A stretch of DNA of 64,000 nucleotides, taken from the NCBI GenBank assembly GCA_947034895.1, contig OX344763.1, positions 70,327,093 through 70,391,092 on the forward strand. Reading direction: 5' to 3'. Shown here piece by piece: positions 1 to 64,000 of the stretch (positions are counted from its first letter, which is position 1; every line of letters starts with the position of its first letter). The notes beneath the pieces were generated by a model. It was given only the letters and a program-made list of their open reading frames with translations. It was not told where the DNA came from and searched no databases. This DNA is from Rhytidiadelphus loreus (lineage: Eukaryota; Streptophyta; Bryopsida; Hypnales; Hylocomiaceae). Made by a program: the position numbers and the translations under genes.

Positions 1-20
1 TTGATCAGGTAGTAACGGCA

Positions 21-827
21 GGTCGAAAAAAGAATGTGCCGCGGAGTGTGTCCTCGTTAGTGGTCCAACCGCGACAGAAGTGGTTGAATATCGTGTTCGA
101 TTTGAACAGAGTGCTGTGTGAGAGCCAGGGTCAAGGGCCCCATAAGAAGAAAAAACATTACACAGTCCGAGATAATGTATTTTCCCATCGAACCCCAACC
201 CTCATTGGGACGAAGGCCGTCTTCGTTCGTCCCAATGTGCGCGAGTTCTTAGACGAGGTTTCAAAGATTTCGAACCACGTCGTAGTTTGGAGCTCCATGT
301 TCAAGAAGACGGTGGAGCCCGTTGCCAGTTTCCTCTTCCAGAACTGCAAGGCTCCCTACCACATCCTAGGTCAGGACAACTGCAGGAGGGTAGAAACCTC
401 GGAAGGGAAATTTCTTCATCAGGCTGGGAGTCCGTGGAAGACACTGCTCTTCAAAGTGCTTGATGAGGAATTGTTCCTGGACCCTCAGGATCCCAACTCA
501 TTCAACAAGGACAATACCATTCTGATTGATGATTCTCCGCAAAAGGGCATCCTCAATGAGAACGGGAATTGCACATACCTTGAGAGTTGGAACCCGTATA
601 TGCGTGGAGACAATGTGCTCGTCGGCACTCTCATTCCGTGGTTGAAGAAACTACACGAGTGTCCACTCGGACGCCTGCGTGAGTTCGTAGATCGGAACCG
701 TATAGGTGTGGCGCCCTTGGTCGCAGCAGACGATCAAGCCAATTATATATTAGATGGGATGAGGATGTCCGTCAAGGCATTCGAGTCGCGATTTGTATTG
801 CAGGGGATGAATCTAGTGATTGAATAA
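21..827 (+). CDS. FCP1/NIF-type HAD domain, last exon(s) of a truncated polyprotein gene (element 1)
   Basis: Partial gene cut by the left edge of the window. A splice acceptor (GGCAG then GT) at about 20/21 makes this an exon, not a complete small gene; no ATG fits the start. The protein is an FCP1/SCP-like HAD domain. Motif I is FDLNRVLCE, with Asn where many family members have the second Asp; DLNG is common in plant NIF-type proteins. Motif II is VVWSSM, and motifs III/IV are ILIDDSPQKG. Such proteins are acid phosphatases acting on phospho-Ser/Thr, but the substrate here is unknown. It aligns with the HAD domains at 27.4-28.2 kb and 47.0-47.6 kb, which are C-terminal parts of ParB/methyltransferase-like polyproteins. 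By analogy this is the tail of a third such gene. It ends at TAA and is followed by 37-bp repeats and a Ser/Pro-rich ORF. Confidence 0.75.
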   Translation, partial: GRKKNVPRSVSSLVVQPRQKWLNIVFDLNRVLCESQGQGPHKKKKHYTVRDNVFSHRTPTLIGTKAVFVRPNVREFLDEVSKISNHVVVWSSMFKKTVEPVASFLFQNCKAPYHILGQDNCRRVETSEGKFLHQAGSPWKTLLFKVLDEELFLDPQDPNSFNKDNTILIDDSPQKGILNENGNCTYLESWNPYMRGDNVLVGTLIPWLKKLHECPLGRLREFVDRNRIGVAPLVAADDQANYILDGMRMSVKAFESRFVLQGMNLVIE

Positions 828-1020
828 GAGAGACGAAGGGAGAAATAGACTTCTTAGTGTCTCAGTCAATCATAGAACTCGTTGTACATTATTCTTGTGA
901 ATACGGATTTTTTTGTACATTTCATTTTTGTGAATTAGTAAAATTTTGAAATTTAATCAAGATTTCTGGCCTCTTTGGGTTGTATTGTTTTGTTCAACAT
1001 GTGTTTGTCTTCCATGTTGA

Positions 1021-1168
1021 GTTATCTTTGGGTCGAGGATAATTGTGGAGGATGTGTGTTATCTTTGGGTCGAGGATAATTGTAGAGGATGTGTGTTATC
1101 TTTGGGTCGAGGATAATTGTAGAGGATGTGTGTTATCTTTGGGTCGAGGATAATTGTAAAAGATGTAA
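1021..1168 (+). repeat. 37-bp tandem repeat, 4 copies
   Basis: The unit begins GTTATCTTTGGGTCGAGGAT and recurs at 1021, 1058, 1095 and 1132, exactly 37 bp apart and nearly identical, with a decayed fifth start near 1171. It sits between the HAD exon and the next ORF. In element A the same place holds a copy of that element's private palindrome. Confidence 0.9.
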
Positions 1169-1231
1169 AAGATGTTTGTTTATCTATAGGTTGGAGGATC
1201 CGTTCTACACTCCCTCCAACAGAGGGAACCA

Positions 1232-2113
1232 TTGATGAGGAGCTTATTGTCTGGATCGGATGTGTCACTTTCAATGAGGTCCGGCTCGATTGGAGGGAGC
1301 TTCGTGCCGTCCTCCTATTCTAAGCCTTACTTCCTGGGCTCGGCCACCGATGCGGCTTCGGCGGCCATCGACTTCTCGAAGGGGAATGTGGAAGAAGGCG
1401 TGGTAGATAGCCCACCTAGTCGAGGTCCCGTGAGGACACCGATTTGCTCACCGTCGTCGATGAAGAGGGCCAGCTCCACCCCAAGTCGATTGCGTTCACA
1501 GTCGCCGACTTTGCGAACCCCAAATACACCGCACAGGAAATTGTATGCGGATGACGAAGACCAGGGTATGGATCCTCGTCTCGAGGATGGAACGGTGTTG
1601 CCGGTGACAATCGCACATCAAGCTGTCCAAAGCAAGAAGCTCAATGTGGATCCCTTGGTTGAGGATCAGATGAATGAGGTACCGTTGGGTGCATGCAGAG
1701 CACAGCAGGTTCCACGCCTCGTAGAGATTCCTATCTCGTTCCCCTCAAAATCCGTGGGCGGAGTATCTTTGCCTTCGGCTGTACCTATTTCCCGCCGAAT
1801 GACTATTCGAGACCTACGGCGGTCAAATTACACACGATCGACAACAACTGCCGATCCGTACATAAGCACTATTAATAGATCGATACCACGGCCGCCTCCT
1901 CGAGGTTCTAGGTCTCTTTCCAATACCGAGATTCCGCGATGTGAACGAAAGCGAAAGAGAGAGGCCAAGGATTTAATGCTGATGGGGATGTTCAATACTT
2001 TCAGTAAAGATAGTGGATCACCCAAGCCTTCTCGACGCGAGGATATCTTCAGAGGATTGGCCAAGTTGAAAGCCTTGGAGGCAGCCAAGGAGGCAACAAA
2101 TAGCAGTTCTTAA
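1232..2113 (+). CDS. Ser/Pro-rich protein following the HAD domain in element 1
   Basis: An open frame of 293 codons ending in TAA; function unknown. It is rich in Ser, Pro and Arg (low complexity), with a basic, charged C-terminal third (ERKRKREAKD, then a short Leu/Ala/Lys-rich helix). A block reading EGVVDSPPSRG followed by a CSP core aligns with DGGVDSPPNNG plus CSPSP in the ORF at 28.4-29.1 kb, which also lies just downstream of a HAD domain. Matching order in two elements argues that it is a real element gene or a further exon of the polyprotein gene. The ATG is the first usable one, but an upstream splice acceptor is possible, so the start is uncertain. Confidence 0.55.
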   Translation: MMRSLLSGSDVSLSMRSGSIGGSFVPSSYSKPYFLGSATDAASAAIDFSKGNVEEGVVDSPPSRGPVRTPICSPSSMKRASSTPSRLRSQSPTLRTPNTPHRKLYADDEDQGMDPRLEDGTVLPVTIAHQAVQSKKLNVDPLVEDQMNEVPLGACRAQQVPRLVEIPISFPSKSVGGVSLPSAVPISRRMTIRDLRRSNYTRSTTTADPYISTINRSIPRPPPRGSRSLSNTEIPRCERKRKREAKDLMLMGMFNTFSKDSGSPKPSRREDIFRGLAKLKALEAAKEATNSSS

Positions 2114-4759
2114 TCCAAAAACGATGGTTTGCCGAGTGATCCTAGTTCAGAGTGGTCTAATTTTTGTTGAAGGATCATTACTATTAATAGAATATTCATT
2201 CATATACAAAATCCAATTTTTAATAAGGGTGAGTGCTCTCTATACACATAGCCTCTACATTTTTACACAAGACATTCAATCATTAGAATTAGCAAGATTA
2301 CATATACCGGGATTTCATTTCCTAGGAAGTGAAGTATATAGAGAAGTGAGAGAAGTTGATTCAAGTAAATTCATGTTATCAGTGTAAAAGGACCCGCTTT
2401 TATAAATATTACATCTTATTACACAACTCATGTGGAATTGGATTTTGCACATTCACAATTCTTAATTGTTTTGGTGTGGAATTGCTCTTAGCCTTCTAAC
2501 GATTTGCCTATTTTTATCTTCGCCTTCAACAATTTATCTTTGAAAGGAGGGGCCTTAAGTTATCAAAATGACCATATTGTCTCAATTTAATGAATATGGC
2601 CTTAATGGCTATAAATGAATTTAATGAAGATGAATGAGGATGAATTTTTTGTAGTTGACTTTGTTGAATGAAATATATATATTGATCATTGCATTAGGTG
2701 ATAGATGACTATTGAATGGGACTAAAAACTCAATTGTTTAAGATAAGGATTCATGTCCTAGTACCTTAACTCAAAGGTAGATAGACTTTCGGAAACCAAG
2801 GACTTATATTCACATAGCAATTTAAATTCACTTCAAGGAAGGTATCATTTTCGTTTAAAATTTAAAATTTCTTTCAAGCATTACTAAGGTTTAAGTTTGG
2901 CTAAATTTATTCCTATGCTAACACCAACATTTATGAGTTCTAATTACATATTGCCATCTAAGAGAAGCGGCATGTTGCTAATTGAAAGAAGTAGATTCAA
3001 TCCACAAATATTCCAATTACTAGCTATAAGCTAAAATCTTGAATTTTTCACATTGTATATGGAACCTCAATTGTATGCGTTGATCCCTAAAGTCCTAAAG
3101 TCCCAAAGTCCCTATAGGAGACTCTTGGAATTTAGGATAGGAAAAATTCCATCTATGAGTGAAAATTAAGTATTTTTTCTTGGAATTTTTTTTCTAGACT
3201 TTCAACTCAATTTTTCAACATAAAAAAATTAGAAATTCAAAATCTATAGTCCAAAAATTTTTAATTAAGAAGATCCAAAGACAAAAACTCTAGTTGAGCC
3301 GAGTAACAAAAAATTTGTTTTCTTCATTGTAAATGCAAATATCTTCCAATCTACATAATCAAAGTTTTTGAAATTTCTTCCACACATTTATGTAATAGTT
3401 TAGTGCAATATCCTATAGTTAGATATGAAAAAAATGAATTTAAAAACTTTTTTCTCTTCAAAATAGAAATGGTAGTTCTTAGTGTTTTTTGATGAAAATA
3501 AGGCCTTGGGACTTTAAAGGTTAAATCACTACTAAGAGTGAATAAAATTTACCTCACATACAAATCTGACAATTAAGTATTATTTTCAAAAGAATATAAG
3601 AAGCTAAATGATAGAATAATCTCTAAGAAGTAAAGATTCAAGGATCCTTGACTCCTTAAGGGAATTGTGTATTTATGCGACAAGTTACATGATACAACCC
3701 AAAATTTCTTCTTGCTCTTTTTGTACATGCCTTCAAATTTCTTTTCATACTTCTTCTTACATTTTTCTCATTTTTGGATTGAGCTTCTACTAGAACTTCT
3801 TTGTCTTCTTCTTTATTGTCATAAAAATCATAGACATTGGTTAATTACTAGTAGAAACATGGTCTGCATAGACTAAGCTTTAAGACCTACACTGAAACTA
3901 ACTTGTCATTAGTTAGAGATGAATGAATACTCACAAGGTCAAAACATTCCTAGATAAGAATAAGAGTAGTAAGTTGAAATACTAAGATGAAGCTTAAATA
4001 CTAAATAAAGTGAGAAAAAAAATTGAGTGGACATTTGAAAGATGCCATAGTGATATAGGCAACAATGCATCACCTTCTTTAAGGTGTTTTGCCAAAAGAA
4101 TGGCATTGTCTAATAGTAATTTGAATTGTTATTGAGAAAAGAGCAATATGCATGATCTTAGAAGGTATATTTACAATTTAAGGAGCCACTCTAAGTGAAG
4201 AATTTACTAAAAAATTTTGAAGGCAAACTTTGATAATATTTCATTTTCAAGTCATTTATCAATTTCATTAGTTTTTTTTCTATCGGTTAATTTTTTTTTA
4301 AATCAACCTCTACAAATGTTCTCTACTTTTGACATTTAAAAGAAACAATTTTACATGTTTAGGGACATAAAAAATGCACTTTTGAATTTCAAATATACTT
4401 TTTTGTAGAAAAAAATATTTTTTGATATGAAATTAATATAGGGTGTGCATCTTACATCAATGAAGAACTTAGTGATATTCATTTTGAAAGATTGTGAAAA
4501 TGAAATTGTACATATAAAATATAAAATGTATCTTTAGATGTCCTTTATTAGAAGAAAAAGTCAAATTTAGAAATTGCACTATACAAATAAAATATTCACT
4601 TTACATATATTGGAGGACTAAAGTGTAATAAAATCTTATATTTGATACATTTTATAACAATACGTCTTAATCTTTAAAAAAGTATTTTGATTCTATTGCA
4701 CTTTAGTTTAAAAAAAAGTACAAACAATGATTAAATCAATACAAAATTGTGCTTTGTAA
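2114..4759. other. AT-rich intergenic DNA with diverged dispersed repeats
   Basis: No gene seen. Around 3340-3500 it shares diverged blocks with 8.4-10.1 kb on the far side of the tandem array: one in direct orientation (about 3349 with 8871) and one inverted (about 3466 with 9840). This suggests old repeat copies flank the array. Confidence 0.5.
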
Positions 4760-6752
4760 GTGGTACCAATAGCACCAATAAAGGGTTCCTAGGACTTGAG
4801 AGCCTCTCCCTTGCCACCTCAAGCCCTTCGCTAAGAATTAAAAGTTCTTCAAATGACACCCCAATTTTTTTGAGGGAAGGTCTCTTGGCACCAAGGATAG
4901 GTTCCTAGACTCCAAAGACCCTTCTATGGCACTAAGAGCCCTTCACAAAGAATCCCCCATCTTTGTACAGACAACCAAAAAAATTTAAAGAGAGATTCAT
5001 TAAGTACTAAAGGAGGTTCCTAGGATCCTAAAGACCCTCCCATGGCACCAATAGACCTTAAAAAATGAGTCTCTTAAACGACACCTCAAAAAATTAAGAG
5101 AGTCTCTTAAAGGGAATATTGAAAAATGGCTCTTCATATTCCAAGAGCCTTCTATGGCAACAAAAATCTATCTAATGACATACCTCCAAAAGAATGGAGA
5201 GTCACTTCTCCTAAAAAAGCTCCTTAGATCCAAGGTCTAGAATCTTCTATAGCACCAAAGGTCTATCGATTGACATACCAAAAAAATTAAGAGAAAGTTC
5301 TTTAGCACCAAAGAAGGGCTCCTCGGATCCATCCTTAGATTTGGAGGAGTCTATCTTTGGCAAGTCCTTTGGCAAGTCCTTTGGCAAGTCCTTTGGCAAC
5401 AAGGAAGGGCTCCTCGAATATGAAGATCTTTTCTTAGAAGAGCCCTTTTGCAAAAAACAAAGGCTCTATAGATATGAGGAGCCTTTCTTGGTATCTTTTA
5501 GAGCCTTCTTTAGGCTAAGAGGTACCTTCTATGGGATCCAATGAGTCATATTTGGGTTCCAAAGAGCCTTTTGTTGGTCTAGAGGGACCTTTACAAAAAT
5601 CCAAAAAACCTTCAAATGCCCCTTCTAAAAGGCGTAGAGTCCATTGGGAGTTTGGGACCACAAAATTACTTTTTGGATCCAGGGAGCCTCTTTTAGCACC
5701 AAAAGTCTATCTAATGATATACTCAATAAATTAAGGGAGAATCAATGTTATTAAGAAATGACTTCTCAAATTTGAAGTCTAGAGCCTTTTTTGGCATCAA
5801 CAATCTATCTAATGACAAATGGAAAAAAAACTTAAAAAATCTTTGGCACCAAAGAAAGGCTCCTCGAATCCATGGAGCCATTAAGAGTCCCTTACAACCT
5901 CTATTGAAATAACTCTTAGGAAACAAGAAAGGGCTCCTTGGAATCCGAGGAGTTGTCATCCTCATCTTCCAAAGAGCCTTCCATGGAAGAGCCAAATGGC
6001 AATAAGGAAAGCCTCCTCCGATCTAAGGAGCCTTTAGGGGTCCTTAAGAGCCTTCATTGGGAGAGCCCATGGGAACCAAAGTAGGACTCCTCAAAATCCA
6101 AGGAGCCTTTGGAAATTGAGAGAAGGCTCCTCGGAACCAAGGAGCCTCTTTGCAAGAACTTTTTGGCACCAAAAATAGGTTCTTCGAAATCAAAAAGCCT
6201 CCTTTACAAAAAGTCTTTGACACCAAAAATAGGCTCCTTGAATTCAAGGAGCCTTTTTTGTCCTTGAAAGCCTTCATTGAAAGAGCCTTTGAGAACCAAG
6301 GAGCCTTCCTTGGGTTCCGAGGAGCCTCCCTTGCAAGAACTCTTTGGCACCAAAAATAGACTCTTTGAAACTAAAGAGCCTCCCTTACAAGAAGTCATTG
6401 ACACCAAAAATAGGCTCTTCAAATTTTAGGAGCCTTTTTTGTTCTTGAAAGCCTTTATTGAAAGAGCCTTTGGAAATCAAGAAAAGGTTCCTCGGAATCA
6501 AAGAGCCTCCCTTGCAAGAACCCTTTGGCACCAAAAATAGGCTCCTCGAAATCGAGGAGCTTTTTTTGTCCTTGAAAGCCTTCATTGAGAGAGTCTTTGG
6601 GAATCGAAAGAAGGCTCCTCGAAACCGAGGAGCCTCCCTTGGTTTCCGAGGAGCCTCCCTCGGTTTCCGAGGAGACTCCCTTGCAAGAATCCTTTGTTCC
6701 AAAAATAGGCTCCTCGGAATCGAGGAGGCTTCCTTGGGTTTCGAGGAGCCTT

Positions 6753-7436
6753 CACTACTAGAACATGGTGTCCAAGTCAAGAAAAAATTAACAATTTTTT
6801 GTCGATTGGCATACTATATTGACCATTTTATCAATTTTTTGTTGATTAGGTACAAGTTAACAAAATAATCACTAAATTTTTGTTGATTGAGTTCCACGTT
6901 CAAATCAACAAAAAAGTTAATTCTATCTTGCTCATTTTGACAAGCTCTTTATACAAATGGGGTGGTAGAAGGTAGAACAAACCATGTGGGATATGTGAAC
7001 TACTCATAGTCTTAATTCACATATCCCATATAGTTTGTTCTACCTTCTACCACCCCATTTGTATAAAGAGCTTGCCTTCTCCTCTCTTCTATCACCAAAG
7101 TCACCTCTCTTCAATCATCAAGTTAAGTTAAGCTTGTCTTTTTTTTTCTAATTGAAGTTTAAAAGTTAATTTAATTCTCTTGTCAACATGGCAGTTTTTG
7201 CCTATGTAGCATTCTCTACAGGGCTGATTTTTGGTTTGCCATGTAATGGCTCTTTTTTGAGCAAATTTATAAACGAATTATTATTTTATTTTTTTCAATT
7301 GACCACCATAACAAAATAGACAACAATTTTTTATTAAGTATTGTCCAAAAACGTGACCAAGGATACAAACGACATAACACTTTTTTTGTTGATTTTTTGT
7401 TATGGTGGTCACTATATTTATTGATTATTTTGTTAT
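6753..7436. mobile_element. CACTA-type non-autonomous insert with an internal hairpin
   Basis: The array is interrupted right after GAGGAGCCTT by CACTACTAGAA, the classic CACTA-superfamily terminal sequence, and resumes with GAGGAGCC near 7437. No transposase is inside. The right end lacks an obvious matching TAGTG terminus, so that end may be decayed or mis-placed. It contains the near-perfect inverted repeat listed next and short repeated phrases around TTGTTATGGTGGTCAC. Confidence 0.5.
6942..7073. repeat. 58-bp inverted repeat (hairpin)
   Basis: Left arm 6942-6999 (starts AAGCTCTTTATACAAATGG) and right arm 7016-7073 are reverse complements with 2 mismatches, separated by 16 bases. The transcript would form a long perfect-like hairpin, a possible small-RNA source. 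Confidence 0.9.
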
Positions 7437-8345
7437 GAGGAGCCTTCCTTAGTTTCCAAAGAGTCTCCCTTGCAAGAACCCTTTGGCACCAAAAATTGGC
7501 TCCTTGGAATCGAGGAGCCTTCTTTGGATTCTAGAGAGCCTCCCTTGATTTTCAAGGAGCCTCCCTTGCAAGAACCCTTTGGCACTAAAAATAGGCTCCT
7601 CAAATTCAAGGAGACTTTTTTGTCCTTAAAAGCCTTCATTGAGAGAGCCTTTTGGAACCGAAAGAAGGCTCCTTGGAATTAAATAGCCTCCTTTTGAAGA
7701 ATTTTTTGGCACTAAGAAAAAGCTCCTCGAATTCAAGAAGCCTTATAGGGCCTTTAGAGATTTTATTGGAGAGCCCTTGGGAACGGAAGGAAGGCTCTTC
7801 AAAATTTAAAGAGCCTTCCTTCGGTTTTAAAGAGCCTTCCTTAAAGGAGCCCTTGGCACCAAAGAAAGTCTCTTCAAATTCAAGGAGCCTAAAGTTTGGA
7901 GTTCCTTATTGGGAGAGCCTTTTGGCACCAAAAATGGGTTTTTGGAAATCCAAAGAGAGTTCCTTGGATTCTAAATAGCATTCTTTAGAAAAACCCTTTA
8001 ACACCAAGGAAAGGTTCTTTGAATTCGAGGAGCCTTTAGGGGTGCCTTAGAATCTTCATTGGAGGAGCCTTGGGAACCAAAGGAGGGATCTACAGAATCT
8101 AAAGAGCCTTCCTTGAGATCTAAGGGGCCTTCCCTGGAAGAGCCCTTTGGCACCCAAAAAAGGCTTTTGGATTTGAGGAGTCTATTGGGGTTCTTTAGAG
8201 CCTTAATTGGGTGAGCCCTTAGAACCCAAAGGAAGGCTCCTTGGAATCCAAATAGCCTTCTTTGGAAGAAACTTTGGGTTTCAAATAGCCTTTTTTGGGA
8301 GAGTCTCTTGCCAACAAGAAAGGTTTCTATGGATACAAGGATCTA

Positions 8346-10822
8346 GTAGCCCTATTCCGACCCTATTCTTCCCCTAATGATATCCATCTAACAATTCATA
8401 GTCAAGACACATGTGTTAGAGTTGGTTAAATAATGGTTAATTGGAGTAGGCCTTACTAGACTAATTAGTTCAAGGTGGAAGTAGTATTTGGCACCTCAAG
8501 GATGACTCAAATCATTTGTAAAATTGTAAACATCAAAAAAATACATACAAAAAGACAAATGTGTGGACAATGGTAATATAATTTTTTTTCTAATGAGGTG
8601 CCTAGATCAAAAGTTATGCTACCTTGAGCTTTTATTGTAGCCTAGGCAATTTGGGCATTTGGGGGGCATCTTTTCCTAAAACCCTCATCAACTTTTGAAA
8701 TTTGGCATGTATGTAACCAATAAAGTATGGCATACAACTGTAAAAAAATCCTAAAATTTTAGTCCTAAAATCACATTGTAAGAGGAGTCAAACTTTATTA
8801 GCTATATTAGGGCAGTTTCAAGAAAAAACATTTTTTTTAACTTCAAGCTCTCTTACCTTGCAATCTATCATGTCAAAGTTCTTGAAATTTTTCCCACATA
8901 TTCCAAATTTTTGTCTCTAACTTTTCACTAATTGGATTTCAAATTTAAAAAATTCTAATTGCGCAAGAAATCATTAGAAAATGACTAGTTTAAATATTGC
9001 CAATTCACTTAACTTCCTTGCAATGATGGGTGATTTAGAGTAAGTTGGCCTCTATATTTTCTTTTGAAATTTTTCATAAGTGAATCTAACATCATATATT
9101 TATAAATGGTGAAAATAATCATTTTTGAATAGAAAAAAGATTGTACTCCAAGAAGGCTCAAAGTCTACAAAGCTTGTTTTGCAGGAATTAATCTCAAAAA
9201 AACTTTGATCTCACTTCAAATGTTATAATCTTTTAATACATGCAATCAAATGGCCTAAAATCTTTTTCACACATTGCCTTACCTATATAGTACACTTTTG
9301 AATGGTTGGAATTGAAAAAAATGTTTAGGTTTTTGACTTTGGACAATGCATCAAAAATTAGTAGTTTTGAACTTTTTCACTTCTAAAACAACTTCCAACC
9401 TTTAGGGATTGAATAAAATCCATTCTCCACTACATTTTCTTTTATCAATCAAATATTTGCAACCTCTATAATAAAAATTGGAAAAAAAATTAGGGCCTAA
9501 TTCAATGGAAGTTTTAGGGAAGATACTATAGATTATATCTCCACAATTACTTGAAAAGTGTCCCGATGTTCCTAAGGACCCTAAAGTGTCTTAGAGGCCT
9601 TGAATACTTTTGCCAAAAAAATTCATAATAATTTAAAATTCCATAGTATTCAATCCAAGAACAAGTTTTTTTTCTTCTATCCATTGATTCACAAAGTGCT
9701 TGGAATTTTTTTTATAATTTTTGTGAGGGCTTTTGATAAGAATTTTCATTGACATTATTTTCTGTAGTTGGTCTTTTATTATTTAAATTAAAATGAAGAA
9801 TACATAATTATTTTTAACTTCCAAAGTCCCAAGCCCAATTTCTATCAAAAACCACTCAAAACTATCATTTCTATTGCATTCATCCAAGAAATTAAAAAAA
9901 GTATGTATTTTAGAATCCAATTGAAATAAAAATCATATTCACAGAAAGCTAATAAATTTTTCTACCTTATAAGAAAGTTTCAAAAAAATTCACCAAAAAT
10001 TGAACTCATAAAAAACCTACTTGAAATCTCTTTTTTTTTTCATAGGGACAATAGGACTTCAAGGGTTAAAGAACAATACAATGAATGTACACTTGGTAGA
10101 AAGGTTTGTGCATTCCATGTACATGGGAGCATAAAAAAATGGATGGAGAGAACCATAGGATTCTAGGGCATGTATTGCAATGTGTAAATAGGGCCCTTCC
10201 TAGATGGATGATGAATGGATGATATGTATGAAATTAATTCACACATCATCCCCATGGTGGTACATTTTTTGTTGTAGGAGAAGCTAGACTATTACTCTTG
10301 GACTTACTTGCAACATTTGAATGCTAAATTAACTACCTTAATTAAAGGTATTTTAACAACAAATTGATTTTCTTAAAATCTATTTTTAATAATTTATATT
10401 TTAGTAATTTGAGCATAATTTATATTTTTAATAATTTATATTTTTGAGCATTTCATACAACAAAGTGGACCACTGAAAGTAGGTAGCCATCCAACAATGT
10501 CATACATGCCATACGTTATTGAACAACAATACTAGAAGGTTTTCATACACTTCCATTTTGACATGGCTTACAAACATGAACACTACTTCTATTATCATAC
10601 GTTGGAAGATTGGAAACAAATTTATTTTTGTGCTTGTAATTGTTGTGTTCATGTTGTTTTCAATGGCCTCCAAAATTCCCACTATATTTCATGTTCTAAA
10701 CTTACTGTACAATACAGAAGCTTGTTCAATGCACTACAACGCTTGACTCCATGTTCATGTACAGGATCGTCGTCACCCCCCTTCCTACCACCGTCTGCAA
10801 TATATGCTTCTCATTGTTGACC
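8346..10822. other. AT-rich intergenic DNA, no gene seen
   Basis: Long A/T runs and short spurious frames only. It shares diverged segments with 2.7-4.7 kb. From about 10.1 kb the sequence may belong to the decayed 3' side of the CACTA element whose transposase remnant follows. Confidence 0.5.
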
Positions 10823-12180
10823 TCAACGCTCAGTTTGTACACCAATCATCCTAGTTGGGGTTGTTTTGACTTTGACCTTTCTATCAAAATGTAGGTTTCT
10901 ATGATATGGATGCCTTCTACTAGTCCACCTACAGCTTCCAATGTAGACCAACTTCCTCCCTTTCGTTGTCTTTTGCATATCTACTTTGTTACCAGATGTA
11001 GCTGATCTAGCATCTGTATGAGGCCCGCACACTGTACATGCTTTGTAGCCATGTGTGCACAATCCAAAGATGAGACCATATGAAGGGTAATCAGATATAG
11101 TCCACATTAGGATACCTCTTAATGTGAAACGCCTCGATCCAGGTGGTTTTGAAAAGTCTTGTGCAGGTATTCCTCTTCATAGCTGTAGAAATTCATCAAT
11201 CAATGGTTCAATGAAAACATCTATGTTTTCATTAGTGGGTGAAGATTTCCCGAAAACAAGGATGCTCAATTGCATGAAAAAAAATTTGGTCACCAAGTAC
11301 AGTGGCAAATTGTAGATGAGTACCAACACTAGCCATGTTGAGTGACTGGTTGTGTTGTGCGTGAACGGATTCACCCCATCCAAAGACATCCCAAAACACA
11401 AATTCCTTGCCTCTTCCCCAAATGAAGGATCTATGTTGTTGTCCACATGCTTCCATGCAGGACTATCTGCAACAGACTTCATAACAGCCTCATCAATGTT
11501 CGAATGCTCAGAATGAAATTGTAACATCTCCGCAATAGTTGGTGAATAGTACATTCGTTGTAGTCTTGGAATCAAGGAAAAATGTTGTATTACTCTTGCT
11601 AGAATAATGGTAGAGCCCTTTATATATCTGGACTTCCCACATGCCACCTTTGGACACTCCTTCAAATGTTGTTTGTCACCACGATATAGAACACATCCAT
11701 CTGGACATGCGTAGATGACATCATAATGTAAACCCAATTTCTTGATCAACTTCTTTGCTTCATAATGACTTCTAGGTAGGATGTTTGTAGCAGGTAATAA
11801 ATCAGTTGACAGATACTTCAAAAGCTCATCTACATAAGCGTTGCTTACACCGTGGATGACAGCCATGTTTATCAACAAAATTGTTGCTGATATCACACTG
11901 ACATTACTCCCTCTGTACACAGAGCGGGTTGCCTGCTCATATAGGTCATCCATTCCCCCCTCTAAGTCTGTTGTAACATTATCATGGATTTTGTATTCTT
12001 CAACATGAGAGGTACACTCCCTAATATCATCCCCTTCATCTAGAGCATCAAACAGTTGTTGTTGAATGTCGTGATGAGGGTCCATATGCTAAGCATACTC
12101 CGTTCGCATTCGTTCATCATCAAAGACATTGGTGTTAGACAACATCTCCCCTTCTGCATTTATCCATATCCCTTTCGTTG
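10823..12180 (-). pseudogene. CACTA (En/Spm) TNP2-like transposase, decayed and truncated
   Basis: Reading the minus strand, the frame carries hallmark TNP2 (Transposase_21) blocks in order: LGLHYDVIYACPDGCVLYRG, an HFSLIPRLQRMYYSPTIAEM block, VADSPAWKHVD, GMSLDGVNPF, and ENIDVFIEPLIDE. After a stop in the same frame it continues with WTISDYPSYGLI and THGYKACTVCGPHTD. Two in-frame stops break it: TGA at 11177-11179, where relatives have Trp, and TAG at 12089-12091 just before an internal Met. The family cuts and pastes CACTA elements in the nucleus. The C-terminal catalytic remainder beyond 10823 is missing, so it is not functional. Identification is from recognised motifs, not a search. Confidence 0.85.
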
Positions 12181-12231
12181 GATAACCCTGTAGAGGGTTG
12201 CCTCCCAACATTGACTTTATCACATGACCTT

Positions 12232-12410
12232 ATCGCATGACCTTATCCTGCACAACAGTAATGAGAAAGTGACCTTATCGCATGACCTTATCGGAGATGG
12301 CTAACTTGGGGAGGCGATGTGCCGTGTACACGTTTCATGTGTACATGTCAATACTTCTTCTCTAAGCATTCACTTTCTCATTACTGTTGTGCAGGATAAG
12401 GTCATGCGAT
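12232..12410. repeat. 41-bp perfect inverted repeat
   Basis: Left arm 12232-12272 (ATCGCATGACCTTATCCTGC...) and right arm 12370-12410 are exact reverse complements with a 97-base loop. It lies just upstream of the TNP2 remnant. A shorter direct copy of CGCATGACCTTATC repeats around 12216-12292. It could be part of the CACTA subterminal region or a small hairpin element. Confidence 0.9.
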
Positions 12411-13475
12411 GCAGTAATCATAGGTGATGGCTAACTTGGAAGTCCTCAGATTCCTTACTTTTGAGAAATTTTGAAAAAAAATCCTTTAATTAAATTGTAA
12501 TTTACCTAATTTGTCACACTTTGCGTTTTAGGAGTTTTTAGTACTGTGGAGCATCCAAAAATGATGATGTACGTCTAGGATTGTTGTGGGCTGTTGCCAC
12601 AATAGAAGGGCATGTGCCCACCAAAGGGCATTAAAAAAAACACAATTCTTTGTCCTCAACATGCATGCAAATAGGGGTCCCTTGCCTATAGCGCTCCTAA
12701 CATTTATGATGGTTTCAATTTTTAGTTTTTGGTGAAATGTAATCACTATCAAGTCTCCATAAATGGCCAATTTTTAGTTTTTTTTTATTCATGATTTTCT
12801 AATTATTATTAATTTATACTTAATTTTATCTACTTTCTGTGACAAACTGTCATTTTTTTTTAAGTAGTACTTTTTAGTATTATAAAGTACTCAAAAGTAC
12901 TATTGGCCGTTGATTTTTTGGATCAACGGTTGAGATTGCTCCGTTTTGCAGTACTAGCAGTACTTGTAGTATTGGGCAGAAAAAATGCAGTTTTGGCAGA
13001 ACGCTCCCTAAATCGTTCGGTGTTTCTTGCATCCACCCATGTGCAATGCAGACAATGCCACATTTAACTACTTTTGGACTTTGGAGGAGTCCAAAAATAA
13101 AAATGCTAAAATCCCCAGTTGTCCCCTTATGCATCTGGAGATTTCTCATTTCCTATGGACCTATCTAGAGATCTCCACAATGCAAGTAATGTGGCTAAGG
13201 ATTTCTGTTTATACTCACTGTACATCCCAAAACCTACCGAAACACTATATTCAATATTTTGAGAGGTTTGGAGTCTCTCCAAATAATATTGTCCATTTAG
13301 CCTCTAAAAAATGAATTGTAATTTGAGCCAATTTAGGGTGGCAAATACTGAATTTGCTAGTTCTAATGTGCAATTTCCATTAAAATGAGAGTCTTCTGAG
13401 TGATGGAATGCTCGAACAGATGTAGTTTGGTGTAAAATAAATGTTCTGATTCATATAAGTGAAGATAATGTCATC
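12411..13475. other. Non-coding stretch
   Basis: No gene seen. Around 12870-12970 it holds several AGTACT-like short palindromes and a GGCCGTTGAT...ATCAACGGTTGA inverted pair. Confidence 0.4.
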
Positions 13476-13660
13476 TTCTGAGCACCAAGTCATGAGCTCC
13501 GTGGTTGGTTGTAAGGAGTTGTTCATCTCATTGAAGCGGTCCGGGTTCGATTCTCGTTGGATTTGTATGAGCGCATGAGAGAAAAAACATGACTTGGTGC
13601 TACTAAGTGAGCTTTGCAGGCAGCAAAGTGGAAACAACCAACCGGCCCCCTACCCAGAAT
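13476..13660 (+). mobile_element. tRNA-derived SINE-like fragment
   Basis: A tRNA-like head is visible: GAGCTCCGTGGTTGG resembles a box A, and about 45 bases on GGTCCGGGTTCGATTC matches the pol III box B (GGTTCGANNC). The segment is bracketed by a short inverted pair, CACCAAGTCATG (13480s) and CATGACTTGGTG (13580s). No cloverleaf with paired acceptor stem is evident, so it is not called a tRNA gene. Confidence 0.4.
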
Positions 13661-13958
13661 GTGAAAAGTGCTTTACATGTTAACCAAATAAACAATGGAT
13701 ATATCTACTACACTTTTTTCCCAAATATCAATGTAATTTCAAATATAAAAGAAAGTACATTAAGAGTACACTTAAATTCCATTGTTTTGTAAATACAAAA
13801 CATACTCTTCAAAACATTCATGAAATACCAAGCAATAAAATCAAATCAATGAACTCAAACTTATACCACCTAATCTAATATATAAATTCCATTTGTATGA
13901 CTATCGAAAGAATATAATTATAGAACCTACAATATATATGCATACATAGCTACAGAAA
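13661..13958. other. Non-coding, AT-rich
   Basis: No feature seen. It is downstream of the element A transposase gene and may contain its terminus. Confidence 0.35.
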
Positions 13959-16799
13959 TCAAGAATACAATGCAAGACTTTGATGGATGACCTCAATTTG
14001 AGCAGCTGGAATCTTAATCATGCATTGGAGAGTATCTTTTCGGATGCTAGACTTCCACGCTGTCATAAGAGCATTTGTATGCTCCCAAAGTGGCGGTTTG
14101 GTTTCATCGACCTTCCAACTTAGACCTCTTTCGCTATCCCACCCGGTGTAGGAGTCTTGAACACCTTGATCTCTTGATGTTGGACGAAAGTACTGAATGA
14201 GTACACAATTAGGTTTCTCTGAATTACAGTTTGGATTAGACAATGCCCTTGCAATCCAAACAAGATGACTGTCACCATCTGTGGGTCGAATTGCAATAAA
14301 ATATCCTTCATAGAGATCTCGACCCACCCTGAAGGATGGTTGTGGGCGACCTCTCAAAGGGCCTACATACGCGTCATCTTCTCCAAACTCTTCACGATCC
14401 TTGCCGTCTTCATCTAATTCATCCACTCGACTTGCTTGAACACGGCTAGTTGGCCAAAATCCATCCCTCAAAATAGAAGATGAAGGTAGCGGTTCTAGCA
14501 ATGCTATCTTGACACCATGCCAGTAATGCACTACGTGCTCATATCGTCTTCGGTACTCCCCAATTCGATCTTGATTGCATAAATTCTCCCAATACCTTAC
14601 AAATCCGGATATGCCCTTCAAGATGTCCTCTACCCCTTTCATTGGACTTGGCAAAACTGCTTCTGGCACTCCACGTGGCCACAGACTTTGCCCTTCAGAG
14701 TCCTCCTTCTACAATTTCATTCTATGACCAAACCCCTTTGGTAACCAATCCACATCAGTGCACATCATTTTGTACTTCATGACTGGACACCCAATGGAGT
14801 CTAGGTAGAACTTCACTTGTTGTGACTTTGTATGTCCAACCATGATGTCGTTGCCATCCAAAACTGTGCCTGCTATGAAACCCTTAAAATCTGGCACCTC
14901 TTCTATGAGGTGAGGGATTGTAGGAATGGATTCAACATCCATGAACGACTTCATAAGTGCTGGAATTGTAAGGAAGTTTTCCTTTTTCAAAAGCATGCTC
15001 CACCTTCCAAAGAGTGCGTCAATGTCGTCATGAGTATGACCCACGATCATGAAGTTCACGTACACTTCACGGAAGATCTTGTTTGCAACAAGTAGAGACC
15101 AATAACAGAAAACAAATCTGTTTTTGTTGTCACCGGTTGCATTATCCATCTGCACGTTCAGAATTGGAGGTAGTGGCATCCATGGACATAAAGGTTCCGG
15201 TGCTGGAGGTAGCGATGCTTCGCATACTTCGGCACCTTTGAGTATTGCCATAGACAAATTTGTGGATGTTGATCCCCTAAACAATTGCCGAGAAGACGAT
15301 TTCGGAGGTAATTCCAAATCTCGCAGCAACTTCGCCATAGAGCCAATAGTGTAGTTTGAGTCGTGAGGAAACATATCCAAACCATAATGAGCGTATCGAA
15401 CATCAACATGACCATGAGCAATCATACCAGTGACTGAAACGGGCAACTTTGTGAGCCCATCAAGTTCTTTCGTTTTATGGGAAAAAACAGGAGAAGCAAT
15501 CTTGGCGTAGTCCATCTTGTCATGCATGATTGTCAAACATTCGTGTGGAAACTCATGTGAGCGGTAACGGTTTGCATAGTACAACTCCCTATGTGCCCGA
15601 GCAATAGCCAAATGTTTGTCAAGCCTCCTTGACCATATCAAAGCACTTTGAGATCCAGCAATACAACTCCTTCGTAGCTCTTGTAATTTGTCACACACTG
15701 AACACCGAGCAAAATTATCACCAGGTTTCTTCACCTCGAACTCAGAGAACTTAGAAGACCTGATCTTGCTCAAGTTCGAAGTTGATACTTCAGGTAATCC
15801 GAAGGCTACATTGACATCATTGATTTCTTTCATCTTACCCTTCCACTGAAAAGTAGAGGGAAGACACATGGATACGACCTTGTCCCCTGACTTCAAAGTC
15901 CGAGTACGATGAGGCATGTGGTCCGCCTCCTTCTCAAGGATGCACTTTAGCGTTGCAGTTGCTTGTTGGGTGTGCTTTCGTGGCTTCTCCAATCCTGTAT
16001 TCCCATGGTTTCTTGCCTCTCGTTTGTCCTTCCAGTATTTGAGATATCGGTAGAATGTGGCCTCCGGGACCCCAGATATATGCATCCATGCTTGCATGCA
16101 CACATTTATACCTTCAACAGTCACCGTCTTCCTCCTACACACGTCAAAATGCACTGACCTGTGTACATTAGTTTTCATGTGCGACCTGAACTTGAATGAT
16201 GTACTAGAGTACATCCGCTCTCGAAAGGCTCGAACCTTCTCCCTTGGAAACGGCTGAACGCAATTTCGGCTGCAGCAAACTTTGCTAGTCACCAAATTGA
16301 TGGACTCTGCTGTGAGGAGCTCCTTAGATCTGCAAGATATTACACGTGTTGGATTCCTCAGGATACTTGAATATGGCCATGTAGATACTAAAGGCTGTGG
16401 ATTCAAGAGGCTGGCTTGTAGCTGATTGAATTTATCTCGTGCCTCATGGTTGCGAAGACTTGCTCCTTCGCAATGGACTCGCTCGATCGGCCAAGCTATC
16501 AAATAGTAAATCTGCTCTTGCGGGATATCCACTTCCGAAAATGTCTTCGTGATGTGTACTGCTATTTGGGAATCTCCAAGAGGTCCGTTGGCTCCAAGAA
16601 CGAGGTCTGAGTTCACACTATGGCACGTCCCTTCGCCAACAAGTAAGCTTTCCTCATTGTAAAGAGTAACACATCTCATATTCCAAAGACGACGTGGGAT
16701 TCCTTCGCACTCAGGAATGCCCACATTCATCTCTTCCAGAACTGGAAATTCGTCATCAGAGAATTCCATGAAATCTTCATCAATCGTAGAGGAAGTCAT
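13959..16799 (-). CDS. DUF7869-type transposase/integrase-like protein of element A, with one internal amber
   Basis: A long minus-strand gene of about 946 codons from ATG 16799 (MTSSTIDEDF). The frame is open upstream to 16865, but CATGTACAG there looks like a splice acceptor, so 16799 is preferred. Order: a CCSRNC Cys motif near the N-terminal third, a VTVEGINVCMQAWM block, a CSVCDKL Cys pair, IMHDKMD, MIAHGH, then QMDNATGDNKN and VGHTHDDIDALF. The last blocks are typical of the family annotated DUF7869; the spaced Asp residues resemble an RNase-H-fold nuclease. The exact catalytic triad is my inference. TAG at 14709-14711 interrupts the frame, but homologous sequence runs on in frame to TGA at 13959-13961. 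The element B copy (30.2-33.4 kb) aligns across the whole length. It is divergent to the element A polyprotein gene. Confidence 0.75.
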
Positions 16800-16894
16800 G
16801 TACACTACCTGTACATGAAGATGGAGAACAAAGAATAAGTCAATATCAGCAATTACATTTATCATTTAAAAAATGATACATGTTCTTATGAAAC

Positions 16895-17400
16895 AGCTCG
16901 AATCGAGCTTATTTGCACTAGTCAAGAAGACTAATTAAAATCAATCCTCTCCGTAGAAAAATGAAGAATAATTAGCTCTCCATGAGTGAATCAGCTCATC
17001 AGCTCGAATCGAGCTGACTAGTCTCGTTTCTAGTAATTATGCTTCACCTTGGTAAGGATGGAATACAATTAACTCTAATCAATAAATAGTATTTCTTAGG
17101 GAATTATTCGTAATGTCTTCAGGGTTATGTTACTGGCATAAGTTACATGCACGCGTCATTGAATACGTACAGTCTCTAAGCTCGATTCGAGCTGAAGGGT
17201 CAATTCCAGATTCATTTCTTGTTTTACAGTCACCATGATCCATAACCGGAAATGGAACTATATTTCTGAAGATTCTTGTGCTCACTGACTAATCGACTCG
17301 TAGTTGTTCTTATTATGTATGTAGACATCTCAGCTCGATTCGAGCTAAAATCAATAAGGATGTAATCCGATGTTACTTAGAACTCAGCTCGACTTGAGCT
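16895..17400. promoter_or_regulatory. Cluster of five AGCTCGAATCGAGCT palindromes upstream of the element A transposase
   Basis: Copies at 16895-16909, 17001-17015, 17179-17193, 17332-17346 and 17386-17400 (the last is AGCTCGACTTGAGCT). The central base varies (AATC/ATTC/ACTT) while both arms are kept. They lie just 5' of the coding start, probably in a leader intron or promoter. Five more copies occur in introns and the 3' side of the plus-strand polyprotein gene and none elsewhere in the window. Confidence 0.85.
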
Positions 17401-20400
17401 CATTTCTTCCGGGTTTTCCGGAACGTATTCGTGTTTTTTCCCTGCACATTCTGCTCTGCATGTTTATAACTATTTTGAAGTTTACGGCGTTAGAACCGGG
17501 ACATTATGGATACTACGATCAAAGTGATAAGCAAACAACAATAAAAACATAAAATGCGTCCTGAACTATCAATAAAATCGCCTAATTCATGACTTGCACA
17601 TAAGTTCCACTATATTATAAAAATGTGGGATACTCATTACTCTCATTCTCGTACGAAGATGAAGTCACTAATATCTCTCTTCTGTCACTACTGAAAGCAA
17701 GGGAACAGAAACCATTGAATCTAGAAACTATAAAACAAACTCCATGAAGTCGAAATGCAAGATCGAGAACACATACTGCAAGCGCTTCACGGCAAAGGCT
17801 GTCTTCAAAAACCTGTTTTGCTGCACAAATTCTCTACCAACAGTATGCACACAGTATGCTCAGCATGTGCATGACTAACTGAAGCATTCAACGAAGACGT
17901 AGAAGCACACACACGTCCATTCTCAAAACAAAACAAAAAATGAAAGACGATTCTGAATTGCTCTGTGACGACACACTCGAGGCGTTGGCGGGAACTGTTG
18001 GGCGGGATTCAACAGGCGCGAACTCATTCTTCTAAAGTCTGATTTTGAACGTTCATATTCAGTGCCTTACCAAAATTAATCAATTTCCCGTGATTCCAGA
18101 ACACTTTACAACTGCGTAGGTGGAAAATGGCATCCAATGCAGAACGTACCTTGGGTAGTGCTTTCATTGATACCATTTGGTAACACCAATTGTACAACTT
18201 CGGGGAAGTGGTATATTTAAATCATGAACCACGTATTTTGAGGATCAGCCCGGGTCTCCTTCCACAGTTCATCATACTATTCAAATTATAAACCCCTCTA
18301 TAATATCACAAATGCTATGCTATGCTATGCTATGCATTCATTGTACCACATCTTGGTAAAATTTTGATATATTTGAATAAAATACACGATAATGATATTC
18401 GAGGAATACAGTAGCAATTTGCAATTTCCTTTCTAATATCACTTTCTACAAAGGTTGATATTAGAGAAATAGTGTAGTTATTGCAATTAAGGTGATATTA
18501 TAGAGGATCCATAGGATGATATTATAGAGGTAGCAATTCTCCAGGCTTTGCACTTCTTTCAACTTTTATGATTTTGTGCTTCTTTGAGCTTCGAGCTTTC
18601 ATGATTTAATTTTGTGTTCCTACTACCAAATGATTTGACGAATTCATTGAACACAAGTGATTTTCGATTTCACAACAATAATATTTTCATGAAGTTTTTG
18701 AGATTTAGAAGTTCTAATTTTCAATTCTTCCATTTGGGGTGTTGTTGTTTGTAATAGTTGATTCAAATTTCTAATGCATTATAATTTATGTGTATCTTTT
18801 ATAGTATTCACCATAGGGTTTTTTTCATTTATCATTCAATAAATTTCTATTGTACATTTCCATATATGCTTACTTATAAAATAATGATAGAAAGATTTTA
18901 GTAATTTTTTTTGAAAAGTTTATTGAAATTTTTGTTCTACATTCTATCTTATACATCAAAAAGTATAATAAAATTGTAATGATGAATGCATAGGAGAGAA
19001 AGCACCAACCGCTAGTATAGCAAAGAAACCCTAAAACAATACAGTAATAATGGTATTTTGTGTATGCAACAATAATTACAAAGTACAACACTAAATGTCT
19101 ACAATCCTCCCGATGTTGTGAACACTAAAGGTGGATTTAGACAGTATTTATAAACTATTAAATATAAAGTTTCTAGAAAATTAAATGTAGTGTTACATAT
19201 TATTTCATGAAATTGTCATGAAAAAAATATGAACCTAAATATATGAATTCAAGGATTGTGAACACAACACAAAATTCAAAGCTATTGAAATTTATAGTAG
19301 GTGGAATTGAAACTTAAGTAACACATTTAGTATCATAACACTAAATACTATTATCTGTGTATTGAGAAAGCGATAATTATGATTTTAGATCATTCTACTT
19401 TCTTTAATGAGAATTCATTTTTGCCATTATACAGTTGTACTAGTTCCAGAATTCAAGATTTAGGGTTTGCAGTTATTTGTTGCACATAAATTTCTCATAT
19501 AATAAATAACGAAAAAAATGTGAGGGCTCCAAAAAATTTGTCTCCAATAAAAACATTTATTTTCATTCAGTCAATGTTTTGAGGTTTAGTAAAGTATATG
19601 AAATCCTCATATAATTGAAAGACAAATTCCAATGTTTTTAATGTTGCTTGTGCGAAACCCAAATTGATTTTACCACACCTCACTTGACTAAACATACAGT
19701 AATACAATTATATTTTGCCCATTCTTCAAAATAGAATGCAAGAATAATTTAAAAAAAAAATGAATGCACCATAGTTTGTATTTTGAAGGCGAAAACTAAT
19801 AAATCCATGGATTTCAGGACGTTAAATAATCATCGGAAAACATGGGTATAAATTGAAAATACTCACAAATTCCTAATTTCATGAAAAACTCCACATCTTC
19901 TTCATTCTTTAGAATGCTGCACATGGACAATTCTGTATTAAAAAATCATGCCCCATATCGGGGTTGTTTTTACCCAAACGTCATAAAATCATGGATTTAG
20001 GACGTAAAAGCATGGAAGAAAAATATGTAGAAGTTGCAAATACCATTTCATTTATGAATCCATGCAAAACTCTCACTTTTGCCCATTTGAATAACTAGTA
20101 ATCAAAGGATTTTGGGAAAAGAATTTGTACAAGTTCAAAATACTCTTTAATTTTTTAATCTAGGAAAATTTGTAGATCTTGCCTCCTGTTAAAAAACCTA
20201 TGCACAAATGTTTTTTTTGATAGGTACATTTTAGCCCAAACTTAAAAAATAAAGGATTCTGAATAAAAAAAAGCATCATGTAAAAGAATACTAACAAGTT
20301 GCAATTACTCTTCAGTCAGTAAACCTCTACATTTTGCCCTTCTTTATAAAAGTTTGCGTGAATTTGGGTTTGGAATGAATGCTCGTAATGAATGATTCGT

Positions 20401-21850
20401 GGCTTGCATTTTATAGCTCAATCTTCAGAACTCATGGATTTTTGAAATAAAAGATAAAAGAAAAAATGTACAAGTTCAAAATATTCTTGAATTCATGAAT
20501 CTATGAAGAACTTCAAATCTTGCCTTCTTTTAAAAAAGCTTTCTATGATTCAAAAAAAAATTGATTGCTTCATGAATTTAATATATCCTATGTTAATAAT
20601 AATATTCAATTTACTAATAACAGCCGAGAAAACCATAACAATTCTACTGTAATTCAATACATTCTGTATTAATAAATGCATCCATTCATCATCCCATAAC
20701 ATTGAAGTGGTATTCTCGGCCGAAGTCAAATAAATGCATCTATTCATCATTCCATAACATTCAAGTAGTATTCCCAAGTCAATCATGCTAAAATAAAGGG
20801 ACGTGTATGGGCATTAGGCATTAGTGCTACAACCTCTTCAGTGGGTTACCACAAATCATTTCAAGTAGTACATTACTTATGAGGCTGTTGTACTTTTGTT
20901 TAAAATTCATTGGCATTATTAGATGAAAAATCACTTCTGTTTTTTTTAATGATTTAAGAACGACTTCAACAAATTAGTTCACCATTTTGTTATTTGGGTA
21001 CAAGATCATAATTTTTTTTCATTTGAAAAGAAATTAAAGGACACTCATAGTACATTAATTTTTTTCTACAATCTTCCTCTCTATTTGTCTTCATTCAATA
21101 GAACTTATTTTTCAATAGAAGTAGGTATGTTTACTTTTGAAAATGGAATTCAAGAACTAACGTTAATTTTGTAGGTATATGTTATGTAAATAAGAAATGT
21201 AACTTCTGCAATATAGGTTCGACCTTCACGAAAGCAAAATAATCTATGCACACGTCCTCATTGAGGACTTCTTGATGTTAGAAATTACTAGACTAGGGGA
21301 TGTATAATCTACAAAATCTTAATGTTAGAAACGAACAAAATAAACAAATAACAAAACATTAAAAGAAAATAGCCTTTTTTAGAGGAAACAATGTTGAAAA
21401 AACATATAATCTTTCCCACAAACATATAATCCCCAAAACTTGTGACATCTCAGTAAATATAAGTAGTACACTAATAATGGTATATAAAATACAACACTTA
21501 ATGGAAACTGACACTAATTATGAAGTACAACACTGAATGTCAACTATTTCACTACTGATACTAACACTAAATGTCAATATAGGCACTACTTGACAACTTC
21601 TTTGAATTTTTTTGAGATATATTTTTTTGACAAGACTTCATTTATTGTTAAAGGTAATTTCATATTAGAAATGATTGAGCTCACAAGAGGTGGAAAATAA
21701 AACTCAAAATGGGCTTGGTAAAAATTAGGTAACACTATTTGTGGAAGTACGCAACATCTACATAAACAGAAATAATAGACAATAGTAATTATATAAAGTA
21801 GAAATTTTCAAATTTTCCATAATAGGTAGGGAATAGGAAGTCCAAAACCA
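17401..21850. other. AT-rich intergenic DNA between the divergent genes of element A
   Basis: No gene seen. It includes an (ATGCT)n microsatellite at 18312-18335 and an E2F-like patch near 17985. From about 19.4 to 20.8 kb short phrases recur (for example a pair around ATCATTCCATAACATT and CATCATCCCATAACATT at 20.7 kb), suggesting old repeats. Confidence 0.4.
17985..18026. promoter_or_regulatory. Possible E2F-type sites
   Basis: TTGGCGGGAA at 17985-17994 fits the E2F consensus, followed closely by GGGCGGGA and AGGCGCGAAC. The patch is GC-rich in an AT-rich region upstream of the transposase. The matching interval of element B has TCCCGCCA at 34953-34960. Suggestive only. Confidence 0.3.
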
Positions 21851-22231
21851 GAAATAGGAATTAGAGCCTTTACGGAAAACCTTAAACTGTAATTAGGGTT
21901 ACAGTCGGATCCGGAAACCCTATCCGGAAACCCTAACCCTAATCCGGAAATCGGAAAAGTTCCGGCCGAGTAGACCCTAGAGCCTAGTCTGGCTAGGGAA
22001 CTTACGAGAATGCTAGGCCGAAAACTACTTAACCCCTGCTGTCTCCTTCATTCTTCCTCTTTCTCCGCCTGATTATCGCGATGGCGCTTAGTGAGTGAAA
22101 GTGTGGTGAGATAGGAATGCGTTAGGGAGAGAAGGGGAGTCCGGTGCCGATCGCACCGGAAAGTAGGACGGAAGATTAGCGAAACCAGTTAGCGGAAAAT
22201 TAGCGGAATTGGTGACGGAAGATCAACGGAA
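21851..22231. other. CCGGA-rich leader of the gag-like element copy at 22.2 kb
   Basis: Base composition shifts sharply here; (T/C)CCGGAAA recurs many times. Likely the 5' untranslated part of the element whose gag-like gene follows. No terminal repeat identified. Confidence 0.45.
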
Positions 22232-23518
22232 GTGAGAACGGAACATGTCGGTAGTGATGGCAGAACTAGTGTGCAACGGAAGTCAGGGATTACCGCCCGG
22301 ATGATTAGTCCGGAAATCCCTGAGAATCCGAAACACCACCGGCAGCTGGAGGACGACTTGACGGATATGGGGTGTCTGGGGTTTCTAAAAAGACCCTGGA
22401 ACATCCGGAGCGAGGATATGATAGACGAGATAGTCTACGGCGCTCCCAATTAGTACCACCTAACCGTCAGGGGTCGTCCAAAGTCTTGGACAGTAGAAAT
22501 GTGGGCTGGAGTCTACTTCGCGTCTACTAGGGGATCCGAATGGGCTGGCCGGACGGAGAAGTTCGCGGCGGATAGATTCCGGAACCCGGCGGATCCAAAA
22601 GAGGGTTACACCGTGTCCGGCTGCCGGAACCCTAGGGACCAGAGACTGTTAGAGTTTCTCAGCCCCATCCTGTATCCGGAAAAGCCCAGCCGGATCACAG
22701 TAACTCTGGCAAATATGGTTTTCGGAGCTTTAGAGGAGAGAGGAAAACCGACCCCTAGACCAGTTAGCTGGGGGCTCATTATCCAGTCGATTGTGGATAA
22801 ACTTTCTGGAAACCTGGTGGGAAAAAAATCGAGTCCCATCAGTCCATACCTCCTCCACTTGTACCACAAGCAGGAGGTACTTAGCAGTCCGGAAGACATC
22901 ATCTACCGGCAGGGAGATAGCCTGCTCCGATACGGTCTTCCTCCGGATTCGGATCTGACGGATGAGGAGCCAGAAGAGGAGGAGAAGCCAGAACTAGAAC
23001 AAGACTCGCCGGACAGGCACGACTCCCGCCAGAAGAGCACGGATCCGGAATCAAGAGGGAAGAGCCAGCTTCCGGACCCTCTTCCATCCCGGAACATTGA
23101 TCCGGTTCTAGATATCTTCGAGTCCACAATCTCCTGGCTGCAGAGTCAGAAGGCATCAAACGACCGGATGGCCACTCTGATCCGGAGAGTCTGCACGACG
23201 TTGAAGGTAGCGGACGAGACGGAGATTGTGGAGGCAATCAACAATAGACTGGATCCGGAGATGGTTCGCCTGCTGGAGGGCCAGATCCGGACAGTGGAGG
23301 CGGAACGGGATCATCTTCAAAACCGCGCAACCTGGGCGGAAAGGGAGATGAACACCGCCAACAAACGGGCAACGGATGCGACGGAGCTGGTCCGGAAACT
23401 GAGGGACCTCATCGACCCGCCAGCAGATATCATCACCAGATCCACTCTTTATAACAACCAGATGACCCGGGAAGGTCATATTTCCGGAACCGGAGAGATG
23501 AGATCAGTCCACCGTTGA
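22232..23518 (+). CDS. Gag-like protein of a retroelement-like family, 3'-truncated copy, internal amber
   Basis: The frame runs through a TAG at 22451-22453. Protein blocks GCLGFLKRPWN, DPKEGYTVSGCRN, RRLLEFLSPIL-like, TVTLANMVFGAL and SSPISPYLLHLYHKQE each have partners in the minus-strand gene at 60.6-62.5 kb (GCTGLLERPWN, HPKDGYTMSECK, LEFLVPIL, TITLGNTIFDAL, SLSPFLYHLYHAHD). The C-terminal half is acidic then coiled-coil. No reverse transcriptase, integrase or zinc knuckle is seen. The match ends near 23.49 kb, lacking the Lys/Arg-rich tail of its paralogue, exactly where the element A polyprotein exon begins. The start codon is unsure (GTG at 22232). The function is unknown; gag-like is an inference from the context of its paralogue. 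Confidence 0.5.
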
Positions 23519-26500
23519 AGACATTGCCTGTGACTTCAGCAACATTCCCGAATCACTGAGGGTCAATAAGAAGCCGAACTATGAAGAGTCCAACAAGGCA
23601 TACAAGCGGTTCTGGACTGCCTGCGCCGACGTGTTCCTCTACAAGATGGAGAAGAAACAACTTCCCATCGAAAAACTTATTTAGGCACCGCCCACGGTAA
23701 ATATCAGAAGCAAAGAGGACCGCATCGTCGAAGACATGATGCACTGGCTCGTGAACATGCCAGACCACAGCAATCGGCAAACCCTATGTGTGATGCCCGT
23801 CAACAAGCCCACGGCCGCAGGATATGAGCCGTGGGATGAAATCAAGGACGGTGACTTCTACATCATCAATGGGCAGCACAGTGTTTGGGCGAGCAAATTA
23901 ATGCAAGATCCGAAATTCAATGTTGCCCCCGACATCGTTGACGATTACAAAGAATGGAGTTGCTACATTGTGTGGACCAAGGACGCTGAAATTCTACGCT
24001 CCATTTCCGCATACTACAACCACGTGAACTACTTTCAAGCTATCCAGCCGTTGTGGGCGACAAACATCCTTGAGGCACGAAATGTCTGGGAGGAGATGGG
24101 CAAACCGCGCAATCCCAAAGATGACACTAACTTTGGATCAGTAACAAGTTCAAGGCTGTCGAAGGAAGCGCACACCAACAAAATGAAATACGCGGTAAGA
24201 GATCAGCTCGAATCGAGCTCAATTTGCACTTCCTCTCGTTTCTTCAATGATCTATACTGGATCAGCTCGATTCGAGCTCGTGGCCTATGATCTGAAGCAT
24301 GTGAAGTCCATTTTTGCAGGAATTCTTGAAGGCTATGCAAATGCGATTTTCCATGATTGACGTTGCAAAGGGGCAGATGAAAGCCAAGGGCAAGGACACA
24401 AAGAGCAGTCTAGTTATAACGAACGAGGTGAAAATTATCACAGCGCCAGACGAAGTCTTCAATCTCTGGAGTGAGGTCATCTCCAGCGCTGCACATGGTG
24501 AGCTCGTCGATCCTGACACTCTGAAGAAGTTCAATGCCAAGCTGTCATGGAAAATAGAGAACGGGATGCTGAATAAGGAGTACTTTAATTTCTTCGGGAA
24601 TCTATCATACGACGACCTCAAGAAGCTCGCAAAGCACATCCTCAACAGGTCTGGCAACGATAGAAAACAACCACATCCGAAAGTGATGATCAAGCAAGCA
24701 TCCTCTATACTAGAAAGTAATTACTCGTCAAGTGCCTAGATTGAGAGGCGGAAGCGAAAGCAATTCGTGAAGGAGTTGAACAAAATTGATCCAACACTTG
24801 GACTCCTTAACGCGGACAATGAGGTCGTGCCAGAGAAATGGAAGGAATTCAAGTCGAAGTATTTTGTGACCTCGGCCACAATGAATGTTCTGTTGGAGAG
24901 GCTTGGCAAAGAATATTTTTCGGAGATTAAGCAGTTGAAGTCCAAGAATAAGTCGACAGAGGAAATTTCAAAGGACGCTGTTGAATTCTTCAAGGTCTTT
25001 CTAAGGGACAGAAAGTGCTTCGTCCCGCCGTCAGCTGTGGCGTACTATGCACCGTATTCCATCAAACCAGACACGCATACGGCATGGCCAAAAGGTGTGT
25101 GGACCGTGGACAACGCAGCTGATCTCAAACTAGGGGTCATTGACTTCCGAATCATTCCGGGAGTGCTATCAAAGCAGAAGGGAACCATTGCAATTCCCTA
25201 CTTTAATATAGTCATGTTGTCGTTGATGGGGAAACGGACACCATTGTTGGAGGAGGTCCCAGTGTAGCTTTTCATTTGTGCGGATGCGGTGGAGCAGACC
25301 TAAGTAACCGTGTTTGTGCAAAATCACGAGGAGTTGTACAAATTCAAGTGTGAGTACGTAGATGACATGCCCGGGGACTACAAGCGTATGGGAGACATGT
25401 CATCTGCGAAAGCGAAGTCGCATGCCAAAGTGCTACTCATGTTTCTAATTAGACCCGACTACACTACAAATGTGAAAATCCCCAAGGCATTTTGGGCTCC
25501 TGACACACCCGTATTCAACACGCCGCGGGGGTACAACGAACTTGAATTCCGCCTTTACAACGTCGAGCTGCGCGTGGAGTTCTACTTGTGGTTGGTCAAG
25601 TCGTTTTGCAAAGCTGGAGACAATGTATTCTCGGTCTTTGCCGGGGGGAAGTTCATATGCGCTGCGGTGGTGAGTCCCCATTCTATGGTTGGCATATATT
25701 CTGAATATTTTTAACTCAGCTGTAATTGTAGCTTCAGCTTGAATCGAGCTTAATTGTCGCTTAGATTGAAGGTTTTCTGATTATTACTGGTCGTTTCTGT
25801 CTCCACAAATGAGTTCCGTGAATGTTTTTGCAGCTGGGGTGAAGGAAGACACCATCTTCTGGAACGACATTGTCTCCATGGCCATGAAGCTTGATAGAGC
25901 CGACTTCCTGGAGTTAGGCTACAAAGTGCAGAAGGCTGCATCAAGTAAACAACGCGAGTCGCGTTCGACACCTTCTTCCGCGAAGGCATTGCGGAGGGCA
26001 CCGTGGGATTCACCATCGACTGCTCGTCGGGGTCGGGGGATCGCTCAGGAGCCAGAGGTGGTCTCAAGCTCCGAGGACGACCCCAAAGACTTCTCGCACG
26101 ATCAAATGCCTAATGCTCCTTCCTCCCCGATTCGTGCAACACCAACAGAGCATCGCGGGTCCTCTGCCTCGACCGGTAACACGATCGAGCTGCAACCGTC
26201 GTCCACCCCTTCCTCTACCAATCCACGGAAGAGAAGGAAGACCTCGTTGATGGATGACATCATCGAGAGGAGGTTTGCCGAGATAGAGGAGAAGCGGATC
26301 CAGGACCGGACGGAAATCTTCCTGCAACAGCAGCAGGTGAACAAGAGGCTGGATACCATGCAGAGCTTCATGCTGCAGGATTCTAAGGCGGCTAACGACA
26401 AGTTGGACTCCTTGATTATGTGGATGAAGGGTGCAAAGCCCATTGCTGGGATGTAGCCTAGGGCACCCCAACTAAGGCTCGAAAATCAGCCGTCAAGGTC

Positions 26501-28197
26501 GTCTACTGTGATGCCTCCAAGTCAGGTGGGGCCTTCGGAATTTGCAGTACATGTACCTCCTTCACATCCCCCGCCACGAACACCGCCTCCTCCACCGTCA
26601 CTAGCTGTTCCACCTCCGGTACCTCTGGAGGAGCAGTCTGCACCTGTCCTTCCAGAGGCAGACAGTAGCGATGTGGTGGAGACTCCTGATGAGCCATCAG
26701 CTTTGCCTAGTCAGGAGTCCGGCTCAGGTGCACCTCAATGATCATTCGGTGTTCTTGTGCAGTTTTAGCTCGACTCGAGCTGATTTTGATGTGGGTTGTA
26801 TGTAGTTGTAGAGTTCTCTCATAGACAACTCAACGTTTTTGACATAGTTGGACTTCTAGTGGATCGAACCATGGAGTTCAAAATTTTCACAAAGCTTTTA
26901 TGTATATCAAAACATTTTTATGTAAAGCGGTAATATCCGGATTCCTTACAGTACTTTCTTTGTACACTCATGACTTGCAGGCACTGCCAATGTTGTAGAT
27001 TTATTGCCACCTCCTATTGCATCAACCGTAGTCGCTCCTAAACCGACCTCTTTGGAGAATGTGGCTGATGTTGTATCTGAGCCGACGGACCGGAATGTCA
27101 TGGTGACGGAAGGCAATCCTGAATGTTTGAAGAGTGCCGATCAAGTCCCCGAGGACAGTTTGATACTTGATGCCAATCTTCTCCAGGTCGTAATTCCTGA
27201 ACCGGCCGCTGCCACAGAGGATTCCGTAGCGGAGACAATACAGCCCTCGCAGCAGAAGGTATGTCTCTGATTTTTAATTCGAATTCATCGTTTGTGTAGT
27301 GGCCTCTATGATCATGAACATCCGTTTTAGTTAGCATGGTGTGAGGCTATCAATGCAGGATAATAACTAGCTCCACATTCGTCCATTGTCTATCAGGAAT
27401 CTGATCCTCCATGTGATCCTCGAGGACTTCCGGAGGTGGTCAATACCCCATTGAAGTCCAGGGCGGCAGACAAGTGGATCAACGTCATCTTGGACCTCAA
27501 TGGGGTATTGTGCTCCTGTGAAGATCACAAGTATAAGGGTTGGGCCAGGCAAACTGGGGACACCTTCCAACCACACTCTGCTACCCATCCTGTAGTTGTC
27601 GGACCAAAGCTAGTGTATGTCCGTCCAGGGTGCTCTGATTTCTTACGTGCGCTAGGACAGATAGCCACAATTTCAGTGTGGAGCAGTATGAAGACTTCAA
27701 CCACTGATGAAGTGGCGACCTATCTCTTTAAGGGGCTCGACCAGCCGGTAGTCACTCTAGGTCAAACCTCTTGTAAGACACTTAAATGCAAGGACAAACA
27801 TTCCCGAATTACAACATACAGGGAGCCTAGCACAAATAAGGAACTTTTCCTTAAAAATTTAGAGAGCCTCTTCACTAGCTACCGAGGAATGTTCTCGTCC
27901 CTAAACACCGTGATAGTGGATGACAGTCCCATTAAGCACATTCTTAATGGTGCTGAAAACGTCATTTTGTCGGAGTCATGGTCATACAAGGGTAGCGGAC
28001 CGAGGGACACTTTCCTCGTAGATGTCCTCCTTCCCTGGTTTCAGAATCTCCACGCGGCTCGTGGACAGGGGCTTAAGTCGTTCCGTCAGAATGCAGCCAA
28101 TAGAATTGGCCGTCGCATGATATGTGATGATCGAAAACAGAAGAAGGATTACGATAGATTGATGGAGGTCGTCCATGCTTCACCTAACATTCGTTAG
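23505..28197 (+). CDS. Element A polyprotein: ParB-like - methyltransferase-like - linker - FCP1-like HAD (5 exons, interrupted)
   Basis: Exons inferred: 23505-24194, 24320-25669, about 25845-26727, 26981-27258 and 27397-28197; most junctions keep frame. Exon 1 holds a ParB/sulfiredoxin-like motif, IINGQHSVWASKLM. Exon 2 ends in a methyltransferase motif I-like stretch, GDNVFSVFAGGKFICAAV, lacking the usual DPF. Exon 3 has a Ser/Pro-rich part and a coiled coil (RRFAEIEEKRIQ), then a poly-Pro stretch. The last exon is an HAD domain with ILDLNGVLC, SVWSSM and VIVDDSPIKH. In-frame stops are TAG at 23682, 24737, 25265 and 26454 and TAA at 25301, with coding continuing after each. The phase across the third junction is unresolved. 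The original N-terminus is missing, replaced by the gag-like ORF. Same order as element B. As it stands probably a pseudogene unless stops are read through. Confidence 0.65.
24205..24278. repeat. Two element A palindromes inside intron 1 of the polyprotein gene
   Basis: AGCTCGAATCGAGCT at 24205-24219 and AGCTCGATTCGAGCT at 24264-24278, both inside the 125-base intron 24195-24319 (GTAAGAG ... TTTTTGCAG). The copies are almost the only structured sequence in the intron. Confidence 0.85.
25736..25750. repeat. Element A palindrome in an intron
   Basis: AGCTTGAATCGAGCT, one mismatch from the consensus, in the intron starting GTGAGTCC at 25670. Confidence 0.8.
26767..26781. repeat. Element A palindrome in an intron
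   Basis: AGCTCGACTCGAGCT, a perfect palindromic variant, in the intron 26728-26980. Confidence 0.85.
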
Positions 28198-28351
28198 GAC
28201 TGGGCCTATAGAGGGACAAGTTGGCGATTTTCATGCTCTTGAGCAGTTTTGATTGAGTCGAATTGACTTCAGCCTGTTGCATACAGATTTGTAATATTTT
28301 TCATTATTCCTTCAATAAAATAGGAAGGGTTTTGTGTGCTTCTCTTAAATC

Positions 28352-28366
28352 AGCTCAAGTCGAGCT
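28352..28366. repeat. Element A palindrome 3' of the HAD exon
   Basis: AGCTCAAGTCGAGCT, 155 bases after the HAD stop codon and before the Ser/Pro-rich ORF. Confidence 0.8.
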
Positions 28367-28474
28367 TTTTTGTTTCCTGGTTTGTGCTATCCTTGTTTTG
28401 TAGTTATTCATGGATGGTGTTTCAAGTTCTCAAAGCAATGCAGTTCTGCTCGGTGGTTATGGTCTAAATATTAC

Positions 28475-29128
28475 TTGATTCCAGAGATCGGACGGACCGG
28501 ATTCTCCCAATGGAGATCATCACATGCGTCAGCGGATTCTATACTGGACTATGGGCAATACACAATCCTTAGTAGGGGAAATTTCCTCTGCTCAGCGGCT
28601 ATAGCAAACTCTTCAATGGACTACTCTACAAAGCCTGTGGATGACGGTGGGGTGGATAGTCCGCCAAATAATGGTTCACGTCTGCCGAAGTCCTGCTCGC
28701 CTTCTCCATTGCGATGTGGGAGGGGCCTTGCTTCTTGGTTATTACCGGTGGCCTCAGACAAAGCGCCTAAGAAGAGGTTGTATGAAGAGGCCACAACTCC
28801 AATTCCTGCACATGTGAGCAAGTCATTGGTGTCTGGTGGATATCATGATACTGCTGGATCTCGTGATACACTTGCTGGAGTTGCTTCTAGTAGTGCAAGG
28901 CGCTGTCCTACGTATGTCCTATCAAGGAGTGTCCGCAAGTCTAGGACACATGATGGGGTGCAACCAAAGCAGTGCGATGCGCGTCGTCTCGACGCATGGG
29001 ACCTCAAGTGCATTCAACGACAAATGCATCAACGGTGGAATGAGTACAAGTGGCCAAATACTGGATATAGTCGCGGACCTGACATTCTAAAGGCAAGGGA
29101 GCTACAGCGAAGTAAATCACACATATAA
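28475..29128 (+). CDS. Ser/Pro-rich protein downstream of the HAD domain in element A
   Basis: The frame is open from 28370 to TAA at 29126-29128; the recognisable part starts around 28475 and MDYSTKPVDD begins at 28615. VDSPPNNG and CSPSP align with the ORF at 1.2-2.1 kb, which has the same place after a HAD domain. The C-terminus is basic (ILKARELQRSK). No domain recognised. The true start is unclear and it could be a further exon of the polyprotein gene, the palindrome at 28352 then being intronic. No counterpart was found after the element B HAD. Confidence 0.45.
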   Translation: MIPEIGRTGFSQWRSSHASADSILDYGQYTILSRGNFLCSAAIANSSMDYSTKPVDDGGVDSPPNNGSRLPKSCSPSPLRCGRGLASWLLPVASDKAPKKRLYEEATTPIPAHVSKSLVSGGYHDTAGSRDTLAGVASSSARRCPTYVLSRSVRKSRTHDGVQPKQCDARRLDAWDLKCIQRQMHQRWNEYKWPNTGYSRGPDILKARELQRSKSHI

Positions 29129-30148
29129 TACGTGTTTATAGTGTAGAGTGGGAGTCTTCAGAGACGTACATGATAGAATTCTAGAAGTGATAATCTTGTG
29201 TGAATACCAGAGGTTCGAATGAAATATATTGAGGACTGCTCGGTAATGGTGTTTTGTATGTCACGTTATACCACAGTATAGACTAGCTACATGCTGTGCA
29301 TAGCAAACCGTTTAGTATTACAAACCGGGTAGTCAAAATGTCGCATCTTCATTGTAAGTGATAGTCATGCAATTAGAAGCTTGGGCGAGCTATCACATGG
29401 TGATTGAAGAATGAAGTGCATGTTCAATTTTGACACGGTTCTGGACACAAATATTATAGGGACAAAAAAAGGCAAGCGCAGGGTGGCTACTGCTTGATTT
29501 GTTTCTAAAATCTCAGTGTGTAGAACCATGTCAAACTTGAACATGCACTTCAGTTTTCAATCATGTGGTTGCTCGCTCAAGCAATCTATTTGTAGTGTCT
29601 AACACAGGTGGTGGTGATGTGACATTTAGCTACTAGGAGTGTAACAGTGGGCTATGGTTCCACGTAATTACATACCATTCTGCAATGTATTCATCAATTA
29701 TGTATATATCAGGTGAATTCTTTCTATTAATAGAATGACATACTGTTAATTCTATAAACCATTTCAAATCTTGCCTTTTCTAACTTTGTTTGGATGTCTT
29801 CGCATTGTGTTTTATGTGTTTTCTAACCTCAAAATCAACTCTATTCATCACTTAGGAGCTTCTAGACATTCTCAATTCATTAGACTATGACTCCCATTTC
29901 ACTAGAAAACTCCCAAAATATTGAATATAGTGTTCCGAGAGGTCTCCAGATGATAGATGCTAAAAGCAAACCAGCATGGCAAGAACCAGCATTGCAAAAA
30001 TCCATTGCATGAACTCTAAATTCATCTTTCAAATATCACATTTAAACATCATCCAACAAAGCATTGCCAATCAATTGACAGAATTTTACATTTTCACAAA
30101 TGAAAGCAATGACAACCTCGTTTGTCCTTGTATGTGGAGAAGGAGAAT
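29129..30148. other. Intergenic DNA between elements A and B
   Basis: Contains the hairpin below; otherwise no gene seen. The A/B boundary lies somewhere here; no terminal repeat or target duplication was found by eye. Confidence 0.4.
29379..29582. mobile_element. MITE-like imperfect palindrome, about 200 bp
   Basis: The left arm (29379-29445, starting GCTTGGGCGAGCTATCACAT) and right arm (29520-29582) are imperfect reverse complements, including GAAGTGCATGTTCAA and TTGAACATGCACTTC. No target duplication was resolved. Confidence 0.6.
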
Positions 30149-30168
30149 CATCTGGGGACATCCAGATG
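30149..30168. repeat. Element B palindrome (left-most copy)
   Basis: CATCTGGGGACATCCAGATG, matching the element B arms with a changed centre, downstream of the transposase gene. Confidence 0.7.
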
Positions 30169-30239
30169 GACTTCCCAAAGTGCTAACAATAAGGATGCAT
30201 CTAGAGGGCTCCAGACAAACTTAAGAAACTGAAGTATCG

Positions 30240-33200
30240 TTAAGGGTCCACCTCATTTGCCCTATTCAAATTCACTAAGGTAGCCTCCCTACTTTTCTTA
30301 GGAATTGTCCATGATGTTGGATCTACAATCTTGGACCAATTCGAATAAACTATGCAAGTTGCATCCAACCAGGTCAGAGGACTATTCTCAACAACCCATT
30401 TGAATTCCCGTACCAACAATTGCGGTATCTTAATTCCAAAGTACTTTCAGAGTTATCCGGTCGCCAATACTGAAGCAAGAACTTTCCGTAATTCGCATCT
30501 CCTTGTAGTCTACATATAGTGGACAATACTCTTCCTTGCCAAACAGCACAGATTTCTGGATCTTCAGGTCTCAAAAGAACCCATGAACCTGAAAGTATGT
30601 CAAGCCAAGGTCTGGATTGAAGCTTTCCAATGGTGCTTCATTTGCGGGGCCGTAGTATGGTTCTGGATCCTCTTCCTCAGGAATGATGTCTATAGGATTG
30701 ACCAAGAAAGTTCGACGAGGATTTTCATCGCGTATCATCCTCCAATCGTGTTGTGGCCAAAAGCCTTCCACCAACTCTGAAGGGTATTCAAGTAGTGGTT
30801 CTCTAAGCTCACACAGTACAGAATTCCAGTATTCCACATAAGGACCAAAGGCAGTTGCAAATCCCTCGCATTTAGACATCCCGTTTTTCCAGTACTGAAT
30901 GTACTTTTCTAGTCCTATCATCATAAAACCCTTGTTTAGAGTAGCTTTCCTTGCCATTTCAACAGCCTTTTTTCGATTTCCCGTGGCCTTGGGAACTTCG
31001 CTACCCCACATGGGTTTGAATGGAACAGGCTTCGGACAGCCTGGAGGGAGCTTCGTCCGTCCATGTGAATCTCTCTTCCAGAGGCATTAAGAAGGTTTAT
31101 CAGATGGTAGCCACTGTGAATCAACTGCTGACTTTTTATACTTCATGACGAGGACCCCTCACTATCCACATAAAATTTAAAAAGATGCATCTCCCCCAAT
31201 CCAATTAATCTAGCCGTCCCACTACTTTGGTATCCCTTTACGAACGACTTGAAATCAGCCACCTCTTGAATGGACTCAGGCATGAATGATTGCTCTTGCG
31301 ACTGTATGAAGGCTCTCATCAAGTCGACAACAACAAAAGTATTCTTCGTCTTCAAGGCCTTAGAGAGGTGGCTGAAATAAGCATCACTGTCTTCGTGAGT
31401 ATGTCCGACAAGTAGGAAACCAACTTGAATTTCCTTGAAGACTCCCCGCGCAGTCAACAAAGACAAGAACGCCATAAGGTATTGGTTCTTGTTATCCTTT
31501 GCCGAGTTGTCAAGTTGAAGATATGATTTCTCAGGAAGAGGAGAGGGTCCACGTCGAGAAGATGGTTCCACTAGGGTCAAACAATCTATACAACGTGATT
31601 TTCCTCTAAGCAATGCTTCAAACATAGGGTTTACTGGCGGGTATGGAAATAAGTCACCTGTCTCTTGAATCGCAGGACCCTCGAGTCTGCGAAACAATCT
31701 AGCCAACGACGAAATGGTGAAGTTTGAATCTCCTGACCAACACGACGGTGTATAGTGGGCATATGCACCGTCACCATGACCATGAGCTACCATTCCTGTT
31801 ACGCTCATCGGTATCTGCCCCAAACCTTGAGTAGCCTTTGTTGTCACACGCATCTTTGGTAAAGCTGTCTTTGAAGTATCCATCTTGTCGTGAATTACAC
31901 ATAATATGTCCTGCGGATTCCTTTTGGACTCCTCCCGCCATGAAGCATATAGGCGACGGCATGAGGCTTGATGATTGTGATGTTCAGTTCGTTGCTTCGA
32001 AAATTCCACAAATTCAGGACTTCTTTTGGGCGACTTTAGAAGGAAATGCTGCAACTGGTCACATACACTACACTTTGCAAACGAGCTTCCAACGGGCATT
32101 ATAGAAACACTGTTGAAATGCTCCTTCTTGATTCTACTAATTGTAGATTGGCTCACAGGCGGAAGGCCATAGTCTACATTTAACTGCAAAGAAAACAGAA
32201 GTATGCATAAGCTACAATTGAGCAAAAATGTCATGGAGAAGAGAACTGAACAACGAAGACAAACTAATTTGAATTAAAAAATAGAAGATATGCATGTCTC
32301 ATCTAGAGTGATCTAGTTGAGATTGAACCTAGAAAGGAAATTAGAACTAGTACCTCATTAGCCTCAACACGAACTCGTTTCCAGTTATTTCCAACAGGCA
32401 AAAATTTCAGAGTGTCCATTCGTCCGTGTCCGATGCCGCGCATTTGGTGGGGCATTTGGTCAGCGTTCTCGTCAATGATAGCTTTCATAGTTCCACTGGC
32501 TTGAACGGTTCCAATCCTTAGCCGTTTAATCCCTTTGTTTCCGTGTGTGCCAGAAACAACGCCGTCTTTGTACATTATCATATAACCATGGTTTGTGGAC
32601 TTCGAAATTCCATGAATTACGTACCAAGTCGTCATGCATATATCCAAACCCTCAAGAGTGATTACTTTCCGGTTCCGGTCCCCGCAGAAATTATGAATTT
32701 GGCCACCTGTAGCAATTCCATATTCGCGTCAATCCTCAAAGGACTTCAAATAGTATCTCTACCTCACAATCAACGTTTGTTCCTGAGGAAAGAACTGGCA
32801 ACACCCTCTACTGCAGCATGGGGAGGCACTAACCTTCCGAATTTCAGAGTCCGTAGTTTTCCGGGTGGCCAGAGAATCTGGGACGCATACACTCGGCTTC
32901 CGATTTATGAATCGATAAGGCGCTTTCTCTCTTCCTCCAAGATATGCTAAGGGATCTCCAACAACGGGAATGGCAGCGAAATAGTCAACCGTCTCCTTCA
33001 ACGATCGTCCACTAGGAAACCAGCAAGCTGATAATGGCCACTGGGCATGACTCATTATGGCGTCCATGTTTCCTAGAAAAACATCCAACACCGTTACACC
33101 CAAATACTCCTCACCAAGTACTCCGTCTTGAAAATGATCAATTGGCCTCCAACAAATTATTCGCCCGGCCGCCTCAACAAGGCCTGTAGAGTTCTGCAGA

Positions 33201-33406
33201 TGAACCTCGAGCCCCAACCAGTCATCTTGCGGAACATATGAAGAAGAATCCGTAGGAGGAGGTGCAGGTGTCTTTTGAACTTCTTGTGCTCTCCAAAGTA
33301 CTGTCCGATTTACGGCATCCAACATTGATGTAAGTCCCCTTTGGGACGGCGTGACAGGGATATTCTCCGCTCTAGGGACAACGAAAAGCGGCCGAACCAA
33401 GACCAA
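30240..33406 (-). pseudogene. DUF7869-type transposase/integrase-like gene of element B, decayed
   Basis: Aligns block by block with the element A gene: CCSRGCCQFFPQE, VITLEGLDICMTTW, CSVCDQL, VIHDKMD, MVAHGH, YLQLDNSAKDNKN, and LLVGHTHEDSDAYF. An intron is visible at 32184-32353 (GTACTAG ... TTTGCAG). Damage: TAG at 32759-32761 and a TGA soon after, in a frame that then continues; a frameshift after KFYVDSEG near 31145; and a TAA near 31089, close to where the element A copy has TAG. The C-terminal part (VEYWNSVLCELREPL) again matches element A. The start is not an ATG and lies at a probable acceptor, so at least one upstream exon is missing from this call. Divergent to the element B polyprotein gene, as in A. 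Confidence 0.7.
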
Positions 33407-33866
33407 AACACCCTACTCTATTGGGATGTCCACCCCAAGCCACTGGCCCTGTGGACTACCATCCACAACCAACCCTCCACCAACCTCACCGAATCCCGCA
33501 GCAAAAAGCTTAACTTCATCTCCATTTCCAAATAAACGAGCTCGAGCGGTCGACTCTTTGGAGCCTTATCCTGTCGAGTGCTCAATCGAATACGGGATTA
33601 CATCATTGCATTCACTGAAGACATCCATGTCAAATTCCTTGCAAATAAGCAAGGAGTCCTGAGATCCCTTCGAATGTGATAAATGCCTAACAATCAGGGA
33701 AACATATAGAAGTGTGAGAAACAAACTGACATACAAGCATGTTGAGGATAAATGTGACATATGGTGATTTTCACTTCATTTGTTGTGTGATGATTCAGAC
33801 ACATGAAGTTATTGTCGAAGGAAACAAGTACAATCGGAACGACGAATTGAACCCAAAGATATTAGG
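33407..33866. other. Non-coding, probable leader intron of the element B transposase
   Basis: No gene seen; it leads into the palindrome cluster. Confidence 0.35.
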
Positions 33867-34316
33867 CATCTGGATCACTCCAGATGAACAAGACTCATCT
33901 GGATCACTCCAGATATGGGATGGTCCATTCATTGATTCCAATGCAAGGCACACAGATAAGAAGACTGGTAAGGTACCAACCAATACCCGATTGGAGTGAT
34001 CCATATAACATTCACCATCAGGAGTGATCCAGGTACTATTCTACATCTGGAGTGATCCAGATGCTACTCTACATCCGGAGTGATCCAGATGCTATTCTAC
34101 ATCTGCAGTGATCCAGATGGTATTCGACATCTAAAGTGATCGACATAGTAGTCAACATCAGATAGCGTACAATCAACATCATCACTCATAAAATAGCAGC
34201 AAGGGTGCCTCATCGAGCAAACAATTTTAGCAGAAGCCACCGACTTCTTCGGTTCAGGCTAGTCCAACTATGGCCACATGGCCACAGCATAAATTTCATC
34301 TGGATCTATCCAGATG
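33867..34316. promoter_or_regulatory. Cluster of six CATCTGGATCACTCCAGATG palindromes upstream of the element B transposase
   Basis: Copies at 33867-33886, 33896-33915, 34044-34063, 34072-34091, 34100-34119 and 34297-34316, plus decayed copies near 34012. The centre is asymmetric and appears in both orientations (GATCAC and GTGATC), while the CATCTGG/CCAGATG arms are kept. Same relation to the gene as the element A cluster. Confidence 0.9.
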
Positions 34317-36159
34317 AAACTATATTATACGAAATGATGAAACCATATATCGAAATCGACTAAAAGTAGAATGGATTGAAGTTCAGTACCCTTGAAATGT
34401 AATGTACTCTGACGCATCTCACACGTGTGCCAGTATTTGTATAACAATACGCAAACAGGTAAATCGAATTCACATACGTCTACCGTTGATTGAATAATAC
34501 TCTGGAAGTGACCGTCATATATCTCTAAACCTCCATGCTTGTTTTATGTTTTCAACAGTGGTTTCATCACTATGCTGCACTCTTCTGTCCGACCAAATGA
34601 ATTGCATTTGAATAGAATGTGCTCAAAGTCAGTTGACACGTCTGATGATAACAAGGGAATTTGTGGGACATCTTTCTAGGCTGATTCATTGAAATTACAT
34701 TGACGACCTGAAACTTAGAAACTGCAGTACGAAGAAGTGACAATGTCTTACCTTCTACACAAAACACCGTCGACAAAGAAGGCCTCCGCGCGAGCACCCG
34801 CAACACACCCAAACTTCGTTATCCCAAATCGCCACGGCTTGGAGGTGCGTGATGCGCACGAGAATTCAGTGGAATTCAAAAATAATGAGAATGACTAACC
34901 ACAAGAGAGTTGACCTCCCAGGAGGACGAAGATCGTTTTCAAAATTCTGCAATCCCGCCAGAATTGTGCACGGGATACCTTGGCGGCGGATCTTCGTTGT
35001 GGACTTTGACTACCGGAGATTTGTCAGCAAATTAAGGCATTATATAGTAGTCGATGTTCATTAAATGTGCTCGTGGATTCGGAATTTGACTTCGTAAAGT
35101 TCCAATTCCATTGGCTTTGATGGATGGTGCACTCGATTCCTATTTGATCATGATTTGCGTCTTCAATTTAAAGCTTTGTGATCATATTAAGTTCGTTACA
35201 TGATAATGTAGTATTTCATACACACACTTGAGAACTTCCTCTTCAAATATCTCTGACACCAGTGAAATCCATTTCATTTGTTTCAGGAAAAAAAAAAAAA
35301 AAAAAAATCTCTGACATTAGTGATCTCTTTCAAATTCCAAAGGTTTAGGGTGCAGTATCCCAACAATTCTAACAAATAACATGATACAAGGTAATATGGA
35401 GTTTCTACTAAATAACAAAATATTTCTAGAAAATAAGGAAATAAACCGTCAATTCGGAGGTTCCGGTTTCCATATTCTGTACAAATGGCAACAACCATTT
35501 ATTACACTAAGCACGTAAGATAATCTAGGGACATAATGAATCAAGATTTTGATTTCACCCCTTTGCAAATGAAATCCATTTCATTTGTTTAGGGAAAAAA
35601 AAAAAAATTGGCAAAGACACGTGTCTGACAGAAGCTCTAGGAATTGGGACTTCTGAGTTTTGATCCACTGACAGAAACTTCTGAAATATCCGGGATCCAT
35701 TCCACTGACAGTGAGACGATTAATTCCATCCACAATTACTTTAATTAGGGAAGTCACGGGACTTTCAAAGCTAGGAATGATTGTAGATGCTTTCTCTGCA
35801 CACCGTGTCAATGAAGATTACACGAACTGACATATTTTTGGTAATATGTTTTATCCAAATTTAACGTAGTTCCATTGCCTAGGAAACAATAAAATTACAC
35901 CCAATACAAAAGGGGCTTGGATAGTTATTTTGAACGGTAACTATTTTAAAGTTATTGAATTTCGACAGGTCCAAGCACCAATAATGTACACAACAAAATT
36001 TAATTCATTGCATGTATGAGATTTAGAAAATTTAAAAAGTAATATATATGAGACATTGGGAAATCAAATGAGTCAATAATCTCAATGGTTGAATCATTCA
36101 TTCATTGAATACCCTAAACCGGTATCTAGAATACGAAAAAATGTAAGCAAAAGATTGGG
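34317..36159. other. Intergenic DNA of element B
   Basis: No gene seen. There is an A-run at 35288-35307 and a repeated phrase GAAATCCATTTCATTTGTTT at about 35266 and 35571, each followed by an A-rich run, like two copies of one short repeat. An E2F-like TCCCGCCA lies at 34953-34960. Confidence 0.4.
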
Positions 36160-36390
36160 TGATCTATGCTGGTCATTTGAAGATGTACCATGAGCATCAG
36201 GAGATGTCTCTACAACATCTGGAGATTTTTGAAGAACAGCTAAAGAAATTTGCAGATCATGCACAAATTTATGCAAGTCATAGTGAAATGTACGCAAAAC
36301 ACTAGGAAATGCTTGCAAAATATTGGTAGATGTATACAAATCATAGAGAGATGTACGCAAAGCATTTATAGATGTAAGGAGAACATTGAA
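36160..36390. repeat. 21-bp tandem repeat, 11 diverged units
   Basis: Units such as AGATGTACGCAAAGCATTTA(T) are spaced exactly 21 bp from 36160 to 36390; because 21 is a multiple of 3 the array stays open as 7-residue repeats in one frame. Not called a gene: no flanking coding signal. Confidence 0.8.
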
Positions 36391-38519
36391 ATCTATAGTT
36401 ACAAATTAAAACTTCAGAATCTAGAATCTCACTGGAAGAAAAAATGAATAAATTCTTTGATGAGTTCCTGAAAGAGGTGTCAATTTGACTTCAGTACTTC
36501 ACACTTAACATATTAATTTGTCAAGAAATCATTTTGTAGGATCATAAATTCATAAAGCGCTTCACTGTCTTGTTGAAAGTGAATGATTATTATCTCCACT
36601 GACATCTATGTAGGCTTTTTTAGCCCTTGAGTTCCCAAAAGTGAAGTTCTGTCATTCACTGAATCAATGGCCCTCTTAAATTGTTCCCCAAGCCCTGTAA
36701 TGGGCATAGTGCTTGCCAAAATAGAAATGAGTTGAAAAATCAGAAGCAAAGTAAACAACTATGAAATTAGGAGGAATTTTAATTTTAAATAATTATTTTA
36801 TAATATTCTCTGACATGTAAAATCTAAGCCATGTCAAATCTAGTTGTAGTTAAATTCCCTTGAATTTGAACATGTTTTTTATAATTTCATTATACTATTT
36901 TGGACCATTTAGACATTCATTTCCAATTTGTTGGCCAAGGTTTACTTACATGTTTGATTCCCTTTCTTTCCCCTTTTTCTTCATATTTTTTCCATTATGT
37001 GGGACGGGATAGGCTCCCGTTCTTTTTTGTCTATGATCTCACAGCCTTGTCTAGGCTAGACTCATCTTTCCTTTAAATAATGCATATAATTATAACTGTG
37101 TCAAAGATTATTAACTGAAGACAGTCTTCTAAGTATCAAACCGTCTTTAAATTGATCCATTATTTTCATTTTGAAGAATGTCTTGGATGTTACAAAAGAA
37201 TCATAAATGATTCTCTGTAGTGTAACTTAAGTTTTATTATTTCAATTTAATAGCACAGTACAAAGTCTTATGCCATGTTGTATTAAATGTACAACTTTCC
37301 TAAAATTGTAGAGGAAGTTTGGAAATCAATGCTAAGCTTTGAGGGATCCGTACATGTACCATTGTACCTCAGTCTGTGACTGAAAAACAAAATTATACTT
37401 TTGTTAGTATAGAATTTTTTAAAATTTAATTTGTACAAATCTACAAATATTTTCAATGAATTTAATTCCTTAATATAATGAATATATTAGATTGATTTTT
37501 GTTCCTATATAATGATTTGTTTGATGGGAAAACGAAGGTGTACCACATTTATACACATTATATAACCACACTTTTGGGTGTACACTTAAAGAAATGATAA
37601 ACATCATACTATTCATTTTAGAAGCCTTTCATGAATAATTGCTACAATTGTAGAAAGATGCATTGTAGAAGGAATTGTATAGACCATTTTTGGAATCGAT
37701 ATGAATTAGTTTCAATTTAAATTCTATACACTTGAGTTTCATTGGTGGTCAACATTATTATTTTAGACTCACCCCATAAATATGTCAATAAATAAGTGAT
37801 TATTATACGCCGAAAATCTTGTTTTGGTTGATTTTTTACAGTATACTAGGCCTATGTATTAAATTCAATATTATTTTTAAAATGAGATTCATATGATTGA
37901 ATGTGTAATTATGATTAAAATACTCAATCATTATAATTTGTCATGAAATGAAATGCGTTGATTTGAAGCATAGACATTCAATATTTAAATGATTATCAAT
38001 CAATCATGGAGATTTGATTTATATGAACACAATGAATTTCTTATCAAGTGTTCCAAAATTACTAGAAACCATGACCCGGCCTCAATTAGAAAATTGAATA
38101 AGCAAATCCATAAAATGTAGGAGTATGTAATATTAATAATTAAGTGAGAAGTAGGCAATTATATAATTATACCCAATTTTAAGCCTTCAATGACTAGAAA
38201 GAAGTTTAAATTCGGTCTTGTTTTCTTAAGCAATGTTAAAGTTTAGTTTAACATTATACGGGGCTTCTAATTAATTGTTTCTTTAAACCAATGCATTACT
38301 CTAATGCTCTTTATTAAAGATAATGATATAATACAAACTTCTATGTACATTAATCTGATTTTCTGTAATATAATCAATGAAAGTTTGCAACTTAGAATCT
38401 TGAAAATGACATTCCACCAAAAAAATACCGGATGAAAATGTAGGCCCTCTCGAAGAAAGTAGAACCAATATATGAGTTGTAAAATAATAATGGCTAATAA
38501 AAAAAAATGTAGTATGAAT
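36391..38519. other. AT-rich DNA, no gene seen
   Basis: Very AT-rich with only short chance frames. Confidence 0.4.
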
Positions 38520-39090
38520 TGTAGCCAAGGCTTTGGATCAAGCCTTGGCTTATCGACTAAGTTGTATTGGCTAAACCAAAAAAATGTAGTATGAATTGTA
38601 ACTAAGGCTTTGGAACAAGCCTTGGCTTATAGAGTCCTCTTGGCTAATAAAAAAAATGTAGTATAAATTGTAGCCAAGGCTTGGGATCAAGCCTTGGCTT
38701 ATAGACTAAGTTGTATTGGCTAATCCAAAAAAATGTAGTATGAATTGTAGCCAAGGCTTTGGAACAAGCCTTGGCTTATAGAGTCCTATTGGCTAATAAA
38801 AAAAATGTAGTATAAATTGTAGTCAAGGCTTGGGATCAAGCCTTGGCTTATAGACTAAGTTGTATTGGCTAATCCAAAAAAATGTAGTATGAATTGTAGC
38901 CAAGGCTTTGGAACAAGCCTTGGCTTATAGAGTCCTATTGGCTAATAAAAAAAAAATGTAGTATGAATTGTAGCCAAGGCTTTGGAACAAGCCTTGGCTT
39001 ATAGAGTCCTATTGGCTAATGAAAAAAATGTAGTATGAATTGTAGCCAAGGCTTTGGAATAAGCCTTGGCTTATAGACTGAGTCGTATTG
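38520..39090. repeat. Tandem hairpin array, about 75-bp units in alternating pairs
   Basis: Eight units begin near 38524, 38600, 38673, 38750, 38822, 38899, 38973 and 39045. Each holds an inverted pair AGCCAAGGCTT ... AAGCCTTGGCT around a TGGATC/TGGAAC centre. Spacing alternates about 77 and 73, with alternate spacers (GACTAAGTTGTATTGGC versus GAGTCCTATTGGC), so the higher-order unit is a 150-bp dimer in the first six copies. Confidence 0.9.
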
Positions 39091-40124
39091 GCTAAGTAAA
39101 CCAAAAAAATGTAAAATTCATTTTAACCAAGGCTATTGGACGGGAATAATGAATTGCAGTGCCTAACTATCTAAAATTTAGTGTGGATTGACTGTAGGGT
39201 CGTGTTATGGAAATAGTATATTTGTGCTATTGACATGCAATCCATCGACTACAAATAATATAGTATGAAAATGTGGGCCCTCCCTTGGCTATAATAAACT
39301 AGTTCTATAGTATCTTTTCAATTCCTGGGAAATGAATGAAAGGTATTAATAACACTTTAGACGTTCAAATTGACCCCTAAATAAAGTTGTGACCATTTTT
39401 TGGCCATTGAATAACAAAAAATTCTTCTATGTAAGTTGTACAAAACTGCAAATATTCATCCTTCAGGTTTAGGATGGAAAAGGGTAGTTTTCTACAATAG
39501 TTTCATTCAATCATTACATAATGTCTGAGTTATGAATTAATAATTTTGGAATATTTTAAACCAAGGATTCAAAAAATACCAAAATGGAGGATTTATACGG
39601 TCAGTGGATAAATAATTATTTTGCCAAAATATAATGGTTTTGAATTGCTTAGTCTCTCCAATTATACCAATTCAATGTCTTTATGTTAAAAAGAAAAGAA
39701 CTTGAGAATTGAAGCAAATTAAATTAATGAATTGTCACGGCATGCATACCAACATTTTTAGATTGAAAGAAAACGTAGATGTAGCAAAATAGAACCTAAA
39801 CCCTGAAAATTAGAGGAAGACAAAATAATTAGAAAAAACTAATTAACCCCCGTCCCCCCCCATGACATGAATGAACTTCATTGAAGACCGTCATTCGTCA
39901 TTATGGGAGGGACGGCATGAGAAGCCCTGTCAACTCCAATTGTGCCACTTCCGCCCTCGGTGACACCTCTCCTTCTCCGTTTTGTTCATTTCTGATGCAG
40001 AGGCACGGAGGAAAGACTTAAGTACGTGAGTTTGCTTGTGGGCTTGGACACAATCAGGTTTAGGATTGTTTTGTAGGGTTTCAGAAGGGAGGCGTGCAGA
40101 ATAGAGGTGTGTAGGAGAGAGGCG
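39091..40124. other. Intergenic, GC content rising from about 39.85 kb
   Basis: No gene until the uL2-like exon. The GC-rich stretch 39.85-40.12 kb may be a promoter and 5' untranslated region for it. Confidence 0.35.
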
Positions 40125-40226
40125 ATGGCTGGCAGAAATTCAGCAGGGCGTATTACTGTTTTTCATCGAGGAGGTGGATCGAAGCGATTGCATCGGAAAA
40201 TGGATTTTCAACGTAGCCTTGGTTAG
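40125..40226 (+). CDS. rpl2: Short exon or fragment of mitochondrial-type ribosomal protein uL2 (RPL2)
   Basis: ATG at 40125 begins MAGRNSAGRITVFHRGGG, followed by SKRLHRKMDFQRS: the conserved N-terminal part of uL2, of the mitochondrial (AGRNSxGRITVFHRGGGSKRL) rather than plastid type. uL2 binds 23S-type rRNA at the peptidyl-transferase region. The frame closes after 33 codons (TAG at 40224-40226), but TTG then GTTAGAAG at the end could be a splice donor, so this may be exon 1 of a nuclear gene for mitochondrial uL2 or a captured piece. It has a GC-rich 5' flank unlike the surroundings. No following uL2 exon (GIVERIEYDP block) was found downstream. A plain insertion of mitochondrial DNA is the alternative. 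Confidence 0.6.
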   Translation: MAGRNSAGRITVFHRGGGSKRLHRKMDFQRSLG

Positions 40227-40310
40227 AAGGGTGAGACTCAATATTTCTAGAACGGAGCCATAACTATGCCGCGAGAGTGTGTTTTAGGCAGGAGGGAATC
40301 AACTTTTACG

Positions 40311-40445
40311 TGCGGAGGAGCGGCGATTTACGAGCGGAAGAGTGAGGAGTCGCGGAGGAGCGGCAATTTACGTGCGGAAGAGTGAGGAGTCGCGGAGGAG
40401 CGGCGACTTGCAAAGGAGCGGCGACTTGCAAAGGAGCTGTGACTT
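40311..40445 (+). repeat. 42-bp GC-rich tandem repeat
   Basis: GCGGAGGAGCGGCGATTTAC-type units at about 40311 and 40353, then shorter derived units (GAGCGGCGACTTGCAAAG) to 40445. The reverse strand reads as an Arg/Ser-rich frame, which I treat as a by-product. Confidence 0.75.
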
Positions 40446-41720
40446 CTTGTTTTGCGGCATGCAGCTTTAGTTCCAAGTCGGTGTGGAGGTAGTGGAGACG
40501 CGTGAGGTGGAGGGAGCCGAAGATTGGAGGCTAGAAGTTCTGGTAAGTTACAACACACTGAAATATTCCTACCTGTAAGTCTTCCCGTGCTTTCTATGCT
40601 TGCTGTGATTCTGTGCTTGCAGTTCTCCTTAAATGACTACTCCACAGTTAGAAAGTCAGGAATAGGGTCTTTTGTTATTTCCTCTTGCAACATGCTTTTC
40701 CACAACACAGAAAGTTAGGTACACGTAGTTTTCGCTAGTTTTATTTCGCTGTTTGCATTTCGATCTCATCAGAAATAAAATTAGTTGTTGTGGACGGTAG
40801 TTACATGGAAAGCTCACAAAACAGTCTTCATTTGTGTCAATACCGCATTACTCTGACTCTAGACTATACAACTATGTACTACTGTCTCCACCTTCTGTTT
40901 TCACCGAATGCAAATCTAGTTCCTCACATGTTTAGTCCTCTCTTTCTGGCCGTTGATAAAAAAAACCTACTCTTCTGTGTACTAGTGGCCTTCAGTTTTC
41001 CCGAGTGTGCAAAGCACAGGACTTTCTACCATTATTGTTAGTTCTGCAACTTATTGAAACTACAAGGACTGTCCTCACTCAAACTATCTATAGCATTCAC
41101 TTTGTTGTTTCTTGAAGGACAGTTGTTAGGAATTTCATTTGTTCTAATTGTTACTTCATCATGCTTTGATTTCTCTAAGTGTGCACATTAGTGTTCATTA
41201 TTTCATAGAGGCAGGGGTGGTTTACAACCTTTATCATCTGGAGATTTCCAGGAGTTGCCTCCTGCCTAGACAGTTTGAAATTGTTTGAAATTGTTTGAAA
41301 ATAATTGTTTGAAATTAATGTAGTTCACATTCTCTAATTGTGTTTGCAATTGTATGCACTACTAAAATTTGTGAGCATCGACTTTCGTGGGAAGTACTTG
41401 TTAATATTTTCCGTTATGTCAGTGATTCATTTGAATCAATATGCACAATTATAGTTTTAATGAATTATGTTTTAGACAGACTTGTTGACATCGTATATGA
41501 ACTAAGTATTTGTACTATAATGCTGGTTGTATACAGGAAAGCGATCGCGGGCAGTCAGTGACAAAGAGAATGGGAACACGACGAGGCACGGAAACAGCAC
41601 CGGTGTGGAATAACTCGTAAGTTTCAGCACATTTAACCCTATTACCATGGAAATTGCCCTATATCCGCGGACCTGGAGGTCTCCAGATGCGCAGAATTGG
41701 ATAGGGTTCAAAGGTGATTT
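40446..41720. other. Non-coding, possible intron following a GC-rich exon
   Basis: A donor-like TTCTG|GTAAGTT occurs at about 40540. No protein-like frame follows. A short GAAATTGTTT repeat lies at about 41277-41315. Confidence 0.35.
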
Positions 41721-42401
41721 CATCTGGAGAGATCCAGATGACCAAAAAAAAAGTAGTTCCACGAATGCAAATGTCTGTCACAATAAAATCTGAAACAAAG
41801 ATCACTAAGGTAGGACATCTGGATCAATCCAAATGATGCTCCCATACTAGGACACCTTGAGAATAGCATCTAGAATACAACACATCGTACTTCAATAGAG
41901 CGGAATGATACCAACTAGTCCATTTACTCATCCAAAAATTGTGAGATACATTCTAAGCCATCTGGAGTGATCCAGATGGTAGTCCTAGGATATGTAACGG
42001 CTAGTGAATCACATACTACATTAGTAGTGTGGAATGACAATCATTAGTCCATTTACTAAAATTGAAATCACGGAATCCCTAGTTATATTCTTGGTCATTT
42101 GGAGTGATCCAGATGATAGCCTCAGGATCAGAAGTAGCAAGTGATTTCAATATTATCCAGCAACGTGGAACAATAGTGATCACATAATTTACCAATATTG
42201 ACATCCGGGAATGGCAAGTTGCATCCCCATTCATCTGGAGTGATCTAGATGGTTGTCTCAGGCTTAAGAGTAGCGAGTAATTTCTGCCACCGTTCATAAA
42301 CAATTCCACAATCCGAAGAAATATTAATTGTCTCTTAGAAACGCACGCAGTTAGACATGCCAAAGGCATTCTTCATTCAGTCATCTAGAGTGGTCCAGAT
42401 G
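41721..42401. promoter_or_regulatory. Cluster of six element B palindromes upstream of the polyprotein gene
   Basis: Copies at 41721-41740, 41816-41835, 41959-41978, 42096-42115, 42232-42251 and 42382-42401, mostly CATCTGGAGTGATCCAGATG with one or two changes, spaced about 95-150 bases. They stop 74 bases before the first recognised exon, so they sit in its promoter or leader intron. Confidence 0.9.
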
Positions 42402-43836
42402 ACTAAGATATGAATAGTATTTGATAGACCACGCTGCAATTAAGTGAACTAACCAGCGTTGTCGAATTGATGCAGTGATGAGTTCCTTCAAGAGGGTCCA
42501 CAAGACGCCTGTCCAGTGAAACTTGCTCCCTACTGTGACGGGTGGGTTTATACATTTCGTTATGTCGGAAAATTACACCCCGCGGTAGTCTATAGGTGGT
42601 TGACAAAGGTCACGGAATGGAGGGTTCAATGGAAGCAAGAAGCAGATGGCCGCGTGCGGATCGTTCCGAAACTCATAAATGAAATGAAAGTGCACCATGA
42701 CACTGGTCTTGAAATTCAGGAAATGCAGGGACTTGACAATGACACTGTGCTCTTGGTCATTGAGGAGAAAGTTCCGGGATCGGGAGGAACAAGAATATAC
42801 GGGTTAATCCTAGATTATAGTACGATGGAGCTAAGTCATTGCGAATCACTACTGTCACAAGCATTACTAGATACCAAAGACGACATCCCGAAGTGGACAC
42901 CCAAAGAAATGGAAGTCTAGTGGGGGCTCATTGTAGAGTCTCGCGATGATATAAATCCCTCACAAGCTATAGTGTCGGCGATAGTTGCAACACCGTCGCC
43001 AAAGAAGAAGGGAAAGAAACGGGTTTCACTTGTTGAAGCGCCAGGAGACAAAACTGCTTCCGACGCTGTTGCTAGTAAACTTACAATTTCCGCGTGCGTT
43101 GCAATGAAGGAGGCTGAGATTAAGAAGCTTAACAACAAGCAAATGAAGGTGATGAAGGCATTGTACAAGACTCACTTCGATTGCATGTACAAATGGAAAA
43201 AATAGCCATTCGTCAACGCAGCTGGTAAAACCCTCCGAGTGCATTTCGACTACTTGCACAAAGGTCCACCAGGTATCCTAGTGTATCGTGGCATTGAAGA
43301 TACTCGATTGCCTGGAATTATAAACAAGGCGTGCTTGGAAACCGATTTTGATGCAGCTTGGAGAGTCATCATAGTCCTTCCCATAAAGATAGGGCCATAC
43401 GGTGCCGATGGGAAGGCAAGCTACTTTGACACCTGCCCAAAGGTTGATTCCATTATGAGCAATACCAACTATTATATTATTGGGGGCCAAAACACTGTGG
43501 TGGCATATAGGACTCTGGTGTTGCAAGGCGAATTTCCCGAGGCTGATGTCAAGGACGCCTCGTGCTTTAAAATCATTCCAATATTTGCTGCAAGAAGCAA
43601 ATTCTCGGACGTCATACACCTCTCTCGAGCTCTTAACCAGAATGTCGCTGGAGAACAGAAGGAGCAGTCATTCACAAAACAACTTCAAATCGCCAGAGTG
43701 AAATGGAGGGAGATGGGAAGTCCCCAGCCCGCGTACGGTGGCCGAGCGCACACTCCTGCTTATCTAGTAAGTTCCAAAGATAGTACTGCATCATGGTCTA
43801 CCAAATTACATGTTGGACTGTAATTCATGCTGCAAC

Positions 43837-44005
43837 CATCTGGATCACTCCAGATGGTCATGTTTATTAGTCCAATGTTACTGCTAACATGAGTGATCGA
43901 AATCATTCTCTCGATCACACAAAGTAAGACATTTGGAGTTAAACCATAGGGATTGTCATATTCAATCACTTCATCTGGATCACTTCATCTGGATCACTCC
44001 AGATG
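43837..44005. repeat. Element B palindromes inside an intron of the polyprotein gene
   Basis: CATCTGGATCACTCCAGATG at 43837-43856 and 43986-44005, with a half copy at 43972, all inside the intron from GTAAGT at 43767 to about 44103. Element A has its own palindromes in the corresponding intron. Confidence 0.9.
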
Positions 44006-45745
44006 GTTTTGTGGGTTATTACTAATGCCGTTCGGAAGTTCATTTTTGACGCAAATGGAAGTCATTCTTCCCACTGATTTCAACCATTTTCACCTCCATG
44101 AAGGGGACCAAATCCGCAAAATCCAAAATCCCGTTGTTATTTATGGAGGATGACACCGACATAAACAAGTGGATACAGATTGAAGTGGACTACTTGTAAT
44201 ACAAGCTCTCTGGTAATGAGGACAAACTACCCGATCCATCGAAAGGATTGTGGAGGCCATTGAGTCTCCATGATTTCAAGACTCTTTATGGGCTTCGGAA
44301 AGAGGATATCAATTTCCTGGCAGATCAGGTGCAAGCACAAGAGATTTGTGTGAAGAGCTCGAAGGCTAAGCAACGAGGCATGGCCCCTTCATTGCCTACT
44401 CTAGTTGAGGCTGGCTCTAGAGAAAGGTATATCCGCATCATGAAGAATGAAATGATGTGCCACTACCGGAAAGTCCATCTTCCTAGCAAGAAGCCAGAGT
44501 ATTATCAATACCCAGAAGCTGAATGGGAGAATTTAACCACCGAGAAGAAAGTTGGCCGTGCAGAATTACAACTCTGGATTGATAGAGCTTTGGCAACGGA
44601 GGTAGGAAAGATTTGGCTCGACGGTCGATTGAAGGGTTTGAACAAGACATGTGACCCTTCCGACTGTCCAAAATTTGTGATAGAAATGTGGGAAGCATTC
44701 ATTAAGGCACGAGCCCAAGTTGCGGTGGCAGAGGCGATGGAGAAGGGATTTGCTGAGAAGTACCTGTCGAAGATCATGGACATGAACATGTGGAATATAA
44801 GCGGAATTCTTATGCAACCAGATGTTATAGCTTGGCGTGGCGAGGATAAAAGGCACTTGTATTTCTGGTACATGTTCAAAGCCACGAATACCGGACCACG
44901 GGCTACAATTTTGGAGGATTAGAATCTACGTCGACTGTTTGATGCCCTCGAATGCCAGGAGAAGAAGGTCACTTCAGTTCGGTCCCCTGCCGTTCTCATG
45001 ATAGACGCGCAGGGTTTCCACGAGGTTGTGGCTCACCTGTACAAAAGGAAGTTGGAGTTAGCTCATCAACTTTGGGACTGGCATGTTATTCACTCCATTG
45101 CGGGCCCGGAAGACGGCTTTCTAGAAACTACGACTAGAAGCGGGTTTGTTGTGTTTGTGATTTTCTGCTTTGGGTACAATGAAGCAGAGAGCGCTCGGAG
45201 CCGATTCAATTACTACTTCCCCTCTCAACAAGTGTATGATGCTGTGTACAGGTCAAATGATATTCCAGAGGATGTTAGCTCATATAAGTGTCGTGGTGTA
45301 TCATATTTGAGGGCAAACTCTACACTTGTGTTATTTGGAGGGTTAATACGGGATGACATGGTGCTTGTCAACGTGAACGGGGGTGCTAAGATTACCCACA
45401 TGGGACTGGTAGGGACAATCAAAAACTTACTTGTTCTTGTCTTAAGTAGAATTTCTTGCCTTGACGTATAATAGCTAATGATTTTCTTTGTGAACCAATG
45501 GGGCGGTGTGAAGGTGCTGGAGGTATTCGATTCTGCGGTGGCGGAGAAGGCTGGGCAAATTACTGCAAAACACATTGCGGACCAATTTACCATCACTGTC
45601 CATAGTGAACCCCAATCGATATTGAGGTTTTGATAGCAAATACCACTAAATCCCCGGAGAATACCGAACTGAACTACTTTGACGCGACCGACCTCGAGCC
45701 TCGACAGCGTATAGAACCTAAGGCGAGTATCCCATGACCTATATT

Positions 45746-45765
45746 TATCTAGAGTGATCCAGATG
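45746..45765. repeat. Element B palindrome in a short intron
   Basis: TATCTAGAGTGATCCAGATG in the intron 45721-45825; two changes from the consensus. Confidence 0.75.
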
Positions 45766-46324
45766 ACTTTTTATAGATTGTTGTTGTTTGGCCTCAATCT
45801 GATGTGGTATTCACTGTTACTGTAGGTGACTTCTCCCCCACCCCCTGTGCGGCCTAAGAAGTTGAAGAATCCAACTCCTCCAGAAAGAAACCTGGTAGAA
45901 CCTCCAGTGCCTTCAGTCCCGACAGTGGGGACGAACAAGAAAAAGAAGAGGAGAATTTTGGAGTTGGATGTGGATCCTCCCTAAGTTTCAAATCGTAAGA
46001 AGGCGACTAAACTGAAGAAGAATCCTAATACTCCTACGCATCACGTGAAGTAGAATTTGGCTGCATTGTTTAAGGAATCTGAGAACACAACAAGGATGCC
46101 TAATGTTTCTTCACAAACTTCGGAGGAATTTGACATGCTGAATGCCGAGGACAATGCGGTTGAGGAGGAAAGAGATGCAGCTTCTGCTTTACTTCATTGT
46201 GCATCGGGTGTACTGGGTGCTCACACCTCTAGATCTTCAGTGCTCAAATCTAATGATCGGGGGGTCTGTGTTGGGGATGACCCTAACTCCGCTTCCCTAC
46301 GTAATGATGGAGTTGTCCCTAGTG

Positions 46325-46344
46325 CATCTGGAGCACCCCAGATG
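46325..46344. repeat. Element B palindrome inside coding sequence
   Basis: CATCTGGAGCACCCCAGATG lies in the linker exon. It is the only copy in an exon, suggesting former intron or site sequence absorbed into coding. Confidence 0.7.
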
Positions 46345-47714
46345 AATCCATCTTCAATTGGTGCTCAGGTGATGTCTGACACTATTCTGAATGATACTCT
46401 AGGGGACTTGTGCCCATTGAGTCCTCCTTCTAACCGCCCTAACGAAGCAAACGTTACCAATAAGGTTAGTTTTAGGTGCTAGGCTTAGGATCGTCTGTCA
46501 TTTTTATGTATGATTAAAGTCGGTAGTGACCTCTTGATTTGTAATATCACGCTGAATTCAATGTGACATTTTCAATTCCCTCTTTGTTTCATGTGACTTT
46601 TGAGTAATTCCCTTCTTGCTACTTGTTTCTCAGGATGCTCCATTAGGAGTGATCGACAACTCTTGTATTGAAGTGTTGAAAGTTTTGCCTCCCGACCTGA
46701 ACAACAGGAGTGAGGTTGGGGGTGAGAAGTCAGAGGGCATGGAGGTGGCGAAGGGTGTGGAGGTCGATGTATTAGAGGTGGAGGAAGAGAATGTGGTAGC
46801 GGACACTAGGATTTTTGTGCCCGCGGAAGTAAGGGGTGGTTTGGTGGAAGAGGAGACGGCTGTTGTAGTGGAGGTGGAGAAGAAGGAGGAGATGAAGGAG
46901 GACAAGGAGCCTGATTCGGGCGTCGCGAAAGGTGCTTGAGGTGACCGTTTGTTAGTGTTTTGCGTACTATTTAGTACTTCGGTTTAATTATCTCCTATAT
47001 TTTGCCTCTAACTAAGTTTTCTCCTTGTTTTCTACAGATCCTGCACCAGCTGCCTTGACAAAGGCGACCATATCATGCAAGGTACCTAGAAGGCAATACG
47101 TTGTGGTCCTAGACTTAAATGGACTTCTTATTCACCGTAATCATCACAATAGTAAGGCAGGCTTTATACGGAGACCGGGTCTCACACTTTTCCTTGACTT
47201 GCTGTATTCTAAGGCACGCATAGTATTTTGGAGCAGTATGACAGAGAAGAACATGTGGCCCTTACTGACCAAGGTGCTGACGTCTACTACTTTTGGTCCT
47301 AGAAGAGTGACTTTTATTTCGCAGTTTTCTTACACTCCGTCATTGTTTAAAAACCCAGACGATCCAAATAAGCCAATCTTTCCGAAGGACTTGAGAACTT
47401 TGGTTGAAATGGGTGAAGTAAAGTCTGTACAAGATGTCCTCTTGGTTGATGACAGTCTGGTTAAAAACCTATTGAACGATGTTAACAACGCAGTTCATCC
47501 GACAACCTAGTCTGGTCAGGTCGGCGATAAATTCTTGGCTGCAACGCTGCGGCCATGGTTTGACGGTCTTTTCCTGTCCAACGAAGCTGTGCCGGTTTAT
47601 GTCAAGGCCAACCCACTTCTCGGTTGTTAGAACCCAGTAGATCGGTTGGACAGTCTAGGAATTAACATTTTGAAGGGTGTCATTCTTAAGACTTAGTTCT
47701 GTTAGGGTGCCGTT

Positions 47715-47734
47715 CATCTGGATCACTCCAGGTG
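47715..47734. repeat. Element B palindrome 3' of the HAD exon
   Basis: CATCTGGATCACTCCAGGTG, just beyond the end of the polyprotein gene; the matching place in element A also has a copy. Confidence 0.8.
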
Positions 47735-48869
47735 CTATATTTTGAGGCATTCCTTCACCTTGGACACAATACTTCATCTGTTGCTGATATTACTGAGTGC
47801 AGCAAGTATGATATTTTGTATCATTCTGTAAGTTTTGTAAATACACTTTTTTTAAAATCATCTCTTAAAAATTTTATACTTTGAGATGACGGAGGTATTG
47901 TGGTATTTCTGTCAATAGTTTTATGTATTTGGCAATGGAGGCACATGTTGCTCAATTACATGGGTAGATGTAGGAGTATTAGATAAGTGCAGTGATTAAT
48001 TTAATCTATAATATCATTTTTTGGACTTTTAATAACACTGCACACTTTTGTCAGTATTTGAATTACAATAGTAATGGAATTGTATTGGTGATGTGCTCTC
48101 TTTTCTGGGAATTGAAAGTGGGGATTTTATGCTTTGTAATGAGAAATACTCAATTTCTAGAGTAAGTGTCATCTTCTCTTTGCAAAGCACCCTTCTGATC
48201 AATTCCATTTGGTAATTCACAATTGGAGGCCTCCAGTTGATTGGACGTAAGCATCTTGTTGCTTGGAGGTCTTCCGTTTGCACTAACTATGGTTGGACGT
48301 GGGTCTTTGTAGAGGGTGGTGATCATGGTAATGACAGGTCTTTTGTGCGTTGAAGGTGTTGTCATGAATGTTCGACAAAGCAAAGACCTTGAGGTCTTCC
48401 GGGATTTTGTTCGTTGTATTCTGTCAAAGACTTCCGTTGGTCTCTGATCAAACATGACCACTTCAAAATTGGAGGAGGTCCTTCCTCATATACTTTCGAA
48501 GGATTTTATTAAGTTGTTATTTTTTTATTAAAGGGTGTGACGTACCGTGCGACTCGGACAAATACCCCAATAGACGCGATCTCTTCACGTATCTCTTTAG
48601 TAAGACTGCAATGTGCAACTTGCTCAGAAATCGCACCTTTGTGTTCATTGATGTGGATCCCCTAAACTAGAAGCAGAATTCTATAATACCCCCGCTTGTA
48701 CATATTAGTGATACCCGACTAGTAGATTTGAAGTAGACAACCTTAGAAAGTGCTTTCTTTGTTTCCAATGGCACATGCCTACTCTTTCATGTATGTAAAT
48801 GAATAAATGGTCCTGACCCCACCTTTCTTTATTACACAACCATTGTGTAAGTATTTGTGTGATTTTGAA
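47735..48869. other. Intergenic; one protein-like patch
   Basis: Mostly non-coding. A short frame at about 48536-48670 reads like protein (ending RTFVFIDVDPLN before TAG) but I cannot assign it; it may be a remnant exon. Confidence 0.3.
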
Positions 48870-49620
48870 GGGATTACATCACAAGGTCTCCAGATATCCA
48901 ATTCCCAAGTTCACTATTGGAATTGTTAAATGAATGTATGATATTGAGTGGATGATATCAGAAGCTCTCTAGATGTCCAAGTTCCAAGTTTAGTGTTGGA
49001 ATTGTCAAATGAATGTGTGATATTGAGGGGATGATATCAGAAGCTTTCCAGATGTCCAAGTTCCAAGTTTAGTGTTGGAATTGTCAAATGAATGTGTGAT
49101 ATTGAGGGGATGATATCAGAAGCTTTCCAGATGTCCAAGTTCCAAGTTTAGTGTTGGAATTGTCAAATGAATGTGTGATATTGAGGGGATGATATCAGAA
49201 GCTCTCCAAATGTCCAAGTTCCAAGTTTAGTATTGGAATTGTCAAATGATTGTATAATATTGAGTGGATGATATCAAAAGCTCTCCAAGTTCCAAATTTA
49301 GTGTTGGAATTGTCAAATGAATGTGTAATGTTAAGAGGATGACATCAGAAGGTCTCCAGGTCTTCAATTTCCAAGTTCAGTGTTGTGATTTTCAATGTGT
49401 AATGTTAAGGGGATGACATCAAAAGGTCTCCAGGTCTTCAATTTCCAAGTTCAGTGTTGTGATTTTCAATGTGTAATGTGGAGGGGAACACATTTGAACA
49501 TCTCAAAATCCCCAAGTTCCAAGTTCAATGTTAGAAATGTCAATTTCTAATTTTAATGGGATGACATCAGATGATCTTGAAATCTTCAATTTCCAACTTC
49601 AATGTTGGAATTCCTCCATT
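48870..49620. repeat. 79-bp tandem repeat, about 9 units
   Basis: GATATCA starts at 48954, 49033, 49112, 49191 and 49270 (79 bp each), then 49341 and 49415 as GACATCA (71 and 74 bp). Middle copies are nearly identical; end copies are diverged. The unit includes CCAAGTTCCAAGTTTAGTGT and TGGAATTGTCAAATGAATGT. Confidence 0.9.
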
Positions 49621-51916
49621 TTCTAAAGAATTTGGAGGACTTAGCCAATCACGTGGAGATGTAAGAATATGAAATCTCATTGCTTACACAAAATTCAAGA
49701 CTTCTTCTACAATCATCAAGAAATTTCTAGATGATTATGCTAACTTTATACAAGTAAACATTACCCTCATGTTTCATTGCTCAAATATGTTTGTGAAGGA
49801 GCTTTCCATGATAGGTAGATACGGTCTATGAAATATTTTCCTTCATACTTTCATTGTCATTGCAGTGTGATCTCACTCAATGGAGGTAGTATTCATGTGG
49901 AGAGATTTCCCAAAAAAGTCCAGAAATCCTTTCAAAGTCCAAATATAGTTAAATGTGGCATGACAATACCTTTACTATGATTTCAAATTTGTTGTTGCTC
50001 TTCAACAACTTCATGAGGCCTTCACTTCCAAGAACACGATGAACTTTATATGTTGTTCATGACCTCCGCTCCTTAATTTACAAATGGAAGTGCTACTATG
50101 TGCAGTACTGAATGTTATCGTTGGTCGAAGAAGTTGTGAAATGTCACTACTTTCACTGTGCAAACAAAAAAGATGTTGCCCCACTGGATGTGCATAGGCC
50201 AAATTCGTTGTTCATGTTCAACATTATAGTGCCATCTATTGGCAATACGAAAGCCATATCTTTGTACATGAAATGCAGGAGGTCAATTTCAGAATTACAA
50301 TGACAACTGTATTTTCCCTTTTCAATAGTATGCAAGTACTACCATGTACCTACAAATAGGTAATACTATTGACATTGAGGACATTGTTTTTAATTTTTAT
50401 GCATTTTCATGGCATTTCTCAAGAAGTTGCATTTCAAGAAGAGTAATACTATCTTATTCACTGCAATAGTATAATGTCTCCATGAAACTCAGCCTTCCTC
50501 TTCTAGGATACACGCGTGCCATGACCATACAAATTGGTTGCTATGAAATCTTCAAAATAACTTGAATTCATCCTTTCAATTGTCACTAACAACACATTTC
50601 TAAGAAATACCTTTCCTTCGACACAATGTCTCCTTCTGCATTATCAAGCTTGACATTGATATGTACAGGGATACAAAATTTGACCTTCATATATATAGTA
50701 CATGTCAAAATCTTCTGTATAGCAATGATTGCAATGATCCATTGCATTTGTATTTTTTCTTGTACATTTTGCGTACTCATTTCTGTGGGTAGCCAACAAC
50801 AACGGATAACAAGCTTTCCAGTGTTCACAACATGAACTACAAATTCCTAGCTTCTGTATTGGAAAATGTAAATTCCGACTCAATAGACATATCTTTGTTT
50901 TCTTCGAAGGCAATGCACTCAAAACACATCCAAAATGGCTATAATACTTTCTCAATATGAAATTGTGCTATGTCAACATTACAACCATTGCATACGTTGT
51001 ATAGTACTATCGGCAATGCATTTTCCTAACGCAAGCACAATGTAGTCCTATACCGAATTCGCCTTCTTCATGTACACAACTATAATCGACAAACAAAAGA
51101 AATTTGAAAGTGTGCTGATGCTCTCTTCTGAACTGAGCTCCAATGTAGTCACAAATGTTTTACTTTTTCTCTATTCAGGATTTCAGGAACTTTGAAAAAC
51201 TTGAATATGTTGACATAGTAACCAATTCTAAATACAAGACCTACATTGTAATTGCAATGAAGTTTAGTACAAGTTGCTAGGTTTTGTAGACTTTGTTACT
51301 GCAAATCATGGAGCACACTACATTTCCAGATGCACTGAAGAACTAGAAAGCTGTTATAGAAGCAATTCAAATGCCCGACAATCATGCATTTCTAAAGCTA
51401 TTTGAAAGGCCAATTTCTAATATGTTCTATTCACTAGAACTTGTGATTTTCATAAACTACCTCCTAAGTTTGTACTTTGTAGTACATACTATACAAACAA
51501 CAAGAAACTAAGCGTTTCATTTTTTTCCAATCATATGTTTGTTATATTTTTTTGAATGAAAGTACACGAGAATTCTATACCTCGTCACCTCAATATACTA
51601 TACTTACTTTTCCCCCGGGGGTGCTATTTTGTGAGCTTTGGAGCATGAGCCCAAGAGCCTATGAGCTTGTGAGCCTTTAGTTTAGGGTGACTTTTCTTAG
51701 GAATTTTTAGATGTGGACCTATGACCGTGGATTACAAAATATTGTGATTTTACTCTTTAGGAACATACAAATGAAAGATCTGTGAGGTTTAGGGGACCAA
51801 GTAAGATAAAAATTGCCATAGACCAGAAAAGAAAGACAACAAACTATGCAAAGAGAAGACAACATAACTATATAGATGAGTATACGAAAATACAATAGAT
51901 GTAGGTATCCTTGGGG
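49621..51916. other. AT-rich DNA, no gene seen
   Basis: Only chance frames. It lies 3' of gene C. Confidence 0.4.
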
Positions 51917-54900
51917 TTAGGTACTGCTAGAAGATTCGGATGCATGACTCTCATCAGTGTCTGATGACTCATCGGTTGAATCTTTAGTAGAATGATCTAC
52001 ATAAACTAGAACACGGGGATCTACTGTTCGGGCCCTAGAATGTGGTTTAGGGTCATGAGTTTGAAGCTGTCTTGCGGCTGCTTCAGCGTACACTGGCAGC
52101 TGAAAAACCTGAGGAGGACTGCGGAAAAAGGCCGGATTTGCAAAGAACGGTTTTGTTGATAACATCTTCATTTTCGCGCCTTGCCTACAAAAAATAAGAA
52201 ATGAATATGAGAACCAGATATGAAAAGTATCCTTAAATTTGTGGTTCAGAAGCATAGGGATAAACTTACTTACTAAATCGTGTTGTCTTTGGCACACGCT
52301 GGACCGGCACCACCTCATCATCCAAATCAACTAGGGTAGCTTTTGAGCTCTGTGGTGTAGGCTCTGGGATCACAACGGTGCGGTTAAAGGGAGCAAGGAG
52401 CGCCTCAAAAATAGACTTATCGTCCTCTAAAGCCACTATATGGCACCTAGTAGCTCAACAAGCATAAATACTGGCACCTGTAGAGATAGAAAAAGGCCAC
52501 AGCAATAGTAATCAAAATTTCGCAGAATGAAAGTAATGTGAAGCAGAAATTGAATTGTTGAATTGAAAACAAAAAACTAACCTGTAGATGTAGTGCAATC
52601 CATGACAATGTCACCAGGCAGGGTAGTTCCTTCAATAAGCATTTGCATGAAGGGCCGAGCCTTCTCTCGAGGCCCACGCCAAGGGACATTGCCATTCATG
52701 GTCTGATCTTCCTTATTGCAAAAATTATGCAAAAGGTCATCTTTGCCTATATTAACGTCTACTATAGCATGAGCTGGGACGTGTTGGAAAATGAATCGAG
52801 AGCTTGATGGTCTGGTTTTAGCCTTCACGTATAGTGAAATTTTGAAGCGCTGTGTCTGCACCAATTTTTAAATTAGTATCCAATTGAAAAATATATTCAA
52901 TTCAATTTGAACATGAAGTCAATTCAATAGATTGATAACTATCAATAGTGGAGGGCTTACCGTTCCAGAAGGGTCCATGGGTGATGTCAAATGCAATCTA
53001 TTAGTGCCCCAATACTCCCTTTCGGATTTAAACCCAAATGATTCGCAAAATCCCAAGAGGTAGGACTTAATGTCCCGACTGAATGGATAGATCACTAGAA
53101 GAGCACCAACATTGTGTACATAGTTCTCCGCAAAGTAAAAAACGGCTTGCAAACCGTTTTCTGAGAACTGGTTCCACTTCGGAACGGATGTTGGTGGAAT
53201 GGAAACGGTAGGGACAGGTAAACCCTCCGGAACATCAACAATTAGCAAGTCCACGGCTGCTTCTCCTGTTACCACACCATTAAAGAAGCGTTTCTTGTTC
53301 GACGCATGCTGCACACATGTAAGAATATCAACTACGGTTTCAAGAAGCTAAGTAAACCATTCAAATGGGACATTATGTGATGGAGTGAGCACTTGTATAG
53401 GTTCTGAGAATATACTAACAAGTAAGTATAGACAAATAAATTGGACCAAAATCGTATGGAGTACCTTCTCTAAAAGGGAGAATACGTCTTTAAACGCTTG
53501 CGTTGCAGGGCCTTCTTCTGATCCAACTAGATTAGAGACTGAAACATTCAAGATGCATTGGTCGACAGCGGCCACTGCAATCAAGTCGGTAATATGAGGT
53601 GGCAGGCCATGCAACAGGTGTGACTGAGTGAGCGAGAAGCCTGACGAGGATTCCTTCATGGCTCCATCACTCGTCGCTTGATCAACCACCGGAGTCTCCG
53701 CTTTTCTCTTCTTTCCCTTCTGCTTGCCTTGGGCATCAGTCTTCACCTTCTCAGCTCTCCGATCTCTCTTTTTGACTTCATTTTCTTCAAGCTTCTTTTT
53801 TGCGGTTTCCCACTTCTCTTCTTTTTTCTTGTCTACTAACTCCCGTCTCTTCAATGCTTTCTCACGGGCATTGGCCTCAAGCCCTGCAAATTCGGGTAAC
53901 TCCGCCTCCGTAATGGGACTCTCTTTTATACTCTTAAAGAGAGCTTCTTCCTCAGGTGGTGTGAAACTACCACTGCAATCTAGGTACCAGGCGCCAGATT
54001 GAAGATGAACACTCGGCCAGTTCCGGTCTTGGGCAAATGAGAACATACAAACCTCAGACGATCGATCCAACCACGTATTGAGAAAGGGTGGTAAATCGGC
54101 CTTCGAGATGGCCTTCTTTGGGTATAGCTCGAATTTGAAATACCTAATAACAAATCGATTTGTGAGCATTAAACTCAAACATGACATTTTCCATAGCAAG
54201 AACATAGACTCATTGACAAGCAAATGAATCATGCACATATGAATCTCAATTGTTAGGAAACAATTACAAACCTGTAAATGGTCCTCTTCACAACGAGGGC
54301 GGAATTCTTGAAGTCCTTGAAGGAGTCTGACTTTTTAAAAGACTCAACACCCTTGAATGCTCCTACATACGCGTGGTCCCACAATTTCATCCGCCATCCC
54401 TCAATGTAGTCAGGAAGTGTCGCCGGCTCCGTAGGCACCTCCATGTTCACTAGAATCTTGTCAGCCTTAATAATGCTCTCATATAACTCTAGAGCAGAGT
54501 CTTCAATCTGTCAAATGAGGTGGAGAAGAAGGGAATTAGATGCTTAAAAAAATTGGAATTTGAAGAATCTGTTTGAAATGTTGATTGAATGGAACTTACT
54601 GCTGCATACCAATAGGCCTTTGAGAGGAAGCCCATGATTTTGTCATCATTTACTGGTCTCGGTGGAACACAATGTGCCTCACGAGTAGGGGCGGAAGAGT
54701 TAATCCACTTGAGCCACTTCACTTTGTGTCTTGATTCGGCATTTGCAGTTGCAATGAGTTGTAGCTTGTCCAAGGTCAATTCCTAGACAGTGTATAAGCT
54801 CCAATGCCATTCAATCTGAGATGGTACATAGGCAATTCAGTATCCTCAACAAGAAAGTGACCACAGGAAATTAGAGAAATATGAAGACGCTAATCCAACT

Positions 54901-57487
54901 ACCTCTTGAAGCCACTCATCCCCTAAAACTGAATTGGCCACAACTTGAATTTTGTAAAGTTTTTGGCAGAGCAATCCGGTTGCTTCTTTTGTTGCATGTT
55001 GCATCGCTGTTGCAACACCATCTGGAGTGACATCCTGAACCAGAGTATCCTCGTGGTATTTGCGGACAGAAGCATCCGCTGCAGCGAAGATCTCTTGCTG
55101 GAAAAAAAAATTAAAGTTAAAATCTGGAAAGGTACGTTGGTTACCAAATTTCATGGATACCTAATCCAATGAAGTAGAGGGGCATATGATAAGAAGAAAA
55201 ATGAATCAATGATGATCTTACTTGGAAAATAAATGACGTGAACACCTCCATGGGCATGCTGTACCACATTTTCCGGACGTTTTGAGTACATGCCTTTGCA
55301 TCCTCGGCGCTCAATAGCTCAGTGAACTTCTCTGTGGGCATCGTGCCATACTTGCAAACACGGTACAATGTGTGAACAAGATTGGTCTTGACATGAGAAT
55401 TCTCGGTGTGCCTAATGACATGAACAAGGTCACGTAGTTAGCATCAACTGATACATGACACAAAAAATAATCAAATTCCAAGCACTATGAGACTGGAACT
55501 CACTGATTGATATCATGCATAACTTGCATGGCCGCACCAAGTCTTCCTTTGGTATCCAATAAAATTGAATCAACACGGACGTGCCACTTTGGGTGAGCAC
55601 TGTAAAGTCGCCTTATGTGTCTCATCCATGCGATACGGCGATGGTTTCCATCGTAGATGAAGAACTTGGCGTCAACCAAGTGAACGAGCTCAGGATGATT
55701 TTTTAGGTATGAATTAAACTGGTCGTTGATAGTATTCCAGAGAGGGCCCCACTCACCCTTCTCTGAGTCTGAAAACACACCAGTTTGGCCTTCCTTGTTC
55801 AAAATAGAGACATAAAACACTCGAGCACCGTTCTCATAGCCATGGATATAGTCTGTCTCAAGTTGCACCAAATCGCACTCCAAGGTAGGTCTTACCATGG
55901 GCATGGGAACCAGATGACATAGAGGAATATCCATCCTGGATAGATGATGCGGTTCAAAGCGCATACTGGGAATAGTTGATACATAATCCAGCTTCTGAGT
56001 TCTTCGAATATCGTCCTAACCAAAACAATTAGGACCTCCAGAAGACTCTAGAACATCTTTTATAGAGTCATCCCCATCCACTTCCAAAAGAACAAGGATT
56101 TCATGGGAGCCAACTGTGGTATCAGGCACCGAGGTCACTGATGTTGGATCTGTTAGTCCATCGTTATCTAAATTCTGAAAGCACAAAAACAAATGTATAT
56201 TGTATAAGATCACATAATACAAATAGTCATCAGGGCTGGGGGCTTAATCACCCCTCCCCGTAGTGCACAGCTGGTTCCCAAATCAAAAAAATTTGTAGCC
56301 GAGATGCACTTCCACGGGGGCCTCACCACCGAAGCAAGTCCTAGGCATGTTGGAGGGTGCACCAGTCGGCGAGGCTAGGGGCTTAATCACCCCTCCCCAT
56401 AGTGCACAACTGGTTCCCAAATCAAAAATAATTGCAGCCGAGACGCACTTCCATGGGGGCCTCGCCACCGAAGCGTGTCCTGGGCGTGTTGGAGGGTGCA
56501 CCAGTCGGCAGGGCTGGGGGCTTCATCACCCCTCCTCGCAATGCACAGCTGGTTCCCAAATCAAAAATAATTGCAGCGAAGCCACACCTCCACGGCCGCC
56601 TCGCCACCGAAGCGGGTCCTAGGCATGCTCGAGGGTGCACCAATCAGCAAGGACGGGGGCTTCATCATCCCTCCACAAAATGCAAATCAAGTCAGAATTT
56701 CATACCTCAGGCGCTTGCAGTCTTGGATGGGCACCAGGGGGAGCAGCGTCTTCTCTTTGCCCTCGTTCGCGGCCTCTCCTTGTCTCCATTGCAACCAACT
56801 TTTTTCCACTTGCGGAAGCCACACCAAGGCTCATCTGCAGTGCGTAGCACAAAAAGATATTATTTAGGGTTCGCTTCAAGAGAGTGGTATTGGTCAGCCA
56901 AGGTTTGAGACCGAGGTGGGCAGTATGTTTGCAAGCTGGGAGGAGGTGCGGCGGGGTCGACTGGATCACATACAAAGGGTGATGCGGTGTAGCCGGAGTT
57001 GTACTCATTTGGCGCAATCTCAATGATTAGATATTTGATATTTGATTATTTGAATCATTAATTCTTTTTTGGGACTCGTTGCTTTGTTGAAATGTTGAAT
57101 TGATAATTTCCAAAATTTACTACGGACATGCATGATTCCTTTATATTTTTTGACTATCAAATTTTGGATTGTTGTTCAACTTACAAGGCGTATATGGTGA
57201 CTGTGTCGTACTACCACATCGTCTTTTTCCATCTCCTCGGACTGTTGATTAGCAGAGTCTAATTGCATGATTCCTCTCGAAACATCATTACTTGATCTCT
57301 CTCGGAATATGTCAACCTCTATAACATTCACTTGTACAATAGATACGACTTCGCGCACTAATTTTTGACAATTCATTCTTGACCGCCTCAGCTCTTTAGG
57401 ATTACTAAAGCGCAGTGAAGTACTATTCCTCTTCCGGACCTTTATCCTAGGCTTCTGAGGCCTTGATTCTCCCGCACTCGGTATCAT
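51917..57487 (-). CDS. Gene C: ParB-like plus DNA-methyltransferase-like protein (12 exons, two internal stops)
   Basis: Exons, minus strand: 57185-57487, 56706-56834, 55504-56174, 55222-55411, 54903-55097, 54600-54782, 54272-54507, 53465-54143, 52961-53308, 52582-52855, 52270-52477, 51917-52184; all GT-AG, frame kept throughout, about 1,220 codons. Exon 3 has the ParB-type FIYDGNHRRIAWMRH. Exon 8 is Lys/Glu-rich and probably coiled-coil or nuclear-localising. Exons 9-11 resemble a beta-class N4/N6 DNA methyltransferase: DLLIVDVPEGLPV at the motif IV place (DVPEG, not DPPY), ALLVIYP at motif V, then RPFMQMLIEGTTLPGD and IVMDCTTSTG as motifs X and I, and HIVALEDD as II/III. The tail is Ser/Asp-rich and there is no HAD domain. 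Stops in frame: TAG at 56016 (exon 3) and TGA at 52455 (exon 11). The first two exons are the least certain. Catalysis is doubtful given the altered motif IV. Confidence 0.7.
56233..56700. repeat. 139-bp GC-rich tandem repeat in intron 2 of gene C
   Basis: Three full units starting near 56233, 56372 and 56510, with a fourth start near 56650. Each contains CACCCCTCC, ACTGGTTCCCAAATCAAAAA-like and TGGAGGGTGCACCA phrases. The array is much more GC-rich than the other introns and yields overlapping frames on both strands, which I treat as by-products. Confidence 0.85.
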
Positions 57488-58238
57488 CTATCTGATCTAA
57501 TTGGATAATACAAACCATATTAGTCTGAATTGGTTTAAATAACTGTCCATGCAAAAGCAAGTTGTGGAGAAAGTAAAGGACTATCATCAGCTTCGTATAG
57601 ACAACTTATACTGAACTTAGGTGTCAATCTCTGTGTCAGAGTTTGACATATTTGATTTGAGATTACATGAAAACTATAGTACATATTGGGGTTTCAATAT
57701 TGTGAAAGGTTTGTAGATTTATTCCGTACAACTTTTGAAAACTTCAATTGAGGAGGCATTAATTATCAATTTTGACGACACTTATTTATGTCAAAGCGGT
57801 AGAAATTCAAGTCGTTAGGAATTGACAGAAAAAGTACTTGTCTCACATGTTTAATCTTCGTTAAATAATATATTGTGGGTGATCATTGTCGTCGTTTGAA
57901 TTTTAAACAACATTTACGTTTCAATTTGACATTATACCTGAAATACAATATATGAGCTTCTAAAGCGAATCTAAGATTTGCTTATTTTGAAATTAGCTCT
58001 AATTGTATTAAGGAAGGGAGATTTCTATAGATTTTCTCTACTTAAGACATATCCGATAAATATATATAGGTGAACTACTTCAGTAAAGTCATATCATCAA
58101 ACTTGTGACCCTATATCACTCACGATGGAAACAAATTGCTTCTCATACCCTTATCTTGTCATAGAATACGACTTCTGCAGTAGTGAACTATTTTGCGAGC
58201 TTGAGCACGCCCGTTTCTTTTTCTTGTTAACTTGCACT
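57488..58238. other. Intergenic region between gene C and the MULE-like gene
   Basis: AT-rich and without genes; it is the shared 5' region of two divergent genes. ATATATATAGG near 58060 is TATA-like for the plus-strand gene. Confidence 0.35.
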
Positions 58239-59374
58239 ATGGCTTCCATTAGAGCTGACGGTCATGAGGTGCCTCTTCTTCTGCGTCTAAACATTGATGG
58301 ATTAGTCGGTGTTTCAAGTGACCTACTTCATGTCCGTTATGGTTTCAAGGAGTCCTCCATATATGTCGTGGAAGAGATTAAATCTGACTCTAGAACTCTT
58401 CTTCAATCGGTTCTAATGCCTAGAATTAGCAATGTGGACGGTCATGTCTGGAATTTACCGGCCAGTTCTTTTAGAGCTTTCGGACTGAACGTTCATGTGA
58501 TGGCTGCCTCAACCGATATTTTTACCCCCTTGTCTGATGCTTCTACTGCACAGCATCCAGTATTTAAAGTCGTTAAAGTGGAGTTCGAAGGTCCACGACA
58601 ATCTTATGGTGATGGTGGTCAAAGTTTTGGAGATCCTTCTGAGAAGCATTTCTTAAGTCCTGTTGTCGAGTTATCTAGCGATTCCAAAGGAGAGCCTAGG
58701 GATGTCGGTCACCGTTTCACGTCTACGTCCTCAGCTGACAATTCCGCGAGGATTCCATGGAACCCATCTGTTGGCGGACGAGATAGTAGTGCAAGTAGTT
58801 CTATCTTCACTCGCCTGCCCCTTTACCCAACTAATCGTCAATTCCACAGTGTCATGCAATGTCTTAGAAAGCTTGGGAGTATTCGAGGGTGTAGGAATGA
58901 ACTTGCTAATCTGAATTTCGACTCCATTACTCATAGTAAGGTTTAGTTCTTGCCAACTAGTTTTGACGGTGACATTGTCTTTGAGCTTCCACCTTGCCGG
59001 TCATTAACATCATCAAGTTCCTCTAGGAACATGTCTGGCATAGACAAATGCTATGACGGTCATACATGGTGTCGTACTATGACATTGAACATTCACAATG
59101 ATTTTGGTTTGAAGTTAGAAAGTCTTCCTGTGCTGGTCACTTGACATGCATGAATGAATCGTGCGATTACTTCAAGCGTTGCTCGAAGAAAAACAAAACA
59201 GAGTGGTCCGGTAACATTGGTACTCCTTTCCATGTAGGGTCAATTCCTCCAAAAGATTCGACCTTAGTCTGTAGAGTTTGTAAACTACCACCAACTTGTG
59301 TGAATTTCTGTGACGGAAGAATTTACTATATCATAGGCGCAGCTAATATGATGAGGGCTTGCATTTTGTCATAG

Positions 59375-60624
59375 CACAAGAAAGTCGAAATGCTTCTCTA
59401 AGACCGGAAAAGGCCCTAAAGTGACTCGTTTATCGTTCCCACAGAGATTTGTCACTGATTTTTAATAACCAGAAATATGGACAAGGATTACCACAACAAC
59501 CTCAGGCAAAACCTACTCAAATCCGGTAGGAAAACTAAACTAAACTATCCGGATCACCTCTAGATCTGAATCTAAGCTATTTCCTAATCCCTTGCTCTCT
59601 ACAGTCTATCTACACTGAGGACCGGAACTAGAAACCAGGTAGCTAATCCAGTTTCCGGACTTCCTGTCAACGTAACCGGATTCAAGTTTAACCTCTGGAC
59701 TAAAAGGGGTCTGCGTATTGTGCTTAAGGAAGGAAGCTAATTACCTACCCTCTGCGTTTTATAGTGTCAAAAGTGCCACTTTCAAATAAACCAACAACAA
59801 TACACACATATACTACTTAACCGACTTTCCTTCACAGCTAAACCAGAAGATTCTGGATTAGCAGGTCACGCAAGGAAACCCAGCTAAACAACCTAGCAAA
59901 TACTACAACGACAACCTATTGGATTAGTCTAAGATCCGGGTAGAATCTGGGACAGACGAAATGGAGAAATATCACATCTCCTTCAGTTTCCGGTTAACCG
60001 AAGAACCTATCAACCATTAAGCTTAGAGAGTTCCGGTAATTCAACGGTTGCAACTCCTAGCCTACTGGGACCGTATTCAACTAATGGAATCTGAACCGAT
60101 CACGCCATTTGGGATCAGGAAAATGCCATCTCACACAGACTCATTTAAACTCCAGAATCCGGATAAACCCAACATCCGGGCACACTTCCCCTCTACCTAT
60201 TCCTGCAATCCAAATGAACATACAATGACATAGTATGTCATCCAAGTACGCTCAGACACAAAAGGTGAATCAGAAAGCTCTGACTTGTATTGCACGATGC
60301 TAGGAAAGCAAGATTTGAAAATGCACACTTAACAACTAAAAATCTGAATCCTGAATAGTTTACAACCCAAGGGCTTTTACCGCCCAAGGAAATCAAAAGT
60401 AAAACCCCAAGGGAATGACACGTGTCATTCTCCTTATCCTCATCATAGTTGACTTCATATCAGCTAGCCCTTACCATAAAAAACGGATCTCAGATCCTAA
60501 AAATCCGGATCCAGGTAGGTTCAACAAAAATTCCCTACTCACCTAAAAAGCTACTTGGAAACTACTTTTCCACCAAAAACTTAGGTTTTTAGCCGCCCAC
60601 CTATTGTTCTACCTAACCCTAAAA
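59375..60624. other. 3' non-coding part of the inserted element
   Basis: No gene seen; rich in CCGG-containing phrases like the rest of the element. Confidence 0.4.
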
Positions 60625-62467
60625 TCACTTCTTCTGCCGCTTAGCTGGAGTCTTTACTGAAGTTGTAGCCCCCTTCCTTGCTGGTTGTTTCTGGGCAGAA
60701 CCGGAAACACTCGAAGCCCTACGCTTCTTCGTCTTCGACTTTTGTGCCTTCAACTTGGTCTTGGTTAGCTTTGGAGCTGCTAATTCTTGGTCTGGATCGG
60801 AGTAGGGCTCAGATTCTTCCCCACTCCTGGAACCGGATTCTACCTCTTCCTCTTCTGATTCGTCTTCTTCTTCTTCTTCGGACCCTAACTCAATGGGTTT
60901 CTTGTGCGACTCCGATCTTCTCTTTGCTGCTTCACTTGGAGACGGCCGATTTCTTACTTTCCGGTGTTTCCCGACTTCCTTCTTTGACTTTGGTCTGACC
61001 GCGAGCCTGAAATCCAAGTGTAGATACCTGATCCGCACCGGATTCTTGCATAGCACTTCCTTTTGCTGGTGTGGTAACATCCACATTTCCTGGAGACTTT
61101 CCGGTTTTATCTTGACCCAATGGTGACATATGCCGACTATCCGATCGGGGAGGTTTGGTGGGAGTACCCTCCTTTCTTGCTGTGGTTTCCGGTTTCGATT
61201 CCGGTTTTGGAGGCTGATTGCTCTCTCCCACTACATCCCTCAACTGAACGAGTAATTCTTCCAGTTGCGAATGGAAGGTAACTAGAACATTAATGACTTT
61301 GTCCCCTATTTTTCCTTCCCCTTCTAAAACCTTTTCATCGAAGAGCTTGGCCTTGTTTAGTATCTCAGCTGGATAGGCAGTAAACTCTGCAATCCGGTTG
61401 AGCATCTCTTTTGACTGGATAGAGTTTTTCCTCACCTAATCACTCTCTTGACTCCTCTCACTCAATTCCTTTTTCAAGGTGATCACCTCATCCATCAGTA
61501 CATTGATTTTTGCTTTTCCAGCCCTACTCTCAACATCCCGAATGAGATTCCGGATTTGTTCCTCACATTGACTCATGGGGATGTCACCTAGAAATTTACA
61601 CACCCGGACTATGGTACTTCTTTCTTTCTCATGACCCTCCCTAACCAGATTTAGATCCTTAATGATCTTCTTAAGTGGATCACTCCCCCAAACTGGGTCT
61701 CGTTCCTCCCTTTTTGACTGTTCCGATTTATCCTTGCCGGAATCCCCGGAAGACTCTTCCTGTCTCTCCACATTTTCTTCTTCTGAGTCTGCCTTCATAC
61801 CATGTGCTAGTCTTATTTTCTGAACCTTATACTCACACCTTTCTTCTACTCTCATGTAGTCATGCGCGTGGTACAGGTGGTAAAGGAAAGGAGAAAGACT
61901 AGACGGCTTTGTTTTCCCTACTGCCTTACAAAGCTTTCCCACATGATCCCGCAAAACTACCCCCCAATCGACTTTCCGGTCTCTGGACAGAGCATCGAAA
62001 ATCGTGTTGCCTAGAGTAATAGTTAACTTAGTACCCCTATCCGGACTAAGGATGGGGACCAGGAATTCTAACACCCTCCTTTCCCGATCATCTTTGCACT
62101 CACTCATGGTATACCCATCCTTAGGGTGAGGAGGGTTTAAAAACTTACCCACCGCATACTTGTCCATCCTTGAAGCGGGCCCTTCTCCTCCCCTTGTGAA
62201 TCCATAAACTTTTCGCCATACCACTTGGGTCCATTTGTCCGGAACTACTCGCATGGTCTTCTTCCACTCGTTCGACTGTGGATGCAACACTTCCCTCACC
62301 ATTACCTCGTCCTTAAAATTCCATGGTCTCTCCAACAATCCGGTGCAGCCCAACTAGCTCAAGTCCTCCAGCAAATCCACTCGTAATGCTGCATCTTCCG
62401 GAATCACCGGACTGACGTGCTTCAACGATACTTTCACAGTCTCCTCTTCCAACTCACTTCCGGTCAT
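60625..62467 (-). CDS. Gag-like protein of the inserted element, two internal ambers and a frameshift
   Basis: ATG at 62467 (MTGSELEEE). The frame crosses TAG at 62354-62356 and TAG at 61436-61438 with protein continuing. Conserved blocks shared with the 22.2-23.5 kb ORF are listed there. The following part is helical and charged. Near 61010 the sensible frame shifts by one base to a long acidic run (LGSEEEEEDESEEEE) and a Lys/Arg-rich tail (KTPAKRQKK) ending in TGA at 60625-60627. The basic tail may bind nucleic acid. No protease, RT or integrase follows. Identity as gag is inferred from context and terminus, not from a recognised domain. Confidence 0.55.
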
Positions 62468-63038
62468 GGTTGTCTCCTTACTTCACACTACTGCAATAGT
62501 TCCTCAGCACGCTCACTGTTTCAACTGAAGGTGTTGAAACGGATACTATGTTGGGAAACACCGGAAACTACTACACATGAGAAAAATAACAAACAACAAC
62601 AGAGGAGGTCGGAAATGTGTACAGGAACCCTAAATGTCCTGGCTTTAAACTTTCCGACCGGGAAACCCCTAATTTCCTACCGTTTGATCCTGTCGTTCCT
62701 GCTAATTACCCGTTAATCCAACCGTTCCCTAATTGCCGGGTACCGTTGGTGGTCCTAATTAGCTCTAGCTGTCGCCTGATAGTCTAATTACCGCCTCTAT
62801 TCCCGATTCCGGTCTCCGCATTGGGTTTCCCGATATCCTTGGTAATTCTGGTTTTGTCGAATACTAATTTCCTGCTTAATTACTTTATCATTTTATAATT
62901 TCCCTATCTTCCGGTTTTCAATACTATGCTATGCACCTGGTTAAATCATAGGAAATTTGAATTTCCTATTGAAAAAAATAAAAAAATAACTATAATTATA
63001 TAGTATCTATACGCCCAGAGTGATTTTGGATCACGACA
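62468..63038. other. 5' non-coding part of the inserted element
   Basis: Leader or terminal region of the minus-strand element; no gene seen. Confidence 0.4.
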
Positions 63039-64000
63039 CATTCATTTAGGCACTCATAACCACCCCGTGTTTGATGGCCTTTGCCGAGATTCCCTGGACA
63101 CCATATCTGAACTCATTGCAAAAGAAGTTCAGAAGACACCTACAGCTAAAGCTTTTGTGATAGCTCTGGTTGCTAGCAAGGAGTTCTTGGATACTTTCTT
63201 GGTTCATGCGGGTGACGGACCAAAGGAAATGTTGAGGGGGAAGGAACTGGATGATGTCATGGACAAGTTCCAAGTTCTGAGTTCACCGAATGTTAGAAAC
63301 ATTATTGCGTCCTTCCGTAGCACTGGAGTAGGAGGAGGGGAGATTGATCGGCTATTGGCAATGAAGAAGTAAGCCAAAATTGAGTTCATTCACGACAGCG
63401 TGTTTCCGGGTCAAGGACAAGAGAAAGTGTACTTGTTTAAAATGCTTGTTGACGGTCCCGGGAGTGGAGTTGATCTTGTACGCCGGATGCAATTGGGAGG
63501 AGACTTGGCTAATTGTTGGCTAATGTTTGACCATGTTAAACGCGTCAAGGGTTGGACTACAATTGCCTGTCATGTATATGATTCCAATTATCGTAAGGTC
63601 ATGACTATTACTGTCTGCGACATGCAGTCAAAGGATATTGATAGACAAGTTATTATGTGGAGATGTCTGAATAGAGTTTTGGAGAGGAATGGCTTACCGA
63701 ATCCAAATTTCAAAGGCTTCATGGCGGTTAGTGCTCAAGCCAATTGGAATGCTATTCGAATCGTTTACGGCTCCGGAGATCCTTCTGTGAAGATGGTGGA
63801 CCGGGAACGCACCTGCCTCTTTCACTGGGCCACTTCAATGAAGCAACACACCGAGAGACTTATCAAGCGTGAGTTTCAAAACCAACACATGAAACTTTGT
63901 AGAGACTACAAGGACGCAAAAAATCTTGAGGAGGCAGAGAGCAGGTTCCTTCAAATCAAGGCATGGTGGTACTCCTCTAGTGCAGCAACGGAGGATTCTT

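Follow-up and report, generated by a model that had tools for sequence, protein, structure and literature searches.

Clade-specific palindromes in the noncoding DNA of nested DUF7869 transposons from the moss Rhytidiadelphus loreus

Two nested elements and their genes

The window, a 64,000-nucleotide stretch of the Rhytidiadelphus loreus genome, contains two transposons, A and B, whose features are compiled in Table 1. An arrangement of A and B as neighbouring elements was rejected, as A is inserted into B. The insertion site of A is uninterrupted in two other copies of B, L032 and L036, and homology with these same loci starts at 13054/13055, at the left end of B. The right end is based on the terminal inverted repeat (TIR) match at 49933–49961 together with the target-site duplication (TSD); the alignment of L035 to B reaches the end of L035 itself at 49007 and that of L033 extends only to 48703.

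Each element carries a DUF7869 gene and a second gene, gene 2, with a HAD/NIF exon. The two DUF7869 proteins score 137.7 and 141.8 bits against PF25273 (Pfam cut-off 26), which is the sole Pfam match of these putative transposases, and DUF7869 and NIF were the only families above cut-off in the scanned A and B pieces. TIR, TSD and copy number argue for the DUF7869 protein being the transposase. An RNase H-like core was sought in a structure model of its catalytic part, which is mostly at pLDDT <50, and the A gene contains one in-frame stop at 14706–14708. The name DUF7869 was not mentioned in the literature searched. CACTA (En/Spm) elements have CACTA-ended TIRs, a 3-bp TSD and a tnp2 transposase; this identity was rejected for A and B, which have a 4-bp TSD, TIRs that do not start with CACTA, and DUF7869. 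A 4-bp duplication is shared with Kolobok and other DNA transposons with TSDs of this length, but Kolobok duplicates TTAA and not CCGA or GACA, and this identity was likewise rejected.

One exon of A gene 2 is predicted to adopt a ParB/sulfiredoxin-like fold, for which the evidence is weak. In ParB, GERR is the CTP-binding arginine box; the box reads GQHS in A, GQNT in B and GNHR in the remains of an element C, and GERR itself is absent. Sequence profiles matched no ParB chain or family, and no ParA was recognised. The ParB likeness suggested in the initial annotation is borne out in part, by the predicted fold in A gene 2 and not by the profile searches, and its suggestion of methylation was not borne out, Pfam having identified no methyltransferase in the scanned A and B pieces.

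Table 1. Elements, genes and palindromes in the window
Feature	Position	Strand	Basis or remark
T-class palindromes, four tandem, imperfect	1021..1165	+	3' of another HAD exon (3-824+)
TSD GACA, left of B	13051..13054		4 bp
Element B, interrupted by A	13055..49961		TIR ATGCCACATTTAACTA..TTTGGACTTTG at both ends
TSD CCGA, left of A	13237..13240		second copy 29935-29938
Element A, nested in B	13241..29934		TIR AACACTATATTCAATATTTTG
A DUF7869 gene	13959..16865	-	PF25273 E 2.6e-41
Five A palindromes before A DUF7869 gene	16893..17402		16893, 16999, 17177, 17330, 17384
A gene 2 exon pieces	22193..28197	+	Pfam, homology, fold prediction
A gene 2 ParB-like exon (predicted fold)	23685 to ~24192	+	predicted structure
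Two A palindromes, intron following ParB-like exon	24203..24280
Three further A palindromes	25734..28368		25734, 26765, 28350
A gene 2 HAD/NIF	27367-28197	+	Pfam
B palindrome copy	30149..30168	-	3 mismatches; 3' of DUF7869 gene; ~0.4 kb from B left end, A excluded
B DUF7869 gene, putative transposase	30571..33662	-	PF25273 E 4.7e-40; homology to A
B DUF7869 exon pieces, approximate	30571-31086, 31143-32207, 32303-32728, 32759-33662	-
B palindrome copy	32300..32319	-	3 mismatches; exon edge/intron of DUF7869 gene
Seven B palindrome copies before DUF7869 gene	33867..34316		33867, 33896, 34016, 34044, 34072, 34100, 34297
Six B palindrome copies, gene 2 intron 1	41721..42401		41721, 41816, 41959, 42096, 42232, 42382
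B gene 2 exon pieces	42471..47640	+	Pfam NIF E 6.2e-10
B gene 2 ParB-like motif YYIIGGQNTVVAYR	~43470	+	sequence
Three B palindrome copies, following intron of gene 2	43837..44005	+	43837, 43972, 43986
B palindrome copy, intron of gene 2	45746..45765	-	motif search
B palindrome-like copy within coding exon	46325..46344	+	2 mismatches
B gene 2 HAD/NIF exon	47016-47510	+	Pfam NIF E 6.2e-10
B palindrome copy 3' of HAD exon	47715..47734	+	motif search
TSD GACA, right of B	49962..49965		4 bp

Distribution and maintenance of the palindromes

The B motif CATCTGGATCACTCCAGATG was matched 22 times at ≤3 mismatches, corresponding to 21 places in element B (34297 was reported on both strands; 43972 and 43986 overlap), five of which are exact copies, in agreement with the roughly 19 copies first described. 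All lie within 30149–47734, and shuffled sequence gave a mean of 0.02 matches at the same threshold, with a maximum of 1. Across the 407-Mb genome there are 25 exact sites versus 0 for the reversed control, 24 of them in B copies and one in a relative at 71–80%, confirming that the motif is real and specific. The layout is also as first described, with copies before the DUF7869 gene, in gene 2 introns and 3' of the HAD exon. Only two of the 21 copies fall within exon-like spans, whose bounds are approximate, one of these being at an exon edge; circular shifts placed 9.3 copies there on average, and 115 of 2861 shifts gave as few as observed. The asymmetric centre does occur in both orientations (GTGA in 9 copies, TCAC in 6, other in 6). 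The copies before the DUF7869 gene partly form a 28-bp array. The palindrome of element A, TCAGCTCGANTCGAGCTGA, occupies 10 places, and the T-class sites at 1021..1165 number four at ≤2 mismatches and none in a stricter half-site search. Site density reaches up to 29 degenerate sites per 10-kb stretch.

Binding of the transposase for transposition, as at subterminal repeats, had been among the functions first proposed, and numerous copies in both orientations that are clade-specific with the DUF7869 protein would suit it. The weak copy nearest the left end of B and lone half-sites near both B ends (13132, 29945, 49047, 49126) are also consistent with it. Full copies are, however, located in introns and before the gene, and A is free of palindromes over its first 3.6 kb and its last 1.5 kb, as is B over its last 2.2 kb, so that a subterminal function has become less likely than first supposed and we consider it unlikely overall.

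The motif has been maintained over the long term. In the intron 1 array of B it is 90% identical, versus 49% for the spacer, among the four units compared, and for 15 of the 21 pairs of loci the upstream DNA yields no match, yet the motif is retained in each locus. Functionless tandem duplication, with class tracking clade through descent alone, would account for the copies in tandem arrays and for recent B copies, where the motif is no better conserved than its flanks; it is improbable given a motif that outlasts its spacers, that persists in subclades with mostly unalignable upstream DNA and that is scattered over several introns.

In the T class, position 5 is identical in both halves at 95 of 117 unique sites, compared with a mean of 64 and a maximum of 79 in within-locus shuffles. 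This pairing, and the location of sites in introns and untranslated regions, would fit RNA hairpins in transcripts, with ~8-bp stems and 2–4 nt loops, that control splicing or RNA fate. On the other hand, no excess of G-U pairs over mismatches is seen at this position (6 vs 16 sites) and the B arms contain only 3 compensated pairs among 93 substitutions in 82 copies. Symmetric sites would equally suit a dimer that binds DNA at two types of site, and duplication relates the copies to one another. We consider hairpins improbable.

Palindrome classes and DUF7869 clades

Among 1804 first-look candidates for DUF7869 loci in the genome, 150 were scored. The 39 stretches counted comprise 27 with exactly one of four palindrome classes and 12 with none, and the classes are never mixed. 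When placed on the DUF7869 tree, palindrome class requires four changes for five groups, the minimum possible, which was reached in 5 of 200 shuffles; common descent alone also yields such agreement. One class is common to 19 loci, representing 11 full-length DUF7869 proteins (61–98% identical) and 8 fragments, so that the palindrome, described at first as private to its element, is specific at the level of the clade and not of the element. Classes A and T, whose DUF7869 proteins are 48–51% identical, have the TCGANTCGA core in common and differ in the outer bases, and the motifs of classes B (38–42% to T) and D (about 34%) are unrelated. At the wobble position 5, loci L022, L023, L027 and L047, all within one starred clade of the tree, have a purine in 25 of their 34 half-sites; a purine there is rare in other loci. 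Palindromes of this kind are absent from all nine loci read in another DUF7869 group, and also from two 2.2-kb stretches (L038 and L041) and the element C remains.

The co-variation check proposed in the initial annotation, extended over more elements, finds class and tree in agreement. Self-recognition is the best reading because the motif differs between families with their proteins and, within the DNA read, is not common to unrelated repeats.

Comparison with known systems and a proposed function

In En/Spm, TnpA binds subterminal repeats. The moss elements are similar in having multiple short motifs in both orientations and a putative element-encoded binder, but their full palindromes are internal, with lone half-sites near the ends of B. 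Bacterial ParB-parS and Noc-NBS systems also use palindromic sites; the moss palindromes are of similar size and the second protein of A has the predicted ParB-like fold, whereas the setting is a eukaryotic transposon with degenerate sites and an altered nucleotide-binding box. Loading of a ParB-fold protein as a clamp at the palindromes, followed by spreading along the element, is quite unlikely.

VANDALs are Mutator-like, whereas the moss elements carry DUF7869 and a 4-bp TSD, with a candidate protein that combines the predicted ParB-like fold and a HAD domain. In the main texts of Hosaka et al. 2017 (PMC5735166) and Sasaki et al. 2023 (PMC10398659), VANDAL/VANC is described as having a family-specific short motif that is dense in noncoding parts, forms tandem arrays and varies between related families, and the Arabidopsis VANC21 targets lie in introns and upstream of the transposase (PMC5735166). 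As far as these texts describe it, both systems place a family-specific motif in accessory-gene introns and upstream of the transposase, and both have C- and T-type site variants. The motif class also changes with the element-encoded proteins, although common descent would give an equal pattern. The moss motifs differ in being 18–20 bp palindromes; words in "palindrom-" are absent from the main text of both papers. Self-recognition convergent with the VANC system would be the best reading of these features.

On balance, the palindrome is probably a clade-specific recognition site for a transposon-encoded protein that would activate, or keep open, its own family only. The motif, its layout, its clade specificity and its maintenance over long times are the demonstrated part of this model, to which we infer three additions. 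An element-encoded protein would bind the palindrome arrays in the transposase promoter, the accessory-gene introns and the 3' region; the binder would be the gene 2 product, with the transposase as the other candidate; and binding would switch on or keep open the element's own family alone, as VANC does for VANDAL, an activating or anti-silencing effect. More tentatively, and with rather low confidence, DUF7869 elements of the moss may address themselves independently of VANDAL, through a ParB-fold/HAD protein that reads clade-private parS-like palindromes in noncoding DNA and relieves silencing, palindrome and protein diversifying in grades from wobble to outer bases to whole motif.

If this is true, sequence-specific anti-silencing would not be peculiar to one Arabidopsis group and would have re-evolved in unrelated transposons of another plant lineage, built in moss from different protein parts, and there would be a lead to the function of DUF7869 elements. 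With at least four palindrome codes and many DUF7869 loci, stepwise co-evolution of protein and site would be traceable in one genome.

Structure of the nested elements and placement of the B palindrome

Elements A and B each carry a DUF7869 gene (PF25273) on one strand, an AT-rich spacer and a divergent gene 2 that terminates in a NIF/HAD domain; named relatives of the DUF7869 protein of A come from Physcomitrium patens and Ceratodon purpureus, which gives the window a moss-like character. Two B copies elsewhere in the genome, L032 and L036, are continuous across the B/A junction of the window, so that A must be inserted inside B and the left end of B can be placed. At the right end of B, homology with locus L035 runs to the end of its extracted sequence and that with L033 stops at 48703. 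Target duplications are 4 bp in both elements, two elements being the whole sample. A has the appearance of a degraded copy, with in-frame stops in both genes.

Coordinates of features in the window
Feature	Position	Strand	Details
HAD exon, window left end	3-824		
Dense imperfect repeat block	5953-8190		palindromic units CTCCTCG/CGAGGAG
CACTA fragment	11177-12088	minus	tnp2, Transposase_21; just beyond left end of B
Element B	13054/13055 to 49961		left end from L032/L036; right end from TIR ATGCCACATTTAACTA and duplication GACA
Element A	13241-29934		nested in B; TIR AACACTATATTCAATATTTTG, duplication CCGA
Stop in DUF7869 gene of A	14706-14708		
Stop in gene 2 of A	22451-22453		
All places of CATCTGGATCACTCCAGATG	30149-47734		
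Array in AT-rich spacer of B	38488-39140		tandem units of ~74-77 bp with CCAAGGCTT..AAGCCTTGG
Array at right end of B	48777-49437		tandem 79-bp units, two containing half-site TCCAGATG
Lone half-sites CATCTGGA	13132, 29945, 49047, 49126		near both ends of B
Element C remains	52000-62353	minus	parts of another gene 2
ParB-like motif in C	near 55650		YDGNHRRIAWM
N-terminal piece of C	61439-62353		~40% identical to gene 2 of A

For the B palindrome, CATCTGGATCACTCCAGATG, the window has 21 matching places at up to 3 mismatches (0.02 expected), five of them exact, with clusters ahead of the DUF7869 gene, in the introns of gene 2 and 3' of its HAD exon, which bears out the layout described in the initial annotation. 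With approximate exon bounds, exon-like spans hold two of the 21 copies, one at an exon edge, against a circular-shift mean of 9.3, and 115 of 2861 shifts were as low. Genome-wide counting covered the class B palindrome: an exact search for the 20-mer in the 407-Mb genome containing the window gives 25 sites, against 0 for the reversed control sequence. Five of these sites are in the window, 19 in other B-like stretches that align to B at ~91–95% (one site starting within the final two bases of its stretch), and one in L063, a relative whose match to B consists of a 169-column piece at 71% and an 81-column piece at 80%. The spacer array is longer in L030 than in the B of the window.

Palindrome classes and the DUF7869 proteins

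A search of the genome with PF25273 gave 1804 first-look candidates, of which 150 were scored, and a non-random selection was examined at two lengths, 10 kb (20 stretches) and 2.2 kb (12 stretches). A further palindrome, class T (TATCNTCGANTCGANGATA), is present in 11 of the first 20 (L018–L028), mostly before the DUF7869 gene. No palindrome was found in the other nine (L009–L017), which are a separate DUF7869 group by the start of the profile match (position 6), with frames of 916–1084 aa; other long open frames near L011, L016 and L017 had no Pfam match above cut-off. The 2.2-kb stretches comprise eight of class T, two (L046, L048) with a new palindrome, class D (TCAGAGCGnnCGCTCTGA), and two (L038, L041) with none. 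At up to 2 mismatches, classes T, A, B and D are mutually exclusive in the 39 stretches counted (35 loci and four window pieces), 27 having one class and 12 none. The HAD exon at the window left end is followed by four imperfect T-class copies, and a stricter half-site search gave 0 T-class sites there; no repeated palindrome family was found in the remains of element C (52–62.4 kb).

The 11 full-length class T DUF7869 proteins share 61–98% mutual identity, and the other eight T loci are known from fragments, each 82–100% identical to one of them; identity to class T is 48–51% for A, 38–42% for B and ~34% for class D. The initial annotation had proposed that palindrome and proteins change together. 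On a DUF7869 tree of 36 rows (L038 excluded, several rows short fragments, a single row apiece for A and B, long branches for B and D) the class labels need four changes, the minimum possible, equalled in 5 of 200 shuffles; class T alone needs two, because motif-free L041 falls within T. The predicted agreement was thus recovered, and since common descent also yields it, the tree by itself is no proof of recognition.

Half-site position 5 is a purine in L022 (6/8), L023 (5/10), L027 (6/7) and L047 (8/9), which with L041 make up a starred clade (99/100); in the remaining 15 T loci almost every half-site has a pyrimidine there. Of 928 ParB-exon candidates 150 were scored, and 14 stretches were taken from these: eight have a perfect AGCTCGANTCGAGCT in or beside the intron after the ParB exon, and the remaining six, judged by eye, have degenerate forms.

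Maintenance, symmetry and position relative to element ends

Four units of the array in intron 1 of B share 90% identity over the 20-bp motif and 49% over the spacers. The upstream regions of seven class T loci (21 pairs) had no match in 15 pairs, short matches of at most 22–69 bases in four, and alignment at length in the close relatives L018/L019 and L022/L023; the palindrome is kept in all seven. Motif and flank diverge about alike in recent B copies (0.92–0.97 versus 0.94–0.98), which counts against maintenance, though dead copies would be expected to show it.

Among 117 unique T sites, the two halves agree at position 5 in 95 (mean of 64 and maximum of 79 in shuffles), and position 9 is near expectation (50 versus 52), statistics weakened by related copies among the sites. 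The position-5 symmetry fits a putative DNA-binding dimer that recognises sites of two types. A hairpin is a less probable alternative; G-U pairs are not favoured over mismatches in T sites (6 versus 16).

Subterminal transposase sites, also suggested initially, are a weakened explanation: the palindrome is absent from the first 3.6 kb and last 1.5 kb of A and from the last 2.2 kb of B, whereas a 3-mismatch copy (30149) lies ~0.4 kb inward of the left end of B, with A excluded, and lone half-sites lie near both B ends.

Comparison with Arabidopsis VANDAL21

In the published work on VANDAL21 (PMC5735166), VANC21 binds YAGTATTAY within noncoding DNA of the element, the repeat arrays lie in VANC21 and VANB21 introns and upstream of the transposase gene VANA21, and the arrays vary among subfamilies. 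The moss palindromes have the layout published there, in an unrelated-looking element. By analogy, and as a bold reading, they may constitute an anti-silencing system with the predicted ParB-like protein. Relative to VANDAL21, the moss elements differ in their palindromic motifs, DUF7869, a 4-bp target-site duplication and a predicted ParB-like/HAD protein.
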